Positions 1-63,234 of a DNA stretch of 63,234 bases are shown piece after piece (within the stretch, counting starts at the first letter, position 1; each line of letters opens with the position of its first letter). The stretch lies in assembly GCA_020723345.1 (NCBI GenBank), contig DYJA01000031.1, positions 1-63,234 of the forward strand. Reading direction: 5' to 3'. Both the position numbers and the translations under genes were made by a program. This stretch comes from Candidatus Aquidulcis sp. GTDB taxonomy: Bacteria > Chloroflexota > Anaerolineae > UBA4142. Under the pieces are notes generated by a model. The model had not been told where the DNA came from, did no database searches, and saw only the letters and a program-made list of their open reading frames with translations.

Positions 1-60
1 GCAGAGCGAGCCAGCGGCTCGCGCAACAGACCATTTTCAGGAGAGGAGCGCTTTATGCGA

Positions 61-169
61 CGAAGCAATCCCCAAGTTGCTTGGGGATTGCTTCGCGGGT
101 GGATTCGCTTCGCTCACCACATGGTTTACACTGAGCGGAGCCGCGTAGCGTGTGCTCGCAATGACACGC
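61..169. repeat. dispersed intergenic repeat, copy 1
   Basis: Non-coding stretch near the left edge containing the words CGAAGCAATCCCC (61-73) and CTCGCAATGACAC (155-167). The same two words bracket the etfB-etfA spacer at 20723-20735 and 20811-20823, so this is a repeat family. A small GCGAGCC/GGCTCGC hairpin lies at 6-22. A 73-codon open frame crosses the element on the plus strand, but its translation is only the repeat and I do not call it a gene. No other gene is seen in 1-175. Confidence 0.6.
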
Positions 170-175
170 GGAACA

Positions 176-212
176 AAAATCGCCCGCAGGATTTGACCCC
201 GCGGGCGTTTTC
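176..212 (-). terminator. intrinsic terminator of the fixB operon
   Basis: Stem CGCCCGC (181-187) / GCGGGCG (201-207) with a 13-nt loop. On the minus strand it is followed by a T run (positions 180-176) and starts directly after the fixB stop at 213. A TTTT also follows on the plus side, so it may work in both directions. Confidence 0.7.
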
Positions 213-1136
213 CTATTTCTTCAGTTTCTCCGTCAGTCTCGGCACCACCTGGTACAAGTCGCCAACGAGACCATAATCGGCAATCTTGAAAATCGGCGCG
301 CTCTTGTCCTTGTTGATCGCGACGATCAGTTTCGCGCCGAGGACGCCGACGGTGTGCTGAATTTGTCCCGACACGCCGACGGAGATCATCAAGCGCGGTT
401 TGCATTTCTTTCCGCTGATCCCGACGATGCGTTCCTCGCCGAGCCAATGATAATCCGCCGCGAGCGCGCGCGTGCAGCCGATCTCGCCTCTCAATGCTTG
501 CGCGAAAAGTTCGGCGATGGCGAGATCCTCTTGCTTTCCAAATCCTTTTCCGACGACGACGAGATTCTCTGCGCTTTCGATATTCGCGGTCGCTGCGGGC
601 TTGGGTTTGCGTTCGATGATTTTCACGCGCGGGTCGCGCAGTTTCAAATCGACGCGTACCGTTTTGCCCGACGCCGGTTGCGGGGTGGCTTCAAACGTTC
701 TGGGCATCACCGCGATCACTTGCCGCTCGCTTGTGATCGCGTCGCTCGCGATCGTGTTGCCGCCGAGCGCGTAACGCCGCGCCGTGATTTTCCCATCTTG
801 CGTTTCCAAGCCAATCGCGTCGGTCACCGCGCCGCAGCCCAGTTTCTGCGCGAGCCGCCCCGCCAACTCCTTGCCGCGCTTGGTTGAGCCGATGAGCACG
901 ACGGTCGCCTGGCTCGCTTGTACGATTTGCGCGAGCGCGTCCGCGTAAACATCCGCGTGAAAATCGCGCAGTCGCGCGTCCTCGCCGATGTACACCTGCT
1001 GCGCGCCGTACGCGAAATAATCGTCCGCGTTGGCTTTGCCTAGCAGCGCCGCCGCAGGCGATCCCAGATCGCGCGCCTTGCTCAACAACTCAAACGCAAC
1101 TTGATCTTGCTCCGAGAAGACCAAAAGGTCTGCCAT
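213..1136 (-). CDS. fixB: electron-transfer flavoprotein alpha subunit (FixB/EtfA)
   Basis: 307-residue ETF alpha subunit, the FAD-binding partner of FixA. It has an N-terminal Rossmann-like ETF domain and the C-terminal FAD domain recognised by the GKGFGKQED stretch (about residues 196-204) and the closing motif GVSGQIQHTVG followed by AINKDKSAPIF. Length is normal. ATG at 1136 is preceded by GGGGTG. It is the last gene of the minus-strand set acyl-CoA dehydrogenase, fixC, fixX, fixA, fixB and sits against a terminator. Linkage to fixC and fixX suggests the FixABCX type, which in other bacteria couples NADH oxidation to quinone and ferredoxin reduction. The bifurcating role is inferred from context. 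Confidence 0.88.
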   Translation of the reverse strand: MADLLVFSEQDQVAFELLSKARDLGSPAAALLGKANADDYFAYGAQQVYIGEDARLRDFHADVYADALAQIVQASQATVVLIGSTKRGKELAGRLAQKLGCGAVTDAIGLETQDGKITARRYALGGNTIASDAITSERQVIAVMPRTFEATPQPASGKTVRVDLKLRDPRVKIIERKPKPAATANIESAENLVVVGKGFGKQEDLAIAELFAQALRGEIGCTRALAADYHWLGEERIVGISGKKCKPRLMISVGVSGQIQHTVGVLGAKLIVAINKDKSAPIFKIADYGLVGDLYQVVPRLTEKLKK

Positions 1137-1153
1137 CTTTCACCCCATTTTCG

Positions 1154-1185
1154 ATTTTCGATTGAGCGAACTGCCAATCGAAAAT
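1154..1185. repeat. spacer hairpin of iterated word CGATTTTCGATT
   Basis: Arms ATTTTCGATT (1154-1163) and AATCGAAAAT (1176-1185) form a perfect 10-bp stem in the fixA-fixB gap. The right side continues with the word AAATCAT repeated. One member of the spacer-hairpin family seen throughout the window. Confidence 0.6.
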
Positions 1186-1207
1186 CATAAATCATAAATC
1201 GAAAATT

Positions 1208-1990
1208 CTACACCGCGCCTTCTTTTTGCAGCGCCTTCACCAACTCGTCCGCCGCTTTGTCAACGTCGCCTTCAAAGAGAATCTGTTTGCGTTCTTGTTC
1301 GGGCGCAAGATTGCTCAACGTTTTGACGGCGGCAACGCTCGCCCCGACTTGTTCCTTCGCCAAACTCAGGTCGGAGGGCGACCAGATCGCGATCGGTTTC
1401 TTCGACGCGCGGAGAATCGCGGTGAGCGGTGGCAGCCGCGGCGTGTTGAGTTCGCTCGTCGCGGAGACGACGACAGGCAAATCGGCTTCCACAATTTCAA
1501 GTACGTCTTCCAGATCGCGCGTCGCGTGAATTCGGTTATTGGTCATCTGCAATTCGCGGACGTACGTGATCTGCGGCAGATCAAGCAACTCGGCGACGCG
1601 CGCGATGATCTGCCCCGAATAATTGTCCGCCGAACCTTCGCCCATCAAGATCAGATCGAACTTGCCGATTTTGCGAATCGCCGCGGCGAGCGCGTTGGCA
1701 GTCCCAACCGCGCCGCCGCCCGCGAACGCGGGCTCGGTGAGCAGCACGGCTTCGTCTGCGCCCATCGCCAGCGCTTCGAGGATGTTCTCTTTCAGTTTCG
1801 GCGTGCCGAGCGCGAGCGCAATCACTTTGCCGCCGTGTTTCTCTTTCAAACGCACCGCTGCTTCGAGCGCGTTCTTCTCGAACGCGCCAAACACGAACGG
1901 CGCGCCCTCCAGCACCGGCTCGCGCGTCTCGCGCTTGATGCGGATTTGTTGCAGGTCGGGAACTTGTTTGAGGCAAACGATAATATCCAT
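1208..1990 (-). CDS. fixA: electron-transfer flavoprotein beta subunit (FixA/EtfB)
   Basis: 260-residue ETF beta subunit that forms the soluble flavoprotein dimer with the neighbouring FixB. The N terminus MDIIVCLKQVPD is the classic EtfB start, and the nucleotide-binding segment ALAMGADEAVLL lies near residues 93-104. The GSADNYSGQ stretch near residue 118 corresponds to the EtfB signature region. ATG at 1990 has GGAG five bases upstream. Separated from fixB by 71 nt that hold only a repeat hairpin. It differs clearly from the second EtfB at 19906-20700, so the organism has two ETF systems, probably serving different dehydrogenases. Confidence 0.88.
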   Translation of the reverse strand: MDIIVCLKQVPDLQQIRIKRETREPVLEGAPFVFGAFEKNALEAAVRLKEKHGGKVIALALGTPKLKENILEALAMGADEAVLLTEPAFAGGGAVGTANALAAAIRKIGKFDLILMGEGSADNYSGQIIARVAELLDLPQITYVRELQMTNNRIHATRDLEDVLEIVEADLPVVVSATSELNTPRLPPLTAILRASKKPIAIWSPSDLSLAKEQVGASVAAVKTLSNLAPEQERKQILFEGDVDKAADELVKALQKEGAV

Positions 1991-1999
1991 ATTGCTCCA

Positions 2000-2080
2000 T
2001 TTAAGATTTATGATTTCAGATTTATGATTTGAAAACTACAGGCGAGAGAAATCTTAAATCATAAATCCTAAATCATAAAT
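2000..2080. repeat. spacer hairpin of iterated word GATTTATGATTT
   Basis: The word GATTTATGATTT is iterated on the left (about 2004-2030), and its complement AAATCATAAAT is iterated on the right (about 2055-2080), giving a long imperfect hairpin between fixX and fixA. Confidence 0.55.
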
Positions 2081-2084
2081 GGGA

Positions 2085-2366
2085 TTATCCAAACCGATAC
2101 TGCACTCCCTGCCCTGCCTTCGGATACCGCCACGTCAGCGCGTCGCTGCGACAGGCGATGACGCACGTGCCGCACTCCAGACAGCCGTCGTGTTCGATGT
2201 GGATCAGCCCGTCCGCTTCCAGGGTGTAGACGCGCGCGGGGCAGACCCAGGCGCAGAACTTGAGTTGGCATTGCGTCTTGCAAACGTCGTGGTTGATAAC
2301 GATATGACTTTCGGGATCAACTTTGTACGCGTTGACGCCAAGTTTGGATTTGACGTTGGCACTCAT
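2085..2366 (-). CDS. fixX: ferredoxin-like protein FixX
   Basis: 93-residue ferredoxin-like protein that usually accepts electrons from or serves FixC in FixABCX complexes. It carries CKTQCQLKFCAWVCP around residues 29-43 and CLECGTCVIAC around residues 68-78, the FixX pattern with one complete 4Fe-4S site. Length matches the family (about 95). The ATG lies one base after the fixC stop, so the two are almost certainly co-translated. With fixC, fixA and fixB it completes a FixABCX set. Confidence 0.88.
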   Translation of the reverse strand: MSANVKSKLGVNAYKVDPESHIVINHDVCKTQCQLKFCAWVCPARVYTLEADGLIHIEHDGCLECGTCVIACRSDALTWRYPKAGQGVQYRFG

Positions 2367-2367
2367 T

Positions 2368-3711
2368 CTACACCCTCAACATCCCCACCACATCCCGCAC
2401 CGCGTCCAAATTTCCAAAACCCTTCACCGCTTCTCGCAGGACAGTCGCAGACAATTTGTCCTTCGGCTCGCGGCCAATCCAAAACATCTTTTCCAGAATG
2501 TTCACGATCGCTTCCGGGTACTTTGTGTACATCCGCGCGTTGTCCAGCACGTTGGGCATCGCGGCAAATGTCTGCAAATCTTTCAGCACGAAACAGTCGC
2601 GCAGCGATTGCGTGTACGCGGCGAGCGATGCCGCCGGGAGGGGCGAGTCCTGCGACTGCGCGCCCTCCTTCGACTCCACTGCGTTCCGCTCAGGATGCGA
2701 GAGCGCGTCTTTGATCGCGCGCGCGGCGAGCGCGCCGGACGCGAGCGCGAAATCCATGCCGCGCACGGTGATGCCCATGTTCAACCCCAGTCCCGCCGCG
2801 TCGCCCGCGAGCAAGATGCCGTCGCCGACGAGTTGCGGCAGCGCGCGGATGCCGCCTTCGGGAATCACGTGCGCGGAGTACTCGACCAGGTTGCCGCCAT
2901 CAATCAGCGGCGCGATTTCCGCGCGCGCTTTGAGCGTCTCCATCAATTCGGGCGTCTCGATGTGTGGCTCGTGATGCGCGAGCGCTTCAATGCTGACGAC
3001 CATGCCAAGCGAAATGCTCTCGCGGTTCGTGTACAGAAAACCGCCGCCCAACATTCCCGCGGTGATCGCGCCAAAGAACAATTGCGCCGCGCCTTCGCCT
3101 GCGCCAACGCCAAAGCGATCCTCGATGGTCCTCGCGGGCAATTCGATGATCTCTTTGACGCCGACCGCGTAATCGCGCGGCGCGCGCGCGGCGCGCATTT
3201 TCGCTTTTTCCGCGAGGAACGACAACGCGCCGTCCGCGACGACGACGCAGTCGCACAGCAATTCGGAATCCGTCGCCTTGACGCCGACGACGCGTCCGCC
3301 GTCGTAGATTAAATCGTCCACTTTGTTCTTGGAAATGATGAGCGCGCCTTTCGCGCTTGCCTGATCGGCAAGCCACTGATCGAATTTGGCGCGCAGAACC
3401 GTGAAACTATGACGCGGCTCGTCGCGGAATTTGTCGCTGGAAAATTCCAACGACGCGGACGCGCGGTCGGCGAGGACGGTGAGTTTTTCTTTCACGACCG
3501 CGCGTTCGAACGGCGCATCGTTCCAGAAGTCAGAAGGGAAAAATGGGCGAACGGGGTGGAGGTAGAGGCGTCCGCCCGTTACATTTTTGCTGCCGGGGAA
3601 ATCGCCGCGCTCGACGACGATCGTTTCGATTCCCGCGTCGGCAAGATGATACGCCGCCGCGAGTCCCGCCAACCCCGCGCCGATGACGACGACGTCAACT
3701 TTATCAGACAT
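2368..3711 (-). CDS. fixC: FAD-dependent ETF:quinone oxidoreductase FixC
   Basis: 447-residue flavoprotein of the FixC/geranylgeranyl-reductase family. It has the N-terminal FAD-binding GxGxxG motif (VVIGAGLAGLAAAYHL), the GDAAGLGLN motif near residue 306 and a C-terminal region rich in hydrophobic and basic residues. FixC passes electrons from the FixAB ETF to quinone. The ATG at 3711 has no clear Shine-Dalgarno sequence because the spacer hairpin 3726-3779 ends just before it. Around residues 338-358 the protein carries SHPERNAVESKEGAQSQ, a low-conservation insert encoded by a dispersed DNA repeat (about 2640-2700), sharing TCCGCTCAGGATGC with 20795-20808. The insert keeps the frame. Confidence 0.85.
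   Translation of the reverse strand: MSDKVDVVVIGAGLAGLAAAYHLADAGIETIVVERGDFPGSKNVTGGRLYLHPVRPFFPSDFWNDAPFERAVVKEKLTVLADRASASLEFSSDKFRDEPRHSFTVLRAKFDQWLADQASAKGALIISKNKVDDLIYDGGRVVGVKATDSELLCDCVVVADGALSFLAEKAKMRAARAPRDYAVGVKEIIELPARTIEDRFGVGAGEGAAQLFFGAITAGMLGGGFLYTNRESISLGMVVSIEALAHHEPHIETPELMETLKARAEIAPLIDGGNLVEYSAHVIPEGGIRALPQLVGDGILLAGDAAGLGLNMGITVRGMDFALASGALAARAIKDALSHPERNAVESKEGAQSQDSPLPAASLAAYTQSLRDCFVLKDLQTFAAMPNVLDNARMYTKYPEAIVNILEKMFWIGREPKDKLSATVLREAVKGFGNLDAVRDVVGMLRV
2640..2700. repeat. dispersed repeat fragment inside fixC
   Basis: TCCGCTCAGGATGC at 2685-2698 matches exactly 20795-20808 in the intergenic repeat before etfA. The fragment adds about 20 in-frame residues to FixC. 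Repeat family members normally lie between genes. Confidence 0.5.
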
Positions 3712-3725
3712 AGTCGCTAGTCGCT

Positions 3726-3779
3726 AGTCGCCAGTCTACAGTCGTCAGTATTTTGACTGACGACTGTAGACTGGCGACT
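3726..3779. repeat. perfect 24-bp spacer hairpin
   Basis: Arms 3726-3749 and 3756-3779 are exact reverse complements (24 bp) with the 6-nt loop ATTTTG. The arms are made of the iterated word CAGTC with variations. It fills the gap between the acyl-CoA dehydrogenase and fixC. It lacks a T tract and is not a standard terminator. Confidence 0.85.
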
Positions 3780-3788
3780 GTCTACTGA

Positions 3789-5003
3789 TTACTTGTACGG
3801 AATCGCCACGTCGCCAATAAACTCGCGCGCGATGATGATTCGCATGATGTTCGCGCCGCCTTCCGCGCCGACGACGTAACTCATCACACCGCGCATCAGC
3901 ATTTCGAGCGGCGTCTCTTTGCTGTAGCCGAGCCCGCCGTGGTGCATCATCGCGTGCTTGGCAATGTCGAGGCAGAGCAGCGGCGCAGTCAGTTTGCAGA
4001 CCGCGACGGCAGCGTTGATGTCTTTGCGCGTGAAGGAACTCTGGTCTTGATACCATTGGTCGATCATCCACGCGCTCTTGGTCAGCTGATTCTTGAGCAT
4101 CTCCAACTTCGCCCAATCGTCCGCGATTTCAAACGAGATGCCTTCGAACTTGGCGAGCGGCGTGCCAAAGAGATTGCGATTCTTGGTGTACTCGGCGGTG
4201 ATTTCGAGCGCGCGTTCCGCGCCGCCCGCGCACGCCGCGCAGACGAGGATACGCGCCGCGTTGAACCCTTCCATCAATAGGTAGAATCCCTTGTTCTCTT
4301 CACCAAGGACATAGTCTGTTGGAATCTCGACGTTTTTGTACGCGATGCCGCCGGTCGAAAGCCCCATCCGTCCCATATCGTCGAACAAAGTCGTCGTGAC
4401 GCCCGGCGCGTTGAGCGGAACGTACGCGAATGTTTCACCGCGGTGACCCAGTTCGGGTTGGGTCTTGAACAACGTGAGATGTCCACCGCCGCGCTTTTTC
4501 GCTTCGGTCACGCCGCTGATGAAAATCTTTTCGCCGTTGATGACGTACTTGCCGTCTTTTTTCGTCGCGGTCGTTTTGATATTGGCGAGATCGGAGCCGC
4601 CGCTCGGTTCGGTCGTGCAGATGCCGAGGAACCATTCGCCTTTCGCGACGCGCGGCAGGACTTGACGTTTCGTTTCTTCATTCCCGTGGCGCGCCAAAAG
4701 ATAACTCCAACCGAGACAGAGCAGGGTGTAAACCGGGAGCGACATCGAAAGTTCGGCGCGGGCGATTTCATGCACGGTGATCATGGCATATACCATCTCC
4801 TCGCCGGGGTTAGCGGTTCCGCCATACTCTTCCGGGATGGTCACGCCGAACAGTCCCAGGTCAACCATCCCTTGAATGATTTCTTCGGGAATGCCCTGCG
4901 CTTTTTGGTCGATCTCTCGCGCGCGCGGGGCGATGTTCTTCTCGGCGAATTCACGGACGGTGCGCTTGAAAAGTTCTTGCTGCGGGGTCAAACGGAAATC
5001 CAT
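3789..5003 (-). CDS. acyl-CoA dehydrogenase
   Basis: 404-residue flavin-dependent acyl-CoA dehydrogenase with the usual three-domain layout. The substrate/FAD motif ICTTEPSGGSDL lies near residue 128, and the C-terminal GAEGGANIMR carries the Glu aligned with the catalytic base of YEGT-type enzymes. I place the start at 5003 (MDFRLTPQQ) because GGAGGAG lies seven to ten bases upstream; an in-frame ATG 27 codons earlier overlaps the promoter. It leads the FixABCX operon, so FixAB ETF is its likely electron acceptor. Substrate is unknown: glutaryl-CoA, pimeloyl-CoA or a cyclic acyl-CoA would fit the benzoyl-CoA context. Pairing with the ETF is inferred from position. Confidence 0.9.
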   Translation of the reverse strand: MDFRLTPQQELFKRTVREFAEKNIAPRAREIDQKAQGIPEEIIQGMVDLGLFGVTIPEEYGGTANPGEEMVYAMITVHEIARAELSMSLPVYTLLCLGWSYLLARHGNEETKRQVLPRVAKGEWFLGICTTEPSGGSDLANIKTTATKKDGKYVINGEKIFISGVTEAKKRGGGHLTLFKTQPELGHRGETFAYVPLNAPGVTTTLFDDMGRMGLSTGGIAYKNVEIPTDYVLGEENKGFYLLMEGFNAARILVCAACAGGAERALEITAEYTKNRNLFGTPLAKFEGISFEIADDWAKLEMLKNQLTKSAWMIDQWYQDQSSFTRKDINAAVAVCKLTAPLLCLDIAKHAMMHHGGLGYSKETPLEMLMRGVMSYVVGAEGGANIMRIIIAREFIGDVAIPYK

Positions 5004-5055
5004 AATCACTCTCCTCCTTTGGATGATTCGGGGCGTTCCACTACGAACTGATTTC

Positions 5056-5084
5056 ATTATACTAGCGCGCCGCGCTGATGTCAA
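5056..5084 (-). promoter_or_regulatory. sigma-70 promoter for the acyl-CoA dehydrogenase/fix operon
   Basis: On the minus strand TTGACA (5084-5079), 17-bp spacer, TATAAT (5061-5056). Both hexamers are consensus. Transcription would start near 5048, about 45 nt before the ATG at 5003. Confidence 0.8.
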
Positions 5085-5112
5085 AATCGCCGAAAAATGC
5101 CGCAGCGAGGGC

Positions 5113-5141
5113 TTGACAGATCGTAAGTAATATGTTAGAAT
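5113..5141 (+). promoter_or_regulatory. sigma-70 promoter for the paaX-bam operon
   Basis: TTGACA (5113-5118), 17-bp spacer, TAGAAT (5136-5141). It is back to back with the minus-strand promoter at 5056-5084, so a regulator bound here could control both operons. Leader to the preferred paaX start is about 125 nt. Confidence 0.8.
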
Positions 5142-5148
5142 TATTACG

Positions 5149-5165
5149 GTCGTTAGAGAAACGAC
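5149..5165. promoter_or_regulatory. candidate operator at the paaX-bam transcription start
   Basis: Inverted repeat GTCGTT (5149-5154) / AACGAC (5160-5165) with spacer AGAGA, lying 7 bp downstream of the -10 box. Its position would allow repression. The PaaX-family protein encoded next is the obvious candidate binder, possibly released by an aryl-CoA; this is inference. Confidence 0.5.
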
Positions 5166-5275
5166 ATATCTTCAACCCCTCTTTTTGTCTAGCAGCCGAC
5201 GCCCACTGTTCGGTTGCGATCAATGTCGATCATCAACCGCGATTCAAAAATCGGTTCTGGCTGACGGGTGGCTGC

Positions 5276-6112
5276 ATGACTGGTTTGCGACCTCAATCCA
5301 TGATCTTCACCCTGTATGGCGATTACATCCGCCACGTGGGGGGAAGGATCCACATCGCCGGTTTGGTTCAGTTGATGAACCAGTTCGGCGTGTCTCAACA
5401 AGCCGTGCGTTCGGCGATTTCGCGAATGAAGCGCAATGGCATGTTGCGCGTCGAGCGCCGCGGCGCGCGCAGTTACTACTCCATCACACCCCAAAGCGCC
5501 AAAATCCTCGAAGCCGGGGCGCGCCGGATTTTTCAATTCCCCGCGCATACCAAGCCGTGGGACGGCAGTTGGCATCTCGTCACCTATTCCGTACCCGAAG
5601 ACGAACGCGAAGCGCGCGATCGTCTGCGGCGCGAACTCGAATGGATGGGCTTTGGCATGTTGACGAGCGCGTTGTGGATTTCGCCGCACGATCATCGTGC
5701 GGAGATTGAATCGTTGGCGGACTCGCTGGGTTTGTGCGCGCGCGTCGAAATGTTTACGGCGCGGCACGAAGGTTTTTCCACGCCGCAAGCGATTGTCGCG
5801 CGCTGTTGGGACTTGCCCGCCATCAACGCGCGCTATGCCGCGTTCATTCGGAAATACAAGCCGATGCTCGACGAACATCAACGGCGCCTCGCCCGCGACA
5901 AAGATTTCGAACCCAGCCAGTACTTTGTCCGCCGATTCCTGCTGATCCACGAATTTCGTCGCTTTCCGTACCATGACCCCGAATTACCAGCCGAGTTATT
6001 GCCCGCGGATTGGCGCGGGATCGAAGCGACGAATATTTTTCGACAATACCACGATTTGCTCGCGCAGCCAGCCAATGCGTACTTCAGACAAGTCCACAAA
6101 AACGGCAAGTAG
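5276..6112 (+). CDS. paaX: PaaX-family transcriptional regulator
   Basis: 278 residues from ATG 5276 (the frame is open further upstream to 5132, but PaaX homology begins at SMIFTLYGDYIRHVGG). PaaX proteins repress phenylacetate catabolism and are released by phenylacetyl-CoA. The N-terminal winged helix contains VSQQAVRSAISRMKRNGML, followed by RRGARSYYSIT, both typical of the family. The central domain has DGSWHLVTYSVPE and the C-terminal domain RRFLLIHEFRRFPYHDPELP. It is the first gene of the run leading into bamA 20 nt later, so it probably regulates benzoyl-CoA degradation rather than the aerobic paa pathway. The ligand is unknown. Confidence 0.85.
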   Translation: MTGLRPQSMIFTLYGDYIRHVGGRIHIAGLVQLMNQFGVSQQAVRSAISRMKRNGMLRVERRGARSYYSITPQSAKILEAGARRIFQFPAHTKPWDGSWHLVTYSVPEDEREARDRLRRELEWMGFGMLTSALWISPHDHRAEIESLADSLGLCARVEMFTARHEGFSTPQAIVARCWDLPAINARYAAFIRKYKPMLDEHQRRLARDKDFEPSQYFVRRFLLIHEFRRFPYHDPELPAELLPADWRGIEATNIFRQYHDLLAQPANAYFRQVHKNGK

Positions 6113-6132
6113 CCGACAAGGAGGATCGAGCG

Positions 6133-7260
6133 ATGGCACTCACTTGGTTACCCAGCGAACACGAATTGAAAGACCATGATCTGTGGGGCAACGAATTTTT
6201 CGGAACTGACGCGCCATCGGTGATGTACGAAAAGCGCGCGATCGTCAACCCCCAAGGTCAACCCGTCGAAGGGTTATGCTCGGCGTGGATCGTCTTGAAC
6301 AACCCCACGCAGTACAACTCGTACACGACCAAGATGGTCAAAGCCACAACCGCGGGCTTGTGCAAAGCCAGCATGGATCGCAGCGTGGTCGCCGTGATCA
6401 TCACCGGCGTGGGCGATCGCGCCTTCTGCACCGGCGGCAATACCAAAGAGTACGCCGAGTACTATTCCAAGCGCCCCACCGAATACGGGCTGTACATGGA
6501 TCTGTTCAACGGCATGATCGACGCGATCCTCGATTGCAAAAAACCGGTGATTTGCCGGGTCAACGGGATGCGCGTCGCGGGCGGTCAAGAAGTTGGGATG
6601 GCGTGCGACCTGAGCGTCGCGTCCGATCTCGCGGTATTCGGGCAAGCGGGACCCCGGCACGGCTCCGCGCCGGTCGGCGGCGCAACCGATTTTCTGCCGT
6701 GGATGCTAGGCGTCGAAGACGCGATGTGGAGTTGCGTGTCGTGCGAACTCTGGAGCGCGTACAAAATGAAAACCAAGGGCCTGATCAGTAAAGTCAGCCC
6801 GGTCATCCGGCAGGACGGCAGGTGGACGCGCAACCCGTCTGTCATCACCGACGAGTATGTGCGCGACGGCGAGATCGTGTACGGCGAATTCAAGACCGGC
6901 GCGGAAGCGAACCAGGCGCGCGAGTTTCTCAAAACTGCCCAGATTGATTTCGGAATGCTCGATCAGGCGGTCAATGACATCCTCTGGACGTTTACGAATC
7001 TCTTTCCCCATTGCTTGCAGGTTTCGATTGAAGGGATCCGCCAGAAGAAAAAATTTTTCTGGGATCTGAGCAAGAGCGCGAACCGGCACTGGCTCGCGGC
7101 GAACATGAGCGCCGAAGCGTTCGCCGGGTTTAACGCGTTCAACACGCGCAAGATCACCGGCAAGGACACGATTGACTTTATCAAGTATCGCCAGTTGCTG
7201 GCAGCGGGTCACGCGGTAGACGACGAGTTGTTCGAGCAAGTGCTGGCAAAGCCCAAATGA
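6133..7260 (+). CDS. bamA: 6-oxocyclohex-1-ene-1-carbonyl-CoA hydrolase (ring opening)
   Basis: 375-residue crotonase-superfamily enzyme that hydrates and hydrolytically opens the alicyclic ring to 3-hydroxypimelyl-CoA. BamA signatures are plain: the N terminus HELKDHDLWGNEFFGTDAPS, then CTGGNTKEYAEYYS near residue 100, RVNGMRVAGGQEVGMACD near residue 145, and QAGPRHGSAPVGGATDF near residue 175. Length matches the family (about 375-380). ATG at 6133 is preceded by AAGGAGG; a longer frame from 6010 overlaps paaX and is rejected. BamA is the accepted marker for anaerobic benzoyl-CoA degradation in both class I and class II organisms. Confidence 0.95.
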   Translation: MALTWLPSEHELKDHDLWGNEFFGTDAPSVMYEKRAIVNPQGQPVEGLCSAWIVLNNPTQYNSYTTKMVKATTAGLCKASMDRSVVAVIITGVGDRAFCTGGNTKEYAEYYSKRPTEYGLYMDLFNGMIDAILDCKKPVICRVNGMRVAGGQEVGMACDLSVASDLAVFGQAGPRHGSAPVGGATDFLPWMLGVEDAMWSCVSCELWSAYKMKTKGLISKVSPVIRQDGRWTRNPSVITDEYVRDGEIVYGEFKTGAEANQAREFLKTAQIDFGMLDQAVNDILWTFTNLFPHCLQVSIEGIRQKKKFFWDLSKSANRHWLAANMSAEAFAGFNAFNTRKITGKDTIDFIKYRQLLAAGHAVDDELFEQVLAKPK

Positions 7261-7271
7261 GCGGAGGCATC

Positions 7272-8015
7272 ATGGAACTCGACGGGAAAAACGCGATCGT
7301 CACCGGCGCGAGTCTGGGGATCGGACACGCGATCGCGCTCGATTTGGCGCGGAATGGCGCGAACGTCGCGATCAATTATCGCAAACACGACGCGGAAGCG
7401 AACGCGCTGGTTGACGAAATCATGAAACTGGGACGACGCGGCTTGGCGATCCGCGCGGACGTGGCATCGTTCCAAGACGCGCAGACGATGGTGGACGCGG
7501 TGGCGAAAGAATTGGGGCGCGTCGATATTTTGGTGAACAACGCCGGGGTAAATCGCGACGCGGTCATTTGGAAGATGACGGAAGAGCAGTGGGACGAAGC
7601 GCTGGCGATCAACCTCAAGGGTTATTTCAACTACATTCGCGCGGTCGCGCCGTTGTTCAAGGAACAAAACGGCGGCAAGATCGTGAACGTCACCTCCATC
7701 AACGGCTTGCGCGGCAAGTTCGGTCAATCGAATTACACGGCGGCGAAAGCCGGCATCATCGGCTTGACCAAGACGGTTGCGCGCGAACTGGCGAAATTCA
7801 GCGTGAACTGTAACGCGGTCGCGCCCGGTTTGATCGAAACCGACATGGTCAAGAACGCGCCGGACGAAGTGAAACAAAAAGCGCTCGCAGAAATTGTGCT
7901 GGGGCGGCTTGGCGCGCCGGAAGAGGTCGCGTGGGTTGTGACGTTTTTGTGCTCGGAAAAAGCGCGGCACATTACGGGCGAAGTGATCAAGGTGGATGGG
8001 GGACAGTACATCTGA
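7272..8015 (+). CDS. short-chain dehydrogenase/reductase, possible 6-hydroxycyclohexene-carbonyl-CoA or 3-hydroxypimelyl-CoA dehydrogenase
   Basis: 247-residue classical SDR with the cofactor motif TGASLGIG near residue 12, NNAGV near residue 85, catalytic Ser in VTSINGL and catalytic YTAAK near residue 152. FabG-like overall. ATG at 7272 has GCGGAGG in front and lies 11 nt after bamA. The usual pathway enzyme between the dienoyl-CoA hydratase and BamA is a zinc-type alcohol dehydrogenase (Had/BamQ), which is absent here. This SDR is therefore a candidate replacement, or it may act on 3-hydroxypimelyl-CoA. FabG function in fatty acid synthesis is less likely from context. Confidence 0.85.
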   Translation: MELDGKNAIVTGASLGIGHAIALDLARNGANVAINYRKHDAEANALVDEIMKLGRRGLAIRADVASFQDAQTMVDAVAKELGRVDILVNNAGVNRDAVIWKMTEEQWDEALAINLKGYFNYIRAVAPLFKEQNGGKIVNVTSINGLRGKFGQSNYTAAKAGIIGLTKTVARELAKFSVNCNAVAPGLIETDMVKNAPDEVKQKALAEIVLGRLGAPEEVAWVVTFLCSEKARHITGEVIKVDGGQYI

Positions 8016-8019
8016 TTGC

Positions 8020-8092
8020 AGTAAGCAGTTTTCAGTTTTCAGTATTCAGTGGTCAGACTGAAAACTGGATTCTGAATACTGAATACTGAGCA
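8020..8092. repeat. spacer hairpin of iterated word TTCAGTATTCAG
   Basis: TTTTCAGTTTTCAGTATTCAG on the left is answered by CTGAATACTGAATACTG on the right. The CAGTATTCAG/CTGAATACTG core pairs perfectly. The same word family recurs at 49636-49680. Confidence 0.6.
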
Positions 8093-8103
8093 CAGGAGTC
8101 ACA

Positions 8104-9300
8104 ATGCGAGACGCAGTCATCATTGACGCAGTGCGCACGCCGGTCGGTCGCTATGGCGGCGTGTTGAAGGACGTGCGCCCGGACGATCTGGCGGCGCTGT
8201 GCATTGCGGAAATCGTCAAACGCAATCATCTCGATGTGAACTTGATCGAAGACGTGGTGATGGGTTGCACCAACCAAGCAGGCGAAGACAATCGCAACGT
8301 CGCGCGGATGGCGGTCTTGCTCGCGGGTTTGCCGTACTCGGTCGCGGGGCAGACGCTCAATCGGCTGTGCGCTTCCGGGCTGAACGCCGTGATCAGCGCG
8401 GCGAATTCGATCAGACTGGGCGAGGGCGACGTGCTCATCGCGGGCGGCACGGAATCCATGACGCGCGCGCCGTTCGTCTTTGCCAAAGCCGATGCGGCGT
8501 TCCCGCGCGAGGTCAAGGTTTTCGATTCGACGATCGGCTGGCGATTTACGAATCCCAAAATGACGCTGCCGTACGCGAAGGAAGGGATGGGCGACACCGC
8601 AGAGAACGTCGCGGTCAAGTACGGACTGACGCGTGTCGAGCAAGATGAATTTGCGTGCGCGACGCAGAAGAAATGGGGCGCGGCGCACGCGGCGGGCAGG
8701 TTCAAAGACGAACTTGTCCCCGTTGTGATTCCGCAAAAGAAAGGCGATCCGATCGTCGTGGACAAGGACGAGCATCCGCGTCCCGACGTGACGATGGAGC
8801 AACTCGCGAAACTTCCGCCCGCGTTCAAAAAGGACGGCACGGTGACAGCGGGTAATTCGAGCGGCATCAACGACGGCGCGGCGGCGGTGTTGTTGATGGC
8901 GGCGGAGACCGCGACGCGCTTGGGTTACAAACCGATCGCGCGCGTCGTGACGAGCGCGGTCGTCGGCGTTGATCCGTCGTACATGGGCTTGGGTCCGATT
9001 CCGGCGACGCGGAAAGCGCTCGCGCGCGCGGGCTTGCAGATCGGCGACATTGATCTGATCGAATTGAACGAGGCGTTCGCCGCGCAATCGCTCCCGTGCA
9101 TTCGCGAACTCGGAATGGATCCCGCGAAGGTGAACGTCAACGGCGGCGCGATTGCGATCGGTCATCCGCTCGGTTCGACGGGCGCGCGCATTTTGACGAC
9201 GCTGGCGCACGAGTTGAAGCGGCGCGGCGCGCGCTACGGTCTCGTGACGATGTGCATCGGGGTCGGGCAGGGGATTGCGGTGGTGGTGGAGAAGGCGTGA
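8104..9300 (+). CDS. acetyl-CoA acyltransferase (thiolase)
   Basis: 398-residue degradative thiolase. The acylation Cys is in [11 protein letters not shown] near residue 90, [10 protein letters not shown] near residue 352 carries the His, and CIGVGQG near residue 383 carries the second Cys. [17 protein letters not shown] near residue 55 resembles 3-oxoadipyl-CoA thiolases. In this operon the natural substrate would be 3-oxopimelyl-CoA, cleaved to glutaryl-CoA and acetyl-CoA; this assignment is inferred. A good start at 8104 follows ACAGGAG. It lies between the bamA/SDR pair and the dienoyl-CoA hydratase. Confidence 0.9.
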
Positions 9301-9305
9301 AACGT

Positions 9306-9344
9306 GATGCGTGATGCGTGATCACGTTTCACGCATCACGCATC
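9306..9344. repeat. perfect 16-bp spacer hairpin of word GATGCGT
   Basis: Arms GATGCGTGATGCGTGA (9306-9321) and its exact complement (9329-9344), loop TCACGTT. The word GATGCGT is repeated in tandem inside each arm. Confidence 0.8.
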
Positions 9345-9363
9345 ATGCATTGCGAGGTAACTC

Positions 9364-10122
9364 ATGTCAACCGTAACTCTTGAAAAATCAAACAGCATTG
9401 CACGCGTCACGCTGAACAAACCTCCGCTCAACGTGCTGGACATTCCGATGATGGAGGAATTGGACGCCGCGCTCAAATCGCTCAAGGGCGATCGTGCGAG
9501 CAAGGTGATCGTGATCGCGGCGCAAGGCAAAGCGTTCAGCGCGGGTGTGGACATTGCCGATCACACCAAAGAGCGCGTCGACGAGATGATCGCAAAGTTC
9601 CACGCGATTTTCCGCACGCTCTGGTCGCTGGAACAGCCGACGGTCGCGGCGGCGCAAGGCGCCGCGCTCGGCGGCGGATGCGAAGTGGCAATCGCGTGCG
9701 ATTTCATCGTCGCGAGTGAAAAAGCAAAATTCGGACAGCCCGAGATCAAAGTCGGCGTGTTTCCGCCCATCGCCGCGTTGGTGCTGCCGCGCATCCTCGG
9801 TCGCAAGAAGGCATTCGAATTGGTGCTGACCGGCGAAGCGATCGACGCGCGCGAGGCAGAACGCATCGGCTTGGTCAACGTGGTTGCGCCGGTGGAATCG
9901 TTCGACGCGACGGTGAACGCGTTCGTCGGCAAGTTGACGTTGTTGAGCGGCGCGGTGTTGCGGCTCACCAAGCGCGCGGTGCAGATCAGTTTGGATCAGG
10001 GATTCGACGCGGCGTTCGCGGAAATCGAGCGATTGTATCTGCGCGATTTGATGCAAACGGAGGACGCAGCCGAAGGGCTTGCCGCGTTCATGGAAAAACG
10101 CGCGCCGGTATGGAGAGAGTGA
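9364..10122 (+). CDS. bamR: cyclohexa-1,5-diene-1-carbonyl-CoA hydratase
   Basis: 252-residue enoyl-CoA hydratase/isomerase family protein. FSAGVDIADHT near residue 59, QGAALGGGCEVAIACD near residue 98 and FGQPEIKVGVFPP near residue 122 are the pattern of dienoyl-CoA hydratases (Dch/BamR) rather than general crotonases. It would add water to the benzoyl-CoA reductase product to give 6-hydroxycyclohex-1-ene-1-carbonyl-CoA. The gene ends two bases before bamB, which supports this role. A generic enoyl-CoA hydratase is the alternative. Confidence 0.78.
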   Translation: MSTVTLEKSNSIARVTLNKPPLNVLDIPMMEELDAALKSLKGDRASKVIVIAAQGKAFSAGVDIADHTKERVDEMIAKFHAIFRTLWSLEQPTVAAAQGAALGGGCEVAIACDFIVASEKAKFGQPEIKVGVFPPIAALVLPRILGRKKAFELVLTGEAIDAREAERIGLVNVVAPVESFDATVNAFVGKLTLLSGAVLRLTKRAVQISLDQGFDAAFAEIERLYLRDLMQTEDAAEGLAAFMEKRAPVWRE

Positions 10123-10123
10123 C

Positions 10124-12091
10124 ATGCGGTACGCCGAGACCGGTTACAATTTAGAAATTGATCTATCCCGCGGAAACATCGAGCGGGTGGAAACTGATCC
10201 CAAGTGGACCGAACTTTATCTAGGTGGGCTGGGCACGAACGCCAAAATCTTATGGGATCGAGTTCCTCCTGAAACGGAACCCTTTTCTCCCGATAATCTC
10301 CTCATCTTCAGCACCGGTCTTTTGTGCGGTACGCCGGCGGTCGGCTCAAATCGGACCATTGTTTCTACTTTTTCTCCTCAAACGCAGTTAATGGCGTACT
10401 CGATGATGGGAGGATTTTTCGCGCCGGAACTAAAGTATGCTGGCTACGACAAAGTCATCTTTCGCGGCAAGTCGCCAAATCTGGTCTATGTGTGGATCAA
10501 CAACGCCAAAGTGGAAATCCGGGACGCCAGCCATCTCCGCGGCAAAGGCGCGGTTGAAACTCAAGAACTCATTCGGAAGGAGTTGAAGGATCCGAACGCC
10601 CAGGTCGCGGCGATCGGCTTGGCAGGCGAAAACCGAGTCTTTTATGCCTCGATCGAGCAGGGCAGATCCAGCGCCAGCCGACAAGGGATCGGCGCGGTCA
10701 TGGGAGACAAAGGACTGAAGGCAATCGCCGTGCGGGGAACGAAGGACATTAATGTCGCGCGACCGACTGAGTTTTTGGAACTGTGCAACGAGGTCCTGAA
10801 ATATATCCAATGGCGAAATGAAAACCCGATCAAGAATGTGGAACCCATTTTCCAGGGCCTGGGATCGCCGCAGGAGATGGCGATCATTGACGAAAAGTGG
10901 CATACGACCGGTTTCATGTGGGGTAATGCGCGCACGCGGAGAAAAGATTTTTGGAACAAGGAAGCCGAAGAGCAGTGGAAGCAGACTCAGGAAAGTGTGC
11001 GGACGCGGTTGATCAGTTGTTATAACTGTCCGATGAAATGCGGGGCGTTAATTTCCGTCCCCGGAATTTCAAATTACATGATGAAATGCTACACCAAACT
11101 TACTTATACGATGGCGGCGATGTCCGACCTTGAGTTTGGTTTTAGAATCGCTCAACGCGCCACGGAGTATGGGGTGGACGGGTACTCAACCCCGCAAGTG
11201 ATCGCGTTCGCGCTGGAACTCTACGAAGCCGGCATTTTGACTGATCAGGACATGCCAGGAATGCCGACCGGCACCGAGGAAAGATTTTACTGGCTGCTTG
11301 ACCGAATTGTCCGGCGTGAAGGGATCGGAGATGTTCTCGCGAATGGCACGCATTGGGCAGCCAAAGCGATCGGCAAAGGCGCAGAAGCGTACGCTCATAA
11401 TAACATCAAGAAGCATGAGCAACTGCCACTCAAACTGGGAATGTTGAACCCCGTATATTTCCTCATGTATTGCACCGGGGAGAAAATAAACATTACCCAG
11501 ATCGAAGGGCAGTTCCCCCAGGAACCTTTCGCGGCGAAAGAGCAGAGAGAAGAGTTTGTCAAGGATTGGCTCCAGGTTCCCGATGAAAAGTTCAAGCAAT
11601 ACTTTCTGGACTGGGATCCGCGTGGCGAACACTCCAATCCATATTACCCAACGATTCAAGCAACCTGTGAAATTGTCGATTGGATGGAGCGGATGCACTA
11701 CATAGACGACGCGCTCGGCGTGTGCGCGGGTTTGTCATCGTTTCCGTTGAAGCCGCCTTATCACATGCACAATTACCCGTCGTTCATTTCGTCCGGGGCG
11801 GGCATCGCCATGGATGAAGCCGGATTGACGCAAGTAGCCAGACGGAATCGAACTTTGATCAGAGCCGTGAATATTCGGAAGGGGATGCGGCGCGCGGACG
11901 AAAAGCCGCCTGAGGATCATTGGAGAAAGAGATTTCCCGAGCTCGAAGAAAAACTCTTGGACGAGTATTACAAATTCAAGGGGTGGGATCATCAGGGGAT
12001 TCCGACGAAAGCGTCTTTGCGCGAATTGGATCTGGCTTATGTTGCCGATGACCTCGAACAGAGAGGGATAATAAGAAATGAGCAAGGTTAA
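10124..12091 (+). CDS. bamB: class II benzoyl-CoA reductase, tungsten active-site subunit BamB
   Basis: 655-residue member of the aldehyde:ferredoxin oxidoreductase family that reduces benzoyl-CoA to the 1,5-dienoyl-CoA at a bis-pyranopterin tungsten site. The N terminus RYAETGYNLEIDLSRGNIER, GGLGTNAKILWDRVP and MMGGFFAPELKYAGYDK fit BamB specifically. The 4Fe-4S Cys are in CYNCPMKC near residues 304-311 and in GVCAG near residue 534. ATG at 10124 follows GGAGAGAG; a frame from 10079 overlaps the hydratase and is rejected. Two AOR paralogues downstream (22241, 56875) are clearly less BamB-like. Codon use shifts here towards AGA/AGG and AT-ending codons. Confidence 0.93.
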   Translation: MRYAETGYNLEIDLSRGNIERVETDPKWTELYLGGLGTNAKILWDRVPPETEPFSPDNLLIFSTGLLCGTPAVGSNRTIVSTFSPQTQLMAYSMMGGFFAPELKYAGYDKVIFRGKSPNLVYVWINNAKVEIRDASHLRGKGAVETQELIRKELKDPNAQVAAIGLAGENRVFYASIEQGRSSASRQGIGAVMGDKGLKAIAVRGTKDINVARPTEFLELCNEVLKYIQWRNENPIKNVEPIFQGLGSPQEMAIIDEKWHTTGFMWGNARTRRKDFWNKEAEEQWKQTQESVRTRLISCYNCPMKCGALISVPGISNYMMKCYTKLTYTMAAMSDLEFGFRIAQRATEYGVDGYSTPQVIAFALELYEAGILTDQDMPGMPTGTEERFYWLLDRIVRREGIGDVLANGTHWAAKAIGKGAEAYAHNNIKKHEQLPLKLGMLNPVYFLMYCTGEKINITQIEGQFPQEPFAAKEQREEFVKDWLQVPDEKFKQYFLDWDPRGEHSNPYYPTIQATCEIVDWMERMHYIDDALGVCAGLSSFPLKPPYHMHNYPSFISSGAGIAMDEAGLTQVARRNRTLIRAVNIRKGMRRADEKPPEDHWRKRFPELEEKLLDEYYKFKGWDHQGIPTKASLRELDLAYVADDLEQRGIIRNEQG

Positions 12092-12611
12092 GAAGAAGGT
12101 AATCAAGATCGATCTTGAAAAGTGCAATGGTTGCCGGGCATGTGAGGTCATTTGCTCCGCCTTCCATGCCAAGCCCCAATATAGCAGCAACAATCCCGCG
12201 CGGTCTCGCATTCGAATCGTTCGCGATCCGCTGAGAGACATCTATCTTCCCGTGTACGCGGGCGAGTATACGAAAGCCGAGTGCAGCGGCAAAGACAAAT
12301 ATGTGATCGAAGGGAAGGAATACAGCGAGTGCGATTTCTGCCGGGCGTCCTGTCCATCGCGCGATTTGTTCAAAGAACCCGATTCCGGTCTCCCATTGAA
12401 ATGCGACATGTGTGAAGACGATCCGGAACAAAAAGAGCCCATGTGCGTTCAATGGTGCTTGAGCGATTGCCTGACCTACGAAGAGATCGAAGAGGAAGCC
12501 GAAGAAAAAATAAAACTGGAGGACGTGGAGATCGGATTGGAATCCTTGGTCGACAAGTACGGATTCCAGAAGGTAATGGATGCCGCTGCGCGAATGACAA
12601 AGAAAGATTGA
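12078..12611 (+). CDS. bamC: benzoyl-CoA reductase electron-transfer ferredoxin subunit BamC
   Basis: 177-residue polyferredoxin-like subunit that hands electrons to BamB. Cys groups: CNGCRACEVIC (about residues 15-25), CDFCRASCPS (about 84-92), CDMCEDD and CVQWCLSDC (about 111-130). This is the four-cluster DMSO-reductase-beta-like arrangement, with some sites less regular. The start overlaps the end of bamB by 14 nt, indicating coupled translation and a BC heterodimer as in Geobacter. An acidic tail (EEIEEEAEEKI) follows the last cluster. Confidence 0.9.
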   Translation: MSKVKKKVIKIDLEKCNGCRACEVICSAFHAKPQYSSNNPARSRIRIVRDPLRDIYLPVYAGEYTKAECSGKDKYVIEGKEYSECDFCRASCPSRDLFKEPDSGLPLKCDMCEDDPEQKEPMCVQWCLSDCLTYEEIEEEAEEKIKLEDVEIGLESLVDKYGFQKVMDAAARMTKKD

Positions 12612-12619
12612 AAAATAGT

Positions 12620-13777
12620 ATGGAGACAGTACCCCTAACTCCCTTCAAGGTGGTCGTCGAAGGGATCAAGGAAGCGGGCGGAGACGCCGATAAATTCTGC
12701 TATCAATGCGGAAAATGCGACACGGTTTGTCCCTGGAATCGCGTACGAAATTTTTCTGTTCGCAGAATCATCCATCAGGCAAAATTCGGCGTCGTTCCCT
12801 TCGAATCCGAAGACCTGTGGCTATGCACCACCTGTCGTAATTGTGTTCAACGTTGTCCCAGGGGCGTAGAAATAATCGACGTGATGAGGGCGATGCGCCG
12901 GGTCTTGGTGCCCGACGGCGTCGTTCCGACGAGCATTCCCAATCTGCGGGGTTTCATGACAAGCATTGCCAGCGTCGGAAACCCTTGGGGACAAGAACCG
13001 AACGAGCGCGCAAATTGGGCGAAAGACCTGGGAGTAAAAGAGTTCGACGAGCATACAGAGGTGCTCTATTTTCCCTGTTGCTATCTCGCGTACGACCCAA
13101 GATTGAAGAAGGTGGCTCAAGCCACGGCGAAGCTTCTCAACAAGGCAGGAGTGGATTTCGGGATCCTGGGTTCCAGGGAGATGTGCTGTGGGGAGAGTGT
13201 GCGCCAAGCGGGCAATGAGCAGTTGTTTCGACGCCTAGCCAAGGAAAACATCAAGACTTTTGTGGACATGGGCGTGAAGAAAATCCTGACGTCCTCCCCG
13301 CATTGCTACAACGCGTTCAAGAATGAGTATTCCGAGTTTAAGGTGAACTTTGAGGTGGTTCATATCACCCAGTATCTATTCCAAATGATCGGCGAGGGAA
13401 AACTCAAACTCACGAAGGAGTATGCAAAGCAAGTCACGTATCACGACCCGTGTTACCTGGGTCGGCATAATGGCATTTTTGACCAACCCCGCGAGGCGTT
13501 GAAGAAAATTCCCGGTTTGGAACTGAGGGAGATGGCTGACGCGCGGCAAGATAGTCTTTGTTGTGGAATGGGCGGCGGCAGGATTTGGATGGAAACCGCA
13601 AGAGAGGAAAGATTTTCCAATCTCCGGTTGGAACAAGCAATCGGAGTTGGGGCTGAGGTCTTGACGACGGCTTGCCCGTATTGCATCACGCAATTCGAGG
13701 ATACTAGGTTAACGCTGAAGGATGGCGAGGGCATACAGATCAAGGACATCACAGAGATTCTTCAGGAAGTGGTGTGA
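12620..13777 (+). CDS. bamD: BamD, HdrD/GlpC-like CCG-domain Fe-S protein
   Basis: 385 residues from ATG 12620. Two 4Fe-4S motifs come first ([12 protein letters not shown] near residue 24, [12 protein letters not shown] near residue 68), then two CCG domains (CYLAYD, CCGESVR and SSPHCYN in the first; [18 protein letters not shown] and ACPYC in the second). CCG domains bind the noncubane 4Fe-4S clusters of heterodisulfide reductases. In the Bam complex this subunit joins BamE and BamF in electron transfer. The longer frame from 12443 is a shadow of bamC. The Shine-Dalgarno sequence is weak, so coupling to bamC is likely. Confidence 0.9.
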
Positions 13778-13790
13778 TGAGGTATCGCAA

Positions 13791-16700
13791 GTGGAAACAG
13801 AACTAGTCGGACGGATAAGCAAGGGGCGCCGCGACAGTAATTTCGGAGACGTGATGGTCGTTGGCGGCGGGGTCAGCGGGGTGCAAGCATCGCTCGATCT
13901 TGCCAACGCGGGTTTCAAGGTTTACCTGGTCGACAAGGCGCCTGCCATTGGCGGGCACATGGCGCAACTCGACAAGACCTTTCCCACCAATGACTGCTCC
14001 ATCTGAATACTCGCGCCCAAACTGGTCGAGGTCGGCCGGAATCCCAATGTAGCAATCCTGACGTACACGGAAGTTGACAGAGTGGAAGGAGAAGCAGGAG
14101 ATTTTATCGTTTCCCTGCTTAGAAAGCCCCGGTATGTTTTAGAGGACAAGTGCACGGGCTGTACGACTTGCGTCGAATACTGCCCGGTCAAATATCCCGA
14201 TCAATTCAATCAGGCCATATCGCAGAACAAAGCCATCCATATTTACTTTCATCAAGCCATTCCCCTCGTCACGTATATCGATGAAACCTGTCTCTATCTC
14301 AAAGAAAAGAAATGCAATATTTGTGAGACCGTTTGTAAGAACAAGGCGATCGATTTCACGCAAAAGGCGGAGAGGGTCCAAGTAAACGTCGGAGCGATCA
14401 TTCTGGCTTCCGGCATCGAGCCGTTCGATCCAAAGACGCGGGATGAATATCGCTACGGCAAGTTCGCGAACGTAGTCACCAGCATAGACTATGAACGGCT
14501 GATGTGCGCCACGGGACCCTACGAAGGGGAGATCCTCCGCGCGTCCGACAGGAAGCATCCCCACAAAATCGCCTGGCTTCAATGCGTTGGTTCCAGGGAA
14601 GTAATTCCCGGCGGCAACAGTTATTGTTCGAGCGTATGCTGCACGTACACCCAGAAACAGGTCATTTTGACCAAGGATCACAACCCTGAGGCAGAATGTA
14701 CAATCTTCCACAACGATATTCGTTCCTACGGCAAGGACTTTGAGCGGTTCTACCAAAGAGCGGAGAGACTGGCTGGGATTCGGTTCATCAGAAGCTACGT
14801 AACCATCGCGAAAGAGGATCCCAAGACCAAGAACGTCACCATTCGGTATGCGACTCCCGCTGATGGAGTCAAAGAAGAAGAATTCGATATGGTGGTGCTA
14901 TCTGTCGGATTGAACCCTCCGGCTGATGCGAAGGGGCTGGGCAACAAGTTCGGCATCGAACTGACCAGTCACGGATTCTGCAAAACCAATCCTGTCAACC
15001 CAATGGAGACGACAAGACCTGGGATCTTTGTGAGTGGAGCATTCCAAGGTCCGACCGATATTCCCGAATCGGTTTATACCGCGAGCGGGGCTGGCTCGCA
15101 ATGTGGTCAACTGTTAGACTATCGGCGCGGGAAACTAACCCAGGAAAGGATTTATCCGCCCGAAAGAGACGTCTCCCAAGCGGAACCACGGGTCGGAGTT
15201 TTCGTCTGTCATTGTGGAACGAATATCGGCAGAGTCGTCAATGTTCCTTCCGCAGTTGAATATTCCAAAAGTCTGCCCAACGTTATCTACGCTCAGGAGC
15301 AACTGTTTTCCTGCGCCGCGAATTGCGCGAAAGAGATTACAGATCTGGCAAAGGAAAAAGGGCTTAATCGAGTGGTCGTCGCTGCCTGCTCGCCCAGGAC
15401 GCTAGAACCGTTATTTCGGGACACACTTCGGGAAGCGGGCATCAATCAATATTACTACGACATGGCGAACATTCGAGAGCATTGCTCCTGGGTTCATGCG
15501 AAAGAAAAAGAACTGGCTACCGAAAAGGCGAAAGATATTATCCGAATGTCGGTAGCGCGAGCCTCCCACTTGGAGGCGCTTGAGGAATTCGATCTGCCCG
15601 TCAACAAGGCGGCGTTAGTCGTGGGTGGAGGGATCGCCGGTATGACATGCGCGCTCTCCATTGCCAACCAGGGTCACGAGGTTTACTTGGTCGAAAAGGA
15701 TTCAGACTTTGGGGGAACGGCAAGGAGAATTCACACTACCCTGGAAGGGCTGGATGTTCAAGCGTATTTGCGCGATCTAATTAGAAAAGTTTATCAGCAT
15801 CGCTTGATTCACGTCTACGCAGGCGCTACGATTACGGAGGCGACCGGTTATGTGGGAAACTTTGTAACCAAAGTTCGATCTGAGAGGGGAGTGACCGAGA
15901 TAAAACATGGCGCAACCGTCATCGCGGTAGGTACCGATGTCTACCAGCCCACCGAATATTTGCACGGCGAAGATGACCGGGTCGTGACGCAACTGGAGTT
16001 AGAGGAGCGGATCAGCCAAGGCGACGAAAAGGTAGTCGATGCAACAAGCATCGTCATGATCCAATGTGTGGGTTGCCGGAATGAAGACAGAAATTACTGC
16101 AGCCGGATCTGTTGCAGCGAGTCGATAAAGAACGCGCTGAAACTAAAAGAGAAAAATCCAAAGATGGATATTTGCGTTCTCTTTCGGGATATGCGAACGT
16201 ACGGGTTTAGTGAGGATTATTACCGGCAGGCGGCAGACAAAGATGTCAGATTCATCCGGTACGAGCCGCAGGATAAACCTCAGGTGGAGCCGGGTGAATC
16301 GGAAGAGGGCAAGCCCGTTCTAAAGGTTACTGCGACGGATTACATTTTAGGGAACAAACTTGAAATTGACGCCGATATTGTCGCTTTGGCTGCCGCAGTG
16401 ATTCCATCCGCAGGAAGCCAGCAAGTCTCCCAATTATTCAAGGTGCCTCTGAGCGGGGATGGTTTCTTCCAGGAGGCGCACGTAAAACTAAGACCGGTCG
16501 AATTTGCCGCGGACGGCATCTATCTTTGCGGTACGGCGCACTACCCCAAGCACATATCGGAGACGATTCGACAGGCGTATGGAGCGGCGGGGCGGGTCTT
16601 GACGCTGCTTTCGCATGACACCGTCACCGCCTCCGGCTCGGTTTGCCGGGTGAATGAGAAAAAGTGTTTTGGGTGTGGAGCATGTATCTCTGCCTGCACG

Positions 16701-16886
16701 TACGGCGCGATCGAGTTTCGCGAGACGCCGCAGGGGAGAAAGGTGGTGGTCAATCCCGTTCTCTGCAAAGGCGATGGGCTCTGCAACGCCAAATGCCCAA
16801 CCCTGGCAATTCAACTAAAACATTTTACCGATGAAGAGATAGTCGCCCAGATTGACGCGGCGTTTCCGGATGAAAAGGTCGGATGA
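13791..16886 (+). CDS. bamE: BamE, HdrA-like flavoprotein with selenocysteine
   Basis: HdrA-type FAD/4Fe-4S protein, 1031 residues if UGA 14004-14006 is read as selenocysteine (residue 72). The open frame continues without other stops to 16886. The UGA falls in [17 protein letters not shown], where homologues have Cys or Sec; the paralogue at 24768 has TGC there. Other parts: GGGVSGVQ dinucleotide motif near residue 24, [12 protein letters not shown] near 123, [11 protein letters not shown] near 472, a second FAD motif [13 protein letters not shown] near 610, and two C-terminal ferredoxin motifs ([11 protein letters not shown] near 958, [12 protein letters not shown] near 992). GTG 13791 is the best start. 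HdrA is the flavin-bifurcating subunit in methanogens; the same role in Bam is proposed in the literature. Confidence 0.88.
14004..14039 (+). promoter_or_regulatory. UGA selenocysteine codon and SECIS hairpin of bamE
   Basis: UGA at 14004-14006. Fifteen bases later a 6-bp stem CTGGTC (14022-14027) / GGCCGG (14034-14039, two G-U pairs) closes the loop GAGGUC, which contains the AGGUC found in the apical loop of the classical E. coli fdhF SECIS. Distance and GU loop fit bacterial SelB recognition. Confidence 0.75.
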
Positions 16887-16902
16887 AAGTGCCAAGTGCC
16901 AT

Positions 16903-16961
16903 GTGACAAGGGAAGATTCCCGCTTTACGTTTCACGATTTCCATCCCTTGTCCCTTGTCAC
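16903..16961. repeat. spacer hairpin GTGACAAGGGA/TCCCTTGTCAC
   Basis: Perfect 11-bp arms at 16903-16913 and 16951-16961 between bamE and bamF. The words CAAGTGCCA and CCCTTGT are locally iterated. Confidence 0.6.
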
Positions 16962-16990
16962 CGATCACATATTCAGGAGACTGAGAACCG

Positions 16991-17836
16991 ATGAGTGCAG
17001 GACTCAAATTCAAGCCAAGGATCTTGGGCTTTGTATGCCATTGGTGAGGATACGGCGCGGCTGACTTGGCTGGAGTTTCCAGACTACAATATACAACTGA
17101 AATCAGACTTGTGCGCGTCATGTGTTCCGGTAGAGTTGACCTGGATTATTTGCTCCGGGCTTTCTCAAATGGAATGGATGGGGTGTTCGTTGGCGGCTGC
17201 CGCTTGAATGAATGTAATTACATCACCCATGGAAACTACGATGCGCTGAACACGGTCCTTCTATGCAAAAGAATCATGGAACACATCGGGCTGACCCCGG
17301 AGAGATTGAAGGTTCAGTTCATGTCCTCGGCTGAAGGAATTCTTTTTGCCGATGTGATGAATGAGTTTGGCAACAAGGTGAAAGGGCTGGGACCGCTTGG
17401 CAAGGGTGAAGGAATCGACCCAGGCGAATTGAGATCCAGACTCGCAGAAATTAGAAGACTCGTTCCGTACATCAAGCGAGTGAACCAGGAGAAACTGGCG
17501 TCCCGGCTTGGAAATCCAGAAGCATACGACGGGCTGTTCACCAAAGACGAAATAGACAGATTTTTCCGTGAGGTCATCTCGTACTATATCGTCCCGGAAA
17601 AATGCCAGGCGTGTCTTATTTGCGCCAGGCGATGTCCGGTAGATGCGATTATCAGCGCCAAGAGCATGGTCCACGTGATCGAGCAAGAGAAATGCACGAG
17701 ATGCGGAACGTGCATCGAAGTATGCCCCGCTCGATTCGGCGCGGTGACGACGATCTCTGGCGCGCCTGTTCCTCCTCCACTTGCTGAAGACAAAAGGACG
17801 ATCGTCAGAAAGAGCAAAGAAAATGTCGCCAGTTAG
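16991..17836 (+). CDS. bamF: BamF, MvhD-like subunit with selenocysteine and ferredoxin domain
   Basis: 281 residues if UGA 17045-17047 is read as selenocysteine (residue 19). The N-terminal part is MvhD-like: FVCHW-U-GYGAADLAGVSRLQ, then VMCSGRVD near residue 41 and GGCRLNECNYI near residue 63. The equivalent motif in the paralogue at 27820 is CNWC. The C-terminal part adds two 4Fe-4S motifs, CQACLICARRCP (about residues 205-216) and CTRCGTCIEVCP (about 236-247). Starting at the ATG after the UGA (17066) would delete the cluster motif and is rejected. BamF of Geobacter is reported as a selenoprotein, so this agrees with the family. MvhD links HdrA to an electron donor enzyme. Overlaps the next gene by 14 nt. 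Confidence 0.88.
17045..17082 (+). promoter_or_regulatory. UGA selenocysteine codon and SECIS hairpin of bamF
   Basis: UGA at 17045-17047. A perfect 5-bp stem CTGGA (17070-17074) / TCCAG (17078-17082) holds the loop GUU, 28 bases after the UGA. Short, but it has GU at the start of the loop and is correctly spaced. Confidence 0.65.
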
Positions 17837-19844
17837 CGCAACCTATTGGGGCGTACCTGGGTTTTTCATATTCTGGGGCTTGTTCGCGATTGCCTTCGGT
17901 TTGTTTCTGCGAAGGTTCTATTTCCTTTTTCGCCTTGTTCGTCTGGGCAAACCGGAGAATCGGTTCGACAGAATCGGACAGAGAATCACATCCACGCTAG
18001 CGGTGATCGCTTCGCAAGGGTGTTCCTTGAAGAGCGTCAGCCGCACCGACATCGCGGGAATCGGGCACGCGTGGATGTTCTGGGGTTTCGGCTTTTTCCT
18101 CGTCGGCTACATTGTCTTCGTCGGTCTAGAGGGCGGTCTGGGTCTTTCCATACCGTCTGCCTTCGAGAGAGTCTACTTGTCGATCCTGGACATCGTTGCT
18201 TTGTTTGTTGTCGCAGCCATCAGCGTGGCTGTGGTCAAGCGTTACATCACAAGACCGGCGCGACTGGAAAGGAAGCAGAGGCGCAAAGAAAAAATTATCA
18301 TGGTCTCGCTTTTTACTGCGATGACTAGTTTGATGATGCTGCATTACTGTGTGGAGGGCTTGAGATATGCCGCCTACAATCTTTCATCCGCGCCTCCAAT
18401 CGGAGGTGTTCTGGCTAGTTTTCTGACTAGCACAGGTTCATCCTCGGCGACATTGTTGGGAACATACAACGCGATTTGGTGGCTCAACTACGTCCTACTC
18501 CTTGGCGCGCTGGTTTACACTCCACATTCAGAGCACCTGCATCCTCTTTTCTCTCCCGCCAATATTCTCTTCAAATCGCTGGGACCAAAAATGGCGCTTG
18601 AGCCAATCCCTCCCGAAGAGCACGCACAGGAATCTTTCGGCGTATCGAAGATTCCGGACTTTACCCAGAAGCAATTGCTCGATCTCCTCGCTTGTACGTG
18701 GTGTGGTCGATGCCAAGCCAATTGTCCCGCGAATCTGACTGGCAAGTCGCTCTCGCCCAGAGAGATGATTCTGAATTTGAAAGAGCATCTGCTCGATGTA
18801 GGTCCTGAATTGCTTGCCGGTAAGGCAGATGCCGATTCGATGATCGGCAGTGTGGTCACCGAGGATGAAATTTGGGCTTGCACCACCTGCGGCGCGTGCC
18901 AAGAGGTATGCCCGGTCAACATCGAACACGTTCACAAGATAATCGACCTGCGGCGAAATTTGGTGCTGACGCAAAACAAGATGCCGGAGAGCGCGCAGTT
19001 GATGCTGCGGAATATGCAGTCGAGGGGACACCCGTGGGCTGGAATCCAATCGCTGCGGCTACGGGGCGACTGGACAAGCGATCAGGAACTCAAAGTATTG
19101 TCTGACGGCGATACCGCCGATACATTGTTCTGGGTCGGCTGCACGGGCGCGCTCGTCGAGCGAAACGTACAAGCGACGCTTGCGATGACGCGGGTACTGA
19201 AAGCGGCGAGCGTTGATTTCGCGGTCTTGGGCGAAACCGAAACGTGTTGCGGCGACCCGGCGCGCAGAGCCGGATACGAGTTCCAGTTCCAAATGATGGC
19301 AGAGCAAAATATCGAGGTATTCAAGAGTCACAATATTAAAGAGATTATCACCTCCTGTCCTCACTGCTATAATACGATCAAGAACGAGTACCCCAGGTTC
19401 GGCGGCGATTTCAAGGTAGTTCACTCAACCCAGTTCATTGCTGATTTAATCGCGCAAGGCAAATTGAAACTGACCAAGGATCTGAAATCCAGACTCACCT
19501 ATCACGACCCCTGCTACTTGGGGCGCTACAACGACGTTTATCAGGAGCCGCGCCAAATATTGCAGGCGATCCCGAACACAACACTTGTGGAAATGGAACG
19601 CTCGCGAAACAAGGGCTTGTGCTGCGGCGCGGGCGGCGGACATACGTGGATCGAAGAACAGCCCGGGACGACCAAGATTAATCAACTGCGCCTCCAAGAT
19701 GCTCTCGGCACCGGCGCGGCGCAAGTGGTGACCGCGTGCCCGTATTGTTTGCAGATGTTCGAGGAGAGCATCGAACACAAAGATAAAAAGGACTCGCTGA
19801 AAGTACAAGACCTTGCCGAAATCGTTGAAGCGGCGATGCGGTAG
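17823..19844 (+). CDS. membrane Fe-S ETF:(mena)quinone oxidoreductase, EMO type
   Basis: 673-residue fusion of a NarI-like membrane domain (five or six hydrophobic segments in residues 1-235, e.g. WGVPGFFIFWGLFAIAFGLF and AWMFWGFGFFLVGYIVFVG) with two 4Fe-4S motifs (CTWCGRCQANCP near 292, CTTCGACQEVCP near 352) and two CCG domains (CCGDPARR and [25 protein letters not shown] and ACPYC). This architecture belongs to the ETF:methylmenaquinone oxidoreductase described in Geobacter. The directly following etfB and etfA support that role: electrons from acyl-CoA dehydrogenases go through ETF to quinone. It starts inside the bamF 3' end, so it is cotranscribed with the reductase genes. DsrM/HdrDE-like proteins are the alternative. 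Confidence 0.82.
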   Translation: MSPVSATYWGVPGFFIFWGLFAIAFGLFLRRFYFLFRLVRLGKPENRFDRIGQRITSTLAVIASQGCSLKSVSRTDIAGIGHAWMFWGFGFFLVGYIVFVGLEGGLGLSIPSAFERVYLSILDIVALFVVAAISVAVVKRYITRPARLERKQRRKEKIIMVSLFTAMTSLMMLHYCVEGLRYAAYNLSSAPPIGGVLASFLTSTGSSSATLLGTYNAIWWLNYVLLLGALVYTPHSEHLHPLFSPANILFKSLGPKMALEPIPPEEHAQESFGVSKIPDFTQKQLLDLLACTWCGRCQANCPANLTGKSLSPREMILNLKEHLLDVGPELLAGKADADSMIGSVVTEDEIWACTTCGACQEVCPVNIEHVHKIIDLRRNLVLTQNKMPESAQLMLRNMQSRGHPWAGIQSLRLRGDWTSDQELKVLSDGDTADTLFWVGCTGALVERNVQATLAMTRVLKAASVDFAVLGETETCCGDPARRAGYEFQFQMMAEQNIEVFKSHNIKEIITSCPHCYNTIKNEYPRFGGDFKVVHSTQFIADLIAQGKLKLTKDLKSRLTYHDPCYLGRYNDVYQEPRQILQAIPNTTLVEMERSRNKGLCCGAGGGHTWIEEQPGTTKINQLRLQDALGTGAAQVVTACPYCLQMFEESIEHKDKKDSLKVQDLAEIVEAAMR

Positions 19845-19892
19845 GACAAATCCTGCCCTGAGTAACGCCGAAGGGTTGCAAATTTGTCCAAC
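19845..19892. repeat. dispersed intergenic repeat before etfB
   Basis: Short element with the inverted halves GGACAAATCCTGCCCT and GCAAATTTGTCC framing AACGCCGAAGG. GGACAAAT/ATTTGTCC pairs as an 8-bp stem. It has the look of a mobile palindromic element rather than a terminator because no T tract follows. Confidence 0.5.
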
Positions 19893-19905
19893 ACAAGGGA
19901 GCAGC

Positions 19906-20700
19906 ATGAATACAATCGTCTGTGTCAAACAAGTCCTTGACCCCGAGATACCGCCAGCCAAATTCAAGATTGACGCTGAGGCGAAACAGGTTATTCCTCC
20001 CGCGGGAGTGCCGCCCGTGATCAGCGTCTACGATGAACGCGCGGTTGAGGCAGCCCTTCGGCTAAAAGATAAACACAAAGGGAAAATCACAGCGCTCAGC
20101 ATGGGATCGGAGAAAGCGGCGGACGTGATCAAGCACGCCATAGCGCTCGGCGCCGACGATGGATTTGTGCTTCAAGATGCCGCGTTCGAAAACCTGGATT
20201 CTTTTGGCACGGCGTATGTTTTGGCGAAAGCGATCCAGAAAATCGGCGAGTACGATCTGGTTCTGTGCGGCAGACAAGCCGCGGACTGGGGCGCGGGTGA
20301 GGTTGGCTCGATTCTCGCCGAAATCCTCGGCATCCCTGTGATAACGCTCGCATCTGAGATTCAAGCACAGGACAAGACGCTCAGGGTCAAGCGGATTGTG
20401 AGCGATGGCTTTGAAGTGTTGGAAGCGCCGATGCCATGCCTAATCACGGTGGGCAGCGAAATTGGTTTGCCGCGTCTCCCCGCGGGACCGCGCCTCATGA
20501 TGGCGCGCAAAAAGGTGATTCCGATTTGGAGAGCGCAGGATATTGGGGCAGAGCCCACCAAGTTGGACAAGCAAAACGCGCACACCGAGGTCATCGGTCT
20601 CTCCGTGCCGACGCGCAAGACCGAGTGCGAAATGATTACCGGGGCAACTCCTGCCGATGCCGCCGCCCATCTAGCCGCCAAACTTAGCAAGCTGATTTGA
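19906..20700 (+). CDS. etfB: electron-transfer flavoprotein beta subunit (second ETF)
   Basis: 264-residue EtfB starting MNTIVCVKQVLDPEIPP, with YDERAVEAALRLKD near residue 43, HAIALGADDGFVL near residue 79 and the signature GRQAADWGAGEVG near residue 123. ATG at 19906 follows AAGGGAGC. The RQAADWGAGEVG signature differs from the DNYSGQ version in the FixA at 1208-1990, so this is a canonical-type ETF beta. It pairs with etfA at 20838 and with the EMO-type quinone reductase upstream. Likely soluble electron carrier between acyl-CoA dehydrogenases and the membrane. Confidence 0.9.
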   Translation: MNTIVCVKQVLDPEIPPAKFKIDAEAKQVIPPAGVPPVISVYDERAVEAALRLKDKHKGKITALSMGSEKAADVIKHAIALGADDGFVLQDAAFENLDSFGTAYVLAKAIQKIGEYDLVLCGRQAADWGAGEVGSILAEILGIPVITLASEIQAQDKTLRVKRIVSDGFEVLEAPMPCLITVGSEIGLPRLPAGPRLMMARKKVIPIWRAQDIGAEPTKLDKQNAHTEVIGLSVPTRKTECEMITGATPADAAAHLAAKLSKLI

Positions 20701-20830
20701 TCACTTGTCATTGCGAGCGGAGCGAAGCAATCCCCGGCACGCGACTTGAGATTGCTTCGTCGCAATCCTTCGCCTGCGCAACAAAAACCGCTGCTCCGCT
20801 CAGGATGCTCCTCGCAATGACACTGGGAGG
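20701..20830. repeat. dispersed intergenic repeat, copy 2
   Basis: Shares CGAAGCAATCCCC (20723-20735) and CTCGCAATGACAC (20811-20823) with the left-edge copy at 61-169, and TCCGCTCAGGATGC (20795-20808) with the insert in fixC. Internal inverted words ATTGCGAG/CTCGCAAT (20710-20717 and 20811-20818) define the two ends. Confidence 0.65.
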
Positions 20831-20837
20831 ATCTGCA

Positions 20838-21839
20838 ATGGATAATCGCAAGGGCATTTTGGTTTGTGGCGAGTTCGCCGAAGCGAAATTAGCGCCAATC
20901 ACGATTGAACTACTTGGACTCGGAAGAAAACTCGCGAACGAACTGGGTGAACCATTAAGCGTTCTATTGATGGGCAGCAAAGCCAGTGGCTTGACCCAGG
21001 AAACAATCGCGTTTGGCGCGGACAACGTGTATGTGGCGGACGACGCGCTCCTGGATCAGTACAACTCCGATGGCTACACTCAGATCGCGGCTAACCTTTG
21101 CCAGCAGGCGCTACCTTCGATTGTGCTCCTGGGTCATACGGATGTCGGTATGGATTTGGCGCCGCGACTCAATGCCCGCTTGGGCGGTGGACTTGCAATG
21201 GACTGCCTCGCGTTATCCATCGACCCGGCGACCCAACTCCTTGCCTCGACGCGTCCTGTCTTTGGAGGCAACGCCCACGCCACGATGCTCGCCAAGTCTG
21301 CGCGACCTCAAATGGCTACTGTAAGACCGAAAACAATGCCGCCCGCCGCGCGCGATGACTCGCGGCAAGGTCAGGTTCTGCCGGTCGAAGGCAAGGTCGA
21401 TCCTTCGGCAATTAAAGTCAAAGTTGTCGAGCGGACAAAAGAGCAAGTGGAAGGCGTGAAACTCGAAGACGCCGAAGTGGTCGTCAGCGGTGGGCGCGGC
21501 ATTGGCGGCGCGCAAAACTTTGCGATGCTCCGCGAGCTCGCCAATGTGTTGGGTGGCGCGGTCGGGGCGACGCGACCCGCGTGTGACGAAGGTTGGGTGC
21601 CGGTGCGGCTCCAGGTAGGTCAAAGCGGAAAAGTTGTCAGCCCGAAACTTTACATCGCCGTTGCGCTCTCAGGCGCGATGGCGCATATCGCTGGGTGTTT
21701 GGGATCGAAAGTAATTGTCGCGATCAACAAGGACAAGGACGCGAATATTTTCAACGTTGCGCACTTTGGTATCGTCGGGGACTATAAAGAAATCTTGCCG
21801 GCGCTGACCGCGAAACTAAGAGAGCTCAAATCGGGGTGA
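20838..21839 (+). CDS. etfA: electron-transfer flavoprotein alpha subunit (second ETF)
   Basis: 333-residue EtfA. The C-terminal FAD domain is clear: [14 protein letters not shown] near residue 215, [12 protein letters not shown] near residue 244, [12 protein letters not shown] near residue 278 and [17 protein letters not shown] near residue 297. ATG at 20838 is preceded by GGGAGG. The frame is open back to 20697, but that stretch is the intergenic repeat and is not coding. Partner of etfB and the EMO-type protein. Confidence 0.9.
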
Positions 21840-21915
21840 TCGATTGCAAGTGTGGAAATAGTGATGAATTCGCCATTCAAGTCACCGTACGAGAGGTGAC
21901 ACACAAGGAGGAAAA

Positions 21916-22140
21916 ATGACAGAGACCCAAGCGAGCAGCAAGAAGGGAGAACGCATCGGCGAAGTGCGGTGTCAGAACTGCTTTGAGCGTTTCTCGCCGG
22001 CGTTGGGGGCAGACAAGGCGCTGTGCCCTGCCTGTGGGTTTGAGTGGTTAATCTCGTGGTCAGGCACGCTCGCCAAGATCAGAAAGCCAGTGTGGGAGTC
22101 CTGGGAACGTCAACTGGCTCAAGTATCCAAGAAAGGATAA
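21916..22140 (+). CDS. small zinc-ribbon protein of unknown function
   Basis: 74-residue protein with a strong Shine-Dalgarno (AAGGAGG) before ATG 21916. Two CxxC knuckles, CQNC near residue 20 and CPAC near residue 37, form a zinc ribbon or rubredoxin-like fold; the rest is basic with two Trp-rich helices. I do not recognise a family. It sits between etfA and the second AOR gene. It may be an assembly factor, a small electron carrier or a regulator. A hairpin GTCACC/GGTGAC (21881-21900) lies just upstream. Confidence 0.7.
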   Translation: MTETQASSKKGERIGEVRCQNCFERFSPALGADKALCPACGFEWLISWSGTLAKIRKPVWESWERQLAQVSKKG

Positions 22141-22151
22141 AGGAGCCGCGC

Positions 22152-22220
22152 ATGGCGAATAGAAAGGACTCGACGCAGACAAGCCCCCAACAATCTAAAA
22201 TCTTAAAATCTGAAATCTGA
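22152..22220 (+). CDS. possible 22-residue small ORF
   Basis: ATG 22152 has GGAG six to nine bases upstream and opens a 22-codon frame ending in a run of AAATCT words (SKILKSEI). It could be a leader peptide before the AOR gene, or the start of a gene cut off when the repeat inserted. The protein has no recognisable features. Confidence 0.25.
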   Translation: MANRKDSTQTSPQQSKILKSEI

Positions 22221-22240
22221 AATTCTCCGGGGAGGTATCG

Positions 22241-24145
22241 ATGGCACTCAATCGAAAAATTGCGTACGTCAACCTGACGACAGGCGAGATCAAGACCGCC
22301 CCAATCCCGGTCGAGATGCGCCAGTTGTATCTTGGTGGGCGCGGGCTAGACATGTATCTGCTGTACAACCACCTCAAGCCGGGGGTCGATGCGCTAAGCC
22401 CGGACAACGTGCTGACGGTGAGCGCGGGTTTGCTCGTCGGCACGCCGGCGTCGGCTTCGGCGCGGACGCACGTTGGCGCCAAGTCGCCGCTTACGGGTTT
22501 TGTCGGCAGCTCTAACATGGGTGGCTTTTTCGCGCCCGAACTACGGTTTGCCGGATTTGATCACCTGGTAGTGAAAGGGAAAGCCCCAAGCCCGGTGTAC
22601 CTTTGGGTTCACGACGGCGAGATCGAGATTCGCGACGGCTCGAAATTGTGGGGCGAGGATGTGCCCACGACCCAGGATCTCATCCGCGAGGAGTTGGGCG
22701 ATCCGGAGATCAAGGCATTGTGCATCGGCATCGGCGGGGAGAATCTGGTGCGCTATGCTAACGTAATGACCGGTATCAAGAATGCCGCAGGGCGCTCCGG
22801 AACGGGTGCCGTGATGGGTTCGAAGAATCTCAAGGCGATTGCCGCGCGGGGAACGCAGGACATCGCGATCCGTTTCCCCAAGGAGGCGCTGGAGTACAAC
22901 GCCAAACTTCTTGAGCATATCGGCTCGACCAAGTTCGCGCAGATCATGCAAAAATGGGGCACCATGTTCATCTATGGCGTCACCAACACCACCGGACTGG
23001 TACGCAATCGGAATTTTCAGTCGAACCAGCAGGTTGGCGGGAACATCGAGTGTGAGCACATCGAGGAACATGCGCTCGGCACCGAGGGCTGCTACGGCTG
23101 CATCATTCATTGTCGCCACAAGTACATGATCCGCAAGGGACCCTACGCCGGAACCTATGCGGAGGGTCCAGAGTACACCAGCCAGGGCGCGTTCGGCATG
23201 GAGGTCGGCTGCAACAACTTTGAGACGGTTCTGATCGGTAACCATCTGGTCAACAAGTATGGGATCGACACGCTCGAAACCGGCAGCATAATCGCCTGGG
23301 CGATGGAATTGTACGAGAAAGGCATCCTGACGGACAAGGATACCGATGGTTTGAAGTTAGAGTTTGGCAACGATGAGGCAATGCTTGAGATGATCAAGCG
23401 CATCGCCGAGCGCAAGGGATTGGGCGACATCCTTGCCGAAGGTCCGTTGCGCGCGGCAAAAAAGATTGGCAAGGACGCGCTCAAGTATTGCATCCAGGTC
23501 AAAGGGATGAGCAATCTGCACTCGGACGAGCGCCCCACGCCCTCGCTCGCGTTAGGCATCGCGACGGGTTCGCGCGGCTCCGATCATCTGCGCAGCCGCC
23601 CGGCGATCGATCTGTACCACTTGCCCGAAAAAGTCCTGCGGAGCATCTACGGGGGACCCAAGCCGTACGATGGTCCGCTCTCGTCGGACTATACCTCGTA
23701 CGAGGGCAAGCCGCGGATGGTGCAGTGGCATGAGATGCTGTACGAGGCGATTGACTGCACGGGGGTGTGCAAGTTCCACTCGGTGTTTCTCAGTCCTAAT
23801 CTGATCGCGTTCGACGAGTTGTCCAAACTGATCTACCACAACACCGGGCTAGAGTTCACGCCGGAAGAAATCTGGGACATTGCGGATCGCGCGTACACGG
23901 TCGAGCGATTGTTCAACCTTCGGGAAGGGCTGACCCGCGCGGACGACTGGCTGGTGGATCGGTACTTTGACGAACCAACTCCGGTCGGTCTGCCGATCGT
24001 GCGGGGCAAGACGTTGGATCGTGCCAAGTTCAAGCAGATGGTCGATGAGTATTATTCGCTGCACGGCTGGGACGAGACGGGCGTGCCCAAGCCGGAGACG
24101 TTGAAGAAGATCGGGCTGGACCAGGAGCCGTCGCACATGTTGTAG
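22241..24145 (+). CDS. AOR-family tungsten oxidoreductase (second copy)
   Basis: 634-residue aldehyde:ferredoxin oxidoreductase family protein with a strong ribosome site (GGGGAGG). GGRGLDMYLLYNHLKP near residue 30, SNMGGFFAPELRFAGFD near residue 89 and GRSGTGAVMGSKNLKAIA near residue 183 show the pterin-binding domain. 4Fe-4S Cys are in CYGCIIHC near residue 285 and in CTGVCKF near residue 507. It is closer in motif detail to the copy at 56875 (GGRGLxMYxLY) than to BamB (GGLGTNAKILW). Followed by a ferredoxin, split HdrA, MvhD-like and formate dehydrogenase genes. Substrate unknown: an aryl-CoA or an aldehyde/acid couple. Confidence 0.85.
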   Translation: MALNRKIAYVNLTTGEIKTAPIPVEMRQLYLGGRGLDMYLLYNHLKPGVDALSPDNVLTVSAGLLVGTPASASARTHVGAKSPLTGFVGSSNMGGFFAPELRFAGFDHLVVKGKAPSPVYLWVHDGEIEIRDGSKLWGEDVPTTQDLIREELGDPEIKALCIGIGGENLVRYANVMTGIKNAAGRSGTGAVMGSKNLKAIAARGTQDIAIRFPKEALEYNAKLLEHIGSTKFAQIMQKWGTMFIYGVTNTTGLVRNRNFQSNQQVGGNIECEHIEEHALGTEGCYGCIIHCRHKYMIRKGPYAGTYAEGPEYTSQGAFGMEVGCNNFETVLIGNHLVNKYGIDTLETGSIIAWAMELYEKGILTDKDTDGLKLEFGNDEAMLEMIKRIAERKGLGDILAEGPLRAAKKIGKDALKYCIQVKGMSNLHSDERPTPSLALGIATGSRGSDHLRSRPAIDLYHLPEKVLRSIYGGPKPYDGPLSSDYTSYEGKPRMVQWHEMLYEAIDCTGVCKFHSVFLSPNLIAFDELSKLIYHNTGLEFTPEEIWDIADRAYTVERLFNLREGLTRADDWLVDRYFDEPTPVGLPIVRGKTLDRAKFKQMVDEYYSLHGWDETGVPKPETLKKIGLDQEPSHML

Positions 24146-24262
24146 GTAGGTGATTGGAAATTAGAGATTGGAGATTGGAGGTTAGAGGTTGGAGGTAGAT
24201 ACTCGACTTTTAAATTCCAATATCCAACATCTACCTTCCAACGTCCAAGATCCAACACTGGA
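24146..24262. repeat. spacer hairpin of iterated words GGAGATTGGAG and CCAACATCCAA
   Basis: The left half iterates GATTGGAGATTGGAGGTTGGAG and the right half iterates TCCAACATCTACCTTCCAACGTCC. GTTGGA-GGTAGAT pairs with ATCTACC-TTCCAAC with one bulge. No gene is seen here. Confidence 0.6.
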
Positions 24263-24269
24263 GACAATG

Positions 24270-24755
24270 ATGGAAAAAATACTCGTAGTCAATCACGAAA
24301 AATGCACGGGATGTCGGCTGTGTGAGATGGCGTGCGCGGTCAAGCACGTTGGAGCGAATAATCCGGCGCGCTCGCGCATCCACGTCGTCAAATGGCCGCG
24401 CGAGGGATTCGAGTTGCCGATGCTGTGCCAGCAGTGCGAAAAGGCGCCCTGTATCGCGGTCTGCCCCAAGAACGCGTTGTCGCGCGATTCGGCGCTGAAC
24501 CGGGTGAACCTGAACTATGATTTGTGCATCGGCTGCAAGATGTGCGTAATCGCCTGTCCGTTCGGCGGCATGGGCGTCGACATCGTGGCGCGGCAGGTGA
24601 TCAAATGCGACCAGTGCGATGGCGATCCAACCTGCGTCCGTTTCTGCAATCCGGGCGCGCTGCAGTTCGTGCCTGCCAGTTCGGTGAATCTCATCAAGAA
24701 ACGGACTGTCGGTGTGAAACTGGCAGAAGTGATGCGGAAGGCGGTTGCGGCGTAA
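24270..24755 (+). CDS. 4Fe-4S ferredoxin subunit of the second AOR module
   Basis: 161-residue protein of the DMSO-reductase-beta/polyferredoxin type. Cys groups CTGCRLCEMAC (about residues 11-21), CQQCEKAPCIAVCP (about 53-66), CIGCKMCVIACP (about 86-97) and CDQCDGDPTCVRFC (about 112-125) can bind four clusters. The second of two adjacent ATGs (24270) has the better GGAG spacing. It follows the AOR gene as bamC follows bamB and is probably its electron-transfer partner. The same pairing recurs at 58737. Confidence 0.88.
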   Translation: MEKILVVNHEKCTGCRLCEMACAVKHVGANNPARSRIHVVKWPREGFELPMLCQQCEKAPCIAVCPKNALSRDSALNRVNLNYDLCIGCKMCVIACPFGGMGVDIVARQVIKCDQCDGDPTCVRFCNPGALQFVPASSVNLIKKRTVGVKLAEVMRKAVAA

Positions 24756-24767
24756 CGGGTCTCAGCC

Positions 24768-26075
24768 ATGATGAATCAGTCTGTTCTCGTGATCGGCGCG
24801 GGCATCGCCGGCATCCAGGTTTCGATTGATCTGGCGCAGATGGGATTCCCGGTCTATCTGGTCGAGCGCACGCCGTCCATCGGCGGACGGATGGCGCAAC
24901 TGGATAAGACGTTTCCCACCAACGATTGCGCGATTTGCATTCTCGCGCCCAAGATGATCGAGTGCGCCGGGCACAAGAACGTTCATCTGCTGACCTACTC
25001 CGAGGTCGTCGGCGTCGAAGGTCACGCGGGCGATTTACGCGCGCGTGTCCTTCAAAAGCCGCGCTATGTGAACATGGAGCGCTGCACCGGCTGCGGCGAG
25101 TGCGCGGCCAAGTGTCCCTGGCGCGTGCCGGACGATTTCAACGTCGGCTTGAGCAACCGGCGCGCGATCTACATTCCATTTCCTCAAGCCGTGCCGCGCA
25201 AGGCGACGATTGACGCCCCACATTGCGTCTACTTGCAGGATCGGGCGAAGAATCGCTGCCGGATGTGCGAGAAAGTTTGTCAGCCCGGCGCGATCGACTG
25301 GGAGCAGCAAGAGCGCATCGTCGAGTTGAGCGTCGGCGCGATTGTCGTCGCGACCGGCTTTGACCCGTACGATGCCGGTGTGCTCAAAGAGTACGGCTTG
25401 GGCAAGATCGCCAATGTCATCACCGGCTTGCAGTACGAGCGACTGGTCTCGGCGTCGGGTCCCACCTCCGGCGAGTTGCGCCGTCCTTCGGATGGCAAGC
25501 CTCCGCGCGAGGTCGCGTTTATCCAGTGCGTCGGCTCGCGGGATGTCAACTACAATCCGTATTGCTCAAGTGTGTGTTGCATGTTTGCGACGAAGGAGGC
25601 GATCCTGGCGAACGAACACGACCCGCAGTGCCGATCATACATTTTCTATACCGATCTGCGCGCGGTCGGCAAGCGGTTCCAGGAGTACATCGCGCGCGCT
25701 CGAACAGAATACAACGTGACCTACATTCGAGGCAGACCTGGCGTGATCGGCGAAAATCCACAGAACGGCAACCCCATCGTGCGCTACGAGGAGACGACCG
25801 CGCAGCAGTTGCGCGCGATGGAAGTCGGCTTGGTCGTCTTGTGCCAGGCGCTGCTGCCGCGGCGCGGACAGCAGGACGTGGCAAAGTTGCTCGGCGTCGA
25901 ACTGGATGAGTACGGATTTGTGAACGCGCCCGCGCGGCTGCGTCGCCCGGTCGATACGAGCGTGCCGGGCATCTTTGCCTGTGGCTACTGCTCAAGTCCG
26001 CAGGACATTCCCGATTCGGTCGCCCAAGCGTCGGGTGTAGCGGCGCGTGTGGCGGAGATGTTGGCAGGAGAATAG
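24768..26075 (+). CDS. HdrA-like protein, N-terminal half
   Basis: 435 residues matching the first 40 percent of BamE: FAD motif VIGAGIAGIQVS, FPTNDCAICILAP with a normal TGC Cys (residue 57, 24936-24938), CTGCGECAAKCP near residue 106, CRMCEKVCQPGAI near residue 165 and GYCSSPQDIPDSVAQA near residue 405. It stops at the boundary where BamE continues into its VGVFVCHCG domain. The remaining domains are encoded by the next gene in another frame, so HdrA is a two-gene protein here. It acts as the flavin electron hub of the second module by analogy with HdrA. Confidence 0.87.
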   Translation: MMNQSVLVIGAGIAGIQVSIDLAQMGFPVYLVERTPSIGGRMAQLDKTFPTNDCAICILAPKMIECAGHKNVHLLTYSEVVGVEGHAGDLRARVLQKPRYVNMERCTGCGECAAKCPWRVPDDFNVGLSNRRAIYIPFPQAVPRKATIDAPHCVYLQDRAKNRCRMCEKVCQPGAIDWEQQERIVELSVGAIVVATGFDPYDAGVLKEYGLGKIANVITGLQYERLVSASGPTSGELRRPSDGKPPREVAFIQCVGSRDVNYNPYCSSVCCMFATKEAILANEHDPQCRSYIFYTDLRAVGKRFQEYIARARTEYNVTYIRGRPGVIGENPQNGNPIVRYEETTAQQLRAMEVGLVVLCQALLPRRGQQDVAKLLGVELDEYGFVNAPARLRRPVDTSVPGIFACGYCSSPQDIPDSVAQASGVAARVAEMLAGE

Positions 26076-26077
26076 AG

Positions 26078-27823
26078 TTGGAACAGACTCGCATCGGCGT
26101 GTTCGTTTGCCATTGTGGCAGCAACATCGGCGGCGTTGTGGACGTGCCCGCGGTGGTCGAGTACGCGCGCGCACTGCCGAACGTCGTGTACGCCGAGCGC
26201 AATCTATACAGTTGCTCCGAAGCCGGGCTGTCCTCGCTCAAGCAAGGTATCCGCGCGCAGCGTCTCAACCGAGTGATCGTCGCCGCGTGCACACCCAGGA
26301 CTCACGAGCCGTTGTTCAAAAACGCGTGTGAAGAGGCGGGGCTGAATCGCTATCTCTTCGAGTTCGTCAACATCCGCGAGCATTGCTCGTGGATCCACCG
26401 TAAAGACAAAGAGCAAGCGACAGAAAAAGCCAAGCGGCTGATTCGCATGGGAGTCGCCAAAGCCAGTTTGCTGGAACCGCAAGAGGAAACCGAGAGCAAC
26501 GTGATTCCTGCGGTGCTCGTCATCGGCGGTGGCATCGCGGGGATGACGGCGGCGTTGAACTTGGCGCGCCAGGGTTTTCGCGCGCACTTGGTCGAGAAGC
26601 AAGCGCGCCTCGGTGGGTGGCTGCCGCACATCAATCGGCTGTGCCCAACGGACGAAGAGGCAGCGCGGTTGATCGACTCAGTTATCCGCGAGGCGCAAGC
26701 GCATGAACGAATCATTTTGCACATGCCAGCCACCGTGCAAGAGGTCAGCGGCTACATCGGCAACTTTCACGTCACGGTCGCCGAAAAAGAGGGCAAGTGC
26801 ACGTTCGATGTCGGAACGATCATCGTGGCGACTGGAGCGGAGGTGCTGCAACCGCTCGGTCTGTATGGCTACGGTCGATTCCCCAACGTAATTACGCAGT
26901 TGGAACTGGAGGAGCGGCTGAGACCCCCACCCTCACCCTCCCCCGTCAACGACGGGGGAGGAAAGAGGTGGGAGAGCACGGTTTTCATCAACTGTGTCGG
27001 CGCGCGCATCCCCGAACGCCCCTATTGCTCGCGCGTCTGTTGTATGACCTCGCTCAAGAACGCGATCCGGTTGAAGAAACAGAATCCAGCCGCGCAGGTC
27101 TATGTGTTGCATCGCGACTTGATGACGTACGGCGTCGAGTTCGAGCGCTACTACCGCCGGGCGATGGAGGCGGGCGTGCGCTTTTTGCGGTACGATATAG
27201 AGCGTCCGCCGCAAGTCGTCGGCAATGGACGCGCGGAAGCGGTTGTCGTCTGGGACACGCTGCGCGGTCAGGAGCGGCGACTGCCGGTTGACGCCGTGGT
27301 GCTGAACGCGCCGCTCATCCCCGCGTCGGACAATGCCACGCTCTCGCGTTTGTTAAAGGTGCCGCTGGCGGAGTCGGGCTTTTTCCTGGAGGCGCACGTC
27401 AAGTTGCGCCCGGTCGAATTCGCCACGGATGGAGTCTACGTCTGCGGCACCGCGCGCTGGCCGGCAGACGTTTCCGAAAGTATCGCGCAGGCATACGCCG
27501 CCTCCGCCAAAGCCGCCATTCCGATGCGCGCGGGCGCGGTCACCGCCGAGGCGATCACGGCGTTCTCGGTTCCAGAACGCTGTATGGGTTGCGGTACCTG
27601 TGTGGTGACTTGTCCCTACCAGGCGATTGAATTGCGAATTGCCAATGGCGGGCATGTCCTGAGCGGAACCGAAGGATTGCAAAAGCAAGTCGCGTGGGTC
27701 AACGTCGTTCAGTGTAAAGGGTGCGGTAGTTGCGTCGCGGCTTGCCCGAGCAAGGCAATGCAGCAGCGCGGCTTTACCGATCAGCAGGTGCTTGAAATGA
27801 TCTCAGTGATAAGTGGACTATGA
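26078..27823 (+). CDS. HdrA-like protein, C-terminal half
   Basis: 581 residues from TTG 26078, with GGAG seven bases before it and only two bases after the preceding stop. Starts with [14 protein letters not shown], then ACTPRTHEPLF near residue 69, a second FAD motif [13 protein letters not shown] near residue 148, CVGARIPERPYCSRVCC near residue 307 and two ferredoxin motifs CMGCGTCVVTCP near residue 505 and CKGCGSCVAACP near residue 547. The order equals the rest of BamE. Residues about 283-300 (PPPSPSPVNDGGGKRWE) are foreign: they are encoded by a palindromic repeat at 26928-26975. No selenocysteine. Confidence 0.87.
   Translation: MEQTRIGVFVCHCGSNIGGVVDVPAVVEYARALPNVVYAERNLYSCSEAGLSSLKQGIRAQRLNRVIVAACTPRTHEPLFKNACEEAGLNRYLFEFVNIREHCSWIHRKDKEQATEKAKRLIRMGVAKASLLEPQEETESNVIPAVLVIGGGIAGMTAALNLARQGFRAHLVEKQARLGGWLPHINRLCPTDEEAARLIDSVIREAQAHERIILHMPATVQEVSGYIGNFHVTVAEKEGKCTFDVGTIIVATGAEVLQPLGLYGYGRFPNVITQLELEERLRPPPSPSPVNDGGGKRWESTVFINCVGARIPERPYCSRVCCMTSLKNAIRLKKQNPAAQVYVLHRDLMTYGVEFERYYRRAMEAGVRFLRYDIERPPQVVGNGRAEAVVVWDTLRGQERRLPVDAVVLNAPLIPASDNATLSRLLKVPLAESGFFLEAHVKLRPVEFATDGVYVCGTARWPADVSESIAQAYAASAKAAIPMRAGAVTAEAITAFSVPERCMGCGTCVVTCPYQAIELRIANGGHVLSGTEGLQKQVAWVNVVQCKGCGSCVAACPSKAMQQRGFTDQQVLEMISVISGL
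26928..26975. repeat. palindromic repeat inserted in the hdrA coding frame
   Basis: CTCCCCCGTC (26938-26947) / GACGGGGGAG (26951-26960), perfect 10-bp stem with loop AAC, flanked by CCACCCTCAC and AGAGGTGGG. It adds a Pro/Gly-rich in-frame insert to the split HdrA where BamE has a shorter acidic loop. Confidence 0.7.
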
Positions 27824-28263
27824 GTGAACAGGATTTCCATCCGCGCATCGTGGCGTTTTGCTGCAATTGGTGTTCCTACGCCGGGGCGGACTTGGCGGGC
27901 GTTTCGCGTTTGCAGATGCCGACGGACTTTCAAGTGATTCGCGTGATGTGCTCGGCGCGCGTCGCGCCCGAGTGGATCATCAAGACATTATCGGCTGGAA
28001 TTGACGGTGTGATGGTGTTGGGCTGTCACATTGGAGACTGTCACTATATCGCTGGAAACCACCGCGCCGCGAAACGGTTCGCGCTGCTCAAGGAGATGCT
28101 CGGCTTTGTCGGCATTCATCCCGATCGGCTGCGCGTGGATTGGGTCTCGGCGTCGGAGGGAACCAAGTTTCAAACAATCGTGACGGAGTTTGTGGAGCGG
28201 GTGAGGGAGTTGGGTCCGACGCGGGAATTTGTCACAGCACATCGCAGATTGGACACAGATTAA
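27820..28263 (+). CDS. MvhD-like electron-transfer subunit
   Basis: 147-residue MvhD/FrhD-like protein holding a 2Fe-2S or similar cluster. FCCNWCSYAGADLAG near residue 13, VMCSARV near residue 43 and GCHIGDCHYI near residue 67 are the conserved Cys sites. It aligns with the first half of BamF, but has Cys (TGT 27871-27873) where BamF has UGA, and it lacks the C-terminal ferredoxin domain. ATG overlaps the hdrA stop by four bases. In methanogens MvhD bridges HdrA to hydrogenase or formate dehydrogenase, which fits the formate dehydrogenase four genes downstream. Confidence 0.88.
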   Translation: MSEQDFHPRIVAFCCNWCSYAGADLAGVSRLQMPTDFQVIRVMCSARVAPEWIIKTLSAGIDGVMVLGCHIGDCHYIAGNHRAAKRFALLKEMLGFVGIHPDRLRVDWVSASEGTKFQTIVTEFVERVRELGPTREFVTAHRRLDTD

Positions 28264-28460
28264 CACAGATGACACAGATTTTTTAGAAATTATCTGTAGA
28301 CATTATCGGGAATAAACCCAATCCAGAATTTGGACACAGATTAACACTGATTAACACTGATCTCGGTTTTCAAATCTGTGTGCATCTGTGTTTATCAGCG
28401 TCCAAAATTATTTCCGATATGGTCTTGTGTTAATCTGTGAAAATCAGTGTCCTATTTTCA
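28248..28460. repeat. spacer repeat of iterated word ACACAGATTAACACTGATT
   Basis: TTGGACACAGATTAACAC occurs at about 28248 and again at about 28330. The complements AATCTGTGT and GTTAATCTGTG lie at 28375-28440, so the region folds on itself. The same words recur at 47456-47522. Nothing coding is seen between 28264 and 28473. Confidence 0.7.
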
Positions 28461-28473
28461 GAGTGGGAAACAA

Positions 28474-29031
28474 ATGTCCAAAATTGTGAAAAAGCCATTC
28501 GCCGCGCTGCGTCCTGTGCCAATCGTGTTGGTGAGTTGCGGGCACGGCGCGCGCGCCAACATCATCACGATTGCGTGGACGGGCATTTTGTGCTCCACAC
28601 CGCCTTGCGTGGGAATCAGCGTGCGACCGGAGCGCCACTCGCACGCACTGATCCAGGAGACCGGCGAGTTCGTCGTCAATATCCCCGGCGAGTCGCTGCT
28701 CGATGAAGTGGAGTACTGCGGCTTTACCTCCGGTCGGGAGGTAAACAAATTCGCCGTGCGCGGTCTGACGCCGGCGCCTGGCTCGACGATCCAGACGCCG
28801 CTCATCGCCGAGTGCCCGATCAATCTCGAGTGCCGCGTGACTCACACCATCCCGCTGGGCAGCCACAACTTGTTCATCGGCGAAGTGGTGGCGGTGCAAA
28901 TGAGCCAGGAGGTGATGGATGCGCAGGGGCGCGTGGACAACACCAAGTTGAAGCCGATCCTCTTCACGGGCGATGCGTATTGGGGGCTGGGGAATTCTCT
29001 AGGATGCTACGGTTTCAAGCAAGCAGGATGA
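28474..29031 (+). CDS. flavin reductase-like FMN-binding protein
   Basis: 185-residue protein of the flavin reductase/flavoredoxin family. ALRPVPIVLVSCG at the N terminus, ITIAWTGILCSTPPCVGISVRP near residue 31 and the closing GDAYWGLGNSLGCYGFKQ fit flavoredoxin-like FMN proteins. No dehydrogenase domain. It would bind FMN and carry electrons, here between the MvhD-like subunit and the Fe-S/formate dehydrogenase pair. It may also be a standalone NADH:flavin reductase. The gene ends in ATGA overlap with the next gene. Confidence 0.8.
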   Translation: MSKIVKKPFAALRPVPIVLVSCGHGARANIITIAWTGILCSTPPCVGISVRPERHSHALIQETGEFVVNIPGESLLDEVEYCGFTSGREVNKFAVRGLTPAPGSTIQTPLIAECPINLECRVTHTIPLGSHNLFIGEVVAVQMSQEVMDAQGRVDNTKLKPILFTGDAYWGLGNSLGCYGFKQAG

Positions 29032-29834
29032 ATACACCCGAAGTTGAAATACGCGAGAGAGTGCGCCAATTACTTGACGACGATCGACTCCCCGGCGTGC
29101 TCGGCTTGCGCGCGGAGCATGGTCACGTTGGCCCGCACGTGTTCAATTCAGCGGACGACTTGACGGCGCTGGTGCTGGAGCCGCGCTATGGCATGGCGCT
29201 CGTATGCCAGGCGATTCTCGACGGATCTCCCAAGGGTCGGCTCGGCGTCGTCGCGCGCGGTTGCGACGAGCGCGCGCTGATCGAGATGGCAAAGTTAGGT
29301 CAGGTGGACTTGGCGCGGCTCGTGCTCATCGGGCTGGCTTGTTCGGAGCAGCAGGCGCGCGAGTGTATGTGTACGCGTCCCTATCCGCGCCGCATCGACG
29401 TTGGCGAAAAGGTCGCGGGCGTCGCGCCCGGGGATGACGCGCGCGTGCAGCAGTTACTGGCGCAAGATGTCCAAGCGCGTCTCGCCTTCTGGCAGAGCGA
29501 GTTCAACCGATGCATCAAGTGCTACGGGTGCCGCAACGTCTGCCCGGTCTGCATTTGCGACGCGTGCGTGTTGGAAGAGATGTGTTGGGTGGAGCGCGGC
29601 AAGATTCCGCCTGAACTGCCGTTCCACCTGATCCGCGCGTACCACATCGCCGACAAGTGTATTCTCTGCGGCGCGTGCGAGTCGGCGTGTCCGGTGGACA
29701 TTCCCTTGACGACGCTCTACGCGCTGTCGCAGGCGCGGCTCAAAGAACTGTTCGACTATGAACCTGGGTTGGATGTGACGCAAAAATCGCCGCTGACGAC
29801 GACGTTGGAGGAAACACCCCTGCATGAACTATAG
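29028..29834 (+). CDS. Fe-S protein linked to formate dehydrogenase
   Basis: 268-residue iron-sulfur protein. The N-terminal 150 residues are cluster-free apart from CMC near residue 104 and resemble the small domain of FdhB/FrhB-type proteins (VVARGCDERALIEMAK). The C-terminal part has CIKCYGCRNVCPVCICDAC (about residues 161-179) and CILCGACESACP (about 206-217). Start overlaps the flavin reductase stop, and its end overlaps formate dehydrogenase, so it likely forms part of that complex as the electron-wire subunit. I do not recognise an exact family. Confidence 0.8.
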   Translation: MNTPEVEIRERVRQLLDDDRLPGVLGLRAEHGHVGPHVFNSADDLTALVLEPRYGMALVCQAILDGSPKGRLGVVARGCDERALIEMAKLGQVDLARLVLIGLACSEQQARECMCTRPYPRRIDVGEKVAGVAPGDDARVQQLLAQDVQARLAFWQSEFNRCIKCYGCRNVCPVCICDACVLEEMCWVERGKIPPELPFHLIRAYHIADKCILCGACESACPVDIPLTTLYALSQARLKELFDYEPGLDVTQKSPLTTTLEETPLHEL

Positions 29835-31935
29835 AACTGTGCTGACTATTTGCCCGTACTGTGGCTGCGGCTGCGGGATGTACCTGCCCGTGCTGGACGG
29901 ATGCTTGGGGCGCCCCATCCCCGACAAGACGCACCCGCTCAGCCAGGGGCGATTGTGCATCAAGGGCTGGAGCGCGCACGAGCACGTCGCCAGCAAGGAT
30001 CGGCTGACCAAGCCACTTGTGAAGACCCAGGGCGAATTCAAAGAGGTTGGATGGGACGCTGCGCTCGACCTGGTCGCCGCGCGTCTGCTGAAGATTCGGG
30101 AGCAACACGGACCCGATAGTTTGGCGTTTCTCTGTTCAGCCAAGTGTACGAACGAAGAAAACTTTTTGCTGCAAAAATTCGCGCGCGCGGTGATCGGCAC
30201 GAACAATGTGGATCATTGCGCGCGGCTCTGACACGCGCCCACGGTAGCCGGTCTGGCTACCGCATTTGGCAGTGGAGCGATGACCAACTCGGCTCCGGAA
30301 ATCGAGGACGCCGATTGCATTCTGGTCACCGGCTCGAACACCAGCGAGAACCATCCGCTCATCAGCAGCCGGATCCTCCGCGCCAAGCGCAAAGGCGCCA
30401 AGTTAATCGTGGTCGAACCGCGGCGCATCCACCTCGCGCGTTTTGCGGATGTGTACGCTCGCCAAAAACCTGGGACCGACGTGGCTTGGCTCAACGGGCT
30501 AGTCCACATCATCCTCGCCGAAGGGTGGGAAGATCGCGAATTCATCGCCGCGCGCACGGAAGGCATCGCGCGATTGCGCGAGCAGGTCGCCGGGTACCCC
30601 CCAGCGCGCGTCGAAGCGATTACCGGAATCAGCCCCGCGCAACTGCGCGAGATCGCGCGCCTGTACGCGAGCGCGGCGCGCGCCTCCATCGTCTATGCGA
30701 TGGGCATTACCCAGCACACGCACGGCACGGACAACGTGCTTGCGCTGGCAAATCTCGCGATGCTGACCGGGAACATCGGCAAGCGGAGTTCGGGCGTCAA
30801 TCCGTTGCGCGGACAGAACAACGTCCAGGGCGCGTGCGATATGGGCGGTTTGCCGAATGTCTTGTCCGGTTATCAGCCGGTCGCGGACCCGAAGGTGCGC
30901 GAGAAGTTTGAACAGGCGTGGGGAATCGAGGCAGCCGGTGGCGGCAGCGGCAGTCTTCCAGCGAAACCGGGGTTGACGGTGGTCGAGATGGCAAACGCGG
31001 CAGCGGAGGGTGCGGTCAAGGGAATGTACATCATGGCTGAGAATCCGATCCTCTCCGATCCCGATGTCAACCATGCGCGCGAAGCGTTGCAGAATCTGGA
31101 ATTTCTCGTCGTGCAGGATATTTTTCTTACCGAGACTGCCGCGCTTGCCGATGTCGTTCTGCCGGGCAGTTCCTTTGCCGAACGAGACGGCACGGTGACC
31201 TCCACTGACCGCAGCGTGCAGCGGATGCGAAGGGCGATTGATCCGCCCGGCGCAGCGCGCGCGGATTGGGAGATTGTGTGCGATGTGGCGAACCGCGTCC
31301 AACGCAACACGCAACACGCAACACGCGGCTGGAACTATACCTCACCCTCCCAAATCATGGACGAAATCGCGCGCCTCACGCCGAGTTATGGGGGAATGAG
31401 TTACGAACGCTTGGAGCGCGAATGGTTGCGCTGGCCCTGTCGCTCACTCGACGATCCGGGGACCGAGTTCCTGCATCAGGGTCAGTTCACCAGAGGGCGC
31501 GGTCTTTTTACGCCGGTGGACTATCGCGAGCCGGCAGAAAAGATCGACGAGCAATATCCATTCATCCTCACGACCGGGCGCATCGTCTTCCATTATCACA
31601 CCGGGACGATGACGCGCCGCTCACCCAGTCTCGAACGCGAAGTGCACGCGGGCTTTGTCGAACTCAACCCGGATGACGCGCAGCAGCGCGGCATCCGCGA
31701 CGGCGAAATGGTGACGGTTGCCTCGCGGCGAGGAAAAATCGAGATCAAAGCGCAAGTCACGCCCACAGTATCGCGCGGCGTGGTGTTCATTCCATTTCAC
31801 TTTGCCGAGAGCGCGGCGAACGTGCTCACCACTCGCGCCTTGGATCCAGTGGCGAAGATACCGGAGTACAAAGTGTGCGCGGTTTCAGTAGACAGATGCC
31901 AGCATCCAGAAGTTGTGATGAAATGCCAGGTATGA
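29824..31935 (+). CDS. fdhA: formate dehydrogenase, selenocysteine catalytic subunit
   Basis: 703-residue molybdopterin oxidoreductase if UGA 30229-30231 is read as selenocysteine (residue 136). CPYCGCGCGMYLP at the N terminus binds the 4Fe-4S cluster. The UGA sits in HCARL-U-HAPTVAG, exactly the active-site Sec/Cys of formate dehydrogenases (E. coli FdhF has VUHGPSV). The frame continues with DADCILVTGSNTSENHP, NPLRGQNNVQGACDMG and a C-terminal molybdopterin domain. The product oxidises formate or reduces CO2 at Mo or W. A tandem-repeat insert (31302-31325, CGCAACA words) adds RNTQHATR without breaking the frame. Membership of an Hdr-type complex is inferred. Confidence 0.9.
30229..30262 (+). 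promoter_or_regulatory. UGA selenocysteine codon and SECIS hairpin of formate dehydrogenase
   Basis: UGA at 30229-30231, then ten bases, then a perfect 8-bp stem CGGTAGCC (30242-30249) / GGCTACCG (30255-30262) with loop GGUCU. The geometry and loop closely match the E. coli fdhF SECIS. Confidence 0.92.
31302..31325. repeat. heptamer tandem repeat inside fdhA
   Basis: About three and a half copies of the 7-mer ACGCAAC in coding sequence. It is translated in frame as part of RVQRNTQHATRGW, a segment without counterpart in typical formate dehydrogenases. Confidence 0.55.
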
Positions 31936-32411
31936 CGATCGATCAACTTGTAGACGAATACGGACTTGCCTACTGCGTCGAGTGCGGCAAATGCGTGGCT
32001 GCCTGCCCGATGGGAGAGATCTTCCGCGATTTCTCGTACGAGGCGTCGCCACGCGGCGTCATCGAGCGCGCCTTGCTGGGCGCGGATTTCACGGACAACG
32101 ACCGCCTGTGGTTCTGCTTGACGTGTAACCTCTGCACCGACCTGTGCCCGGCGGGCGTGCGCTTTCGCGATTTTGTACAAGCGGCGCGTCAATCGATCAT
32201 CCAAGCCGGAGTCGCGGAGCACGGCGCCTTTTGCCGCAACTGCGGCGTTTATCTTTGGCCTCGGCACACGGTGGAGTACATGAAACAGACGCTGGGCAAC
32301 TCCGCCGAAGAACTCGTGATGCTCTGCCCCAGGTGCCGGCAGTACGATATGTCGAGAAGAGTGAAAACTCCCACCCTGTACTCCCCTGTGCGCGAGGCAA
32401 GCAGCCGATGA
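31932..32411 (+). CDS. HdrC-like 4Fe-4S protein
   Basis: 159 residues from the ATG that overlaps the fdhA stop (an ATG three codons upstream at 31923 is also possible). It has the HdrC layout: CVECGKCVAACPMGE near residue 15 and CLTCNLCTDLCPAGV near residue 60, followed by a helical segment and extra CRNCG and CPRC knuckles near residues 99 and 136. HdrC connects HdrA and HdrB in heterodisulfide reductases; no HdrB or HdrD gene lies in this module, so its partner could be the formate dehydrogenase or the split HdrA. Confidence 0.82.
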   Translation: MTIDQLVDEYGLAYCVECGKCVAACPMGEIFRDFSYEASPRGVIERALLGADFTDNDRLWFCLTCNLCTDLCPAGVRFRDFVQAARQSIIQAGVAEHGAFCRNCGVYLWPRHTVEYMKQTLGNSAEELVMLCPRCRQYDMSRRVKTPTLYSPVREASSR

Positions 32412-32692
32412 AAGTACACCTGCAAATGGTCGTGCCAACGCTGCCCGAGGCGATTGGCGGCAAAGAGCTCGAGGTCGAGTTTGCCGGGAAAACAGTCAAC
32501 GACCTGCTCGACTATCTGCTCGCGCACTATGGGCAAAAAGCCAGGCAAGCCCTGTATGACGTGAAGGGCGAATTGGATCCGGTCATCCAGGTGCTGCTCA
32601 ATGGAAAGGAGTGGGTGCCCCACGACCAGTTGGATACGATGTTACATGACGGCGATAGTGTCGCGTTTCTGGCGATGATTGCTGGAGGGTAA
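32408..32692 (+). CDS. MoaD/ThiS-like ubiquitin-fold protein
   Basis: 94-residue beta-grasp protein ending in AGG, the C-terminal Gly-Gly that is adenylated and thiocarboxylated in MoaD. It starts inside the HdrC-like stop codon and closes the second module. MoaD supplies sulfur for pyranopterin, the cofactor of both the AOR and the formate dehydrogenase here. A dedicated copy may serve tungsten-pterin synthesis. A second, distinct copy is next to the third AOR module (54798-55079). Sulfur carrier for another route is possible. Confidence 0.85.
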   Translation: MKVHLQMVVPTLPEAIGGKELEVEFAGKTVNDLLDYLLAHYGQKARQALYDVKGELDPVIQVLLNGKEWVPHDQLDTMLHDGDSVAFLAMIAGG

Positions 32693-32779
32693 TCTAAAGA
32701 TTCGTCAAGTTGTAGTAGGCGATTTGTCGCCGGGCCCGGCGCGCTGAAACGCATACTACGCACCAGAAAGGAAGTAGAG

Positions 32780-33544
32780 ATGGCAGTCACAATTGACTTG
32801 AGCGGAAAAAGCGCAATCGTAACCGGCGGCGGACGCGGCATTGGCTGCGAGACCGCGTTGCTGCTCGCGCGCGCGGGCGCGCGGCTGACGATCGCCGACC
32901 TGGACGAAGCGGGCGCGCAACGCGTGGCGGAACAAATTCGCGTGCAAGGCGGCGCGGCAATCGCAGTCAAGACCGACGTGACGCGGATGGAGGACGCGCA
33001 GGCGATGGCGCAAGCCGCGTGGACCGCGCACGGAGGTATTGATATCTTGGTGAACAATGCCGCGGTCTGGACGACGAAGCTGTTCAAAGACCTGACGCCC
33101 CAAGACTATGATCACGATCTGCGCGTCACGTTGTACGGCGCGCTCAATTGCTCGCGCGCGGTGCTAGACGCGATGATGGAGCGCAAGTCCGGGCGCATCA
33201 TCAACTTGATCTCGGACGCCGGGCGGATTGGCGAGCCGTACCTGACGGTGTATGCCGCGGCGAAAGGCGGCGTCGCGGCGTTCACCAAGTCGCTCGCCAA
33301 AGAAGTCGGACGTTTTAACATCACCGTGAACGGCCTCGCGCCGGGCATTACGAACACGCCGGGCGCAGCCGGTTTCATCGAAGGCGCGGGCGGCGCGGAG
33401 AAAATCGCGCGCGCGTATCCCTTGAAGCGTCTCGCCGAGCCGATTGATATCGCGAATGTGATCCTCTTTCTCGCGTCCGATCTCTCGGCGTACATGACCG
33501 GACAGATCTTCAGCGTGAGCGGCGGATACAGCACGGTCGGATAA
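32780..33544 (+). CDS. short-chain dehydrogenase/reductase
   Basis: 254-residue classical SDR: TGGGRGIG near residue 16, NNAAVWT near residue 92, catalytic Ser in NLISDAGR near residue 141 and YAAAKGG near residue 158. Ribosome site AAAGGAAG. Substrate cannot be told. It overlaps by one base the start of the amidohydrolase that follows, so the two probably act in one pathway, perhaps on a hydroxyl or oxo ring intermediate. Confidence 0.85.
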   Translation: MAVTIDLSGKSAIVTGGGRGIGCETALLLARAGARLTIADLDEAGAQRVAEQIRVQGGAAIAVKTDVTRMEDAQAMAQAAWTAHGGIDILVNNAAVWTTKLFKDLTPQDYDHDLRVTLYGALNCSRAVLDAMMERKSGRIINLISDAGRIGEPYLTVYAAAKGGVAAFTKSLAKEVGRFNITVNGLAPGITNTPGAAGFIEGAGGAEKIARAYPLKRLAEPIDIANVILFLASDLSAYMTGQIFSVSGGYSTVG

Positions 33545-34386
33545 TGATCATCGATTTTCACATCCACGTCGGTCGCTCGGAGATGTGGCATCCCTGGATC
33601 TTCGAATGGGCGGTGAATAACCTGCGTGAGGAAGATCGCGCCCTGGGTCCCCAGAAATTGCTGGATGCTATCGCCGGATCGCGCGAGACGCTGGAGAGAC
33701 ATCTCGACGCGTGCGGGGTGGATTACGCGGTGGTGCTGGCGGAGGAAAGCCCGGTGACGACCGGGATGACGACGAACGAGTACGTGCGCGATTTTTGTCG
33801 CGGCAGTCAACGGCTCATTCCATTTTGCAATGTGAATCCGCACTTGGACGCGCGCCCCGCGCAAGAATTGGAGCGCCTCGTCACGCGCGAGGGTTTTCGC
33901 GGGCTGAAACTCTATCCAACCTATCAGCATTTTTACCCGAACGATCCGGCGCTCTATCCGCTGTACGCAGTCGCACAGTCGCTGAAAATCCCGGTCATGG
34001 CGCACACCGGCTCGTCCGTCTTTCGCGGCGCGAAACTAAAGTACGGAGACCCGCTCGCGTTCGACGACGTGGCGGTGGATTTTCCAAACCTGGTGATCGT
34101 CATGGCGCACAGCGGACGCGGCTTTTGGTACGATCGCGCGTTTTTCCTTTCCCGTTTGCACGAGAATGTCTATATGGAAATCGCGGGCTTGCCGCCGCAG
34201 CGGCTGCTCGACTATTTTCCGGAATTCGAGCGCAACGCGGACAAGATCATCTTCGGATCGGATTGGCCCGGAATGCCATACATCCGACGGAACATCGAAG
34301 CGTTTCGGCAGTTGCCGTTGCAGGACAGCACGAAGGAAAAGGTACTGGGTGGAAACGCCGCGCGGGTGCTGGGGATTCGGGACTAG
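33544..34386 (+). CDS. amidohydrolase-family metal-dependent hydrolase
   Basis: 280-residue TIM-barrel protein of the amidohydrolase-2 group (ACMSD/uracil-hydrolase-like). Metal-site residues: FHIHVG at the N terminus, MAHTGSS near residue 157, MAHSGRG near residue 187 and GSDWPGMP near residue 239. Such enzymes hydrolyse C-C or C-N bonds or decarboxylate aromatic acids. Coupled to the SDR by a one-base overlap. The exact reaction is unknown. Confidence 0.83.
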   Translation: MIIDFHIHVGRSEMWHPWIFEWAVNNLREEDRALGPQKLLDAIAGSRETLERHLDACGVDYAVVLAEESPVTTGMTTNEYVRDFCRGSQRLIPFCNVNPHLDARPAQELERLVTREGFRGLKLYPTYQHFYPNDPALYPLYAVAQSLKIPVMAHTGSSVFRGAKLKYGDPLAFDDVAVDFPNLVIVMAHSGRGFWYDRAFFLSRLHENVYMEIAGLPPQRLLDYFPEFERNADKIIFGSDWPGMPYIRRNIEAFRQLPLQDSTKEKVLGGNAARVLGIRD

Positions 34387-34418
34387 CCGCTCGGGCTGAA
34401 CCATTCGCGCGATCATTC

Positions 34419-34447
34419 TTGCCCTTCTTGCGTGAAGTGATTATAAT
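34419..34447 (+). promoter_or_regulatory. candidate promoter before the thioesterase gene
   Basis: TTGCCC (34419-34424), 17-bp spacer, TATAAT (34442-34447). The -10 is consensus and the -35 matches four of six. It would start a new transcript into the thioesterase and the liv genes. Confidence 0.55.
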
Positions 34448-34491
34448 GGGATGCAGTTATCAGGCAAAGGAGCGCGGGCGCACCGTCAAAG

Positions 34492-34959
34492 ATGAAAAAG
34501 ATCAAGGGAACGCGCGCACCGGAAACGAACTCGTGCAGGCGCGTCGATGACGCGATTTGGGAGCATTTGCGCCAGGACAAATTCGCGCAGCATCTCGGCA
34601 TCGAGTTGCTCGAAGTGCGCGCAGGGTACGCCAAGTGCGCGATGGTCGTCACCGACGCGATGCTGAACGCGCACTACCGCGCGCACGGCGGCGCGCTGTT
34701 CACGCTCGCGGACTATGCGTTTGCGGCGGCGTGTAATTCGCACGGGCAGATCGCCGTCGCGCTCGAAGTCAAGATCAATTTTCTGGAAGCAATCACTGCC
34801 GGGACGCAGTTGTTCGCGGAAGCCAAAGAAGAAGCGTTGAGCACGCGAATTGGTTTGTATCGCCTGACCGTGACGAATGCGGAAGGCGATCTGGTCGCGG
34901 TGGCGCAGGCAACCGCGTATCGCAAAAACGAGTGGTTTGTCAAAATGGAAGGGGGGTGA
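34492..34959 (+). CDS. PaaI-like hotdog thioesterase
   Basis: 155-residue single hotdog-fold protein of the PaaI type. HLGIELLEVRAGYAKC near residue 35, then NAHYRAHGGALFTLADYAFA near residue 60, which contains the conserved HGG and catalytic acidic residue. It likely hydrolyses stalled aryl-CoA or acyl-CoA to free CoA. No close Shine-Dalgarno precedes the ATG; AAAGGAG lies about 18 nt upstream, so the true start may differ slightly. Confidence 0.83.
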   Translation: MKKIKGTRAPETNSCRRVDDAIWEHLRQDKFAQHLGIELLEVRAGYAKCAMVVTDAMLNAHYRAHGGALFTLADYAFAAACNSHGQIAVALEVKINFLEAITAGTQLFAEAKEEALSTRIGLYRLTVTNAEGDLVAVAQATAYRKNEWFVKMEGG

Positions 34960-35049
34960 GGCGTGACGCGGAGTTGAAGACACTTTGGCATAACTGACTG
35001 CACAGTCCATCTCAGAAGAAAGATGGCATCCAAGGAAGGAGGAGCAGAA

Positions 35050-36387
35050 ATGAACGTACGAAACGTTTTGCTGTTGTTGGCAGCATGTGTGTTGATCGTG
35101 GTCATGGTTGCCGCGTGCGCACCCGAACCCACACCGACACCTAAACCCCCCGCACCGACTGCGGTGCCGACGAAGGCGCCAGAGCCGACCAAAGCCCCGG
35201 AGGCAACCAAGCCGCCCGCGCCTACCACCGCGCCGCCCACTGCCGCACCCAAGGTCGGTGCCACGTGGAAAATCGGTTTCATCTCCGCCGCGACCGGCGC
35301 AGCCGCGAGTCTCGGTGTGCCTGAGCGCGATGTGGCGCAGATCGTCGCGGCTGAACTCAAAGCCAGCGGCATCACGGGTCCAGACGGCGTCAAGCACGAC
35401 GTCCAGATTATCATCCACGATGATCAGAGCAGCGCGGACACCGTCGTCACCCTCGCGCGTCGTCTGATCGAACAAGATCAAGTCCAGGTTTTGATCGCGA
35501 CCACCCAGAGCGGAACCAGTCAAGCCATCGTCTCCGTGGTGACCGAAGCCAAGGTCCCCAACATTTCGATGGCATCGGCGCGCTCGATCATCGAGGACCC
35601 CGCGACCAAGAAAATGCGCGAGTGGATTTTCAAGCCCGTCCCCGAAAACACCCACTCGGCGGACAAGCAAGCCGAGTACTTGAAAGCCGTCAAGGTGACC
35701 AAGGTCTGCCATCTGTACGAAAACTCGTCGTACGGGCAAGACACCTTCGCCGCGGCGAGCGCCAGTTTCCCCAAATCCGGGATCACGATCGTCTACAGCG
35801 ATGCGTACGATCCCAAGGCGACTGAATTTCCGCAACTCGCCAAAGCCAAAGCCAGCGGCTGTGAAGCCATCGTCATTGGCGCGATTCCCCCCGCGTCGCC
35901 GGTGATGAACGTCGCCGCGCGCGATGCGCTGCCGACTATCCGCATCATTCACGGTCACGGCTCGTGCAGTCCCGATCTGGTCAAATCCGCAGGCAAAGCC
36001 GCCGAAGGCACGGTGATGCCGTGCGGTAAGATTCTCGTCGCGGACACGTTGGCAGATGCTGATCCGGCGAAGGCACTCAACGCCAAGTTGATCAAGGCGT
36101 ACACCGACGCGACCAAGCAATCGATCAGCACCTTTGCCGGTCACGCGTACGATTCACTGCAATTGGCGATCGCCGCGCTCAAGTTGTTGCCCGATGGCGG
36201 CACCCTCGCCGATCAGCGCAAAGCCGTGCGCGACGCGCTTGAAACCAAGATGGTCAAGTTCCCCACCACCCACGGTCTCTACACGCTGTCCCCCACCGAT
36301 CATCTCGGTTTTGACGCGGCGGAATTCGCGTTCGTCGTCGTCAAAGATGGCAAGTTCGTCGTGTTGCCCAAGGATCAGTGGAAGTAG
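35050..36387 (+). CDS. livJ: branched-chain/aromatic substrate ABC transporter, solute-binding lipoprotein
   Basis: 445-residue periplasmic binding protein of the Leu/Ile/Val family. The signal segment NVLLLLAACVLIVVMVAAC ends in a lipobox with acceptor Cys near residue 20, followed by a 50-residue Pro/Thr/Ala-rich linker (PEPTPTPKPP...), a style common in Chloroflexota lipoproteins. The mature domain has two lobes, with YENSSYGQDT near residue 220 typical of LivJ-like proteins. ATG 35050 has AAGGAAGGAGG upstream. It is first in a complete livJHMGF set. Given the neighbours it may bind aromatic acids rather than amino acids. Confidence 0.88.
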   Translation: MNVRNVLLLLAACVLIVVMVAACAPEPTPTPKPPAPTAVPTKAPEPTKAPEATKPPAPTTAPPTAAPKVGATWKIGFISAATGAAASLGVPERDVAQIVAAELKASGITGPDGVKHDVQIIIHDDQSSADTVVTLARRLIEQDQVQVLIATTQSGTSQAIVSVVTEAKVPNISMASARSIIEDPATKKMREWIFKPVPENTHSADKQAEYLKAVKVTKVCHLYENSSYGQDTFAAASASFPKSGITIVYSDAYDPKATEFPQLAKAKASGCEAIVIGAIPPASPVMNVAARDALPTIRIIHGHGSCSPDLVKSAGKAAEGTVMPCGKILVADTLADADPAKALNAKLIKAYTDATKQSISTFAGHAYDSLQLAIAALKLLPDGGTLADQRKAVRDALETKMVKFPTTHGLYTLSPTDHLGFDAAEFAFVVVKDGKFVVLPKDQWK

Positions 36388-36401
36388 CAATCGTGACAAC
36401 C

Positions 36402-36432
36402 AGACCTGTGAGGTCCAAGACCTCACAGGTCT
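36402..36432 (+). promoter_or_regulatory. perfect 14-bp hairpin between livJ and livH
   Basis: Arms AGACCTGTGAGGTC (36402-36415) and GACCTCACAGGTCT (36419-36432) with loop CAA. No T tract. It could stabilise the livJ 3' end or slow read-through, so that binding protein exceeds permease. It may also be another dispersed palindrome. Confidence 0.7.
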
Positions 36433-36445
36433 CCAAAGGAAGCGC

Positions 36446-37468
36446 ATGGCATTATTGACGCAGAGCGAAAAGAAAAAAGGCATTTCGACCATCCAGGGTG
36501 TCGCGCTCGCCGTCGTCGTAATGGTGCTCGGGTTGGTCGCGCTCGGCAGCCGCTACAACTTTGGCGTCGTGGATTACGTGCAGTTCGTGGTGGACGGCTT
36601 GCGCGCCGGCGCGATCTACGCGCTCGTCGCGCTCGGTTTCGTCGCCGTGTATCGCGTGACCGGTGTGATCAATTTCGCGCAAGGCGTGTTCATCATGCTC
36701 GGCCCGATGATGACGATCTCCTTTTACGAACAAAATTGGTTTCCCTCCTTGCGGCTCAATCTGTTCGTCGGCGCTTTGTTGGCGATTGCGATTACGGCGG
36801 TCGTCGGCATTGCGATCGAACGCTTCACGTTGTATCCGGCGCGCCGCGCCCTGCCGCTCACCAAGATCATCATCACGATTGGCGCGTACCTGGCGCTGCA
36901 AGGCGGCGCGCTGTTGATCTGGGGACCGCAAGGTCACGTGATGCCGGCGTTCAGCACGCTCACTCTCGCCGATCAATCGTTTCGTTTCGGCGGGTTGCTG
37001 CTCAAAGCGCAATCGTTGTGGATCTGGAGTACCGTCCTGATCACGCTCGCGCTGCTCGGACTGTTCTTCGAACGGACGCGGCTCGGCAAAGCGATGCGCG
37101 CGTGCGCGGTCAATCGGCAGGCGGCGCAATTGATGGGCATTCGCGTCGATACGATGGCGACGATCGCATTTGCGCTTGCCGCGATCCTGGGCGCGGTCGG
37201 TGGGATCGTGCTGGGTCCCGTCACCCGTCCAACTTATGATATGGGTTTGGATTTGGGGCTAAAAGGTTTTGTCGCCGCGATCATTGGCGGCATGGTGAAT
37301 TTCCCGATGGCAGTCCTGGGCGGCTTGCTGCTCGGCGTGTTGGAAAATATGTGGGCAGGAGTCACGCAAGCCGGGTTCAAGGATCTCTTTGCCTTCGTCG
37401 TCCTGATCGTCATGCTGCTCCTCCGACCGCGCGTGTTGAGCGGACCTGAAGCCGAAGGAGAACACTAA
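36446..37468 (+). CDS. livH: branched-chain-type ABC transporter permease LivH
   Basis: 340-residue integral membrane permease with about eight hydrophobic segments. GLRAGAIYALVALGFVAVYR near residue 52 and GVINFAQG near residue 73 are LivH signatures. ATG 36446 follows AAAGGAAGC. Its start codon is chosen over the longer frame from 36134, which overlaps livJ. Ends one base into livM. Length is somewhat above the usual 290-310 because of an N-terminal leader of about 35 residues. Confidence 0.87.
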   Translation: MALLTQSEKKKGISTIQGVALAVVVMVLGLVALGSRYNFGVVDYVQFVVDGLRAGAIYALVALGFVAVYRVTGVINFAQGVFIMLGPMMTISFYEQNWFPSLRLNLFVGALLAIAITAVVGIAIERFTLYPARRALPLTKIIITIGAYLALQGGALLIWGPQGHVMPAFSTLTLADQSFRFGGLLLKAQSLWIWSTVLITLALLGLFFERTRLGKAMRACAVNRQAAQLMGIRVDTMATIAFALAAILGAVGGIVLGPVTRPTYDMGLDLGLKGFVAAIIGGMVNFPMAVLGGLLLGVLENMWAGVTQAGFKDLFAFVVLIVMLLLRPRVLSGPEAEGEH

Positions 37469-38631
37469 TGAACCTCCAACGTCAACCAACCGCTCTAAGG
37501 TCGTTGGGGGTGAACGCGCGCGCCTTCTCCCGCGATTTCATCGGCTATCTGGTGCTCATCCTCCTCTTGGGCGGGATGGGTTGGATCGAAATCGTCCAGC
37601 CCGGCGATCTTTCGCTGCCCAAATTGACCGGCGGTCTCCTCACGCTCGATATGTTGACGCGCGTCGGCTTGTTCACGATCGTGCTGGTCGGACTGAATCT
37701 ATTGATGGGCTACGCCGGGCAGGTCTCGCTCGGGCAAGCCGCGTTTTACGGCATGGGCGCGTTCTTTTCGGCGATTCTCACCACGCGCGCCGCGGCGCTG
37801 GGGATTCCCGCGTCGCTCTCGCAAGCGTGGTGGTGGGCGTGGCTGGTGATGTTTGCCGGGATGCTTTTGACCGGCGCGTGCGCGTATCTGATCGGCGTAC
37901 CGATTCTGCGCCTGCGCGGTCATTATCTCGCGATGGCGACCCTGGGCATGGGCGTCGTCGTCTACGTTTTGCTCAAAGAAAATCTCGCGGTGCCGCAATT
38001 GAATCTGACCGGCGGCTTTGACGGCGTGCACAGCATTCCGCGGCTTCGGATCGGCGATTTCGTCATTTGGCCCGTGACGCGCTATTTTGTGCTGGTCTGG
38101 TTTTTCACCTTTCTCGTCATCGCGTTGGGCTTGAACATCGTCAATTCGCGCTACGGACGCGTGCTGCGCGCGATTCACGCCAGCCAGAGCGCGGCGGAAA
38201 GCGTTGGGGTCGCGGTACACAAGTCCAAGGCGCAAATCTTCGCGCTGAGCGCGGCGCTTGCCTCGCTGGCGGGCAGTCTGTACGCGCACTTTCAAGCCGC
38301 GGTCATTCCCGCCACGTTCGGCTTTGGCGAATCGCTGGAGTTGGTGATCATGTCGTCGGTCGGCGGCTTGGCGAGCATTTGGGGCGCGCCGTTCGGCGCG
38401 TTCGCCGTCTTGCTGTTGAAAGAATTGCTGCGCACGCAACTGCGCGTCGTGTTCCCCGGCGTCAAGGGCGAATTCGAAGCGATCGCGTTCGGCGTCTTGC
38501 TGATCGTGATTATGATTTCGATGCCGGAGGGACTGACGACGGGCATGCTCAAGGCGTACCGCCGCTGGCGCGCCGCGCGCGTGCTCAAGCAAGAGATCGC
38601 CGAATCGCTCGAACCGCTGGGGATGAAATAA
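37468..38631 (+). CDS. livM: branched-chain-type ABC transporter permease LivM
   Basis: 387-residue integral membrane permease. GLNLLMGYAGQVSLGQAAFYGMGAF near residue 76 is split by me only for length: GYAGQVSLGQAAFYG is the LivM signature. Later LRLRGHYLAMATLGMG near residue 148 and GIGLASIW-like GGLASIWGAPFGA near residue 307 fit the family. It overlaps livH by one base and livG by one base. The C terminus carries a basic extension (AYRRWRAARVLKQE). Confidence 0.87.
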   Translation: MNLQRQPTALRSLGVNARAFSRDFIGYLVLILLLGGMGWIEIVQPGDLSLPKLTGGLLTLDMLTRVGLFTIVLVGLNLLMGYAGQVSLGQAAFYGMGAFFSAILTTRAAALGIPASLSQAWWWAWLVMFAGMLLTGACAYLIGVPILRLRGHYLAMATLGMGVVVYVLLKENLAVPQLNLTGGFDGVHSIPRLRIGDFVIWPVTRYFVLVWFFTFLVIALGLNIVNSRYGRVLRAIHASQSAAESVGVAVHKSKAQIFALSAALASLAGSLYAHFQAAVIPATFGFGESLELVIMSSVGGLASIWGAPFGAFAVLLLKELLRTQLRVVFPGVKGEFEAIAFGVLLIVIMISMPEGLTTGMLKAYRRWRAARVLKQEIAESLEPLGMK

Positions 38632-39404
38632 TGAATATCCTCGAAGTGACAAAACTGTGCAAGCAATTCGGCGGGATCATGGCGCTGCACCGGGTGACGT
38701 TTCAGGTCGCGCGCGGCGAAATCTTTGCCATCATCGGTCCCAACGGCGCGGGCAAGACGACCCTGTTCAACCTCGTCTCCGGCGCGCTGCCGGCGTCGTC
38801 CGGCGAGATGCGCTACAAAACCGAATTGCTCAACGGCTTGCTGCCGCACCAAATCGCCGCGCGCGGTCTCGTGCGCACGTTTCAAACGGTGCAGGTGTTT
38901 GGCAATATGACCGTCTTGGAAAACGTGATGGTCGGACGCCACACCAAAACGCGCTATGGCATGTTGGACGCCGCGCTGCGCTTGCCGGCCGCGCGCGCGG
39001 AAGAAAAACGTTTGCGCGCCGACGCGCTGGCGCGGCTCGAACTGGTCGGCTTGGCACCGCGCGCGAACGAGTCCGCCGCGGCGTTGTCGTTCGGTCAACA
39101 ACGGGTGCTGGAAGCTGCGCGCGCGCTCGCGCTCGATCCCGATTTGATTATGCTGGATGAGCCGGGCGCCGGACTCACGCGCGCCGAAGTGGAGGACCTC
39201 GACCGCTTGATTCAGCGCTTGCAAAAGCAGGGCATCACGGTCGTCCTGGTCGAACACAACATGGAATTGGTGATGGGCATCGCCGATCGGGTGATGGTCT
39301 TGGAGTACGGACAGAAGATTGCCGAGGGGACGCCCCTGCAGGTGCAGCACAATGAGCGCGTGATCGCCGCGTACCTGGGCGCCGACACGTTCCCGATCGG
39401 GTGA
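38631..39404 (+). CDS. livG: branched-chain-type ABC transporter ATPase LivG
   Basis: 257-residue ATPase. Walker A GPNGAGKTT near residue 37, signature LSFGQQRVLEAARAL near residue 154, Walker B LIMLDEPGAGLT near residue 174 and the switch His in VLVEHNMELV near residue 208. The LSFGQQ signature is the LivG form. Start ATG overlaps the livM stop. Confidence 0.88.
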   Translation: MNILEVTKLCKQFGGIMALHRVTFQVARGEIFAIIGPNGAGKTTLFNLVSGALPASSGEMRYKTELLNGLLPHQIAARGLVRTFQTVQVFGNMTVLENVMVGRHTKTRYGMLDAALRLPAARAEEKRLRADALARLELVGLAPRANESAAALSFGQQRVLEAARALALDPDLIMLDEPGAGLTRAEVEDLDRLIQRLQKQGITVVLVEHNMELVMGIADRVMVLEYGQKIAEGTPLQVQHNERVIAAYLGADTFPIG

Positions 39405-39416
39405 GAGAGGATAACC

Positions 39417-40232
39417 ATGTTGCGGGTGGAGAATGTCAGCACATTTTACGGCGAGATTCGCGCGCTAAACCTGGTCAGTCTCACCGTCGCGCCGGGCGAA
39501 ATCGTGACGCTCATCGGCGCGAATGGCGCGGGGAAAACGACGCTCCTCAACACGATCTGCGGAATGTTGAAAGCCAGACACGGCGCCATCTACTTCGAGG
39601 ACAAGCCGATTTCCGATCTGGGACCGGAAGCGATTGTGGGTCTCGGCGTGAGTCACGTCCCAGAGCGCCGCCAGGTTTTCGCGACGATGAGCGTGCTGGA
39701 CAATCTACTGCTCGGCGCGTACCAGCGGCGCGATCCGCAGATTGGGCAGGACATCGCCCAGGCGTTTGAATTGTTCCCGATTCTCAAGCAGCGCCAGAAA
39801 CAAGCCGCCGGGACTTTGTCGGGCGGCGAACAGCAGATGCTCGCGATCGCGCGCGGGCTGATGAGCCGGCCCAAATTGTTGATGCTCGACGAGCCCTCGG
39901 TCGGACTGGCGCCGCTCCTGGTTTGCGAAATCCTGGAAATCGTCGCCGATTTGCGCCGGCGCGGGACGACCATTCTCTTGATCGAGCAAAACGCCCGCGC
40001 CGCGCTTAAGGTCGCCGATCGTGGATACGTCCTGGAGAATGGACACATCGTGTTGAGCGGGACAGCGCAAGAACTGACGGCGGATGAGGGCGTGCAAAAA
40101 GCGTACTTGGGGAAAGGGAATCGGTTGCAACTCGCGCGCTGCCGCGCTGACGTCGAACGCTATGTGTGCCTGGACGATCCTGCCGTCAACTCGTGCGCGC
40201 TCTGTCCGAATCGGAATGGGGGCAATTCGTAA
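39417..40232 (+). CDS. livF: branched-chain-type ABC transporter ATPase LivF with Cys-rich tail
   Basis: 271-residue ATPase with Walker A GANGAGKTT near residue 35, signature LSGGEQQMLAIARGL near residue 137 and Walker B LLMLDEPSVGLAP near residue 157. The family normally ends near residue 235 after AYLGKG. Here about 37 more residues follow, with four Cys including CALC. The tail ends in the repeat spacer 40232-40282, so it might be a read-through into former spacer DNA, or a small metal site. Confidence 0.87.
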   Translation: MLRVENVSTFYGEIRALNLVSLTVAPGEIVTLIGANGAGKTTLLNTICGMLKARHGAIYFEDKPISDLGPEAIVGLGVSHVPERRQVFATMSVLDNLLLGAYQRRDPQIGQDIAQAFELFPILKQRQKQAAGTLSGGEQQMLAIARGLMSRPKLLMLDEPSVGLAPLLVCEILEIVADLRRRGTTILLIEQNARAALKVADRGYVLENGHIVLSGTAQELTADEGVQKAYLGKGNRLQLARCRADVERYVCLDDPAVNSCALCPNRNGGNS

Positions 40233-40282
40233 TTCGAAATTCCAAATTCGGCGCGTGCGGTTGAATTTTTAATTTCGAATTT
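40232..40282. repeat. spacer hairpin AATTCGAAATT/AATTTCGAATT
   Basis: Perfect 11-bp arms at 40232-40242 and 40272-40282. The same two words appear at 53447-53457 and 53504-53514, so this is a repeated sequence, not only a repeated design. Confidence 0.65.
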
Positions 40283-40301
40283 CCGTGAGAGGTCAAGGGG
40301 A

Positions 40302-42086
40302 ATGAAGAGATTACTATCCGGCAACGAAGCGATCGCGTTAGGCGCGCACCTTGCCGGGGTTAAATACGCGAGCGCGTACCCGGGCACGCCGTCCACCGAA
40401 ATTCTGGAGCACCTCGCGAAATATCCAGGCGTGCGCGCCGAATGGGCGCCGAACGAAAAAGTCGCGCTGGACGCGGTTGCCGGAGCAAGTTACGCGGGCG
40501 GTCGCGCCCTCGCCTCGATGAAGCACGTCGGCTTGAACGTCGCGAGCGAATCGCTGTTCTATCTCGCGTACACCGGCGTGAACGCGGGGTTGGTCATCAT
40601 CAGCGCGGATGATCCGGGCGCGTGGAGTTCGCAAAACGAGCAGGACAATCGGCAGTACGCGCGCTTTGCCAAAGTGCCGATGCTGGAACCGGCGGACTCG
40701 CAAGAGGCGATGGACTATCTCGCGCGCGCGTTCGATTTGAGCGAGCAATTCGATACGCCGGTGATCGTGCGGACGACGACGCGCATCTCGCACAGCAAAT
40801 CCGTGGTCGATGTGCCCGCCGGCAACGGGCACGAACCGCGCGCGCTGAAAGCGTTCGCGCGCGATGGGGCGAAATATGTGATGATTCCGGCGAACGCGCG
40901 GCGGCGGCATCCGGTCGTCGAAGCGCGGCTGAAGCAAATCGCCGAGTGGGCGGAAACCGCGCCGCTGAACCAAATCGAGTGGGGCGACAAGAAATTCGGC
41001 ATCGTCTCCTCCAGCGTCGCGTACCAATACGCGCGCGAAGTGTTCGACGGCTATTCGTTCTTGAAACTGGGAATGAGTTATCCGCTGCCGGAAAAAATGA
41101 TTCGCGAATTCGCGGCGCAGGTCGAGCGCGTCGTCGTCGTGGAAGAACTCGATCCATTCTACGAGGAGCATATTCGCGCGTGGGGCATTCCGGCGGTCGG
41201 CAAAGAATATTTTCCGATCTTGAACGAGTTTTCGCTCGCGGTCGTGCGCGAAGGCGCGCGCAAACTGGGCGTGCCGCAACCCGAACCCGCGCCCGCGTCG
41301 CCCGCATTCCAACAAGCGATCGCGCGTCCGCCAGCGTTTTGCCCGGGCTGTCCGCATCGCAGCACGTTCTACGTCCTCAACAAACTCAAACTGCGCGTCG
41401 CCGGAGACATCGGCTGCTACGCCATCGGCGTGCTGCCCCCCTTCAACGCGATGGACACGCTCGGCTGTATGGGCGCGAGCATCGGCGTTGTGCAAGGCGT
41501 GGACGGCGTCGGCGCGAATGTCGGCAAGGAACGCTGGGTCGCGGTCATCGGCGATTCGACGTTCTTTCACGCGGGGATGCCCGCGCTGGCGAATATCATT
41601 TACAATCGCGGCGTCAGCACGGTGCTGATTCTCGACAACGACACGACCGCGATGACCGGGCAGCAGGAAAATCCCGGCACCGGGACGACCCTGCAAGGTC
41701 AGCCGACGAAAAAGATTGACATTGAGCAAGTCGTGCGCGGGATGGGCATCGTGGACGTTTTCGTCGTGGACGCGTTCGACGAGCCAGCGGTCGAAGCGAC
41801 GATCAAAAAGGCGGTCGCGATCGCCGATCGCCCGACGGTTGTGATCGCCAAAGGTCCCTGCGTCTTTCTCCCCGACTATCCGCCGAAATACATCGACGAG
41901 GTAGACGCGGTCAAGTGCAACGGGTGTAGTTTGTGTTTCCGCGTCGGTTGCCCCGCGATCTTCAAGGGCGAACTGGATGCCAAGACGGAGAAACCCAAAG
42001 CCGTGATCGATCCGTTGCTGTGCGTCGCGTGCGACATTTGTTTGCAGATTTGTCCGCGCGAGGCGATCTATCGAGTGGGCAACTAG
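40302..42086 (+). CDS. iorA: indolepyruvate:ferredoxin oxidoreductase alpha subunit
   Basis: 594-residue thiamine-pyrophosphate enzyme converting aryl-pyruvates to aryl-acetyl-CoA with ferredoxin reduction. N-terminal pyrimidine domain (YPGTPSTEILEHLAK near residue 27), CPGCPHRSTFY near residue 347, TPP/Mg motif GDSTFFHAGMP near residue 417 with NDTTAMTGQQENPG near residue 446, and a C-terminal 2x4Fe-4S domain (CNGCSLCFRVGCP near residue 539, CVACDICLQICP near residue 573). Followed by iorB and a phenylacetate-CoA ligase, pointing to aromatic amino acid breakdown towards aryl-acetyl-CoA. Confidence 0.92.
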   Translation: MKRLLSGNEAIALGAHLAGVKYASAYPGTPSTEILEHLAKYPGVRAEWAPNEKVALDAVAGASYAGGRALASMKHVGLNVASESLFYLAYTGVNAGLVIISADDPGAWSSQNEQDNRQYARFAKVPMLEPADSQEAMDYLARAFDLSEQFDTPVIVRTTTRISHSKSVVDVPAGNGHEPRALKAFARDGAKYVMIPANARRRHPVVEARLKQIAEWAETAPLNQIEWGDKKFGIVSSSVAYQYAREVFDGYSFLKLGMSYPLPEKMIREFAAQVERVVVVEELDPFYEEHIRAWGIPAVGKEYFPILNEFSLAVVREGARKLGVPQPEPAPASPAFQQAIARPPAFCPGCPHRSTFYVLNKLKLRVAGDIGCYAIGVLPPFNAMDTLGCMGASIGVVQGVDGVGANVGKERWVAVIGDSTFFHAGMPALANIIYNRGVSTVLILDNDTTAMTGQQENPGTGTTLQGQPTKKIDIEQVVRGMGIVDVFVVDAFDEPAVEATIKKAVAIADRPTVVIAKGPCVFLPDYPPKYIDEVDAVKCNGCSLCFRVGCPAIFKGELDAKTEKPKAVIDPLLCVACDICLQICPREAIYRVGN

Positions 42087-42130
42087 GCAATCAGGCGACT
42101 CGTTGACTGATCCCTATTTGACTGATTGCC
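42086..42130. repeat. spacer hairpin GGCAATCAG/CTGATTGCC
   Basis: Perfect 9-bp arms at 42086-42094 and 42122-42130. The words GACTGATT and TTGACTGA are iterated between and after them. The left arm begins just after (and partly over) the iorA stop. Confidence 0.55.
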
Positions 42131-42154
42131 GATTGACTCATTGACGGAGATAAC

Positions 42155-42733
42155 ATGAATAAGACAGATTTCTTACTCGTCGGCGTTGGCGGACAAGGTG
42201 TGCTGACCGCGAGCGATATTGTCGCGGAAGTGGGCATGGCGTTGGGGCTGGACGCGAAGAAAAGCGAGATTCACGGTTTTTCGCAGCGCGGCGGCATCGT
42301 GGATTCGCACGTGCGCTGGGGTGCGCGCGTCGCCGCGCCGATGGGCGAAAAGGGCAACATTGATTACCTGCTCGCGTTCGAATTGATGGAAAGTGCGCGC
42401 TGGGTCGAGTACCTGAAATCGGGCGGCGCGGTCATCGTCAATCGCCAGCGCATCATTCCGCTCTCCGCGTCCGCCGGGGACGCGGTGTACCCCCCAGACG
42501 AGGCGATCGCGCAAGTGTTATGCGCGCGAACGGATCGCGTGATCTACGTGGATGGCTTGGAAATCGCGAAAGGACTGGGGAACAAAAACCTGGCGAACAC
42601 TGTGCTCTTGGGCGCGCTCGCGCGCGAGCTGGGTGTGGATCCGGAGATCTTTCTCGACGTCTTGGTCAAGCGCGTGCCGCAAAAGTACGTCGAGGAAAAC
42701 AAGCAAGCGTTTTGGAAGGGGATAGGCAAGTAA
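42155..42733 (+). CDS. iorB: indolepyruvate:ferredoxin oxidoreductase beta subunit
   Basis: 192-residue gamma/beta domain subunit of 2-oxoacid:ferredoxin oxidoreductases. LLVGVGGQGVLTASDIVAE at the N terminus is the family motif, with SEIHGFSQRGGIVDSHVRWG near residue 40 typical of IorB. Forms the enzyme with IorA. The ferredoxin reduced here could feed the Bam or second AOR complexes. Confidence 0.92.
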   Translation: MNKTDFLLVGVGGQGVLTASDIVAEVGMALGLDAKKSEIHGFSQRGGIVDSHVRWGARVAAPMGEKGNIDYLLAFELMESARWVEYLKSGGAVIVNRQRIIPLSASAGDAVYPPDEAIAQVLCARTDRVIYVDGLEIAKGLGNKNLANTVLLGALARELGVDPEIFLDVLVKRVPQKYVEENKQAFWKGIGK

Positions 42734-42737
42734 TTTC

Positions 42738-42793
42738 AGATTTCAGATTTCAGATTGCTGATTTCGTCAATTCCAATCTGAAATCTGAAATCT
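42738..42793. repeat. perfect 19-bp spacer hairpin of word ATTTCAG
   Basis: Arms 42738-42756 and 42775-42793 are exact complements built from the 7-8 bp word ATTTCAG. Further copies of the word flank both arms. Confidence 0.8.
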
Positions 42794-42823
42794 AAATTCT
42801 GAAATCTCAAAGGGGAGGGAGCA

Positions 42824-44158
42824 ATGGCAAAGCAAACGCAAAAACCGATGATTTGGAACAAGGACGCGGAGACGATGCCGCGCGATCAGTTAGAGCGACT
42901 CCAACTCGAGCGGTTGCAGCAGACCGCCGAACGGGTCTACCGCACGGTCCCGTTTTATCAGAAAGCGTTCGACGCGCGCGGATTGAAGCCGAGTGAGATC
43001 AAGTCGCTGCAAGACCTAGCCAAACTGCCATTCACAACCAAACAGGATCTGCGCGACAATTATCCGTTCGGCATGTTGACCGTGCCGCTCGACCGGGTCG
43101 TCCGCGTCCACGCGACGAGCGGCACGACCGGCAAGCCGACGGTGAGTCCGTACACCGCCAAAGACATCGAGTTGTGGGGCGAGGTGATGGCGCGCGTCTA
43201 CACGGCAGCGGGAGTGACGTCGCGAGACGTGGTGCACAACGCGTACGGCTATGGCTTGTTCACCGGCGGTTTGGGCTTTCACCTCGGCGCGGAAAAAATT
43301 TGCGCGACCGTGATTCCAGTCTCCGGCGGTTTGTCGAAGCGCCAGATCATGCTGATGGAAGATTTCGGCGCGACGGCGCTGACCTGCACCCCATCGTACT
43401 CGCTCGTCCTCGCCGAGACGGCGGAGGACATGGGCGTGAACTTTGCGGAACGGATGAAAGTCCGCGTCGGAATTTTCGGCGCAGAGCCGTGGACCGACAA
43501 GATGCGCGAGGAAATCGAAGCCAAATTGAATCTCGAAGCGTTCGACATCTACGGTCTCGCGGAGATGATCGGTCCGGGGGTTTCGATTGAATGTCCGTAT
43601 CACGAAGGACTGCACATCGCCGAGGATCACTTTTTGCCGGAACTGATCAACCCAGACACCGGCGAGCCGGTCAAAGAAGGCGAGAGCGGCGAACTCGTCT
43701 TCACCGCGCTGACCAAGGAGGGGATGCCGCTCTTGCGCTATCGCACCCGCGATCGCGTGGTGCTCAATCGCGAAAAGTGCGCGTGCGGTCGCACGATGAC
43801 GCGCATGAGCAAAGTGCGCGGGCGCACCGACGACATGCTCATCATTCGCGGCGTGAATGTTTTCCCCTCGTCGATCGAAAGCGTCTTGCTCACATGCGAG
43901 GACCTCGAGCCGCAATACATCATCATCGTCGACCGCCAAAAGGATCGCCTGGACGAACTCGAAGTCTGGGTGGAAGCGTGCTCCGAGTTGTGGCAGCGCG
44001 GCGAATATTTCGTGAAAGAAACCGAGAAGCGCATCGTCAAGGATTTGCTCGAAACGCTGGGCGTGTCCGCCAAAGTCAAAGTCACCGAGCCGCACAGCAT
44101 CCAGCGCAGCGAGGGCAAGGCAAGGCGGATCATCGATCGACGCGAGTTGGGCAACTAG
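42824..44158 (+). CDS. paaK: phenylacetate-CoA ligase
   Basis: 444-residue AMP-forming aryl-CoA ligase of the PaaK type. P-loop [14 protein letters not shown] near residue 94, [18 protein letters not shown] near residue 139, [17 protein letters not shown] near residue 244, YRTRDRV near residue 306 and [19 protein letters not shown] near residue 330. Ribosome site GGGGAGGG. It follows iorAB, so phenylacetate or indoleacetate made by transamination routes, or taken up, would be activated here. Exact aryl acid unknown. Confidence 0.93.
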
Positions 44159-44250
44159 TTCGATAGTTGGATCGTTCGATAGTTGGCTAGGTGACTGGTT
44201 GGTTCGCGAATTCCGAACTGCCAAACCAACAAACTATCCAACTACACGAG
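44159..44250. repeat. spacer repeat of words GATAGTTGG and ACTATCCAAC
   Basis: GTTCGATAGTTGG is iterated on the left, and CAAACCAAC and ACTATCCAACTA on the right. Best stem is GTTGGTT/AACCAAC. Fills the paaK to HAD-ECH gap; no gene seen. Confidence 0.5.
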
Positions 44251-44258
44251 GAATCGTA

Positions 44259-46172
44259 ATGGAAATCAAAACTGTGGGCGTGGTCGGGTGCGGGCTGATG
44301 GGCGCGGGGATCGCGCAGACGATCGCGGAGGGCGGCTATGCGACGATCGTGCGCGAGCCGACCCAGGAATTGTTGGACAAGGGACTGGGACGCATTCGCG
44401 ATTTTCTGGCGAAGGGCGTGGAGAAAGGAAAGGTTTCTCCCGCGCGCCGCGATGAGGTGTGGGCGCGCATCAAAGGTACGACTGACTTGGCTGGCTTGGG
44501 CGACTGCGATTTGATCGTCGAAGCAATCGTCGAGGTGCGCGACGCCAAACGCGCGCTCTTTGCCGATCTCGATCGCGCGTGCAAACCCGGCGCGATTCTC
44601 GCGACGAATACCTCGTCGTTCAAAGTCGCGGATTTCGCGGCGGCGACCCAGCGCCCGAAACTCGTGGCGGGGCTGCACTATTTTTTCCCGTCCGTCATCA
44701 ACAAACTTTTGGAAGTCGTGCGTACCGACGCAACCGCGCCGGACGCGATCGACGCGCTGATGAATTTTGCGCGCCTCACCGGCAAATTGCCGATTCTCGT
44801 GCGCGACGCGCCGGGGTTCGCGGTCAATCGCTACTTTGTGCCGTGGCTGAACGAAAGCGTCCGACTCTTGGACGAAGGCGTCGCGAATATTCCGACGATC
44901 GACGCGGCGGCGCGCGACGCGTTCAATATCGGGATGGGTCCCTTCGCGCTGATGAACGCGACCGGCGTGCCGATCGCCTTTCACAGCGCGGCATCCCTCC
45001 ATGAATCGTTGGGCAATTTCTACGCGCCCGCGCCCGGACTCAGAAAACAATTCGATTCCGGCAAGCCATGGGAAATCGTTGGCGATGAAGATGCCTCGCG
45101 CAAGCCAGCCGTCGCCGACCGATTGCAAGGCGTCGTGTTCGGCATCGCGGCGCGTCTGGTCGAAGAAGAGGTCGCGAGTGTCGAGGACACGGAGCGCGGC
45201 GCGCTAATCGGCTTGCGTTGGGCAAAGGGTCCATTCGGAATGATGAACGACCTGGGAATCAAGCGCGCGCACAAACTCGTCGAGCGAATCGAAAAACAAT
45301 GTCCTGGGTTTGCGCCCAAACTCCTTCGCACGCAAGCCACGCGCGGCGAACCGTGGACATTGCGCGATGTGCGCTTGTCCATCGAAGGGCAAATCGCGAG
45401 CATCACGATGAGCCGCCCCGAAGCGCTAAACGCGCTCAACGGCAAGGTGCTGCGCGAGTTGAAAGAGACGCTCGCCGCAATCCGCGCAAATCGCGAGGTG
45501 CGCGTGGTGATCCTCACCGGCGAAGGCGATGCGTTTGTTGCCGGCGCGGACATCAAGGAAATGCAGCAACTCGCGGCGAAGCCCGCGGCGATCCGCGCGT
45601 TCACCGCGTTTGGTCATCGCGTCATGCGCGACATCGAGACCTTGCCGCAGCCGGTCATTGCCGCGATCAACGGCTTTGCGCTCGGCGGCGGGATGGAAAT
45701 CGCGCTCGCGTGCGACATTCGGCTGGCATCGTCCAGCGCGCGGCTCGGCTTGCCCGAAGTGGGGCTGGGAATCTTTCCGGGTTTTGGCGGGACGCAGCGC
45801 GCGGCGCGCTTGGTCGGGCGCGGCGCGGCGTCGCAACTCATCTTTAGCGGCGATCCGATCAGCGCGGACGAAGCCGCGCGGATCGGCGTCGTCAATCGCG
45901 TCGTGCCGCCCGCCGCGTTGATGGCGGAGACGCGCAAGTTGGCGGCGCGCATCGCGTCGCGCGCGCCGGTCGCGGTCGCCAAAGCCAAAGCCGCGATTCA
46001 CGCGTCGCAGCAACTGCCGCTCGATCAAGGGTTGCAGGTGGAACTCGATCGTGTCTGCGAAGCGTTCGCGACCCAGGATCGCGTCGAAGGAATGCAGGCG
46101 TTCATCGAAAAGCGCAAGCCGGTGTTCACGGGGCAACCGCCAAAACGCAAGGCGCGAAGAGCACGCGCGTAA
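44259..46172 (+). CDS. 3-hydroxyacyl-CoA dehydrogenase/enoyl-CoA hydratase fusion
   Basis: 637-residue bifunctional beta-oxidation protein. The N-terminal dehydrogenase domain has VGVVGCGLMGAGIA and its catalytic region FFPSVINKLLEVV near residue 145. The C-terminal crotonase domain (from about residue 370) has VVILTGEGDAFVAGADIKEM near residue 416 and FALGGGMEIALACD near residue 474. The domain order is dehydrogenase first, opposite to FadB, as in several archaeal crotonyl-CoA hydratase/dehydrogenases. It could handle the steps from 2-heptenedioyl-CoA or crotonyl-CoA. ATG 44259 has CGAGGA upstream. Confidence 0.9.
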   Translation: MEIKTVGVVGCGLMGAGIAQTIAEGGYATIVREPTQELLDKGLGRIRDFLAKGVEKGKVSPARRDEVWARIKGTTDLAGLGDCDLIVEAIVEVRDAKRALFADLDRACKPGAILATNTSSFKVADFAAATQRPKLVAGLHYFFPSVINKLLEVVRTDATAPDAIDALMNFARLTGKLPILVRDAPGFAVNRYFVPWLNESVRLLDEGVANIPTIDAAARDAFNIGMGPFALMNATGVPIAFHSAASLHESLGNFYAPAPGLRKQFDSGKPWEIVGDEDASRKPAVADRLQGVVFGIAARLVEEEVASVEDTERGALIGLRWAKGPFGMMNDLGIKRAHKLVERIEKQCPGFAPKLLRTQATRGEPWTLRDVRLSIEGQIASITMSRPEALNALNGKVLRELKETLAAIRANREVRVVILTGEGDAFVAGADIKEMQQLAAKPAAIRAFTAFGHRVMRDIETLPQPVIAAINGFALGGGMEIALACDIRLASSSARLGLPEVGLGIFPGFGGTQRAARLVGRGAASQLIFSGDPISADEAARIGVVNRVVPPAALMAETRKLAARIASRAPVAVAKAKAAIHASQQLPLDQGLQVELDRVCEAFATQDRVEGMQAFIEKRKPVFTGQPPKRKARRARA

Positions 46173-46203
46173 TCTCCAATCTCCCGTTGGATAGGAGGAT
46201 GTA

Positions 46204-47445
46204 GTGACTGACGAAAAAAAGGTCGTCCGGAAAGAACTGGAGACCTCCAAAGATATGAAAAAGTTCATGGCGGATTATTACCTCGAACTCGATCACGCGT
46301 CCCAAACGGGCGAGCGCAAGATCGCGTGGTGCACGAGCGTTGGTCCTGCCGAACTATTGCGTGGCATGGGCTTTCTGGTTTACTTTCCAGAAACACATTC
46401 GGCGATGCTCGGTTCCACGCGCGCGGCGATGGATTACATCCCACACGCGAACGCGCTGGGCTACGCGCCGGAAATCTGCTCGTACCTCACGTCGGACGTT
46501 GGCGCGTTCACGCAAGGATTCACGCCGCTGACCAAGTCGTTTGGCATCAAGAGCGTGCCAAAACCTGACGTGCTGGTGTTCAACACGAATCAATGCCGCG
46601 ATGTCCAGGATTGGTTTGCGTGGTATGGCAGAAAGTTCAACGCGCCCGTCGTCGGCGTGCGGACGTACCGCGGCGTCAAAGAGGTCACCGACAGCCACAT
46701 CATTTCCATCGCCAAGCAAATCGAAAACTTGATTCAGCCGCTGGAACAAGTCGCGGGCAAGAAATTCGACATGGACGAGTTCCAGCGCGCGGTCGCGCTC
46801 TCGCGCGAATGTTCCGATTTGTGGAAGCAGGTGCTGGAGACCGCCGCGGCAATGCCCTCGCCGCTGACGTTCTTCGACGGCACGACGCTGATGGGTCCGG
46901 CGGTCGTCGGGCGCGGGACGCAGGCGGCGAACGACTTTTACCGGAAACTGCTCGCCGAGTTGCAAGAACGCGCGTACAATCACGACGGCGCGGTGGCAGA
47001 CGAGCGCTTTAGAATTTACTGGGAAGGGATGCCGATCTGGGGTCGCTTGCGCGCGCACTCTGAATTATTCGCGAACTTGAAGTCGTGCGTACTCGCGTCA
47101 ACGTACTGCAACAGTTGGATCTTCACCGCGCTCGATCCGAACGATCCGTTCAACAGCATGGCGCGCGCGTACACCGAATTGTTCATCGTGCGATCGGACG
47201 AAGCGAAAGAGCAGTACATCAAGCGCATGTTCGAATTCTTCCGCGTCGACGGGATCGTCTATCACAACGCGCGCACGTGTCCGAACAATTCAAATAGTCG
47301 GTACGGGATGCCGCAGCGACTCGAAGCGAACTCCGGCGTGCCCGCGCTCGTCATTGACGGCGACCTGAACGATCTGCGCTGCCTCTCCGACGAACAGACG
47401 AACACAAACATCGAGGCGTTTGTGGAGCGGCTGGCGGGCAAGTAG
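46204..47445 (+). CDS. 2-hydroxyacyl-CoA dehydratase/benzoyl-CoA reductase (class I-like) family subunit
   Basis: 413-residue member of the HgdB/BcrB family. These 4Fe-4S proteins accept a high-energy electron from an ATP-driven activase and dehydrate 2-hydroxyacyl-CoA or reduce aromatic rings. Conserved Cys: WCTSVGPAELLRGMGF near residue 40, NTNQCRDVQDW near residue 131 and NARTCPNNSNSR near residue 357. The start is GTG 46204 with GGAGGAT. Active enzymes usually have two homologous subunits side by side; only one is here, and the activase lies 5 kb downstream (52261). A homodimer, or a partner elsewhere, is possible. Confidence 0.83.
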   Translation: MTDEKKVVRKELETSKDMKKFMADYYLELDHASQTGERKIAWCTSVGPAELLRGMGFLVYFPETHSAMLGSTRAAMDYIPHANALGYAPEICSYLTSDVGAFTQGFTPLTKSFGIKSVPKPDVLVFNTNQCRDVQDWFAWYGRKFNAPVVGVRTYRGVKEVTDSHIISIAKQIENLIQPLEQVAGKKFDMDEFQRAVALSRECSDLWKQVLETAAAMPSPLTFFDGTTLMGPAVVGRGTQAANDFYRKLLAELQERAYNHDGAVADERFRIYWEGMPIWGRLRAHSELFANLKSCVLASTYCNSWIFTALDPNDPFNSMARAYTELFIVRSDEAKEQYIKRMFEFFRVDGIVYHNARTCPNNSNSRYGMPQRLEANSGVPALVIDGDLNDLRCLSDEQTNTNIEAFVERLAGK

Positions 47446-47455
47446 AGCAAATGAA

Positions 47456-47522
47456 TGGGACACTGATTCACACAGATTAACACAGATAATAAAATCTGTG
47501 TACATCAGTGTTTATCTGTGTC
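47456..47522. repeat. spacer hairpin of word ACACAGATTAACACAGATAA
   Basis: ACACTGATTCACACAGATTAACACAGAT on the left is answered by ATCTGTGTACATCAGTGTTTATCTGTGT on the right. Same word family as 28248-28460. Confidence 0.7.
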
Positions 47523-47542
47523 CTATTCGAGGGAGAGAGGAA

Positions 47543-49627
47543 ATGCTAGACGGTCTCTTCAGACCCAGGTCGGTCGCGGTCATCGGCGCATCCACCAAGG
47601 AATTGCAGATTGGCAATCGCATCGTCAAGAATCTCTTGGATTTTGGATTCAAGGGTCCGATCTATCCGATCAATCCAAAGGGCGAAGACGTGCGCGGCGT
47701 CAAAGCATACGCATCTATTCTGGACGTTCCGACCGATGTAGATGTCGCGCATATCATCATCCCGGCGAAACTCGTGCCGCAGGCGATTGAAGATTGCGGG
47801 AAGAAGCAAGTCAAGTTCGTGATCTTGAACGGCGGCGGATTTGCCGAAGTCGGTGCGGAGGGCGCGGCGATCCAGGATGCGTGCATCGCCGCCGCGACAA
47901 AGAACGGCATCCGAATTATGGGTCCGAATTGTCAAGGCGTCATCAACACCGATCCGAACGTGCGCGCCTATTGCAACTTTACCTTCACCCGACCCGACCC
48001 AGGATTCATTTCGATCGTCGCGTTGAGCGGCGGCGTCGCAGAATTGATCCACCAAGCATTTGCTGAGCAAGGCATCGGGACGCGGATGTACGCCTCCAAC
48101 GGAAACGCGTGCGACGTTTCGATTCCCGAAATCTTGCGCTATTACGGCGACGACGAAGGGACGCGCGTGATCGTCTTGTACGTCGAGGGTCTGCGCGATC
48201 CCAAAACGTTCCTCGAGGTCGCGCGCGCGGTGACGCAGAAGAAACCGATCCTCGCGATGAAGGCCGGGCGCACGCTGGAAGGCGCGAAAGCCGCGGCGTC
48301 GCACACTGGCGGGATGGCGCGCGAAGACCTTTCGACCGACCTCATCTTCGACAAAACGGGCATCCTCTCGTTTCGCGACGAAGCGGAGTTGTGCCAAGCC
48401 GCCGCGGCGTTCGCCGTGCAGCCCGCGCCGCGCGGCAATCGCGTGGGAATGATCACGAACACCGGCGGACCCGCGGTCATTTCGACCGACGTGTTCGTCG
48501 GCGGCGGATTGCAGATCCCGACCCTGCCGGAGAAATCGGAAAAAATTCTCAAGGAAAACATGTTGCCCGAAGCGGCGATTCACAATCCGCTCGACGTGCT
48601 GGCGACTGCCGGACCCGCACACTTGCGCGCGGCGCTAGACGCGTTCATGGACGAGGACGCGTTCGACAGCGTTTACCTCAACCTGGTCACGCCGTTTTTC
48701 GTGGACGCCGAAGGGATCGCGAAACAAATTGTCGAAGTGAATCAAGCGCGGCGCAAACCGCTCGTCTGCAATTTGATGACGGACAGACGGCAGTGGGCGG
48801 AGACGGTCCGAATTTTGAAAGAGGGGGGCGTCCCGTGCTACAGTTTTCCCGGCACGGCGGCGCGCGCGCTCGTCGCGCTGACGCGGTACAACGCGCTCCG
48901 CTCACGCGAAATCGGCGTGGTCGCGCAGTTCGACGACGTGGCTCGCTCTCAGGTTGCCGCGATCGTTCAGCGCGCGCGCGCGGCGGGACGCACGATGCTG
49001 TCCTCGGCGGAAGTGTACAACATCTTGGGTGGCTACGGCATTCCGGTCGCGGCCTGGCGGCTTGCGGACGATGCGTCTGCCGCCGCGCGCGCCGCGACGG
49101 AAATCGGCTTTCCCGTCGTCATCAAAGCGGATACCGCGTCGATCGTTCACAAGAGCGATGTGGGCGGCATCGTCGCGAATCTGCAAGACGCCGGCGCGGT
49201 GCGCGCAACAGTCGAAGCGATGCGGAAGAAATTCGATGCGCCAGATTTGCGATTCTTCGTCCAGAAATTTTTGCCCGGCGGCAGGGAGATTATCATCGGC
49301 GCGAAAGCGGAACCGGAACTCGGACACCTGATCATGTTTGGACTCGGCGGCATCTACGTCGAAGTGCTGAAAGATGTCGTCTTCCAACTCACGCCGGTCA
49401 CAGATGTTGAAGCGCGCGCGATGCTTTCCTCGATCAAGGCGGCGCGATTGCTCAAAGGCGTCCGCGGCGAAAAAGGCGTGAGTGAAAACGCGCTGGTCGA
49501 AATCATTCAGCGGCTTTCGCAACTGCTCACCGACGCACCGATGATTCAGGAATTGGATCTCAACCCGGTCATCGCGTTTGAAGATCGCGCCTTCGTCGCG
49601 GACGCGCGCGCGTCGGCAGCGCAGTGA
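47543..49627 (+). CDS. ADP-forming acyl-CoA synthetase, fused alpha-beta
   Basis: 694-residue NDP-forming acyl-CoA synthetase. N-terminal CoA-binding domain (RPRSVAVIGASTKELQIGNR near residue 7), NGGGFAEVG near residue 94, catalytic His in KAAASHTGGMA near residue 250, and a C-terminal ATP-grasp domain (GFPVVIKADTASIVHKSDVGG near residue 523). Such enzymes make ATP from acyl-CoA or activate acids with only one phosphate bond spent. In an energy-limited anaerobe either direction fits. GGGAGAGAGG precedes ATG 47543. Confidence 0.9.
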   Translation: MLDGLFRPRSVAVIGASTKELQIGNRIVKNLLDFGFKGPIYPINPKGEDVRGVKAYASILDVPTDVDVAHIIIPAKLVPQAIEDCGKKQVKFVILNGGGFAEVGAEGAAIQDACIAAATKNGIRIMGPNCQGVINTDPNVRAYCNFTFTRPDPGFISIVALSGGVAELIHQAFAEQGIGTRMYASNGNACDVSIPEILRYYGDDEGTRVIVLYVEGLRDPKTFLEVARAVTQKKPILAMKAGRTLEGAKAAASHTGGMAREDLSTDLIFDKTGILSFRDEAELCQAAAAFAVQPAPRGNRVGMITNTGGPAVISTDVFVGGGLQIPTLPEKSEKILKENMLPEAAIHNPLDVLATAGPAHLRAALDAFMDEDAFDSVYLNLVTPFFVDAEGIAKQIVEVNQARRKPLVCNLMTDRRQWAETVRILKEGGVPCYSFPGTAARALVALTRYNALRSREIGVVAQFDDVARSQVAAIVQRARAAGRTMLSSAEVYNILGGYGIPVAAWRLADDASAAARAATEIGFPVVIKADTASIVHKSDVGGIVANLQDAGAVRATVEAMRKKFDAPDLRFFVQKFLPGGREIIIGAKAEPELGHLIMFGLGGIYVEVLKDVVFQLTPVTDVEARAMLSSIKAARLLKGVRGEKGVSENALVEIIQRLSQLLTDAPMIQELDLNPVIAFEDRAFVADARASAAQ

Positions 49628-49635
49628 GCCGTATC

Positions 49636-49680
49636 CAGTATTCAGTGTTCAGTGGACTGGATACTGAACACTGAATACTG
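49636..49680. repeat. perfect 18-bp spacer hairpin of word CAGTATTCAGTGTT
   Basis: Arms CAGTATTCAGTGTTCAGT (49636-49653) and exact complement (49663-49680), loop GGACTGGAT. Same word family as 8020-8092. Confidence 0.8.
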
Positions 49681-49697
49681 AACACCGAAGGTGGAAC

Positions 49698-51245
49698 ATG
49701 GCGGCTTGGCTCAACCTGGGTCAGATTCTCAAGGTCAATGCGAAAAAGAATCCGAATACCATCGCGCTGAAAGATAGCGCGCGGGCGTATACGTATCTGC
49801 AGACCGACGCGCGCGTCAATCGACTGGCGCACAGTTTGCTCGCGCTCGGCTTGCGAAAAGGCGACCGCGTCGCAGTGCTGCTGGAGAACAGCATCGAGAT
49901 CGTCGAGGTCTATCTGGCGACCGCGAAAACTGGGATCGTCATCGTTCCGATCAACTTTCGCTTGCTGCCGCCGGACGTTGAGTACATCGCCAACAATTCG
50001 GACGCGAAAGCGTTCATCGTCCACGACGAGTTTGCGCCGTGCATGGATGCGATCAGATCGAATCTAAAAAACATCGCGCCCGCATGCTACATCGTCGTCG
50101 GCAAACCGCGCACGGGGTACTGCGAGTACGAGCAGTGGATTGGCGGCGCGGCAGAGAGCGAACCGGAGGCGACGGTCGAACCGAAAGACACGTGGATTTT
50201 GATCTACACGTCGGGCACAACCGGAAGACCCAAGGGCGTCGTACGCTCGCACGAATCGCACATCGCGTTCTATCTCATCAACCCGATTGATTTTGGATTC
50301 GACGAGCATGACATTTGTTTGAACATCATGCCGCTGTGCCACATCAATTCGACGTTTTTCACGTTCACGTTTCTTTACATCGGCGGCTCGGTCTACGTCC
50401 ACCCCGCGCGCTCGTTCCGCGCCGAAGAAATTCTTGCGATCATCGAGCGCGAGAAGATCACCTTCATCTCGCTGATCCCAACGCATTACAGCATTATCCT
50501 GAACGCGCCGCCGCGCCAGTACGACGTCAGTTCGATCAAAAAACTGTTATGCTCCTCCGCGCCAGTGCGGAAGGAAATGAAACTCGCGATCATGGGATTC
50601 TTTCCCGGCGTTCGCCTGTTCGAAGCGTATGGCTCGACGGAGGCGGGGATCGTCACGGTGCTCAAGCCGGAATATCAAATGGCGAAACTGGGCTCGATCG
50701 GATTTGAATCGTTGGGTACCGACCTGGTCAGAATTCTAAGGGAGGACGGCAAAGAAGTCGGCGTGGGCGAAATCGGCGAGATTTATTCGCGCGGTCCGAT
50801 GCTCTTCGACGAGTACTACAAGTTGCCGGACAAGACCGCGCGCGCGTTTCGCGGCGGCTGGTTCAGCGCGGGGGATATGGGGATGCGCGACGAAGACGGC
50901 TTTTACTACCTCGTCGATCGCAAAGATAACCTGATCATCACCGGCGGCGAGCACGTCTATCCGAGCGAAGTCGAAAAAGTTGTCGGCGCGCATCCGGGCG
51001 TGTTCGACGTTGCAGTCGTCGGATTGCCGCATGAAAAATGGGGCGAGGCGGTCACCGCGATCATCATCCCCAAGGATCCCAACTCTCCGCCGACGGAAGA
51101 AGAGATCGTCGAGTTTTGCAAAGACAAGTTAGCTGGGTTCAAGCGCCCGCGCGCGGTGCGCGTGATTGCCCAGGAAGAAATGCCGCGCACCGGTTCAGGC
51201 AAGGTGTTGCATCGGGTGCTGCGGGAACGGTACGGGAGAAAGTAG
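49698..51245 (+). CDS. AMP-forming acyl/aryl-CoA synthetase
   Basis: 515-residue acyl-CoA ligase of the ANL superfamily. P-loop YTSGTTGRPKGVVRSH near residue 174, EAYGSTEAGIV near residue 313, GWFSAGDMGMRDEDG near residue 389 and the C-terminal DRKDNLIITGGEHVYPSEVE near residue 410 with the catalytic Lys in PRTGSGKVLHR near residue 498. A different branch from PaaK. It could activate benzoate, a cyclohexane carboxylate or a dicarboxylate; the sequence alone does not tell. Confidence 0.88.
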   Translation: MAAWLNLGQILKVNAKKNPNTIALKDSARAYTYLQTDARVNRLAHSLLALGLRKGDRVAVLLENSIEIVEVYLATAKTGIVIVPINFRLLPPDVEYIANNSDAKAFIVHDEFAPCMDAIRSNLKNIAPACYIVVGKPRTGYCEYEQWIGGAAESEPEATVEPKDTWILIYTSGTTGRPKGVVRSHESHIAFYLINPIDFGFDEHDICLNIMPLCHINSTFFTFTFLYIGGSVYVHPARSFRAEEILAIIEREKITFISLIPTHYSIILNAPPRQYDVSSIKKLLCSSAPVRKEMKLAIMGFFPGVRLFEAYGSTEAGIVTVLKPEYQMAKLGSIGFESLGTDLVRILREDGKEVGVGEIGEIYSRGPMLFDEYYKLPDKTARAFRGGWFSAGDMGMRDEDGFYYLVDRKDNLIITGGEHVYPSEVEKVVGAHPGVFDVAVVGLPHEKWGEAVTAIIIPKDPNSPPTEEEIVEFCKDKLAGFKRPRAVRVIAQEEMPRTGSGKVLHRVLRERYGRK

Positions 51246-51257
51246 AGATTAGAGATC

Positions 51258-51279
51258 AGAGATTGACGCTCCAATCTCT
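51258..51279. repeat. spacer hairpin AGAGATTG/CAATCTCT
   Basis: Perfect 8-bp arms at 51258-51265 and 51272-51279, with the word AGATTAGAGAT iterated before and TCTCTAACCTCC after. Confidence 0.55.
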
Positions 51280-51307
51280 AACCTCCAGTGCGAAAGGAAC
51301 GTGATCT

Positions 51308-52258
51308 ATGGTGACGGAGCCAAAAATCGCGGTCGTGGGCGCGGGTCCCGTCGGTGGGATTCTAGGCGCTTACCTGGCTCGTTCGGGATGCGCTATCGTC
51401 TTGTGTGATGTCGTCAAAAGCCATCTCGATGCGATCGAGCAAAAAGGACTACACATTAGCGGCGGCGCGGAACTAACGGTCGCGTTCGACCGCTTGGCGG
51501 GTTGCATTTCCGATCTCGCCAATTTTCCCGACGTGGATACGATCGTCCTATCGACCAAGGCGTCGATCATGCCGCGCCTCATTCCAGAGATCAAGGCGCT
51601 CGCGCGCCCGGACTTGCGTTTTCTCAGTTGTCAAAATGGGCTGGACAACGAGGAATACCTTGGCGAGATCTTTGGCGCGGATAACGTCTTGCGGATGGTG
51701 GTGAATTATGCGGGTGGGATCATGGGCGATGGCGAGATCAAAATGAATTTCTTCAACAAGCCCAACTACATCGGCGCGCTGACCGCGCGCGGCGAGCCGC
51801 TCGCGCGCCAAATCGCGGACATGCTCACGCGGGCGGGATTGGATACCCAGTTCACGCCCGCCATCAAAAAATACGAATGGGAAAAGGTCATCCTCAACTC
51901 CGGTCTCAGCGCGGTGTGCGCCTTGACGCGCAAGCCGATGAAAGACATGATGGACTTGGCGCAGACCGAATGCCTGGTCGAAGCCCTGGTGCGAGAAGGC
52001 ATCGCCGTCGCCGAAGCGAGCGGGATCAGATTCGACGAAGGATTCTTTGACCACTGCATGCAGTACTTGCGGAAGGCGGGCTATCACAAGACCTCGATGC
52101 ACGTCGATCTCGAACACGGCGCGCCCACCGAAATTGATTGGCTCAATGGCAAGATCGTCGAGCGCAGCCGCGCGTTGGGAATCCCCACCCCGTACAATTT
52201 TGCGATCACCGCGCTCGTCAAAGGCGCGGAGATGAAATCCGGCGCGCCGGAAGGATAA
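51308..52258 (+). CDS. ketopantoate reductase-like dehydrogenase
   Basis: 316-residue ApbA/PanE-family oxidoreductase. Dinucleotide motif VVGAGPVGGILGAYLARSG near residue 10, LSCQNGLDNEEYL near residue 99 and KYEWEKVILNSGLSAVCALT near residue 188. In this neighbourhood it may act on a 2-oxo acid of catabolism rather than in pantothenate synthesis, since no pan genes are near. It ends two bases before the activase gene, so the two are in one operon; a 2-oxoacid reductase making the 2-hydroxyacid for a dehydratase would be a sensible pair (inference). Confidence 0.83.
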   Translation: MVTEPKIAVVGAGPVGGILGAYLARSGCAIVLCDVVKSHLDAIEQKGLHISGGAELTVAFDRLAGCISDLANFPDVDTIVLSTKASIMPRLIPEIKALARPDLRFLSCQNGLDNEEYLGEIFGADNVLRMVVNYAGGIMGDGEIKMNFFNKPNYIGALTARGEPLARQIADMLTRAGLDTQFTPAIKKYEWEKVILNSGLSAVCALTRKPMKDMMDLAQTECLVEALVREGIAVAEASGIRFDEGFFDHCMQYLRKAGYHKTSMHVDLEHGAPTEIDWLNGKIVERSRALGIPTPYNFAITALVKGAEMKSGAPEG

Positions 52259-52260
52259 GG

Positions 52261-53043
52261 ATGCCCATCCCTGACGCAAAATTCTTCGCCGGGATTGACG
52301 TCGGCACGACGACGACCAAAGCAGTCCTCCTGAATGCCGATCGGCAGCTCGCGGCAAGTTTTGTCCGGCGATCAGGGACAGACCTGGGCGCATCGGCGAA
52401 CACCGCACTGGAGCAAGCGCTCGAGCGGGCGGGCAGCGCGCGCGCCGCGATCCAAGCGATCGTCGCGACCGGGTACGGCAGGCGGAATGTTTCGTTTGCC
52501 GACGACACCAAGACGGAGATCGCGTGTCACGGTTGGGGCTGTCATTATTACTATCCGGAAACGATTGCGATCGTGGACATTGGCGGACAGGACAGCAAGG
52601 TGATCAAGCTGGACGCGCAGGGCAAGACGATCGGCTTTAAGATGAATCGCAAATGCGCGGCGGGCACCGGCGCGTTCTTGGAGGACATCGCGCGTCGGCT
52701 CGATTTGCCGGTCGGCGAGTTGAATGGCTTGGCGCGCGCGGCGCGGCAGACCGCCAAGATCGGCAGTTACTGCACCGTCTTTACCGCGACCGAGGTGTTG
52801 GATCGCATCCGCCAGGGCGAGCGGACGGACGAAATCGTGCGCGGGTTGTTCGATTCCATCGTCAAGCGCGTGATGGAGATGGACGCCTTGGTCGGGAAGG
52901 TCGTGATGACCGGCGGGGTCGTCGCGTATCACGACATTGTCGCGGAACTGTTGTCCGCGCGCGTGAAAACCCAGGTTCTAGTCGCGCCGCATCCGCAGGA
53001 GATGGGCGCGTTCGGCGCGGCGCTGTTTGCGGCGGAAATGTGA
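52261..53043 (+). CDS. 2-hydroxyacyl-CoA dehydratase activase (BcrA/BadF/HgdC family)
   Basis: 260-residue ASKHA ATPase that uses ATP to send a low-potential electron to a dehydratase or class I reductase. Phosphate motif GIDVGTTTTKAVLL near residue 11, second motif DIGGQDSKVIKLD near residue 105, cluster Cys in NRKCAAGTGAF near residue 126 and GSYCTVFTATEVL near residue 165; the two Cys form the 4Fe-4S bridge of the homodimer. A single activase gene suggests a dehydratase system rather than a BcrAD pair. Likely partner: the subunit at 46204-47445. Confidence 0.9.
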   Translation: MPIPDAKFFAGIDVGTTTTKAVLLNADRQLAASFVRRSGTDLGASANTALEQALERAGSARAAIQAIVATGYGRRNVSFADDTKTEIACHGWGCHYYYPETIAIVDIGGQDSKVIKLDAQGKTIGFKMNRKCAAGTGAFLEDIARRLDLPVGELNGLARAARQTAKIGSYCTVFTATEVLDRIRQGERTDEIVRGLFDSIVKRVMEMDALVGKVVMTGGVVAYHDIVAELLSARVKTQVLVAPHPQEMGAFGAALFAAEM

Positions 53044-53469
53044 ATGGGCAAATTCAAGTTCTTCATTCCGCTCCGCGTCCGCTTTGCCGAGACGGACGCG
53101 CAAGGTCACGTCTTCTTCGGACATTATTTGACGTACTTTGACGAAGCGCTGACGCAGTACCAGCACGCGATCGGTTTTACGTACCAGGATTTTCTCGACG
53201 CGGGGGTGGACTTTTTCTATATTCACGCCGAGTGCGATTACAAATCGCGCGCGTTCTTCGAGCAAGTGTTGAACGTCCACGCGCGCGTCGGCAACATCGG
53301 TAACTCGAGCGTCACGTTCGAGTTCGCGATTCACAAGGAACACGACGACGAATGGGTGGCGACCGGCAAGATCGTCGCCGTCGTGATCGATCCGCAAACG
53401 AAAAAGCCGGTACGCGTGCCGGAGATGTTTCGCGAAGCGGTTGCGAAATTCGAAATTCAAAATTCGTAA
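53044..53469 (+). CDS. YbgC/4HBT-like acyl-CoA thioesterase
   Basis: 141-residue hotdog thioesterase with RFAETDAQGHVFFGHYLTYF near residue 13, the 4-hydroxybenzoyl-CoA thioesterase signature including the catalytic Asp. It starts directly after the activase stop. The last residues KFEIQNS are encoded by the left arm of spacer repeat 53447-53514, so the C terminus seems to have been redefined by repeat insertion. Confidence 0.85.
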   Translation: MGKFKFFIPLRVRFAETDAQGHVFFGHYLTYFDEALTQYQHAIGFTYQDFLDAGVDFFYIHAECDYKSRAFFEQVLNVHARVGNIGNSSVTFEFAIHKEHDDEWVATGKIVAVVIDPQTKKPVRVPEMFREAVAKFEIQNS

Positions 53470-53514
53470 TTCGTAATTATAGCGCCGCGAACTTTGAATT
53501 AGGAATTTCGAATT
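53447..53514. repeat. hairpin repeat overlapping the thioesterase 3' end
   Basis: AATTCGAAATT (53447-53457) and AATTTCGAATT (53504-53514). Identical arms occur at 40232-40282. The word AATTCGTAATTCG is iterated between. Confidence 0.65.
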
Positions 53515-53526
53515 CGCTGGGAGAAG

Positions 53527-54798
53527 ATGGTGAAGACGGCTGTCGAAGAGGTACGCGCCGCGCCGCGCATCCATTATGGGCTGATCGTCCTCGCGCTGAT
53601 CGTGCTCGTCGTGTTCGGATCGTTGGGGCTGGGGCGTTTCGGCTACACCAGCATCCTGCCTGCGATGCAGGACGGCTTGAAATTGACGAACACCCAGGCG
53701 GGCGAACTGCAATCGTGGAATTTGGTTGGTTATCTCGTCACAGTCGTCTTGGCTGGAATCCTCGCAGCGCGCTACGGGCCGCGCGTCATCATTTCGGTTT
53801 CGTTGTTCCTTGTGGGCGCGGCGATGCTCGCGACCGGTCTCTTTCCATTCTTCGACGCGGCGCGCGGAGGACGTTTTTTCACCGGCATCGGCAACGCCGG
53901 CGCGAACGTTCCGGCGATGGCGTTGGTCTCGGCGTGGTTCGGCGCGAAACGCCGCGGGATTGCCGCAGGCGTCGCGGTCGCGGGCTCGAGCGTCGGGTTG
54001 ATGGTGACGGGACCGCTGATCCCGGCGATTTTGAATGCGTACGGCGCGGAGGGTTGGCGCGTCAGTTGGTACGCGCTGGGCGCGTTGTCGCTCGTCGTTT
54101 TTGTCTTGTGCGCGCTGTTGCTGCGGAATCGCCCGGACGAAATCGGACTCAAGCCGGTCGGCGAGAGCGCGCAAGAAGGCATCCAGCGCGACGCGGAGAA
54201 ACGCGCGTCCGCGCTGGACTGGGGCTTGGTGTACAGATCGCGTGTGTTGTGGCACCTCGCCGCGATCTATTTCGCGTTTGGGTTTTCGTACATTATCTAT
54301 TCCACGTTCTTTGTGCGGTACGTGATGAAGGAAGCGAACTTGAGCGCGAGCGCCGCGGGCGCGCTGTGGCTGCAGGTTGGCGTCGTCAGCACGATCAGCG
54401 GTTTCATTTGGGGCGGCGTGTCGGATCGGTGGGGGCGGCGCGTGGGATTACTGGGTGTGTTCGCGTTGCAAGGGATAGCGTACTTGGTTTTCGGAATGAG
54501 TCACGATTTGGTCGCGGTCTACTTTTCGGCGGCGCTGTTTGCGCTAACCGCGTGGAGCGTGCCCGCATTGATGGCGGCGCTCTCCGGGGACGTGTTCGGC
54601 GCGCGGCTCGCGCCTGCCGCGCTCGGCTTGATCACGATCGCGATGGGCGTTGGGCAAGCGATCGGTCCGTATCTCGCGGGCGCGATCGCCGACGCGACGC
54701 AGTCGTTCGCGCTCGCGTTTATCGGCGCGGGACTCGTCGCGCTCGTAATCGGTGTGGGCGGTTCGCTCACGCTCCAGCCGCCGCAAAGCGTAATGTGA
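53527..54798 (+). CDS. major facilitator superfamily transporter
   Basis: 423-residue MFS carrier with about twelve hydrophobic segments in two halves split by a hydrophilic loop near residues 200-230. GRFGYTSILPAMQDGLKLT near residue 37, the loop 2-3 region ARYGPRVII near residue 79 and WGGVSDRWGRRVG near residue 297 in the second half. A likely substrate is an organic or aromatic acid, by neighbourhood only. It overlaps the MoaD-like gene by one base. Confidence 0.87.
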   Translation: MVKTAVEEVRAAPRIHYGLIVLALIVLVVFGSLGLGRFGYTSILPAMQDGLKLTNTQAGELQSWNLVGYLVTVVLAGILAARYGPRVIISVSLFLVGAAMLATGLFPFFDAARGGRFFTGIGNAGANVPAMALVSAWFGAKRRGIAAGVAVAGSSVGLMVTGPLIPAILNAYGAEGWRVSWYALGALSLVVFVLCALLLRNRPDEIGLKPVGESAQEGIQRDAEKRASALDWGLVYRSRVLWHLAAIYFAFGFSYIIYSTFFVRYVMKEANLSASAAGALWLQVGVVSTISGFIWGGVSDRWGRRVGLLGVFALQGIAYLVFGMSHDLVAVYFSAALFALTAWSVPALMAALSGDVFGARLAPAALGLITIAMGVGQAIGPYLAGAIADATQSFALAFIGAGLVALVIGVGGSLTLQPPQSVM

Positions 54799-55079
54799 TG
54801 GAAATTTCTGTTCGATTAGACGAACCGGCTTGGCGGCTGGTTGGACAAAAGACGCTTGCCGTTCGCTTGACTGGGGAAACAAACACGCTGGCAGACGTGA
54901 TTGGCGAGTTGGGGAAGATGTTCGCCGGTCTCGAAGCGGAATTGCGTGGACAAACCGGCGATTTTGTTCCGTACAGTTTATTTCTGAACGATCAAATGGT
55001 GCGGTGGGTTGATGTTGAGAAAACGCGCGTCAAGGATGGCGATCGCCTGCGCGTGATCCTGCCGATTGCGGGGGGATGA
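54798..55079 (+). CDS. MoaD-like protein of the third AOR module
   Basis: 93-residue ubiquitin-fold protein ending in IAGG, the MoaD sulfur-carrier C terminus. It precedes the FAD oxidoreductase and AOR genes. In Aromatoleum the aor operon also carries a moaD-like gene, so this one probably serves tungstopterin assembly for the AOR. Low identity to the copy at 32408-32692 suggests each module keeps its own carrier. Confidence 0.83.
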   Translation: MEISVRLDEPAWRLVGQKTLAVRLTGETNTLADVIGELGKMFAGLEAELRGQTGDFVPYSLFLNDQMVRWVDVEKTRVKDGDRLRVILPIAGG

Positions 55080-55100
55080 GAAAAGTCAAGGAGATTCGAA

Positions 55101-56465
55101 ATGCACTATGTCATTGTGGGCAACAGCGCGACGGGAATCGGCGCAGCGGAGTCCATCCGCGCGAGAGATCCGCACGCGCGCATCACGATCATCGGCGATG
55201 AGCCGGAGCACGTCTACGCGCGTCCGCTCATCTCGCACTATATCGCGGGCGAAGTGACGCCGGACGAAATGCGCTATCGCCCCGCCGACTTTTACACGCG
55301 GCTGCGCCTTGAGACGCGGCTGAATATACGGGCACAATCGTTTGACGCGAACGCGCGCGCGATCACGCTCGGCGATGGCGCGACGATCCAGTACGATAGA
55401 CTTTTGCTCGCGACCGGCTCGAGCCAAAAATTCCCGCCGATCAAAGGGCGCGACTTGCCAGGTGTTTTCGATTTTTGGACGCGTGCGGACGCGGAAGCGA
55501 TTCGCGCGCGCATCCACGCGCGCGGCGTGCGCGCGGCAGTCGTCATCGGCGCGGGACTCGTGGGGATCCAAGCCGCGTACGGTTTGCGCGGCGCGGGATT
55601 GCAAGTCGTTCTGATCGAACTGCTGCCGTCAATCCTCAGCCGGATTCTGGACGCGCCCGCGGCGGCGTACGCGCAAGCAACGCTCGAGCACGGCGGCGTG
55701 CGCGTGCTGACCGGGCGCGCGGTCGCGGAAATCCTGGGGTCGGCGGAGCAAGGCGTGACCGGCGTCATGCTGAACGACGGCGCAAAGATCGAGTGTGGCA
55801 TCGTCGTCAAAGCGACCGGCGTCGCGCCGAACCTCGCGCTTGTCAAGGGCACACCGGTCGCTGCGCAGGGCGGAATCGCGGTCGATGAATATTTCGCAAC
55901 GAACGTTCCCGGCGTCTACGCCGCAGGCGATGTCGCAGAAACGTACGATGTCACGCGCGGTAAGCGGTTCGTCAACGCGAATTGGCCCAACGCGCACGCG
56001 CAAGGGCGCGTCGCGGGCTTGAACATGGCAGGCAAAGCAACGGCGTACACCGGCTCGATCGGCATGACCTCGATGCCGCTATTCGGCAAAGCGATCATGT
56101 CGCACGGCATCGTCGAGCCGGAGCCGGGCGACGAGGTGCGCGTCCGTGAATCGCGCGAGAATCAGATTTACCAGAAACTCGTCTTTCGCCAAGATCATTT
56201 GATCGGCGCGGTGATGGTCGGCGATGTTGGCATGGTTGGATGGATCAATCACGTGATGCAATCGCGCCGCCCGGTCGGCGCGCTCAAAGACGCGCTGCTC
56301 GACGGCAAAGCGGCGTACTATTCCGCGCGGCGCGCTCTGTTCAAGCAAGCAATGGAAGGCGTGGACCTGCCGTGGCGCGAGTCGCTCAGTTCGTCTGAAC
56401 GCTATAGGAAAGTTTTCAACGAGGACACGTGGGCGGAACGCGAGCGAGATGAGAGGAAATGGTAG
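55101..56465 (+). CDS. NAD(P)H/FAD oxidoreductase, AorC-like
   Basis: 454-residue pyridine nucleotide-disulfide-type flavoprotein. FAD motif VIVGNSATGIGAAESIR at the N terminus, NAD motif VIGAGLVGIQAAYGLRGAGL near residue 151, and the second FAD motif PGVYAAGDVAETYDV near residue 270. The last 100 residues form a reductase-specific domain. NirB/rubredoxin-reductase-like in type. In aldehyde oxidoreductases of the AorABC kind this subunit passes electrons to NAD. It stands 22 nt after the MoaD-like gene and 409 nt before the AOR gene, hence the assignment. Confidence 0.85.
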   Translation: MHYVIVGNSATGIGAAESIRARDPHARITIIGDEPEHVYARPLISHYIAGEVTPDEMRYRPADFYTRLRLETRLNIRAQSFDANARAITLGDGATIQYDRLLLATGSSQKFPPIKGRDLPGVFDFWTRADAEAIRARIHARGVRAAVVIGAGLVGIQAAYGLRGAGLQVVLIELLPSILSRILDAPAAAYAQATLEHGGVRVLTGRAVAEILGSAEQGVTGVMLNDGAKIECGIVVKATGVAPNLALVKGTPVAAQGGIAVDEYFATNVPGVYAAGDVAETYDVTRGKRFVNANWPNAHAQGRVAGLNMAGKATAYTGSIGMTSMPLFGKAIMSHGIVEPEPGDEVRVRESRENQIYQKLVFRQDHLIGAVMVGDVGMVGWINHVMQSRRPVGALKDALLDGKAAYYSARRALFKQAMEGVDLPWRESLSSSERYRKVFNEDTWAERERDERKW

Positions 56466-56874
56466 CGGGAGGGGTTGTCCGACGGGGTTAAGCGCGCCAA
56501 GCGCGAGCGTTTCGACTTTCTTTTCGAGAAGGAGATGCGCATCTGTATCGTCGAAAGCCCGGACTGCGAAGATGTGCGCGAGCTGGGCGAACCGGCGACT
56601 GACGTTTGGGATGATCGCGCCGACGAGTTCACTTGGTTCAGGATCAACCCGCAGAAAGAAAAACTCGTCGTTGAGCGGCACCGAGATCGCAGGACGCGGT
56701 TTGTCCACGTTGACGACAAGATAAGTTCGTCGCTCTCAGGATAATAGGGATAGTCCGTTTTGACGATTGTCGCAACCCAGTTCTTGGCGAACTTGCCTGT
56801 TGATAGCCCGCCTTTGAGATTATATCACAAGCAAACGGGTTTCGCAGCAGAAAGCAGAACCATCAGGAGATTCC
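56466..56874. other. 409-bp spacer with a probable decayed minus-strand ORF
   Basis: No intact gene. On the minus strand, from about 56820 down to 56480, two frames read like one broken small protein: NLKGGLSTGKFAKNWVAT then KTDYPYYPESDELI in one frame, and after a shift VVNVDKPRPAISVPLNDEFF followed by LRVDPEPSELVGAII in another. A TATAAT-like box (minus strand, about 56825) precedes it. The family is not recognised. The last 40 bases before 56875 hold the ribosome site AGGAG of the next gene. Confidence 0.35.
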
Positions 56875-58725
56875 ATGAAACATACACCAACCAAACCGCG
56901 CCCACTCGCGACGCTCGCGCACGTTGACCTGACGACGCGGCGTGTGGAAATTAGCGAGACGCCGCCGGAACTCGTGCGCAAGTTCGTCGGCGGGCGCGGG
57001 CTAAATATGTACTATCTCTACAAATACCTCAAGCCGAACACGGATCCGTTCGCGCCGGAGAATCCGCTCCTCATCGGCGCCGGGCTTCTCACCGGCACCG
57101 GCGCGCCGAATTCCGGACGTCACAGTATCACGACGAAATCGCCGGAATCCGGCATCCTGGGCGATTCGAATATCGGTGGCTTTTTCGGACCCGAATTGCG
57201 CTACGCCGGCATCGACCGCTTGCTCATCACAGGCAAAGCGGACGCGCCGGTCTATCTGTACGTCGAAGACGGTCGCGTCGAAATTCGCGACGCGCAAAAG
57301 TATTGGGGCACGAATTGCAGCGAAGCGACGACGCGGTTCAAGCACGACCTTGGCGCGGACGTCGAAGTGGAACTGATCGGTACGGCGGGCGAAAACAAGG
57401 TGCGCTATGCCGCGACGCGCTACGGGTTGAAGAATGCGGCGGGACGCTGCGGCACCGGCGCAGTGTGGGGATCGAAAAATTTGAAAGCGATCGCCGCGCG
57501 CGGTAACCTGGGTCTGCCGCTCGCGCATCCCGAAGACCTGCTGGCGAAATGCGTCGAACTCCGAAAGTATCTGCACCAATCGAAGGTGATTCAGACGCTC
57601 GGACGCGTCGGCACGCCGCTCTTGTACGACGTGAGCAACTTTCTCGGCGCGATTCGCACGCGCAACAGTCAGCAGACCTCCTTCGAAGAGACGCTGAACG
57701 CGGAGGAGATTCATCGGTACGTGGACAAGATGCTCAGTTGCGCGGGCTGCGTTGTCCACTGCCGCCATCGCAATTCGCTGGGCGGCGAAGGTCCCGAGTA
57801 CACCTCCCAGGTCATGGTCGGGGCGAACATCGGCATTGCGGATCCCGCGCAGGTGATCGAGTTACAAAACATCGTCAACGAACTGGGGCTGGACGTTTCC
57901 TCCGTCGGCACGTACCTGGGCTGGGCGATCGAATTGCACGAACGCGGGATGCTCGACAAGAAGATGACCGGCGGACTGGAGTTAAAGTTCGGCGATTACG
58001 TGACGGTGAAGCAGTTGATCTACGATATTGCCGCGCGGCGCGGCTTGGGCGATCTGCTCGCGGAAGGCAGCCGCCTCGCGGACAAATTCCCCGGCTCGGA
58101 AGATTTCCTCATCGCGATCAAGGGCTTGCCGCAATCCGATCCGCACGACGTGCGGTATATGAAGGCGTTCGCGCTGGGCATTGCGACGGCGTCGCGCGGC
58201 GCGGATCATCTACGCAGCCGCCCCACGCTGGAAATTTTCGATCTGCCGGCGGAGTTCACGCGACAGGTGTACGGACAGCCGGTCGATCCAAATCCAACGT
58301 CGTACACAAGCAAAGCGCTCGTCGTCACGTACAACGAAACGATTTACGCGGTCGTGGACTGCGTCGGCATCTGCAAGTTCAACTGTCACGGGTTCAACAG
58401 CCCGCGCAACTTGAACTATGATCATTTCCGCGAACTGATCTACCTCGCGACCGGCTTGGAATTCACGAAGGAAGAACTCGTGCAGGTCGGACAGCGCGTG
58501 ATCGATTTGGAGCGCTTGATCAACATGCGCGAGGGGATCACGCGCCAAGACGACACGCTGCCGGCGCGCTATTTCGACGAGCCGATGACGGGACGCCGCA
58601 CCAAGGGGCATCAGATCGATCGCGCGAAATTCGCGCAGATGCTGGACGAGTACTACGCGCTGCACAACTGGGACACGGAAGGACGACCGCCGCGCGAGCG
58701 CGTGGCAGAGTTTGAAGCCCTATGA
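56875..58725 (+). CDS. AOR-family tungsten oxidoreductase (third copy, AorB-like)
   Basis: 616-residue aldehyde:ferredoxin oxidoreductase family protein. GGRGLNMYYLYKYLKP near residue 40, SNIGGFFGPELRYAGID near residue 99 and GRCGTGAVWGSKNLKAIA near residue 193 form the pterin domain. Cluster Cys are in CAGCVVHC near residue 286 and in CVGICKF near residue 494. Shorter than BamB. It is flanked by an AorC-like flavoprotein, a MoaD-like protein and a ferredoxin, the composition of NAD-linked AorABC aldehyde oxidoreductase. Substrate may be an aromatic aldehyde such as those from amino acid breakdown. An acyl-CoA reductase role is the alternative. Confidence 0.86.
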   Translation: MKHTPTKPRPLATLAHVDLTTRRVEISETPPELVRKFVGGRGLNMYYLYKYLKPNTDPFAPENPLLIGAGLLTGTGAPNSGRHSITTKSPESGILGDSNIGGFFGPELRYAGIDRLLITGKADAPVYLYVEDGRVEIRDAQKYWGTNCSEATTRFKHDLGADVEVELIGTAGENKVRYAATRYGLKNAAGRCGTGAVWGSKNLKAIAARGNLGLPLAHPEDLLAKCVELRKYLHQSKVIQTLGRVGTPLLYDVSNFLGAIRTRNSQQTSFEETLNAEEIHRYVDKMLSCAGCVVHCRHRNSLGGEGPEYTSQVMVGANIGIADPAQVIELQNIVNELGLDVSSVGTYLGWAIELHERGMLDKKMTGGLELKFGDYVTVKQLIYDIAARRGLGDLLAEGSRLADKFPGSEDFLIAIKGLPQSDPHDVRYMKAFALGIATASRGADHLRSRPTLEIFDLPAEFTRQVYGQPVDPNPTSYTSKALVVTYNETIYAVVDCVGICKFNCHGFNSPRNLNYDHFRELIYLATGLEFTKEELVQVGQRVIDLERLINMREGITRQDDTLPARYFDEPMTGRRTKGHQIDRAKFAQMLDEYYALHNWDTEGRPPRERVAEFEAL

Positions 58726-58736
58726 TGGAGTCAAGA

Positions 58737-59153
58737 ATGAAGCAAATATACGCCAACCCGGATTTGTGTACCGGCTGCAAACTGTGTTCGATTGCGTGCG
58801 CGACGGTGAAACTCCACGTCGCGAATCCGCGCAAGGGCTGCATCATCGTGCGGCAGAATCTTTTCGAGCGGTACGAATTTCAATCGCTCTGCCGCCACTG
58901 CGATCCCGCGCCGTGTCTGGACGCGTGCATGACGGGGTGCATCGAGCGCGACGCGAACGGCGTCGTGCGGCTCGATTCCGCGCGCTGCGTCGGCTGCTGG
59001 ATGTGCGTGATGGTTTGTCCCTACGACGCGATCGCGCGCGATCTGGAGGTCCAAGTCGCGCGGAAATGCGACTTGTGTCCCGAACGCGCCGCGCCCGCGT
59101 GCGTCACCGTTTGCCCGACCGAGGCGTTGATGTGGGCAGAGTCAACAAAGTAA
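58737..59153 (+). CDS. 4Fe-4S ferredoxin subunit, AorA-like
   Basis: 138 residues from ATG 58737, chosen over ATGs at 58722 and 58725 because GGAG lies seven bases upstream. Cys groups CTGCKLCSIAC near residue 11, CRHCDPAPCLDACMTGC near residue 49, CVGCWMCVMVCP near residue 80 and CDLCPERAAPACVTVCP near residue 107, four clusters. Starts just after the AOR stop. Probable electron-transfer subunit of that enzyme. Confidence 0.88.
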   Translation: MKQIYANPDLCTGCKLCSIACATVKLHVANPRKGCIIVRQNLFERYEFQSLCRHCDPAPCLDACMTGCIERDANGVVRLDSARCVGCWMCVMVCPYDAIARDLEVQVARKCDLCPERAAPACVTVCPTEALMWAESTK

Positions 59154-59161
59154 TCGGTTAT

Positions 59162-59225
59162 CAGGCGATCAGAAATCAGGCGATCAGTACCCCGTTGCCA
59201 GAGCGACCGATTGCCTGATCGCCTG
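59162..59225. repeat. spacer hairpin of word CAGGCGATCAG
   Basis: CAGGCGATCAG occurs twice (59162-59172 and 59177-59187), and its complement CTGATCGCCTG lies at 59215-59225. Perfect 11-bp pairing. Confidence 0.7.
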
Positions 59226-59255
59226 CTGGACACCGCACTTTCATCGGAGGAAACC

Positions 59256-60458
59256 ATGCAATTCCAAAACGTGTTCATTCCGTACGGCGGTTATTGGAGC
59301 ACGCCGTTCGCGCGCTGGCAGGGTAATCTATCCAACGCGCACCCGCTCGCGCTCGCGGCAGATACCGCGACGCGCGCGTTGAAAGAGCGCAAGATCGCGC
59401 CGGACACATTCGACGCGCTCTTTCTTGGCATGACGGTGCCGCAGCGGCACTCGTTTTACGGCGCGCCGTGGCTCGCCGCGCTCATCGGCGCGCCGGGCGT
59501 TACGGGCCCGGTGCTCTCGCAAGCGTGTGCGACGAGCGCGCGCGTGCTCGCGTCCGCCGCCGCCGAGATCGAAACCGGAATGAGCCAGGCGATCCTGGGC
59601 GTCACGCTCGATCGGTGCAGCAACGGTCCGCATGTTTACTATCCGAATCCACTGGGACCGGGCGGCAAGGGCGATGCCGAGGATTGGGTGTGGGACAACT
59701 TCAATTTCGACCCGTATGCCAAGAACGCGATGATTCAGACCGCGGAAAACGTTGCGCGCGAATGCGGCATCACCAAGGAACAGCAGGACGAGATGATGCT
59801 GTTGCGATACGCGCAATATCAGGACGCGCTCAAGGATGACGCCGCGTTTCATCGCCGCTATATGGTGACGCCGCTCGAAGTGATGGATGCGTCCGGTCGC
59901 AAAGTTGTCGCGACGGTGAAAGACGACGAAGGCGTGTTCCCGACGACGCGCGAAGGGTTGGCGAAATTAAAGCCGGTGCTCGAAGGTGGCAGCGTGACGT
60001 ATGGCGGGCAGACTTTTCCCGCCGATGGCAACGCGGCGGTGATCCTCACGACGCGCGAAAAGGCGCGCGCGTTGAGCCGCGACGCGAACATCGCGGTGCA
60101 GTTGCGCGCGATCGGTTCCGCGCGCGCGCAGAAAGGATTTATGGCGCAAGCGGTCGTGCCGGCCGCCCAAAACGCGTTGGCGCGCGCGGGCGTCACAATT
60201 GGCGACGTGCGCGCTATCAAGACGCACAACCCCTTCGCGGTCAACGACATTTACTTTTGCGCGCAGACCGGGGTGAAACCGGAAGCGATGAACCATTACG
60301 GCTCGTCGCTGATCTTCGGTCATCCGCAAGGACCGACCGGGCTGCGGCTCATCATCGAGTTGATCGAGGAACTCACGCTACTCGGCGGCGGGTATGGCTT
60401 GTTCACGGGTTGCGCGGCGGGCGACACCGCGATGGCGTGTGTAGTGTTGGTGCAATAG
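59256..60458 (+). CDS. thiolase-family acetyl-CoA acyltransferase
   Basis: 400-residue thiolase-fold enzyme. SQACATSARVLASAAAEIE near residue 88 holds the acylation Cys, KTHNPFAVNDIYF near residue 329 replaces the usual NEAFA, FGHPQGPTGLRL near residue 357 carries the His and TGCAAGDTAMA near residue 386 the second Cys. The NEAFA variant and GHPQGPTG differ from the thiolase at 8104, so it is a divergent subgroup. GGAGG precedes ATG 59256. Substrate unknown. Confidence 0.83.
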   Translation: MQFQNVFIPYGGYWSTPFARWQGNLSNAHPLALAADTATRALKERKIAPDTFDALFLGMTVPQRHSFYGAPWLAALIGAPGVTGPVLSQACATSARVLASAAAEIETGMSQAILGVTLDRCSNGPHVYYPNPLGPGGKGDAEDWVWDNFNFDPYAKNAMIQTAENVARECGITKEQQDEMMLLRYAQYQDALKDDAAFHRRYMVTPLEVMDASGRKVVATVKDDEGVFPTTREGLAKLKPVLEGGSVTYGGQTFPADGNAAVILTTREKARALSRDANIAVQLRAIGSARAQKGFMAQAVVPAAQNALARAGVTIGDVRAIKTHNPFAVNDIYFCAQTGVKPEAMNHYGSSLIFGHPQGPTGLRLIIELIEELTLLGGGYGLFTGCAAGDTAMACVVLVQ

Positions 60459-60512
60459 TGGGGTCTGAATTCGACCGGTAACTTGACAAAACTGCTGGAA
60501 ACGAGGTCACAG

Positions 60513-61808
60513 ATGGAAATGCGTTACTTTTGCCGCGAGATCGAAACTGCCGACCGCGCAACTTTGACGCGACATCAACTTGCGCGACTGCAAACCCTCT
60601 TACGCGCGGTGGTCGCGGCGAACCCGTTTTACTCCGCGAAATTGCGCGCGGCGGGCATGACTGACGCGCGCGATCTGGAATCGCTTGACGATCTTGCGCG
60701 ATTGCCTTTCACCAAAAAGCAAGAACTCGTGGACGATCAAGACGCGCATCCGCCGTTCGGCACCAATCTCACCTATCCGCTCGATTGCTACATTCGGGTG
60801 CATCAAACTTCTGGCACCAGCGGCAAGCCCATCTGCTGGCTCGATACGCGCGAGTCGTGGGATTGGTGGGCGCGCTGCTGGGGCGCGGTGTATCGCGCGG
60901 CTGGGCTGGACGAACGCGACCGCATCTTTTTTGCCTTCTCGTTCGGACCCTTCATCGGTTTCTGGGCGGCGTGGGCTGGATCGGAAAAAGTCGGCGCGCT
61001 CGCGATCTCCGGCGGGGCGCAAGATTCGTACCAACGCTTGCGCAATTTGATCGACTTGCAAGCCACCGCGCTGTGCTGTACTCCCAGTTACGCGCTCCAC
61101 CTCGCCGAAATCGCCGCAAAAGAAAAGGTGGACTTGCGCGCCGCGGCGGTGAAACGCATTGTCGTCGCCGGAGAGCCGGGCGGAAGCATTCCGGGAACGC
61201 GAGCGTGTATCGAACAAATGTGGAACGCGAAATTGTTCGATCACACCGGCGCAACCGAAGTCGGCGCGCACGGGTTTACCTGCGTCGCGCAAAACGGCGT
61301 CCATCTCAACGAAGGCGAGTTTCTCGTCGAAGTCATCGATCCGCGCACCGGTCAACCGGCGGACGAAGGTGAATTGATCCTCACCAATTTGGATCGCGTC
61401 GGCTCGCCGGTCATTCGCTATCGCACCGGCGACCAAGTGCGCTTGAAGCGCGAGACGTGCGAGTGTGGGCGCACGTTTGCGCGCATGGACGGCGGCATTA
61501 TCGGACGGATTGATCAGATGGTGATCATCCGGGGAATCAATATCTTCCCCAGCTCGATCGAAGCCATCGTGCGAACGTACCCTCAAGCGCAAGAGTTCGC
61601 GCTTGAATTGTCGACGGTGGATTGCATGGATCAATTGGAGGTCAAGGTCGAAGTGGCGGGCGATAATCCTCAGCTCATCGTAGACCAGATTGCACGCGAC
61701 ATGGCGCATCGCTTGGGGCTGCGCGTGCCGGTCACGCTCGTCACGACGCAAACTTTGCCGCGTTTTGAGTTGAAGGCGCGCCGGGTCACGGATCGGCGCA
61801 AAAAGTAG
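60513..61808 (+). CDS. phenylacetate-CoA ligase-like aryl-CoA ligase
   Basis: 431-residue PaaK-type ligase: TSGTSGKPICWLDT near residue 105, FAFSFGPFIGFWAAWAGSEK near residue 145, DHTGATEVGAHGFTC near residue 249, YRTGDQVRLKRETCECGR near residue 311 and NIFPSSIEAIVRTYP near residue 347. ATG 60513 follows GAGG; a TTG start at 60483 would add ten residues. It is the second of three PaaK-like genes here, next to the divergent thiolase. Substrate is probably an aromatic or cyclic acid. Confidence 0.9.
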   Translation: MEMRYFCREIETADRATLTRHQLARLQTLLRAVVAANPFYSAKLRAAGMTDARDLESLDDLARLPFTKKQELVDDQDAHPPFGTNLTYPLDCYIRVHQTSGTSGKPICWLDTRESWDWWARCWGAVYRAAGLDERDRIFFAFSFGPFIGFWAAWAGSEKVGALAISGGAQDSYQRLRNLIDLQATALCCTPSYALHLAEIAAKEKVDLRAAAVKRIVVAGEPGGSIPGTRACIEQMWNAKLFDHTGATEVGAHGFTCVAQNGVHLNEGEFLVEVIDPRTGQPADEGELILTNLDRVGSPVIRYRTGDQVRLKRETCECGRTFARMDGGIIGRIDQMVIIRGINIFPSSIEAIVRTYPQAQEFALELSTVDCMDQLEVKVEVAGDNPQLIVDQIARDMAHRLGLRVPVTLVTTQTLPRFELKARRVTDRRKK

Positions 61809-61843
61809 AAACCGGACGCCGTACGGTTTGAAAAAACCGAATC

Positions 61844-61872
61844 TTGACACAGACACGGTTTTGTTTTATAAT
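61844..61872 (+). promoter_or_regulatory. sigma-70 promoter of the iclR-type gene
   Basis: TTGACA (61844-61849), 17-bp spacer, TATAAT (61867-61872); full consensus. The leader to the GTG start is about 95 nt. Confidence 0.82.
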
Positions 61873-61882
61873 TTTGCTATAC

Positions 61883-61895
61883 AGAACGTCGTTCT
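61883..61895. promoter_or_regulatory. candidate operator palindrome AGAAC-GTC-GTTCT
   Basis: Perfect 5-bp half-sites with 3-bp spacer, 10 bp after the -10 box, where a bound regulator would block initiation. The IclR-type protein encoded downstream may bind it. Confidence 0.5.
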
Positions 61896-61977
61896 ATCAA
61901 TAGAAACAGCGGTGTTTCCAACATATTCTTTCCGAATCGATCGGACAGTGGCTGAGACCATCCGAGGAGACGGCTAG

Positions 61978-62802
61978 GTGGCTACAGGGTCAAAGCATCC
62001 CGATTGTCCCCAAGTTATAGAAGCGGGTTTCAAGACGACGGTTCCCGCGGTCGAACAAGCATCGCGCATCCTCTTTTGTTTGGCATCCAGTCCCCAGTTC
62101 AAGATGCGGCTGACGGATATCTGCAATGGCGTTGGAATCTCAAAGAGCAAAGGGCATTCGATTCTCAGCACGCTCAAGCACTTCGAACTGGTAGATCAGG
62201 ATCCCCAGCAGAAAACATACTCGTTGGGACCTGGGTTGGTCTTCCTGTCCCAACGCATGCTGGATAGTCTGGATTATCCGGATATCGTCGCGCCGTTTCT
62301 TGAAAATCTGGTCAGAGCGACCAGCGGCACCGCCGCGTTCGGTTTGATCAGCGGTTCCCACATTTTCATCGTCGCGAAGTATGAAGGGAACCAGCGTCTC
62401 GGATTTCGGCTGACGCTCGGTCACCGCGTTCACTTGACGTTGGGCGCGCACGGCAAAGCCATCGTTTCCTTCATGGATGAAGCCGACCGGGAAAAATTGC
62501 TGGCAAAAAAGAACCTGCACTTTTACGGTGAGCGCACCCGCGGCAATCTGAAACGTTTGCGTGGGGAGATCACGCAGTGCCGAACCCAGGGTTTCGCGCA
62601 GGATGCCGGCGAGATCATCCCCGGCATCAATGTCGTCAGCGCGCCGGTCTTCGGCGTGGGCGAGCGCATCCTCGGAATCCTCACCGTCATCGGAACGTAC
62701 GAGGCAGCCAAGATTCAAGAATACGGTTCACTGGTCGCGTCTGCGGCGAAGCAGATTTCGCACAAACTGGGCGCAAACGTGCAAGCGGTCTACCCCACCT
62801 AA
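61978..62802 (+). CDS. IclR-family transcriptional regulator
   Basis: 274-residue regulator from GTG 61978 with CGAGGAG upstream. The N-terminal winged helix spans about residues 25-80 (VEQASRILFCLASSP, then DICNGVGISKSKGHSILSTL as the DNA-binding helices). The C-terminal effector domain has HRVHLTLGAHGKAIVSFM near residue 155 and DAGEIIPGINVVSAPVFG near residue 210. IclR proteins often regulate aromatic acid catabolism. It stands before a PaaK-like gene, which is its likely target, along with itself. Confidence 0.9.
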   Translation: MATGSKHPDCPQVIEAGFKTTVPAVEQASRILFCLASSPQFKMRLTDICNGVGISKSKGHSILSTLKHFELVDQDPQQKTYSLGPGLVFLSQRMLDSLDYPDIVAPFLENLVRATSGTAAFGLISGSHIFIVAKYEGNQRLGFRLTLGHRVHLTLGAHGKAIVSFMDEADREKLLAKKNLHFYGERTRGNLKRLRGEITQCRTQGFAQDAGEIIPGINVVSAPVFGVGERILGILTVIGTYEAAKIQEYGSLVASAAKQISHKLGANVQAVYPT

Positions 62803-62860
62803 AGCATCAAACAGTTGCAGTTGGTAACGGCGCCAGAACTCCGATGGGGGAGCAAGTCCG

Positions 62861-63220
62861 ATGGATGGTTGGAATCCATACCTTGAACGACTCGATAGAA
62901 CCCAACTGACCTGGGTTCAACTTTTCCATTTCCGAAACCTCCTGGGTTTTGCTAAACAATACTCGCGCCTGTACCGGGACAAACTCAAAGACCTCGATCC
63001 CGATCGCATCACGACCCTGGATGCGCTCAAAAGAATTCCCCTCACCGACAAAACCGATCTGCGGAAATATCAAGAATTGCCCCCGTACCCGTACGGAGGC
63101 ATCCTCGCCGGAAACATCGAGCAAGTTACCACGTACCGCCAGACGAGCGGCACCACGGGCAAGCCCGTCTACGTTCCTGAGCCTAAATTTCGCACCTTAA
63201 AAATCGAATACCAAGAGTGA
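62861..63220 (+). CDS. PaaK-like aryl-CoA ligase, N-terminal part ending in an in-frame TGA
   Basis: 119 residues matching the first quarter of PaaK ligases: FHFRNLLGFAKQYSRLYRDK near residue 23, LTDKTDLRKYQELPPYP near residue 62 and P-loop [15 protein letters not shown] near residue 91. Full proteins are about 430 residues. The frame ends at TGA 63218-63220, 14 bases before the edge, where relatives have a Trp-rich stretch (EWW..CW), so TGA could be TGG changed by mutation or error. It could also be a true truncation. Ribosome site GGGGGAG. Confidence 0.6.
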   Translation: MDGWNPYLERLDRTQLTWVQLFHFRNLLGFAKQYSRLYRDKLKDLDPDRITTLDALKRIPLTDKTDLRKYQELPPYPYGGILAGNIEQVTTYRQTSGTTGKPVYVPEPKFRTLKIEYQE

Positions 63221-63234
63221 TGCAAAGGAGCACT

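Follow-up and report, generated by a model that had tools for sequence, protein, structure and literature searches.

A lone active-site-type HGD-D subunit and one activase as a probable single-subunit (R)-2-hydroxyacyl-CoA dehydratase in anaerobic bacteria and archaea

A radical dehydrating enzyme built from a single type of catalytic subunit, with one ATP-driven activator, appears to occur in many anaerobic bacteria and archaea, whereas the dehydratases characterised to date require a second subunit that stores electrons. In the window analysed here, a 63,234-nucleotide stretch of DNA from Candidatus Aquidulcis sp., one gene for an HGD-D catalytic subunit is accompanied by one activase gene. 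We consider it probable that the two encode a single-subunit (R)-2-hydroxyacyl-CoA dehydratase, likely a homodimer, that works with one activase and without an electron-storing beta subunit; we infer this activity, oligomeric state and stereochemistry. The genes on which the argument draws are:

40302..42086, + strand: 2-oxoacid ferredoxin oxidoreductase alpha subunit (POR_N, TPP_enzyme_C), presumably IorA, indolepyruvate-type
42155..42733, + strand: 2-oxoacid ferredoxin oxidoreductase beta subunit (PF01558 POR)
42824..44158, + strand: phenylacetate-CoA-ligase-like enzyme (TIGR02155 PaaK, 562 bits, below the cut-off of 646)
44259..46172, + strand: fused 3-hydroxyacyl-CoA dehydrogenase/enoyl-CoA hydratase (PF02737, PF00725, PF00378)
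46204..47445, + strand: lone HGD-D catalytic subunit, active-site type (GTG start, 413 aa; PF06050, 210 bits, cut-off 28.4)
47543..49627, + strand: ADP-forming acyl-CoA ligase (ACD; ATP-grasp_5, Succ_CoA_lig and CoA-binding domains)
49698..51245, + strand: AMP-forming acyl-CoA ligase (FadD-like; PF00501, 280 bits)
51308..52258, + strand: ketopantoate-reductase-family (ApbA/PanE) oxidoreductase (PF08546/PF02558; TIGR00745, 192 bits, above cut-off)
52261..53043, + strand: ATP-dependent activase (CoA_E_activ; TIGR00241, 222 bits, cut-off 125.4), which we take to resemble HgdC/FldI; its start is the ATG at 52261, inside an open reading frame at 52138-53043
53044..53469, + strand: 4HBT-type thioesterase, directly 3' of the activase gene (PF13279, 69 bits)
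59256..60458, + strand: thiolase (Thiolase_N/C), 6 kb downstream

The sequence-only reading had described a lone HGD-D gene and one activase gene with ligases and an oxidoreductase between them, and the analysis confirms this arrangement in the window (46204-47445 and 52261-53043); because a lone HGD-D gene recurs in 80 further loci, we conclude that the lone arrangement is not due to chance. The fused dehydrogenase/hydratase gene ends 31 nt before the HGD-D gene, and the 4.8 kb between the HGD-D gene and the activase gene hold the two ligase genes and the oxidoreductase gene, all on the same strand. The earlier description of the activase as distant holds for the window but is not a rule of the family: an activase gene lies within 10 kb of the lone HGD-D gene in 72 of the 81 loci and within 300 nt in 54. 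A search of the window for a second HGD-D gene found none, the scanned proteins of the window's gene run included no identifiable CoA-transferase, and a scan for promoters and terminators gave no decisive result. The window also carries a 6-oxocyclohexene-carbonyl-CoA hydratase (above cut-off), HdrA-like proteins and AOR-family genes. These genes fit the earlier label of a class II genome, which is nevertheless incomplete, as the same genome also encodes an HGD-D pair of class I type, accompanied by two activases. Aromatic-catabolism genes share the window with the lone HGD-D gene.

The product of the lone gene belongs to the active-site type of HGD-D proteins (HadB/BcrB/BzdO). Its best NCBIfam match is HadB (204 bits, below the HadB cut-off of 750), and it does not reach the equivalog cut-offs of BcrB (138.9 vs. 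486.55 bits) or BzdO (81.8 vs. 448.6 bits). In a structure model of the protein (pLDDT 91.8) the closest PDB fold is again HadB (3o3m_A; Z 49.1, 1.8 A over 391 residues, 29% identity), with BzdO (Z 46.0) and MbdO (Z 42.3) also close; HadB is the top match in sequence and also in fold. The structure model that had been suggested as a check on cluster ligands yielded the fold, and the ligands were read from the alignment. Cys43, Cys92, Cys131 and Cys359 are invariant in the 81 aligned lone proteins, and Cys302 is conserved in 76 of 81. Cys92, Cys131 and Cys359 fall in the columns of BzdO Cys95, BzdO Cys128 and BzdN Cys327 and are predicted to hold the catalytic [4Fe-4S] cluster, as in HAD component D; Glu63 corresponds to BzdO Glu65, and the placement of the BzdO Trp46 column is uncertain. 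Across archaeal and bacterial members alike, 117 positions are at least 98% identical among the 81 proteins, and the lone family is under strong constraint.

The best 80 relatives of the lone protein, 58-79% identical to it, come from many bacterial and archaeal phyla and form a sharply bounded clade. In a 124-row tree, built as had been proposed, the lone rows fall in a single clade (100*), which sits on the active-site side of the B/C split and is drawn inside the paired active-site subunits. A 79-row tree in which all paired active-site subunits are held together (45 rows omitted: 28 long or suspect and 17 further lone rows) is not rejected (AU p 0.637). The lone clade may therefore have arisen by loss of a partner or as an early sister branch, both being compatible with the trees. 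The same alignments bear on the hypothesis that the lone protein is a DCCP-like reductase of small molecules and not a dehydratase, for which there is the precedent that DCCP is described as a homodimeric family member with an activase (PMC11971306). DCCP, however, lies on the opposite side of the tree; in all 29 lone rows the BzdN Cys293 column is empty and the BzdN Cys36 column holds Thr or Ser, with Cys43 one column off (a placement that shifts by one residue from alignment to alignment); and the NF040772 double_cubane model gives 60 bits against a cut-off of 350. We regard a DCCP-like reductase as highly improbable.

Exactly one activase open reading frame is present at 70 of the 81 lone loci and none at 10; more than one is found only at L070, which also has a separate HGD-D pair. 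The cluster motif C[ASG][AS]G[TS]G occurs in 73 of 74 activases of lone loci and a second cluster motif, CxVF, in 71 of 74; the TIGR00241 score and both motifs suggest an activase of the HAD type, with two cluster cysteines per monomer. On these gene counts the activase at 52261..53043 is dedicated to the lone HGD-D subunit.

On the hypothesis of a conventional heterodimer, the lone protein would work with a C-type subunit from another locus, such as that on contig C66 of the same genome. The sequence-only reading had named such a subunit as the finding that would count against a homodimer, and a C-type HGD-D gene does occur in the same genome. It forms, with a B-type gene, an adjacent pair on contig C66, these being the only two further HGD-D genes of the genome, and two activase-family genes lie just upstream of the pair, distinct from the activase that accompanies the lone gene. 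At 78 of the 81 lone loci the lone gene is the only HGD-D gene. Among 60 relatives' genomes, 49 hold further HGD-D matches, in a few cases just one gene or fragment of C-type or C-leaning character, whereas 11 (3 of 20 and 8 of 40) have exactly one HGD-D match, a count that could, if a partner were unlinked, partly reflect missing sequence, most of the 60 being draft MAGs. The weight of partner absence therefore falls on single-contig chromosomes. G019 alone among these has no other HGD-D match; its single contig, at 4.1 Mb, accounts for the full stated size of the genome. The single-contig G016 has one extra HGD-D gene, which groups with DCCP in the tree; in G017 the extra genes are neighbours and group with BzdN and BzdO; and the extra genes of G018 form an adjacent pair with two activases, outside the tree sample. 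In the single-contig G014 a C-type fragment (L176, 161 bits) and a B-type fragment (L175) occupy separate places, the latter beside an activase, and five draft genomes have one further single HGD-D gene each (L177-L181), with weak best matches to the C-type model (26-53 bits); none of these seven is of the lone type. Four of the 11 one-HGD-D genomes have exactly one TIGR00241 activase and no DUF2229 match. A conventional heterodimer is, in our judgement, unlikely.

Three candidates for a hidden partner were considered and dropped. The C66 pair was dropped as a trans-acting partner on account of its own activases and B-type mate. DUF2229 proteins were dropped as a second subunit, 5 of the 12 genomes searched having no match. 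A non-HGD-D partner encoded alongside was dropped after a survey in which the recurrent neighbours were activase, ligases, thiolase, dehydrogenases, hydratases, AOR and ferredoxin, the survey covering nameable clusters and many of the remaining clusters being short and mostly antisense open reading frames. The earlier suggestion of a homodimer is supported in that the subunit has no partner, and a homodimer would be the natural reading.

Lone loci are associated with 2-hydroxyacid dehydrogenases. Any of four families (ApbA, GlcD, PF02826, found at L088, and PF02615, found at L091/L092) lies within 10 kb at 57 of 81 lone loci vs. 2 of 30 paired loci (p = 7e-10), in a comparison whose four models were all built from lone loci and whose paired controls are few, author-chosen and mutually related. 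Many loci are short; for those with at least 5 kb on both sides, which include 41 of the 81 lone loci, the counts are 30 of 41 lone vs. 2 of 23 paired (p = 9e-7), and within 1 kb at these long-context loci the contrast is weak (12 of 41 vs. 2 of 23, p 0.067). ApbA/PanE-type genes account for 31 of 81 lone loci and none of 30 paired controls within 10 kb; 24 lone loci have none of the four families. The results support the earlier proposal that the 2-oxo-acid-reductase-like gene is the source of the 2-hydroxy acid, and the association makes a dehydratase more likely than a reductase.

The sequence-only reading had allowed for either a dehydrating or a new ring-reducing enzyme; dehydration is the likelier of the two, and ring reduction is not favoured. 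A benzoyl-CoA-like reductase, which would dearomatise an aromatic CoA ester or reduce it in some other way, would accord with the nearness of the lone subunit in fold and sequence to MbdO and BzdO and with the aromatic-catabolism genes of the window. The best match by sequence and fold is nonetheless HadB, the conserved neighbours are 2-hydroxyacid dehydrogenases, no double-cubane subunit is present here, and a single activase is the rule at lone loci, although activase number is not decisive alone, paired controls also varying (n = 30: two activases in 9, one in 8, none in 12, three in 1). We consider an aryl-CoA reductase quite unlikely. A further hypothesis runs the reaction in reverse, such that an enoyl-CoA is hydrated to a 2-hydroxyacyl-CoA, followed by hydrolysis, GlcD- or ApbA-type oxidation and decarboxylation (anaerobic alpha-oxidation). 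GlcD-type flavoenzymes usually oxidise 2-hydroxyacids, and an FAD-linked GlcD-type protein is encoded at 31 of 81 lone loci, within 300 nt at 22 (the protein at L060, for example, combines FAD domains of the GlcD type with iron-sulfur CCG domains); the window's run also includes a thioesterase and a 2-oxoacid ferredoxin oxidoreductase. The equilibrium, however, favours dehydration, and the nearby fused hydratase/dehydrogenase and thiolases fit the forward direction. We judge the reverse direction very unlikely.

We propose, for a dehydratase acting in the forward direction, the following course. The ApbA/PanE enzyme would reduce a 2-oxoacid to the (R)-2-hydroxyacid, and one of the two ligases, for which we propose the AMP-forming enzyme (present at 46 of 81 lone loci and on the same strand in 46 of 46; the ADP-forming ligase is present at 43 of 81), would convert this to the CoA thioester. 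The lone subunit would dehydrate the 2-hydroxyacyl-CoA to a 2-enoyl-CoA at the [4Fe-4S] cluster held by Cys92, Cys131 and Cys359. The fused hydratase/dehydrogenase, proposed to catalyse the steps after dehydration, would carry the 2-enoyl-CoA onward by beta-oxidation together with the thiolase, which possibly performs the terminal thiolysis and may belong to the system (a thiolase lies within 10 kb at 35 of 81 lone loci); the 2-oxoacid ferredoxin oxidoreductase is proposed to form an oxidative branch. Our best guess at the substrate in this genome is aromatic 2-hydroxyacids, the likeliest source being an aromatic 2-oxoacid, e.g. phenylpyruvate, with benzoyl-CoA as the end product; genes for benzoyl-CoA degradation occur in the window. 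The activase would deliver one electron, with ATP hydrolysis, straight into the catalytic cluster, and between turnovers the electron may stay in that cluster or in the second protomer. In known dehydratases the electron is reported to pass to, and be stored in, the beta subunit (PMC11574389). The case is evenly balanced for a more general proposal: that these widespread dehydratases are homodimers of catalytic subunits only, in which the activase fires into the active-site [4Fe-4S] cluster and the protomers store or swap the electron, perhaps aided by Cys43 and Cys302, which lie at or beside columns that hold the second sub-cluster in double-cubane subunits.

A review (PMC11574389) presents the heterodimer of radical dehydratases as a device for accepting and storing the activating electron. 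If the present reading is true, this conserved enzyme, partnerless in bacteria and archaea alike, would show the storage subunit to be dispensable, and ATP-driven electron firing and ketyl-radical chemistry could be studied in a simpler system of two genes; a homodimer of catalytic subunits would be a further family architecture besides DCCP homodimers and BCR/HAD heterodimers; and many uncultured sediment organisms (among them Lokiarchaeota, Thermoplasmatota and Anaerolineae) may channel amino-acid or aromatic 2-oxoacids in this way.

The literature searched, which covered few subscription journals, contained no account of a single-subunit dehydratase like this one. Two reports may touch the lone type, the likeness being by description: a 'singular gene BzS1_13720', 30% to FldB (PMC13416013), and a 'two-component' activase/dehydratase in Anaerosomatales (PMC9686372). 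In Geobacter metallireducens, a further paper describes an activase that lacks accompanying catalytic subunits (PMC1924859). DCCP/DCCP-R resembles the lone system in having one HGD-D gene and one activase, DCCP being homodimeric (PMC11971306) and the lone system being known from gene content; the lone protein differs in its place in the tree and in lacking the full six cysteines of a double-cubane [8Fe-9S] cluster. In the class I benzoyl-CoA reductase described in PMC11971306, the double-cubane subunit is thought to gather electrons. Class I reductases are defined by such a double-cubane (BzdN/BcrC-type) partner together with two activase subunits. BzdNO, MbdNO and BcrCB share with the lone system the fold of the active-site subunit (Z 42-46), the cluster cysteines and the BzdO glutamate, whereas the lone system has no double-cubane partner, a single activase in most loci, and Val in 29 of 29 lone rows in place of His131. 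PMC11574389 describes component D of HAD as an alpha/beta heterodimer in which the electron is received and stored by the beta subunit. HadBC with its activator is like the lone system in the fold and sequence of the alpha subunit (HadB), the three cluster cysteines and one activase gene, and unlike it in that the lone system, at the gene level, has no beta-type gene (78 of 81 loci, 11 of 60 genomes) and in that the lone Cys43 and Cys302 are absent from HadB, where the columns hold Ser and Pro. FldBC/FldI, phenyllactyl-CoA dehydratase, comprises two HGD-D subunits and works with a CoA-transferase; set against the lone system by description, it matches the chemistry and the pathway position proposed here for aromatic 2-hydroxyacids.

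The draft genome that carries the lone HGD-D gene comprises 132 contigs (6.34 Mb); in one of these, the window, the gene lies within a same-strand gene run that spans 40302 to 53469:

40302-42733, + strand, 2-oxoacid ferredoxin oxidoreductase (start of the run)
between the ferredoxin oxidoreductase and the fused gene, + strand, phenylacetate-CoA-ligase-like gene
just before the HGD-D gene, + strand, fused 3-hydroxyacyl-CoA dehydrogenase/enoyl-CoA hydratase
46204-47445, + strand, lone HGD-D gene (PF06050)
after the HGD-D gene, + strand, ADP-forming acyl-CoA ligase, then AMP-forming acyl-CoA ligase
between the AMP-forming ligase and the activase, + strand, ApbA-type oxidoreductase
52261-53043, + strand, activase (TIGR00241)
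53044-53469, + strand, thioesterase (end of the run)

The sequence-only reading had taken the gene to be a subunit without a partner, and a search of its own genome bears this out: PF06050 finds three genes, the lone gene and an adjacent pair on another contig (C66, locus at 36000-54000), which has two activase-family genes of its own directly upstream. The C66 locus has the gene arrangement of class I benzoyl-CoA reductases, both pair proteins fall below the NCBIfam equivalog cut-offs listed, and the pair is putatively either a second ring-reduction system within one genome or a further dehydratase. By TIGR00241 the genome has four activases: besides the one in the window, two are on C66 and one is on contig C20, near a DUF2229 protein. 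The window also holds a benzoyl-CoA-pathway-like cluster (6010-29834), with a 6-oxocyclohexene-carbonyl-CoA hydratase (6010-7260; 557 bits vs. a cut-off of 464), three HdrA-like proteins (under cut-off) and an AOR-family protein next to a ferredoxin-like one, which fits a putative class II reductase.

One scan of GTDB contigs yielded 299 stretches that code for relatives, close or distant, of which the best 80 were kept. These 80 of the 299 are 58-79% identical to the lone protein over nearly its full length and, going by their record titles, come from Chloroflexota, Thermoplasmatota, Lokiarchaeota, Desulfobacterota, Aminicenantes, Planctomycetota, Zixibacteria, Bacteroidetes and others. The family has a sharp boundary and a patchy occurrence: among 298 genomes of the window's class, eight give matches scoring 692-776 bits and the best match after these drops to 352, and in the window's own family the lone gene is present in 2 of 14 genomes, the matches in the other genomes being at most 39% identical. 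Across the 81 proteins (window plus best 80 of 299, the set used for all counts out of 81 below), identity reaches at least 98% at 117 positions; four cysteines, Cys43, Cys92, Cys131 and Cys359, are invariant, and Cys302 is present in 76.

No other HGD-D gene occurs in the stretches of 78 of the 81 loci; the three loci with another are L058, L064 and L070. Of the 81 loci, 41 have 5 kb or more of context on each side. In 72/81 loci an activase is found at most 10 kb away, and in 54/81 at most 300 nt, so that the "distant activase" of the sequence-only reading describes the window (46204-47445 vs. 52261-53043) and fails as a rule for the family. Exactly one activase ORF is found in 70 loci, none in 10, and three in one (L070, which has a separate HGD-D pair). 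For 60 of the 80 loci the genome was searched with PF06050, and 11 genomes gave exactly one match (3 of 20 in one set, 8 of 40 in another); by record title they are Chloroflexota (2), Thermoplasmatota (2), Deltaproteobacteria (3), Aminicenantes (2), Planctomycetota (1) and one further bacterium, G019. Four of the 11 (G036, G039, G065 and G067) also have exactly one TIGR00241 activase, and a DUF2229 search of these four gave no match.

Because draft incompleteness could account for some of the 11, we checked the six single-contig chromosomes. In G019 (one contig, 4.1 Mb) PF06050 gives no HGD-D match besides the lone gene. G016 has one extra HGD-D gene, grouping with DCCP; G017 has an extra pair, grouping with BzdN and BzdO; G018 has an extra adjacent pair with two activases; and G015 has a BzdN/BzdO-type pair plus a second group of two genes of the active-site side and a fragment. 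G014 has a B-type (active-site-side) fragment (L175) beside an activase and a C-type (partner-side) fragment (L176) elsewhere, either broken genes or assembly errors. That C-type fragment, together with weak, C-leaning single HGD-D genes in five draft genomes, comes nearest to a hidden partner, that is, a C-type subunit encoded elsewhere and used by the lone subunit, an explanation that we consider improbable.

The family-tree check proposed in the sequence-only reading placed the lone proteins with the active-site subunits. In a 124-row tree the 29 lone rows fall together in a single, fully supported clade on the BzdO, MbdO and HadB side, opposite BzdN, MbdN, HadC and DCCP (split support 96); a 79-row tree, made after 45 rows were dropped, again sets the active-site side, lone clade included, apart by a branch with support 100. 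Placement of the clade inside the paired subunits (partner loss) or as their sister is possible either way (AU p 0.637, 79 rows). An AlphaFold2 model, for which 55 of the 81 proteins were aligned, has high confidence (mean pLDDT 91.8), and its best PDB match is HadB (3o3m_A; Z 49.1, 1.8 A, 391 residues), followed by BzdO (46.0), MbdO (42.3), DCCP (32.9) and HadC (32.3); Foldseek likewise ranks HadB first.

In the 124-row tree the lone proteins of archaea (Thermoplasmatota, Lokiarchaeota) form the sister of a group made up of Chloroflexota proteins and one deltaproteobacterial protein, a grouping that points to possible inter-domain transfer. In three Lokiarchaeota genomes (L142, L143, L144) a divergent HGD-D gene (383-389 aa) stands singly and groups with one member of an adjacent pair in L124, and a stretch of 4701 bases (L127) has three consecutive HGD-D genes, two with very long branches.

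The catalytic [4Fe-4S] ligands of BzdO are given, in excerpts of PMC11971306, as Cys95, Cys128 and Cys380. In our alignment, lone Cys92 and Cys131 share columns with BzdO Cys95 and Cys128, Glu63 corresponds to BzdO Glu65, and Cys359 stands in the BzdN Cys327 column, where BzdO also has Cys. The BzdO His131 column is Val in 29/29 lone rows and, in this alignment, in HadB; the same excerpts give the HadB residue as alanine. Two cysteines are characteristic of the lone clade: one is Cys302, in the BzdN Cys263 column (Cys in 27/29 lone rows; no Cys in any of the 37 rows compared out of 39 paired active-site rows), the other Cys43, one column off BzdN Cys36 (29/29 lone vs. 2/39 paired rows). The column of the third distal ligand, BzdN Cys293, is empty in 29/29 lone rows, and a full double cubane therefore appears unlikely.

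Apart from the activase, the commonest neighbours of the lone genes within 10 kb are AMP-forming ligases in 46/81 loci, ADP-forming ligases in 43, thiolases in 35, ApbA-type reductases in 31 and GlcD-type flavoproteins in 31 (22 of these within 300 nt). A D-isomer-specific 2-hydroxyacid dehydrogenase (PF02826) adjoins the lone gene in L088, as does an Ldh_2-type dehydrogenase in L092 and L091 (PF02615, by Pfam and by similarity, respectively). Thus, as judged from their sequences, enzymes of four different families, all of them interconverting 2-oxo- and 2-hydroxyacids, are found in the same place. Any of the four occurs within 10 kb in 57/81 lone vs. 2/30 paired HGD-D loci (p 7e-10; E 1e-5), a contrast limited in that the four models were all made from lone loci, the rows are related to one another and we chose the controls. 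Among loci with 5 kb or more on each side the counts are 30/41 vs. 2/23 (p 9e-7); within 1 kb, in the long-context loci, the contrast is weak (12/41 vs. 2/23, p 0.067). Both paired-locus matches are GlcD genes, in Lokiarchaeota loci L162 and L174. These two loci, with HGD-D genes in twos and the GlcD genes beside them, and a third Lokiarchaeota locus, L173, with three HGD-D genes in a row, possibly encode 2-hydroxyglutaryl-CoA dehydratases.

In the window's genome the substrate is probably an aromatic 2-hydroxyacid, because the 2-oxoacid ferredoxin oxidoreductase, the phenylacetate-CoA-ligase-like gene and benzoyl-CoA-pathway genes are on the same contig; other relatives may use different 2-hydroxyacids. 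At 54804-59153 the window has a consecutive series of MoaD/ThiS-like, PadH-like flavoprotein, AOR-family and 4Fe-4S ferredoxin genes, which we take to resemble the AorABC aldehyde oxidoreductase of Aromatoleum. Of the 81 loci, 18 have AOR genes at most 10 kb from the lone gene, and 14 have a ferredoxin cluster near it. In a Desulfarculaceae genome, the gene immediately after the lone gene encodes a Ser/Thr protein kinase (L109, 11219-12754).

We think it fairly likely that the lone gene and its activase encode a partner-free, probably homodimeric 2-hydroxyacyl-CoA dehydratase system. Known dehydratases are described, in excerpts of PMC11574389, as alpha/beta heterodimers in which the activase delivers an electron to the beta cluster, where it is stored between turnovers; in the class I reductase BzdNO, the double-cubane subunit is thought to gather electrons (PMC11971306, in part). 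In contrast to both, the lone system has a catalytic subunit and one activase, with neither a beta subunit nor a double-cubane subunit. A homodimer of catalytic subunits would be easier to accept for a dehydratase than for a reductase, because a dehydratase needs just one recycled electron. Searches of open-access literature turned up no account of an active-site subunit that works without a partner. DCCP is a single-gene family member already known, but lies on the opposite side of the tree and has double-cubane cysteines. The lone system is predicted to work like a 2-hydroxyacyl-CoA dehydratase, yet at the gene level is without the heterodimer, which is among the features that define such enzymes.
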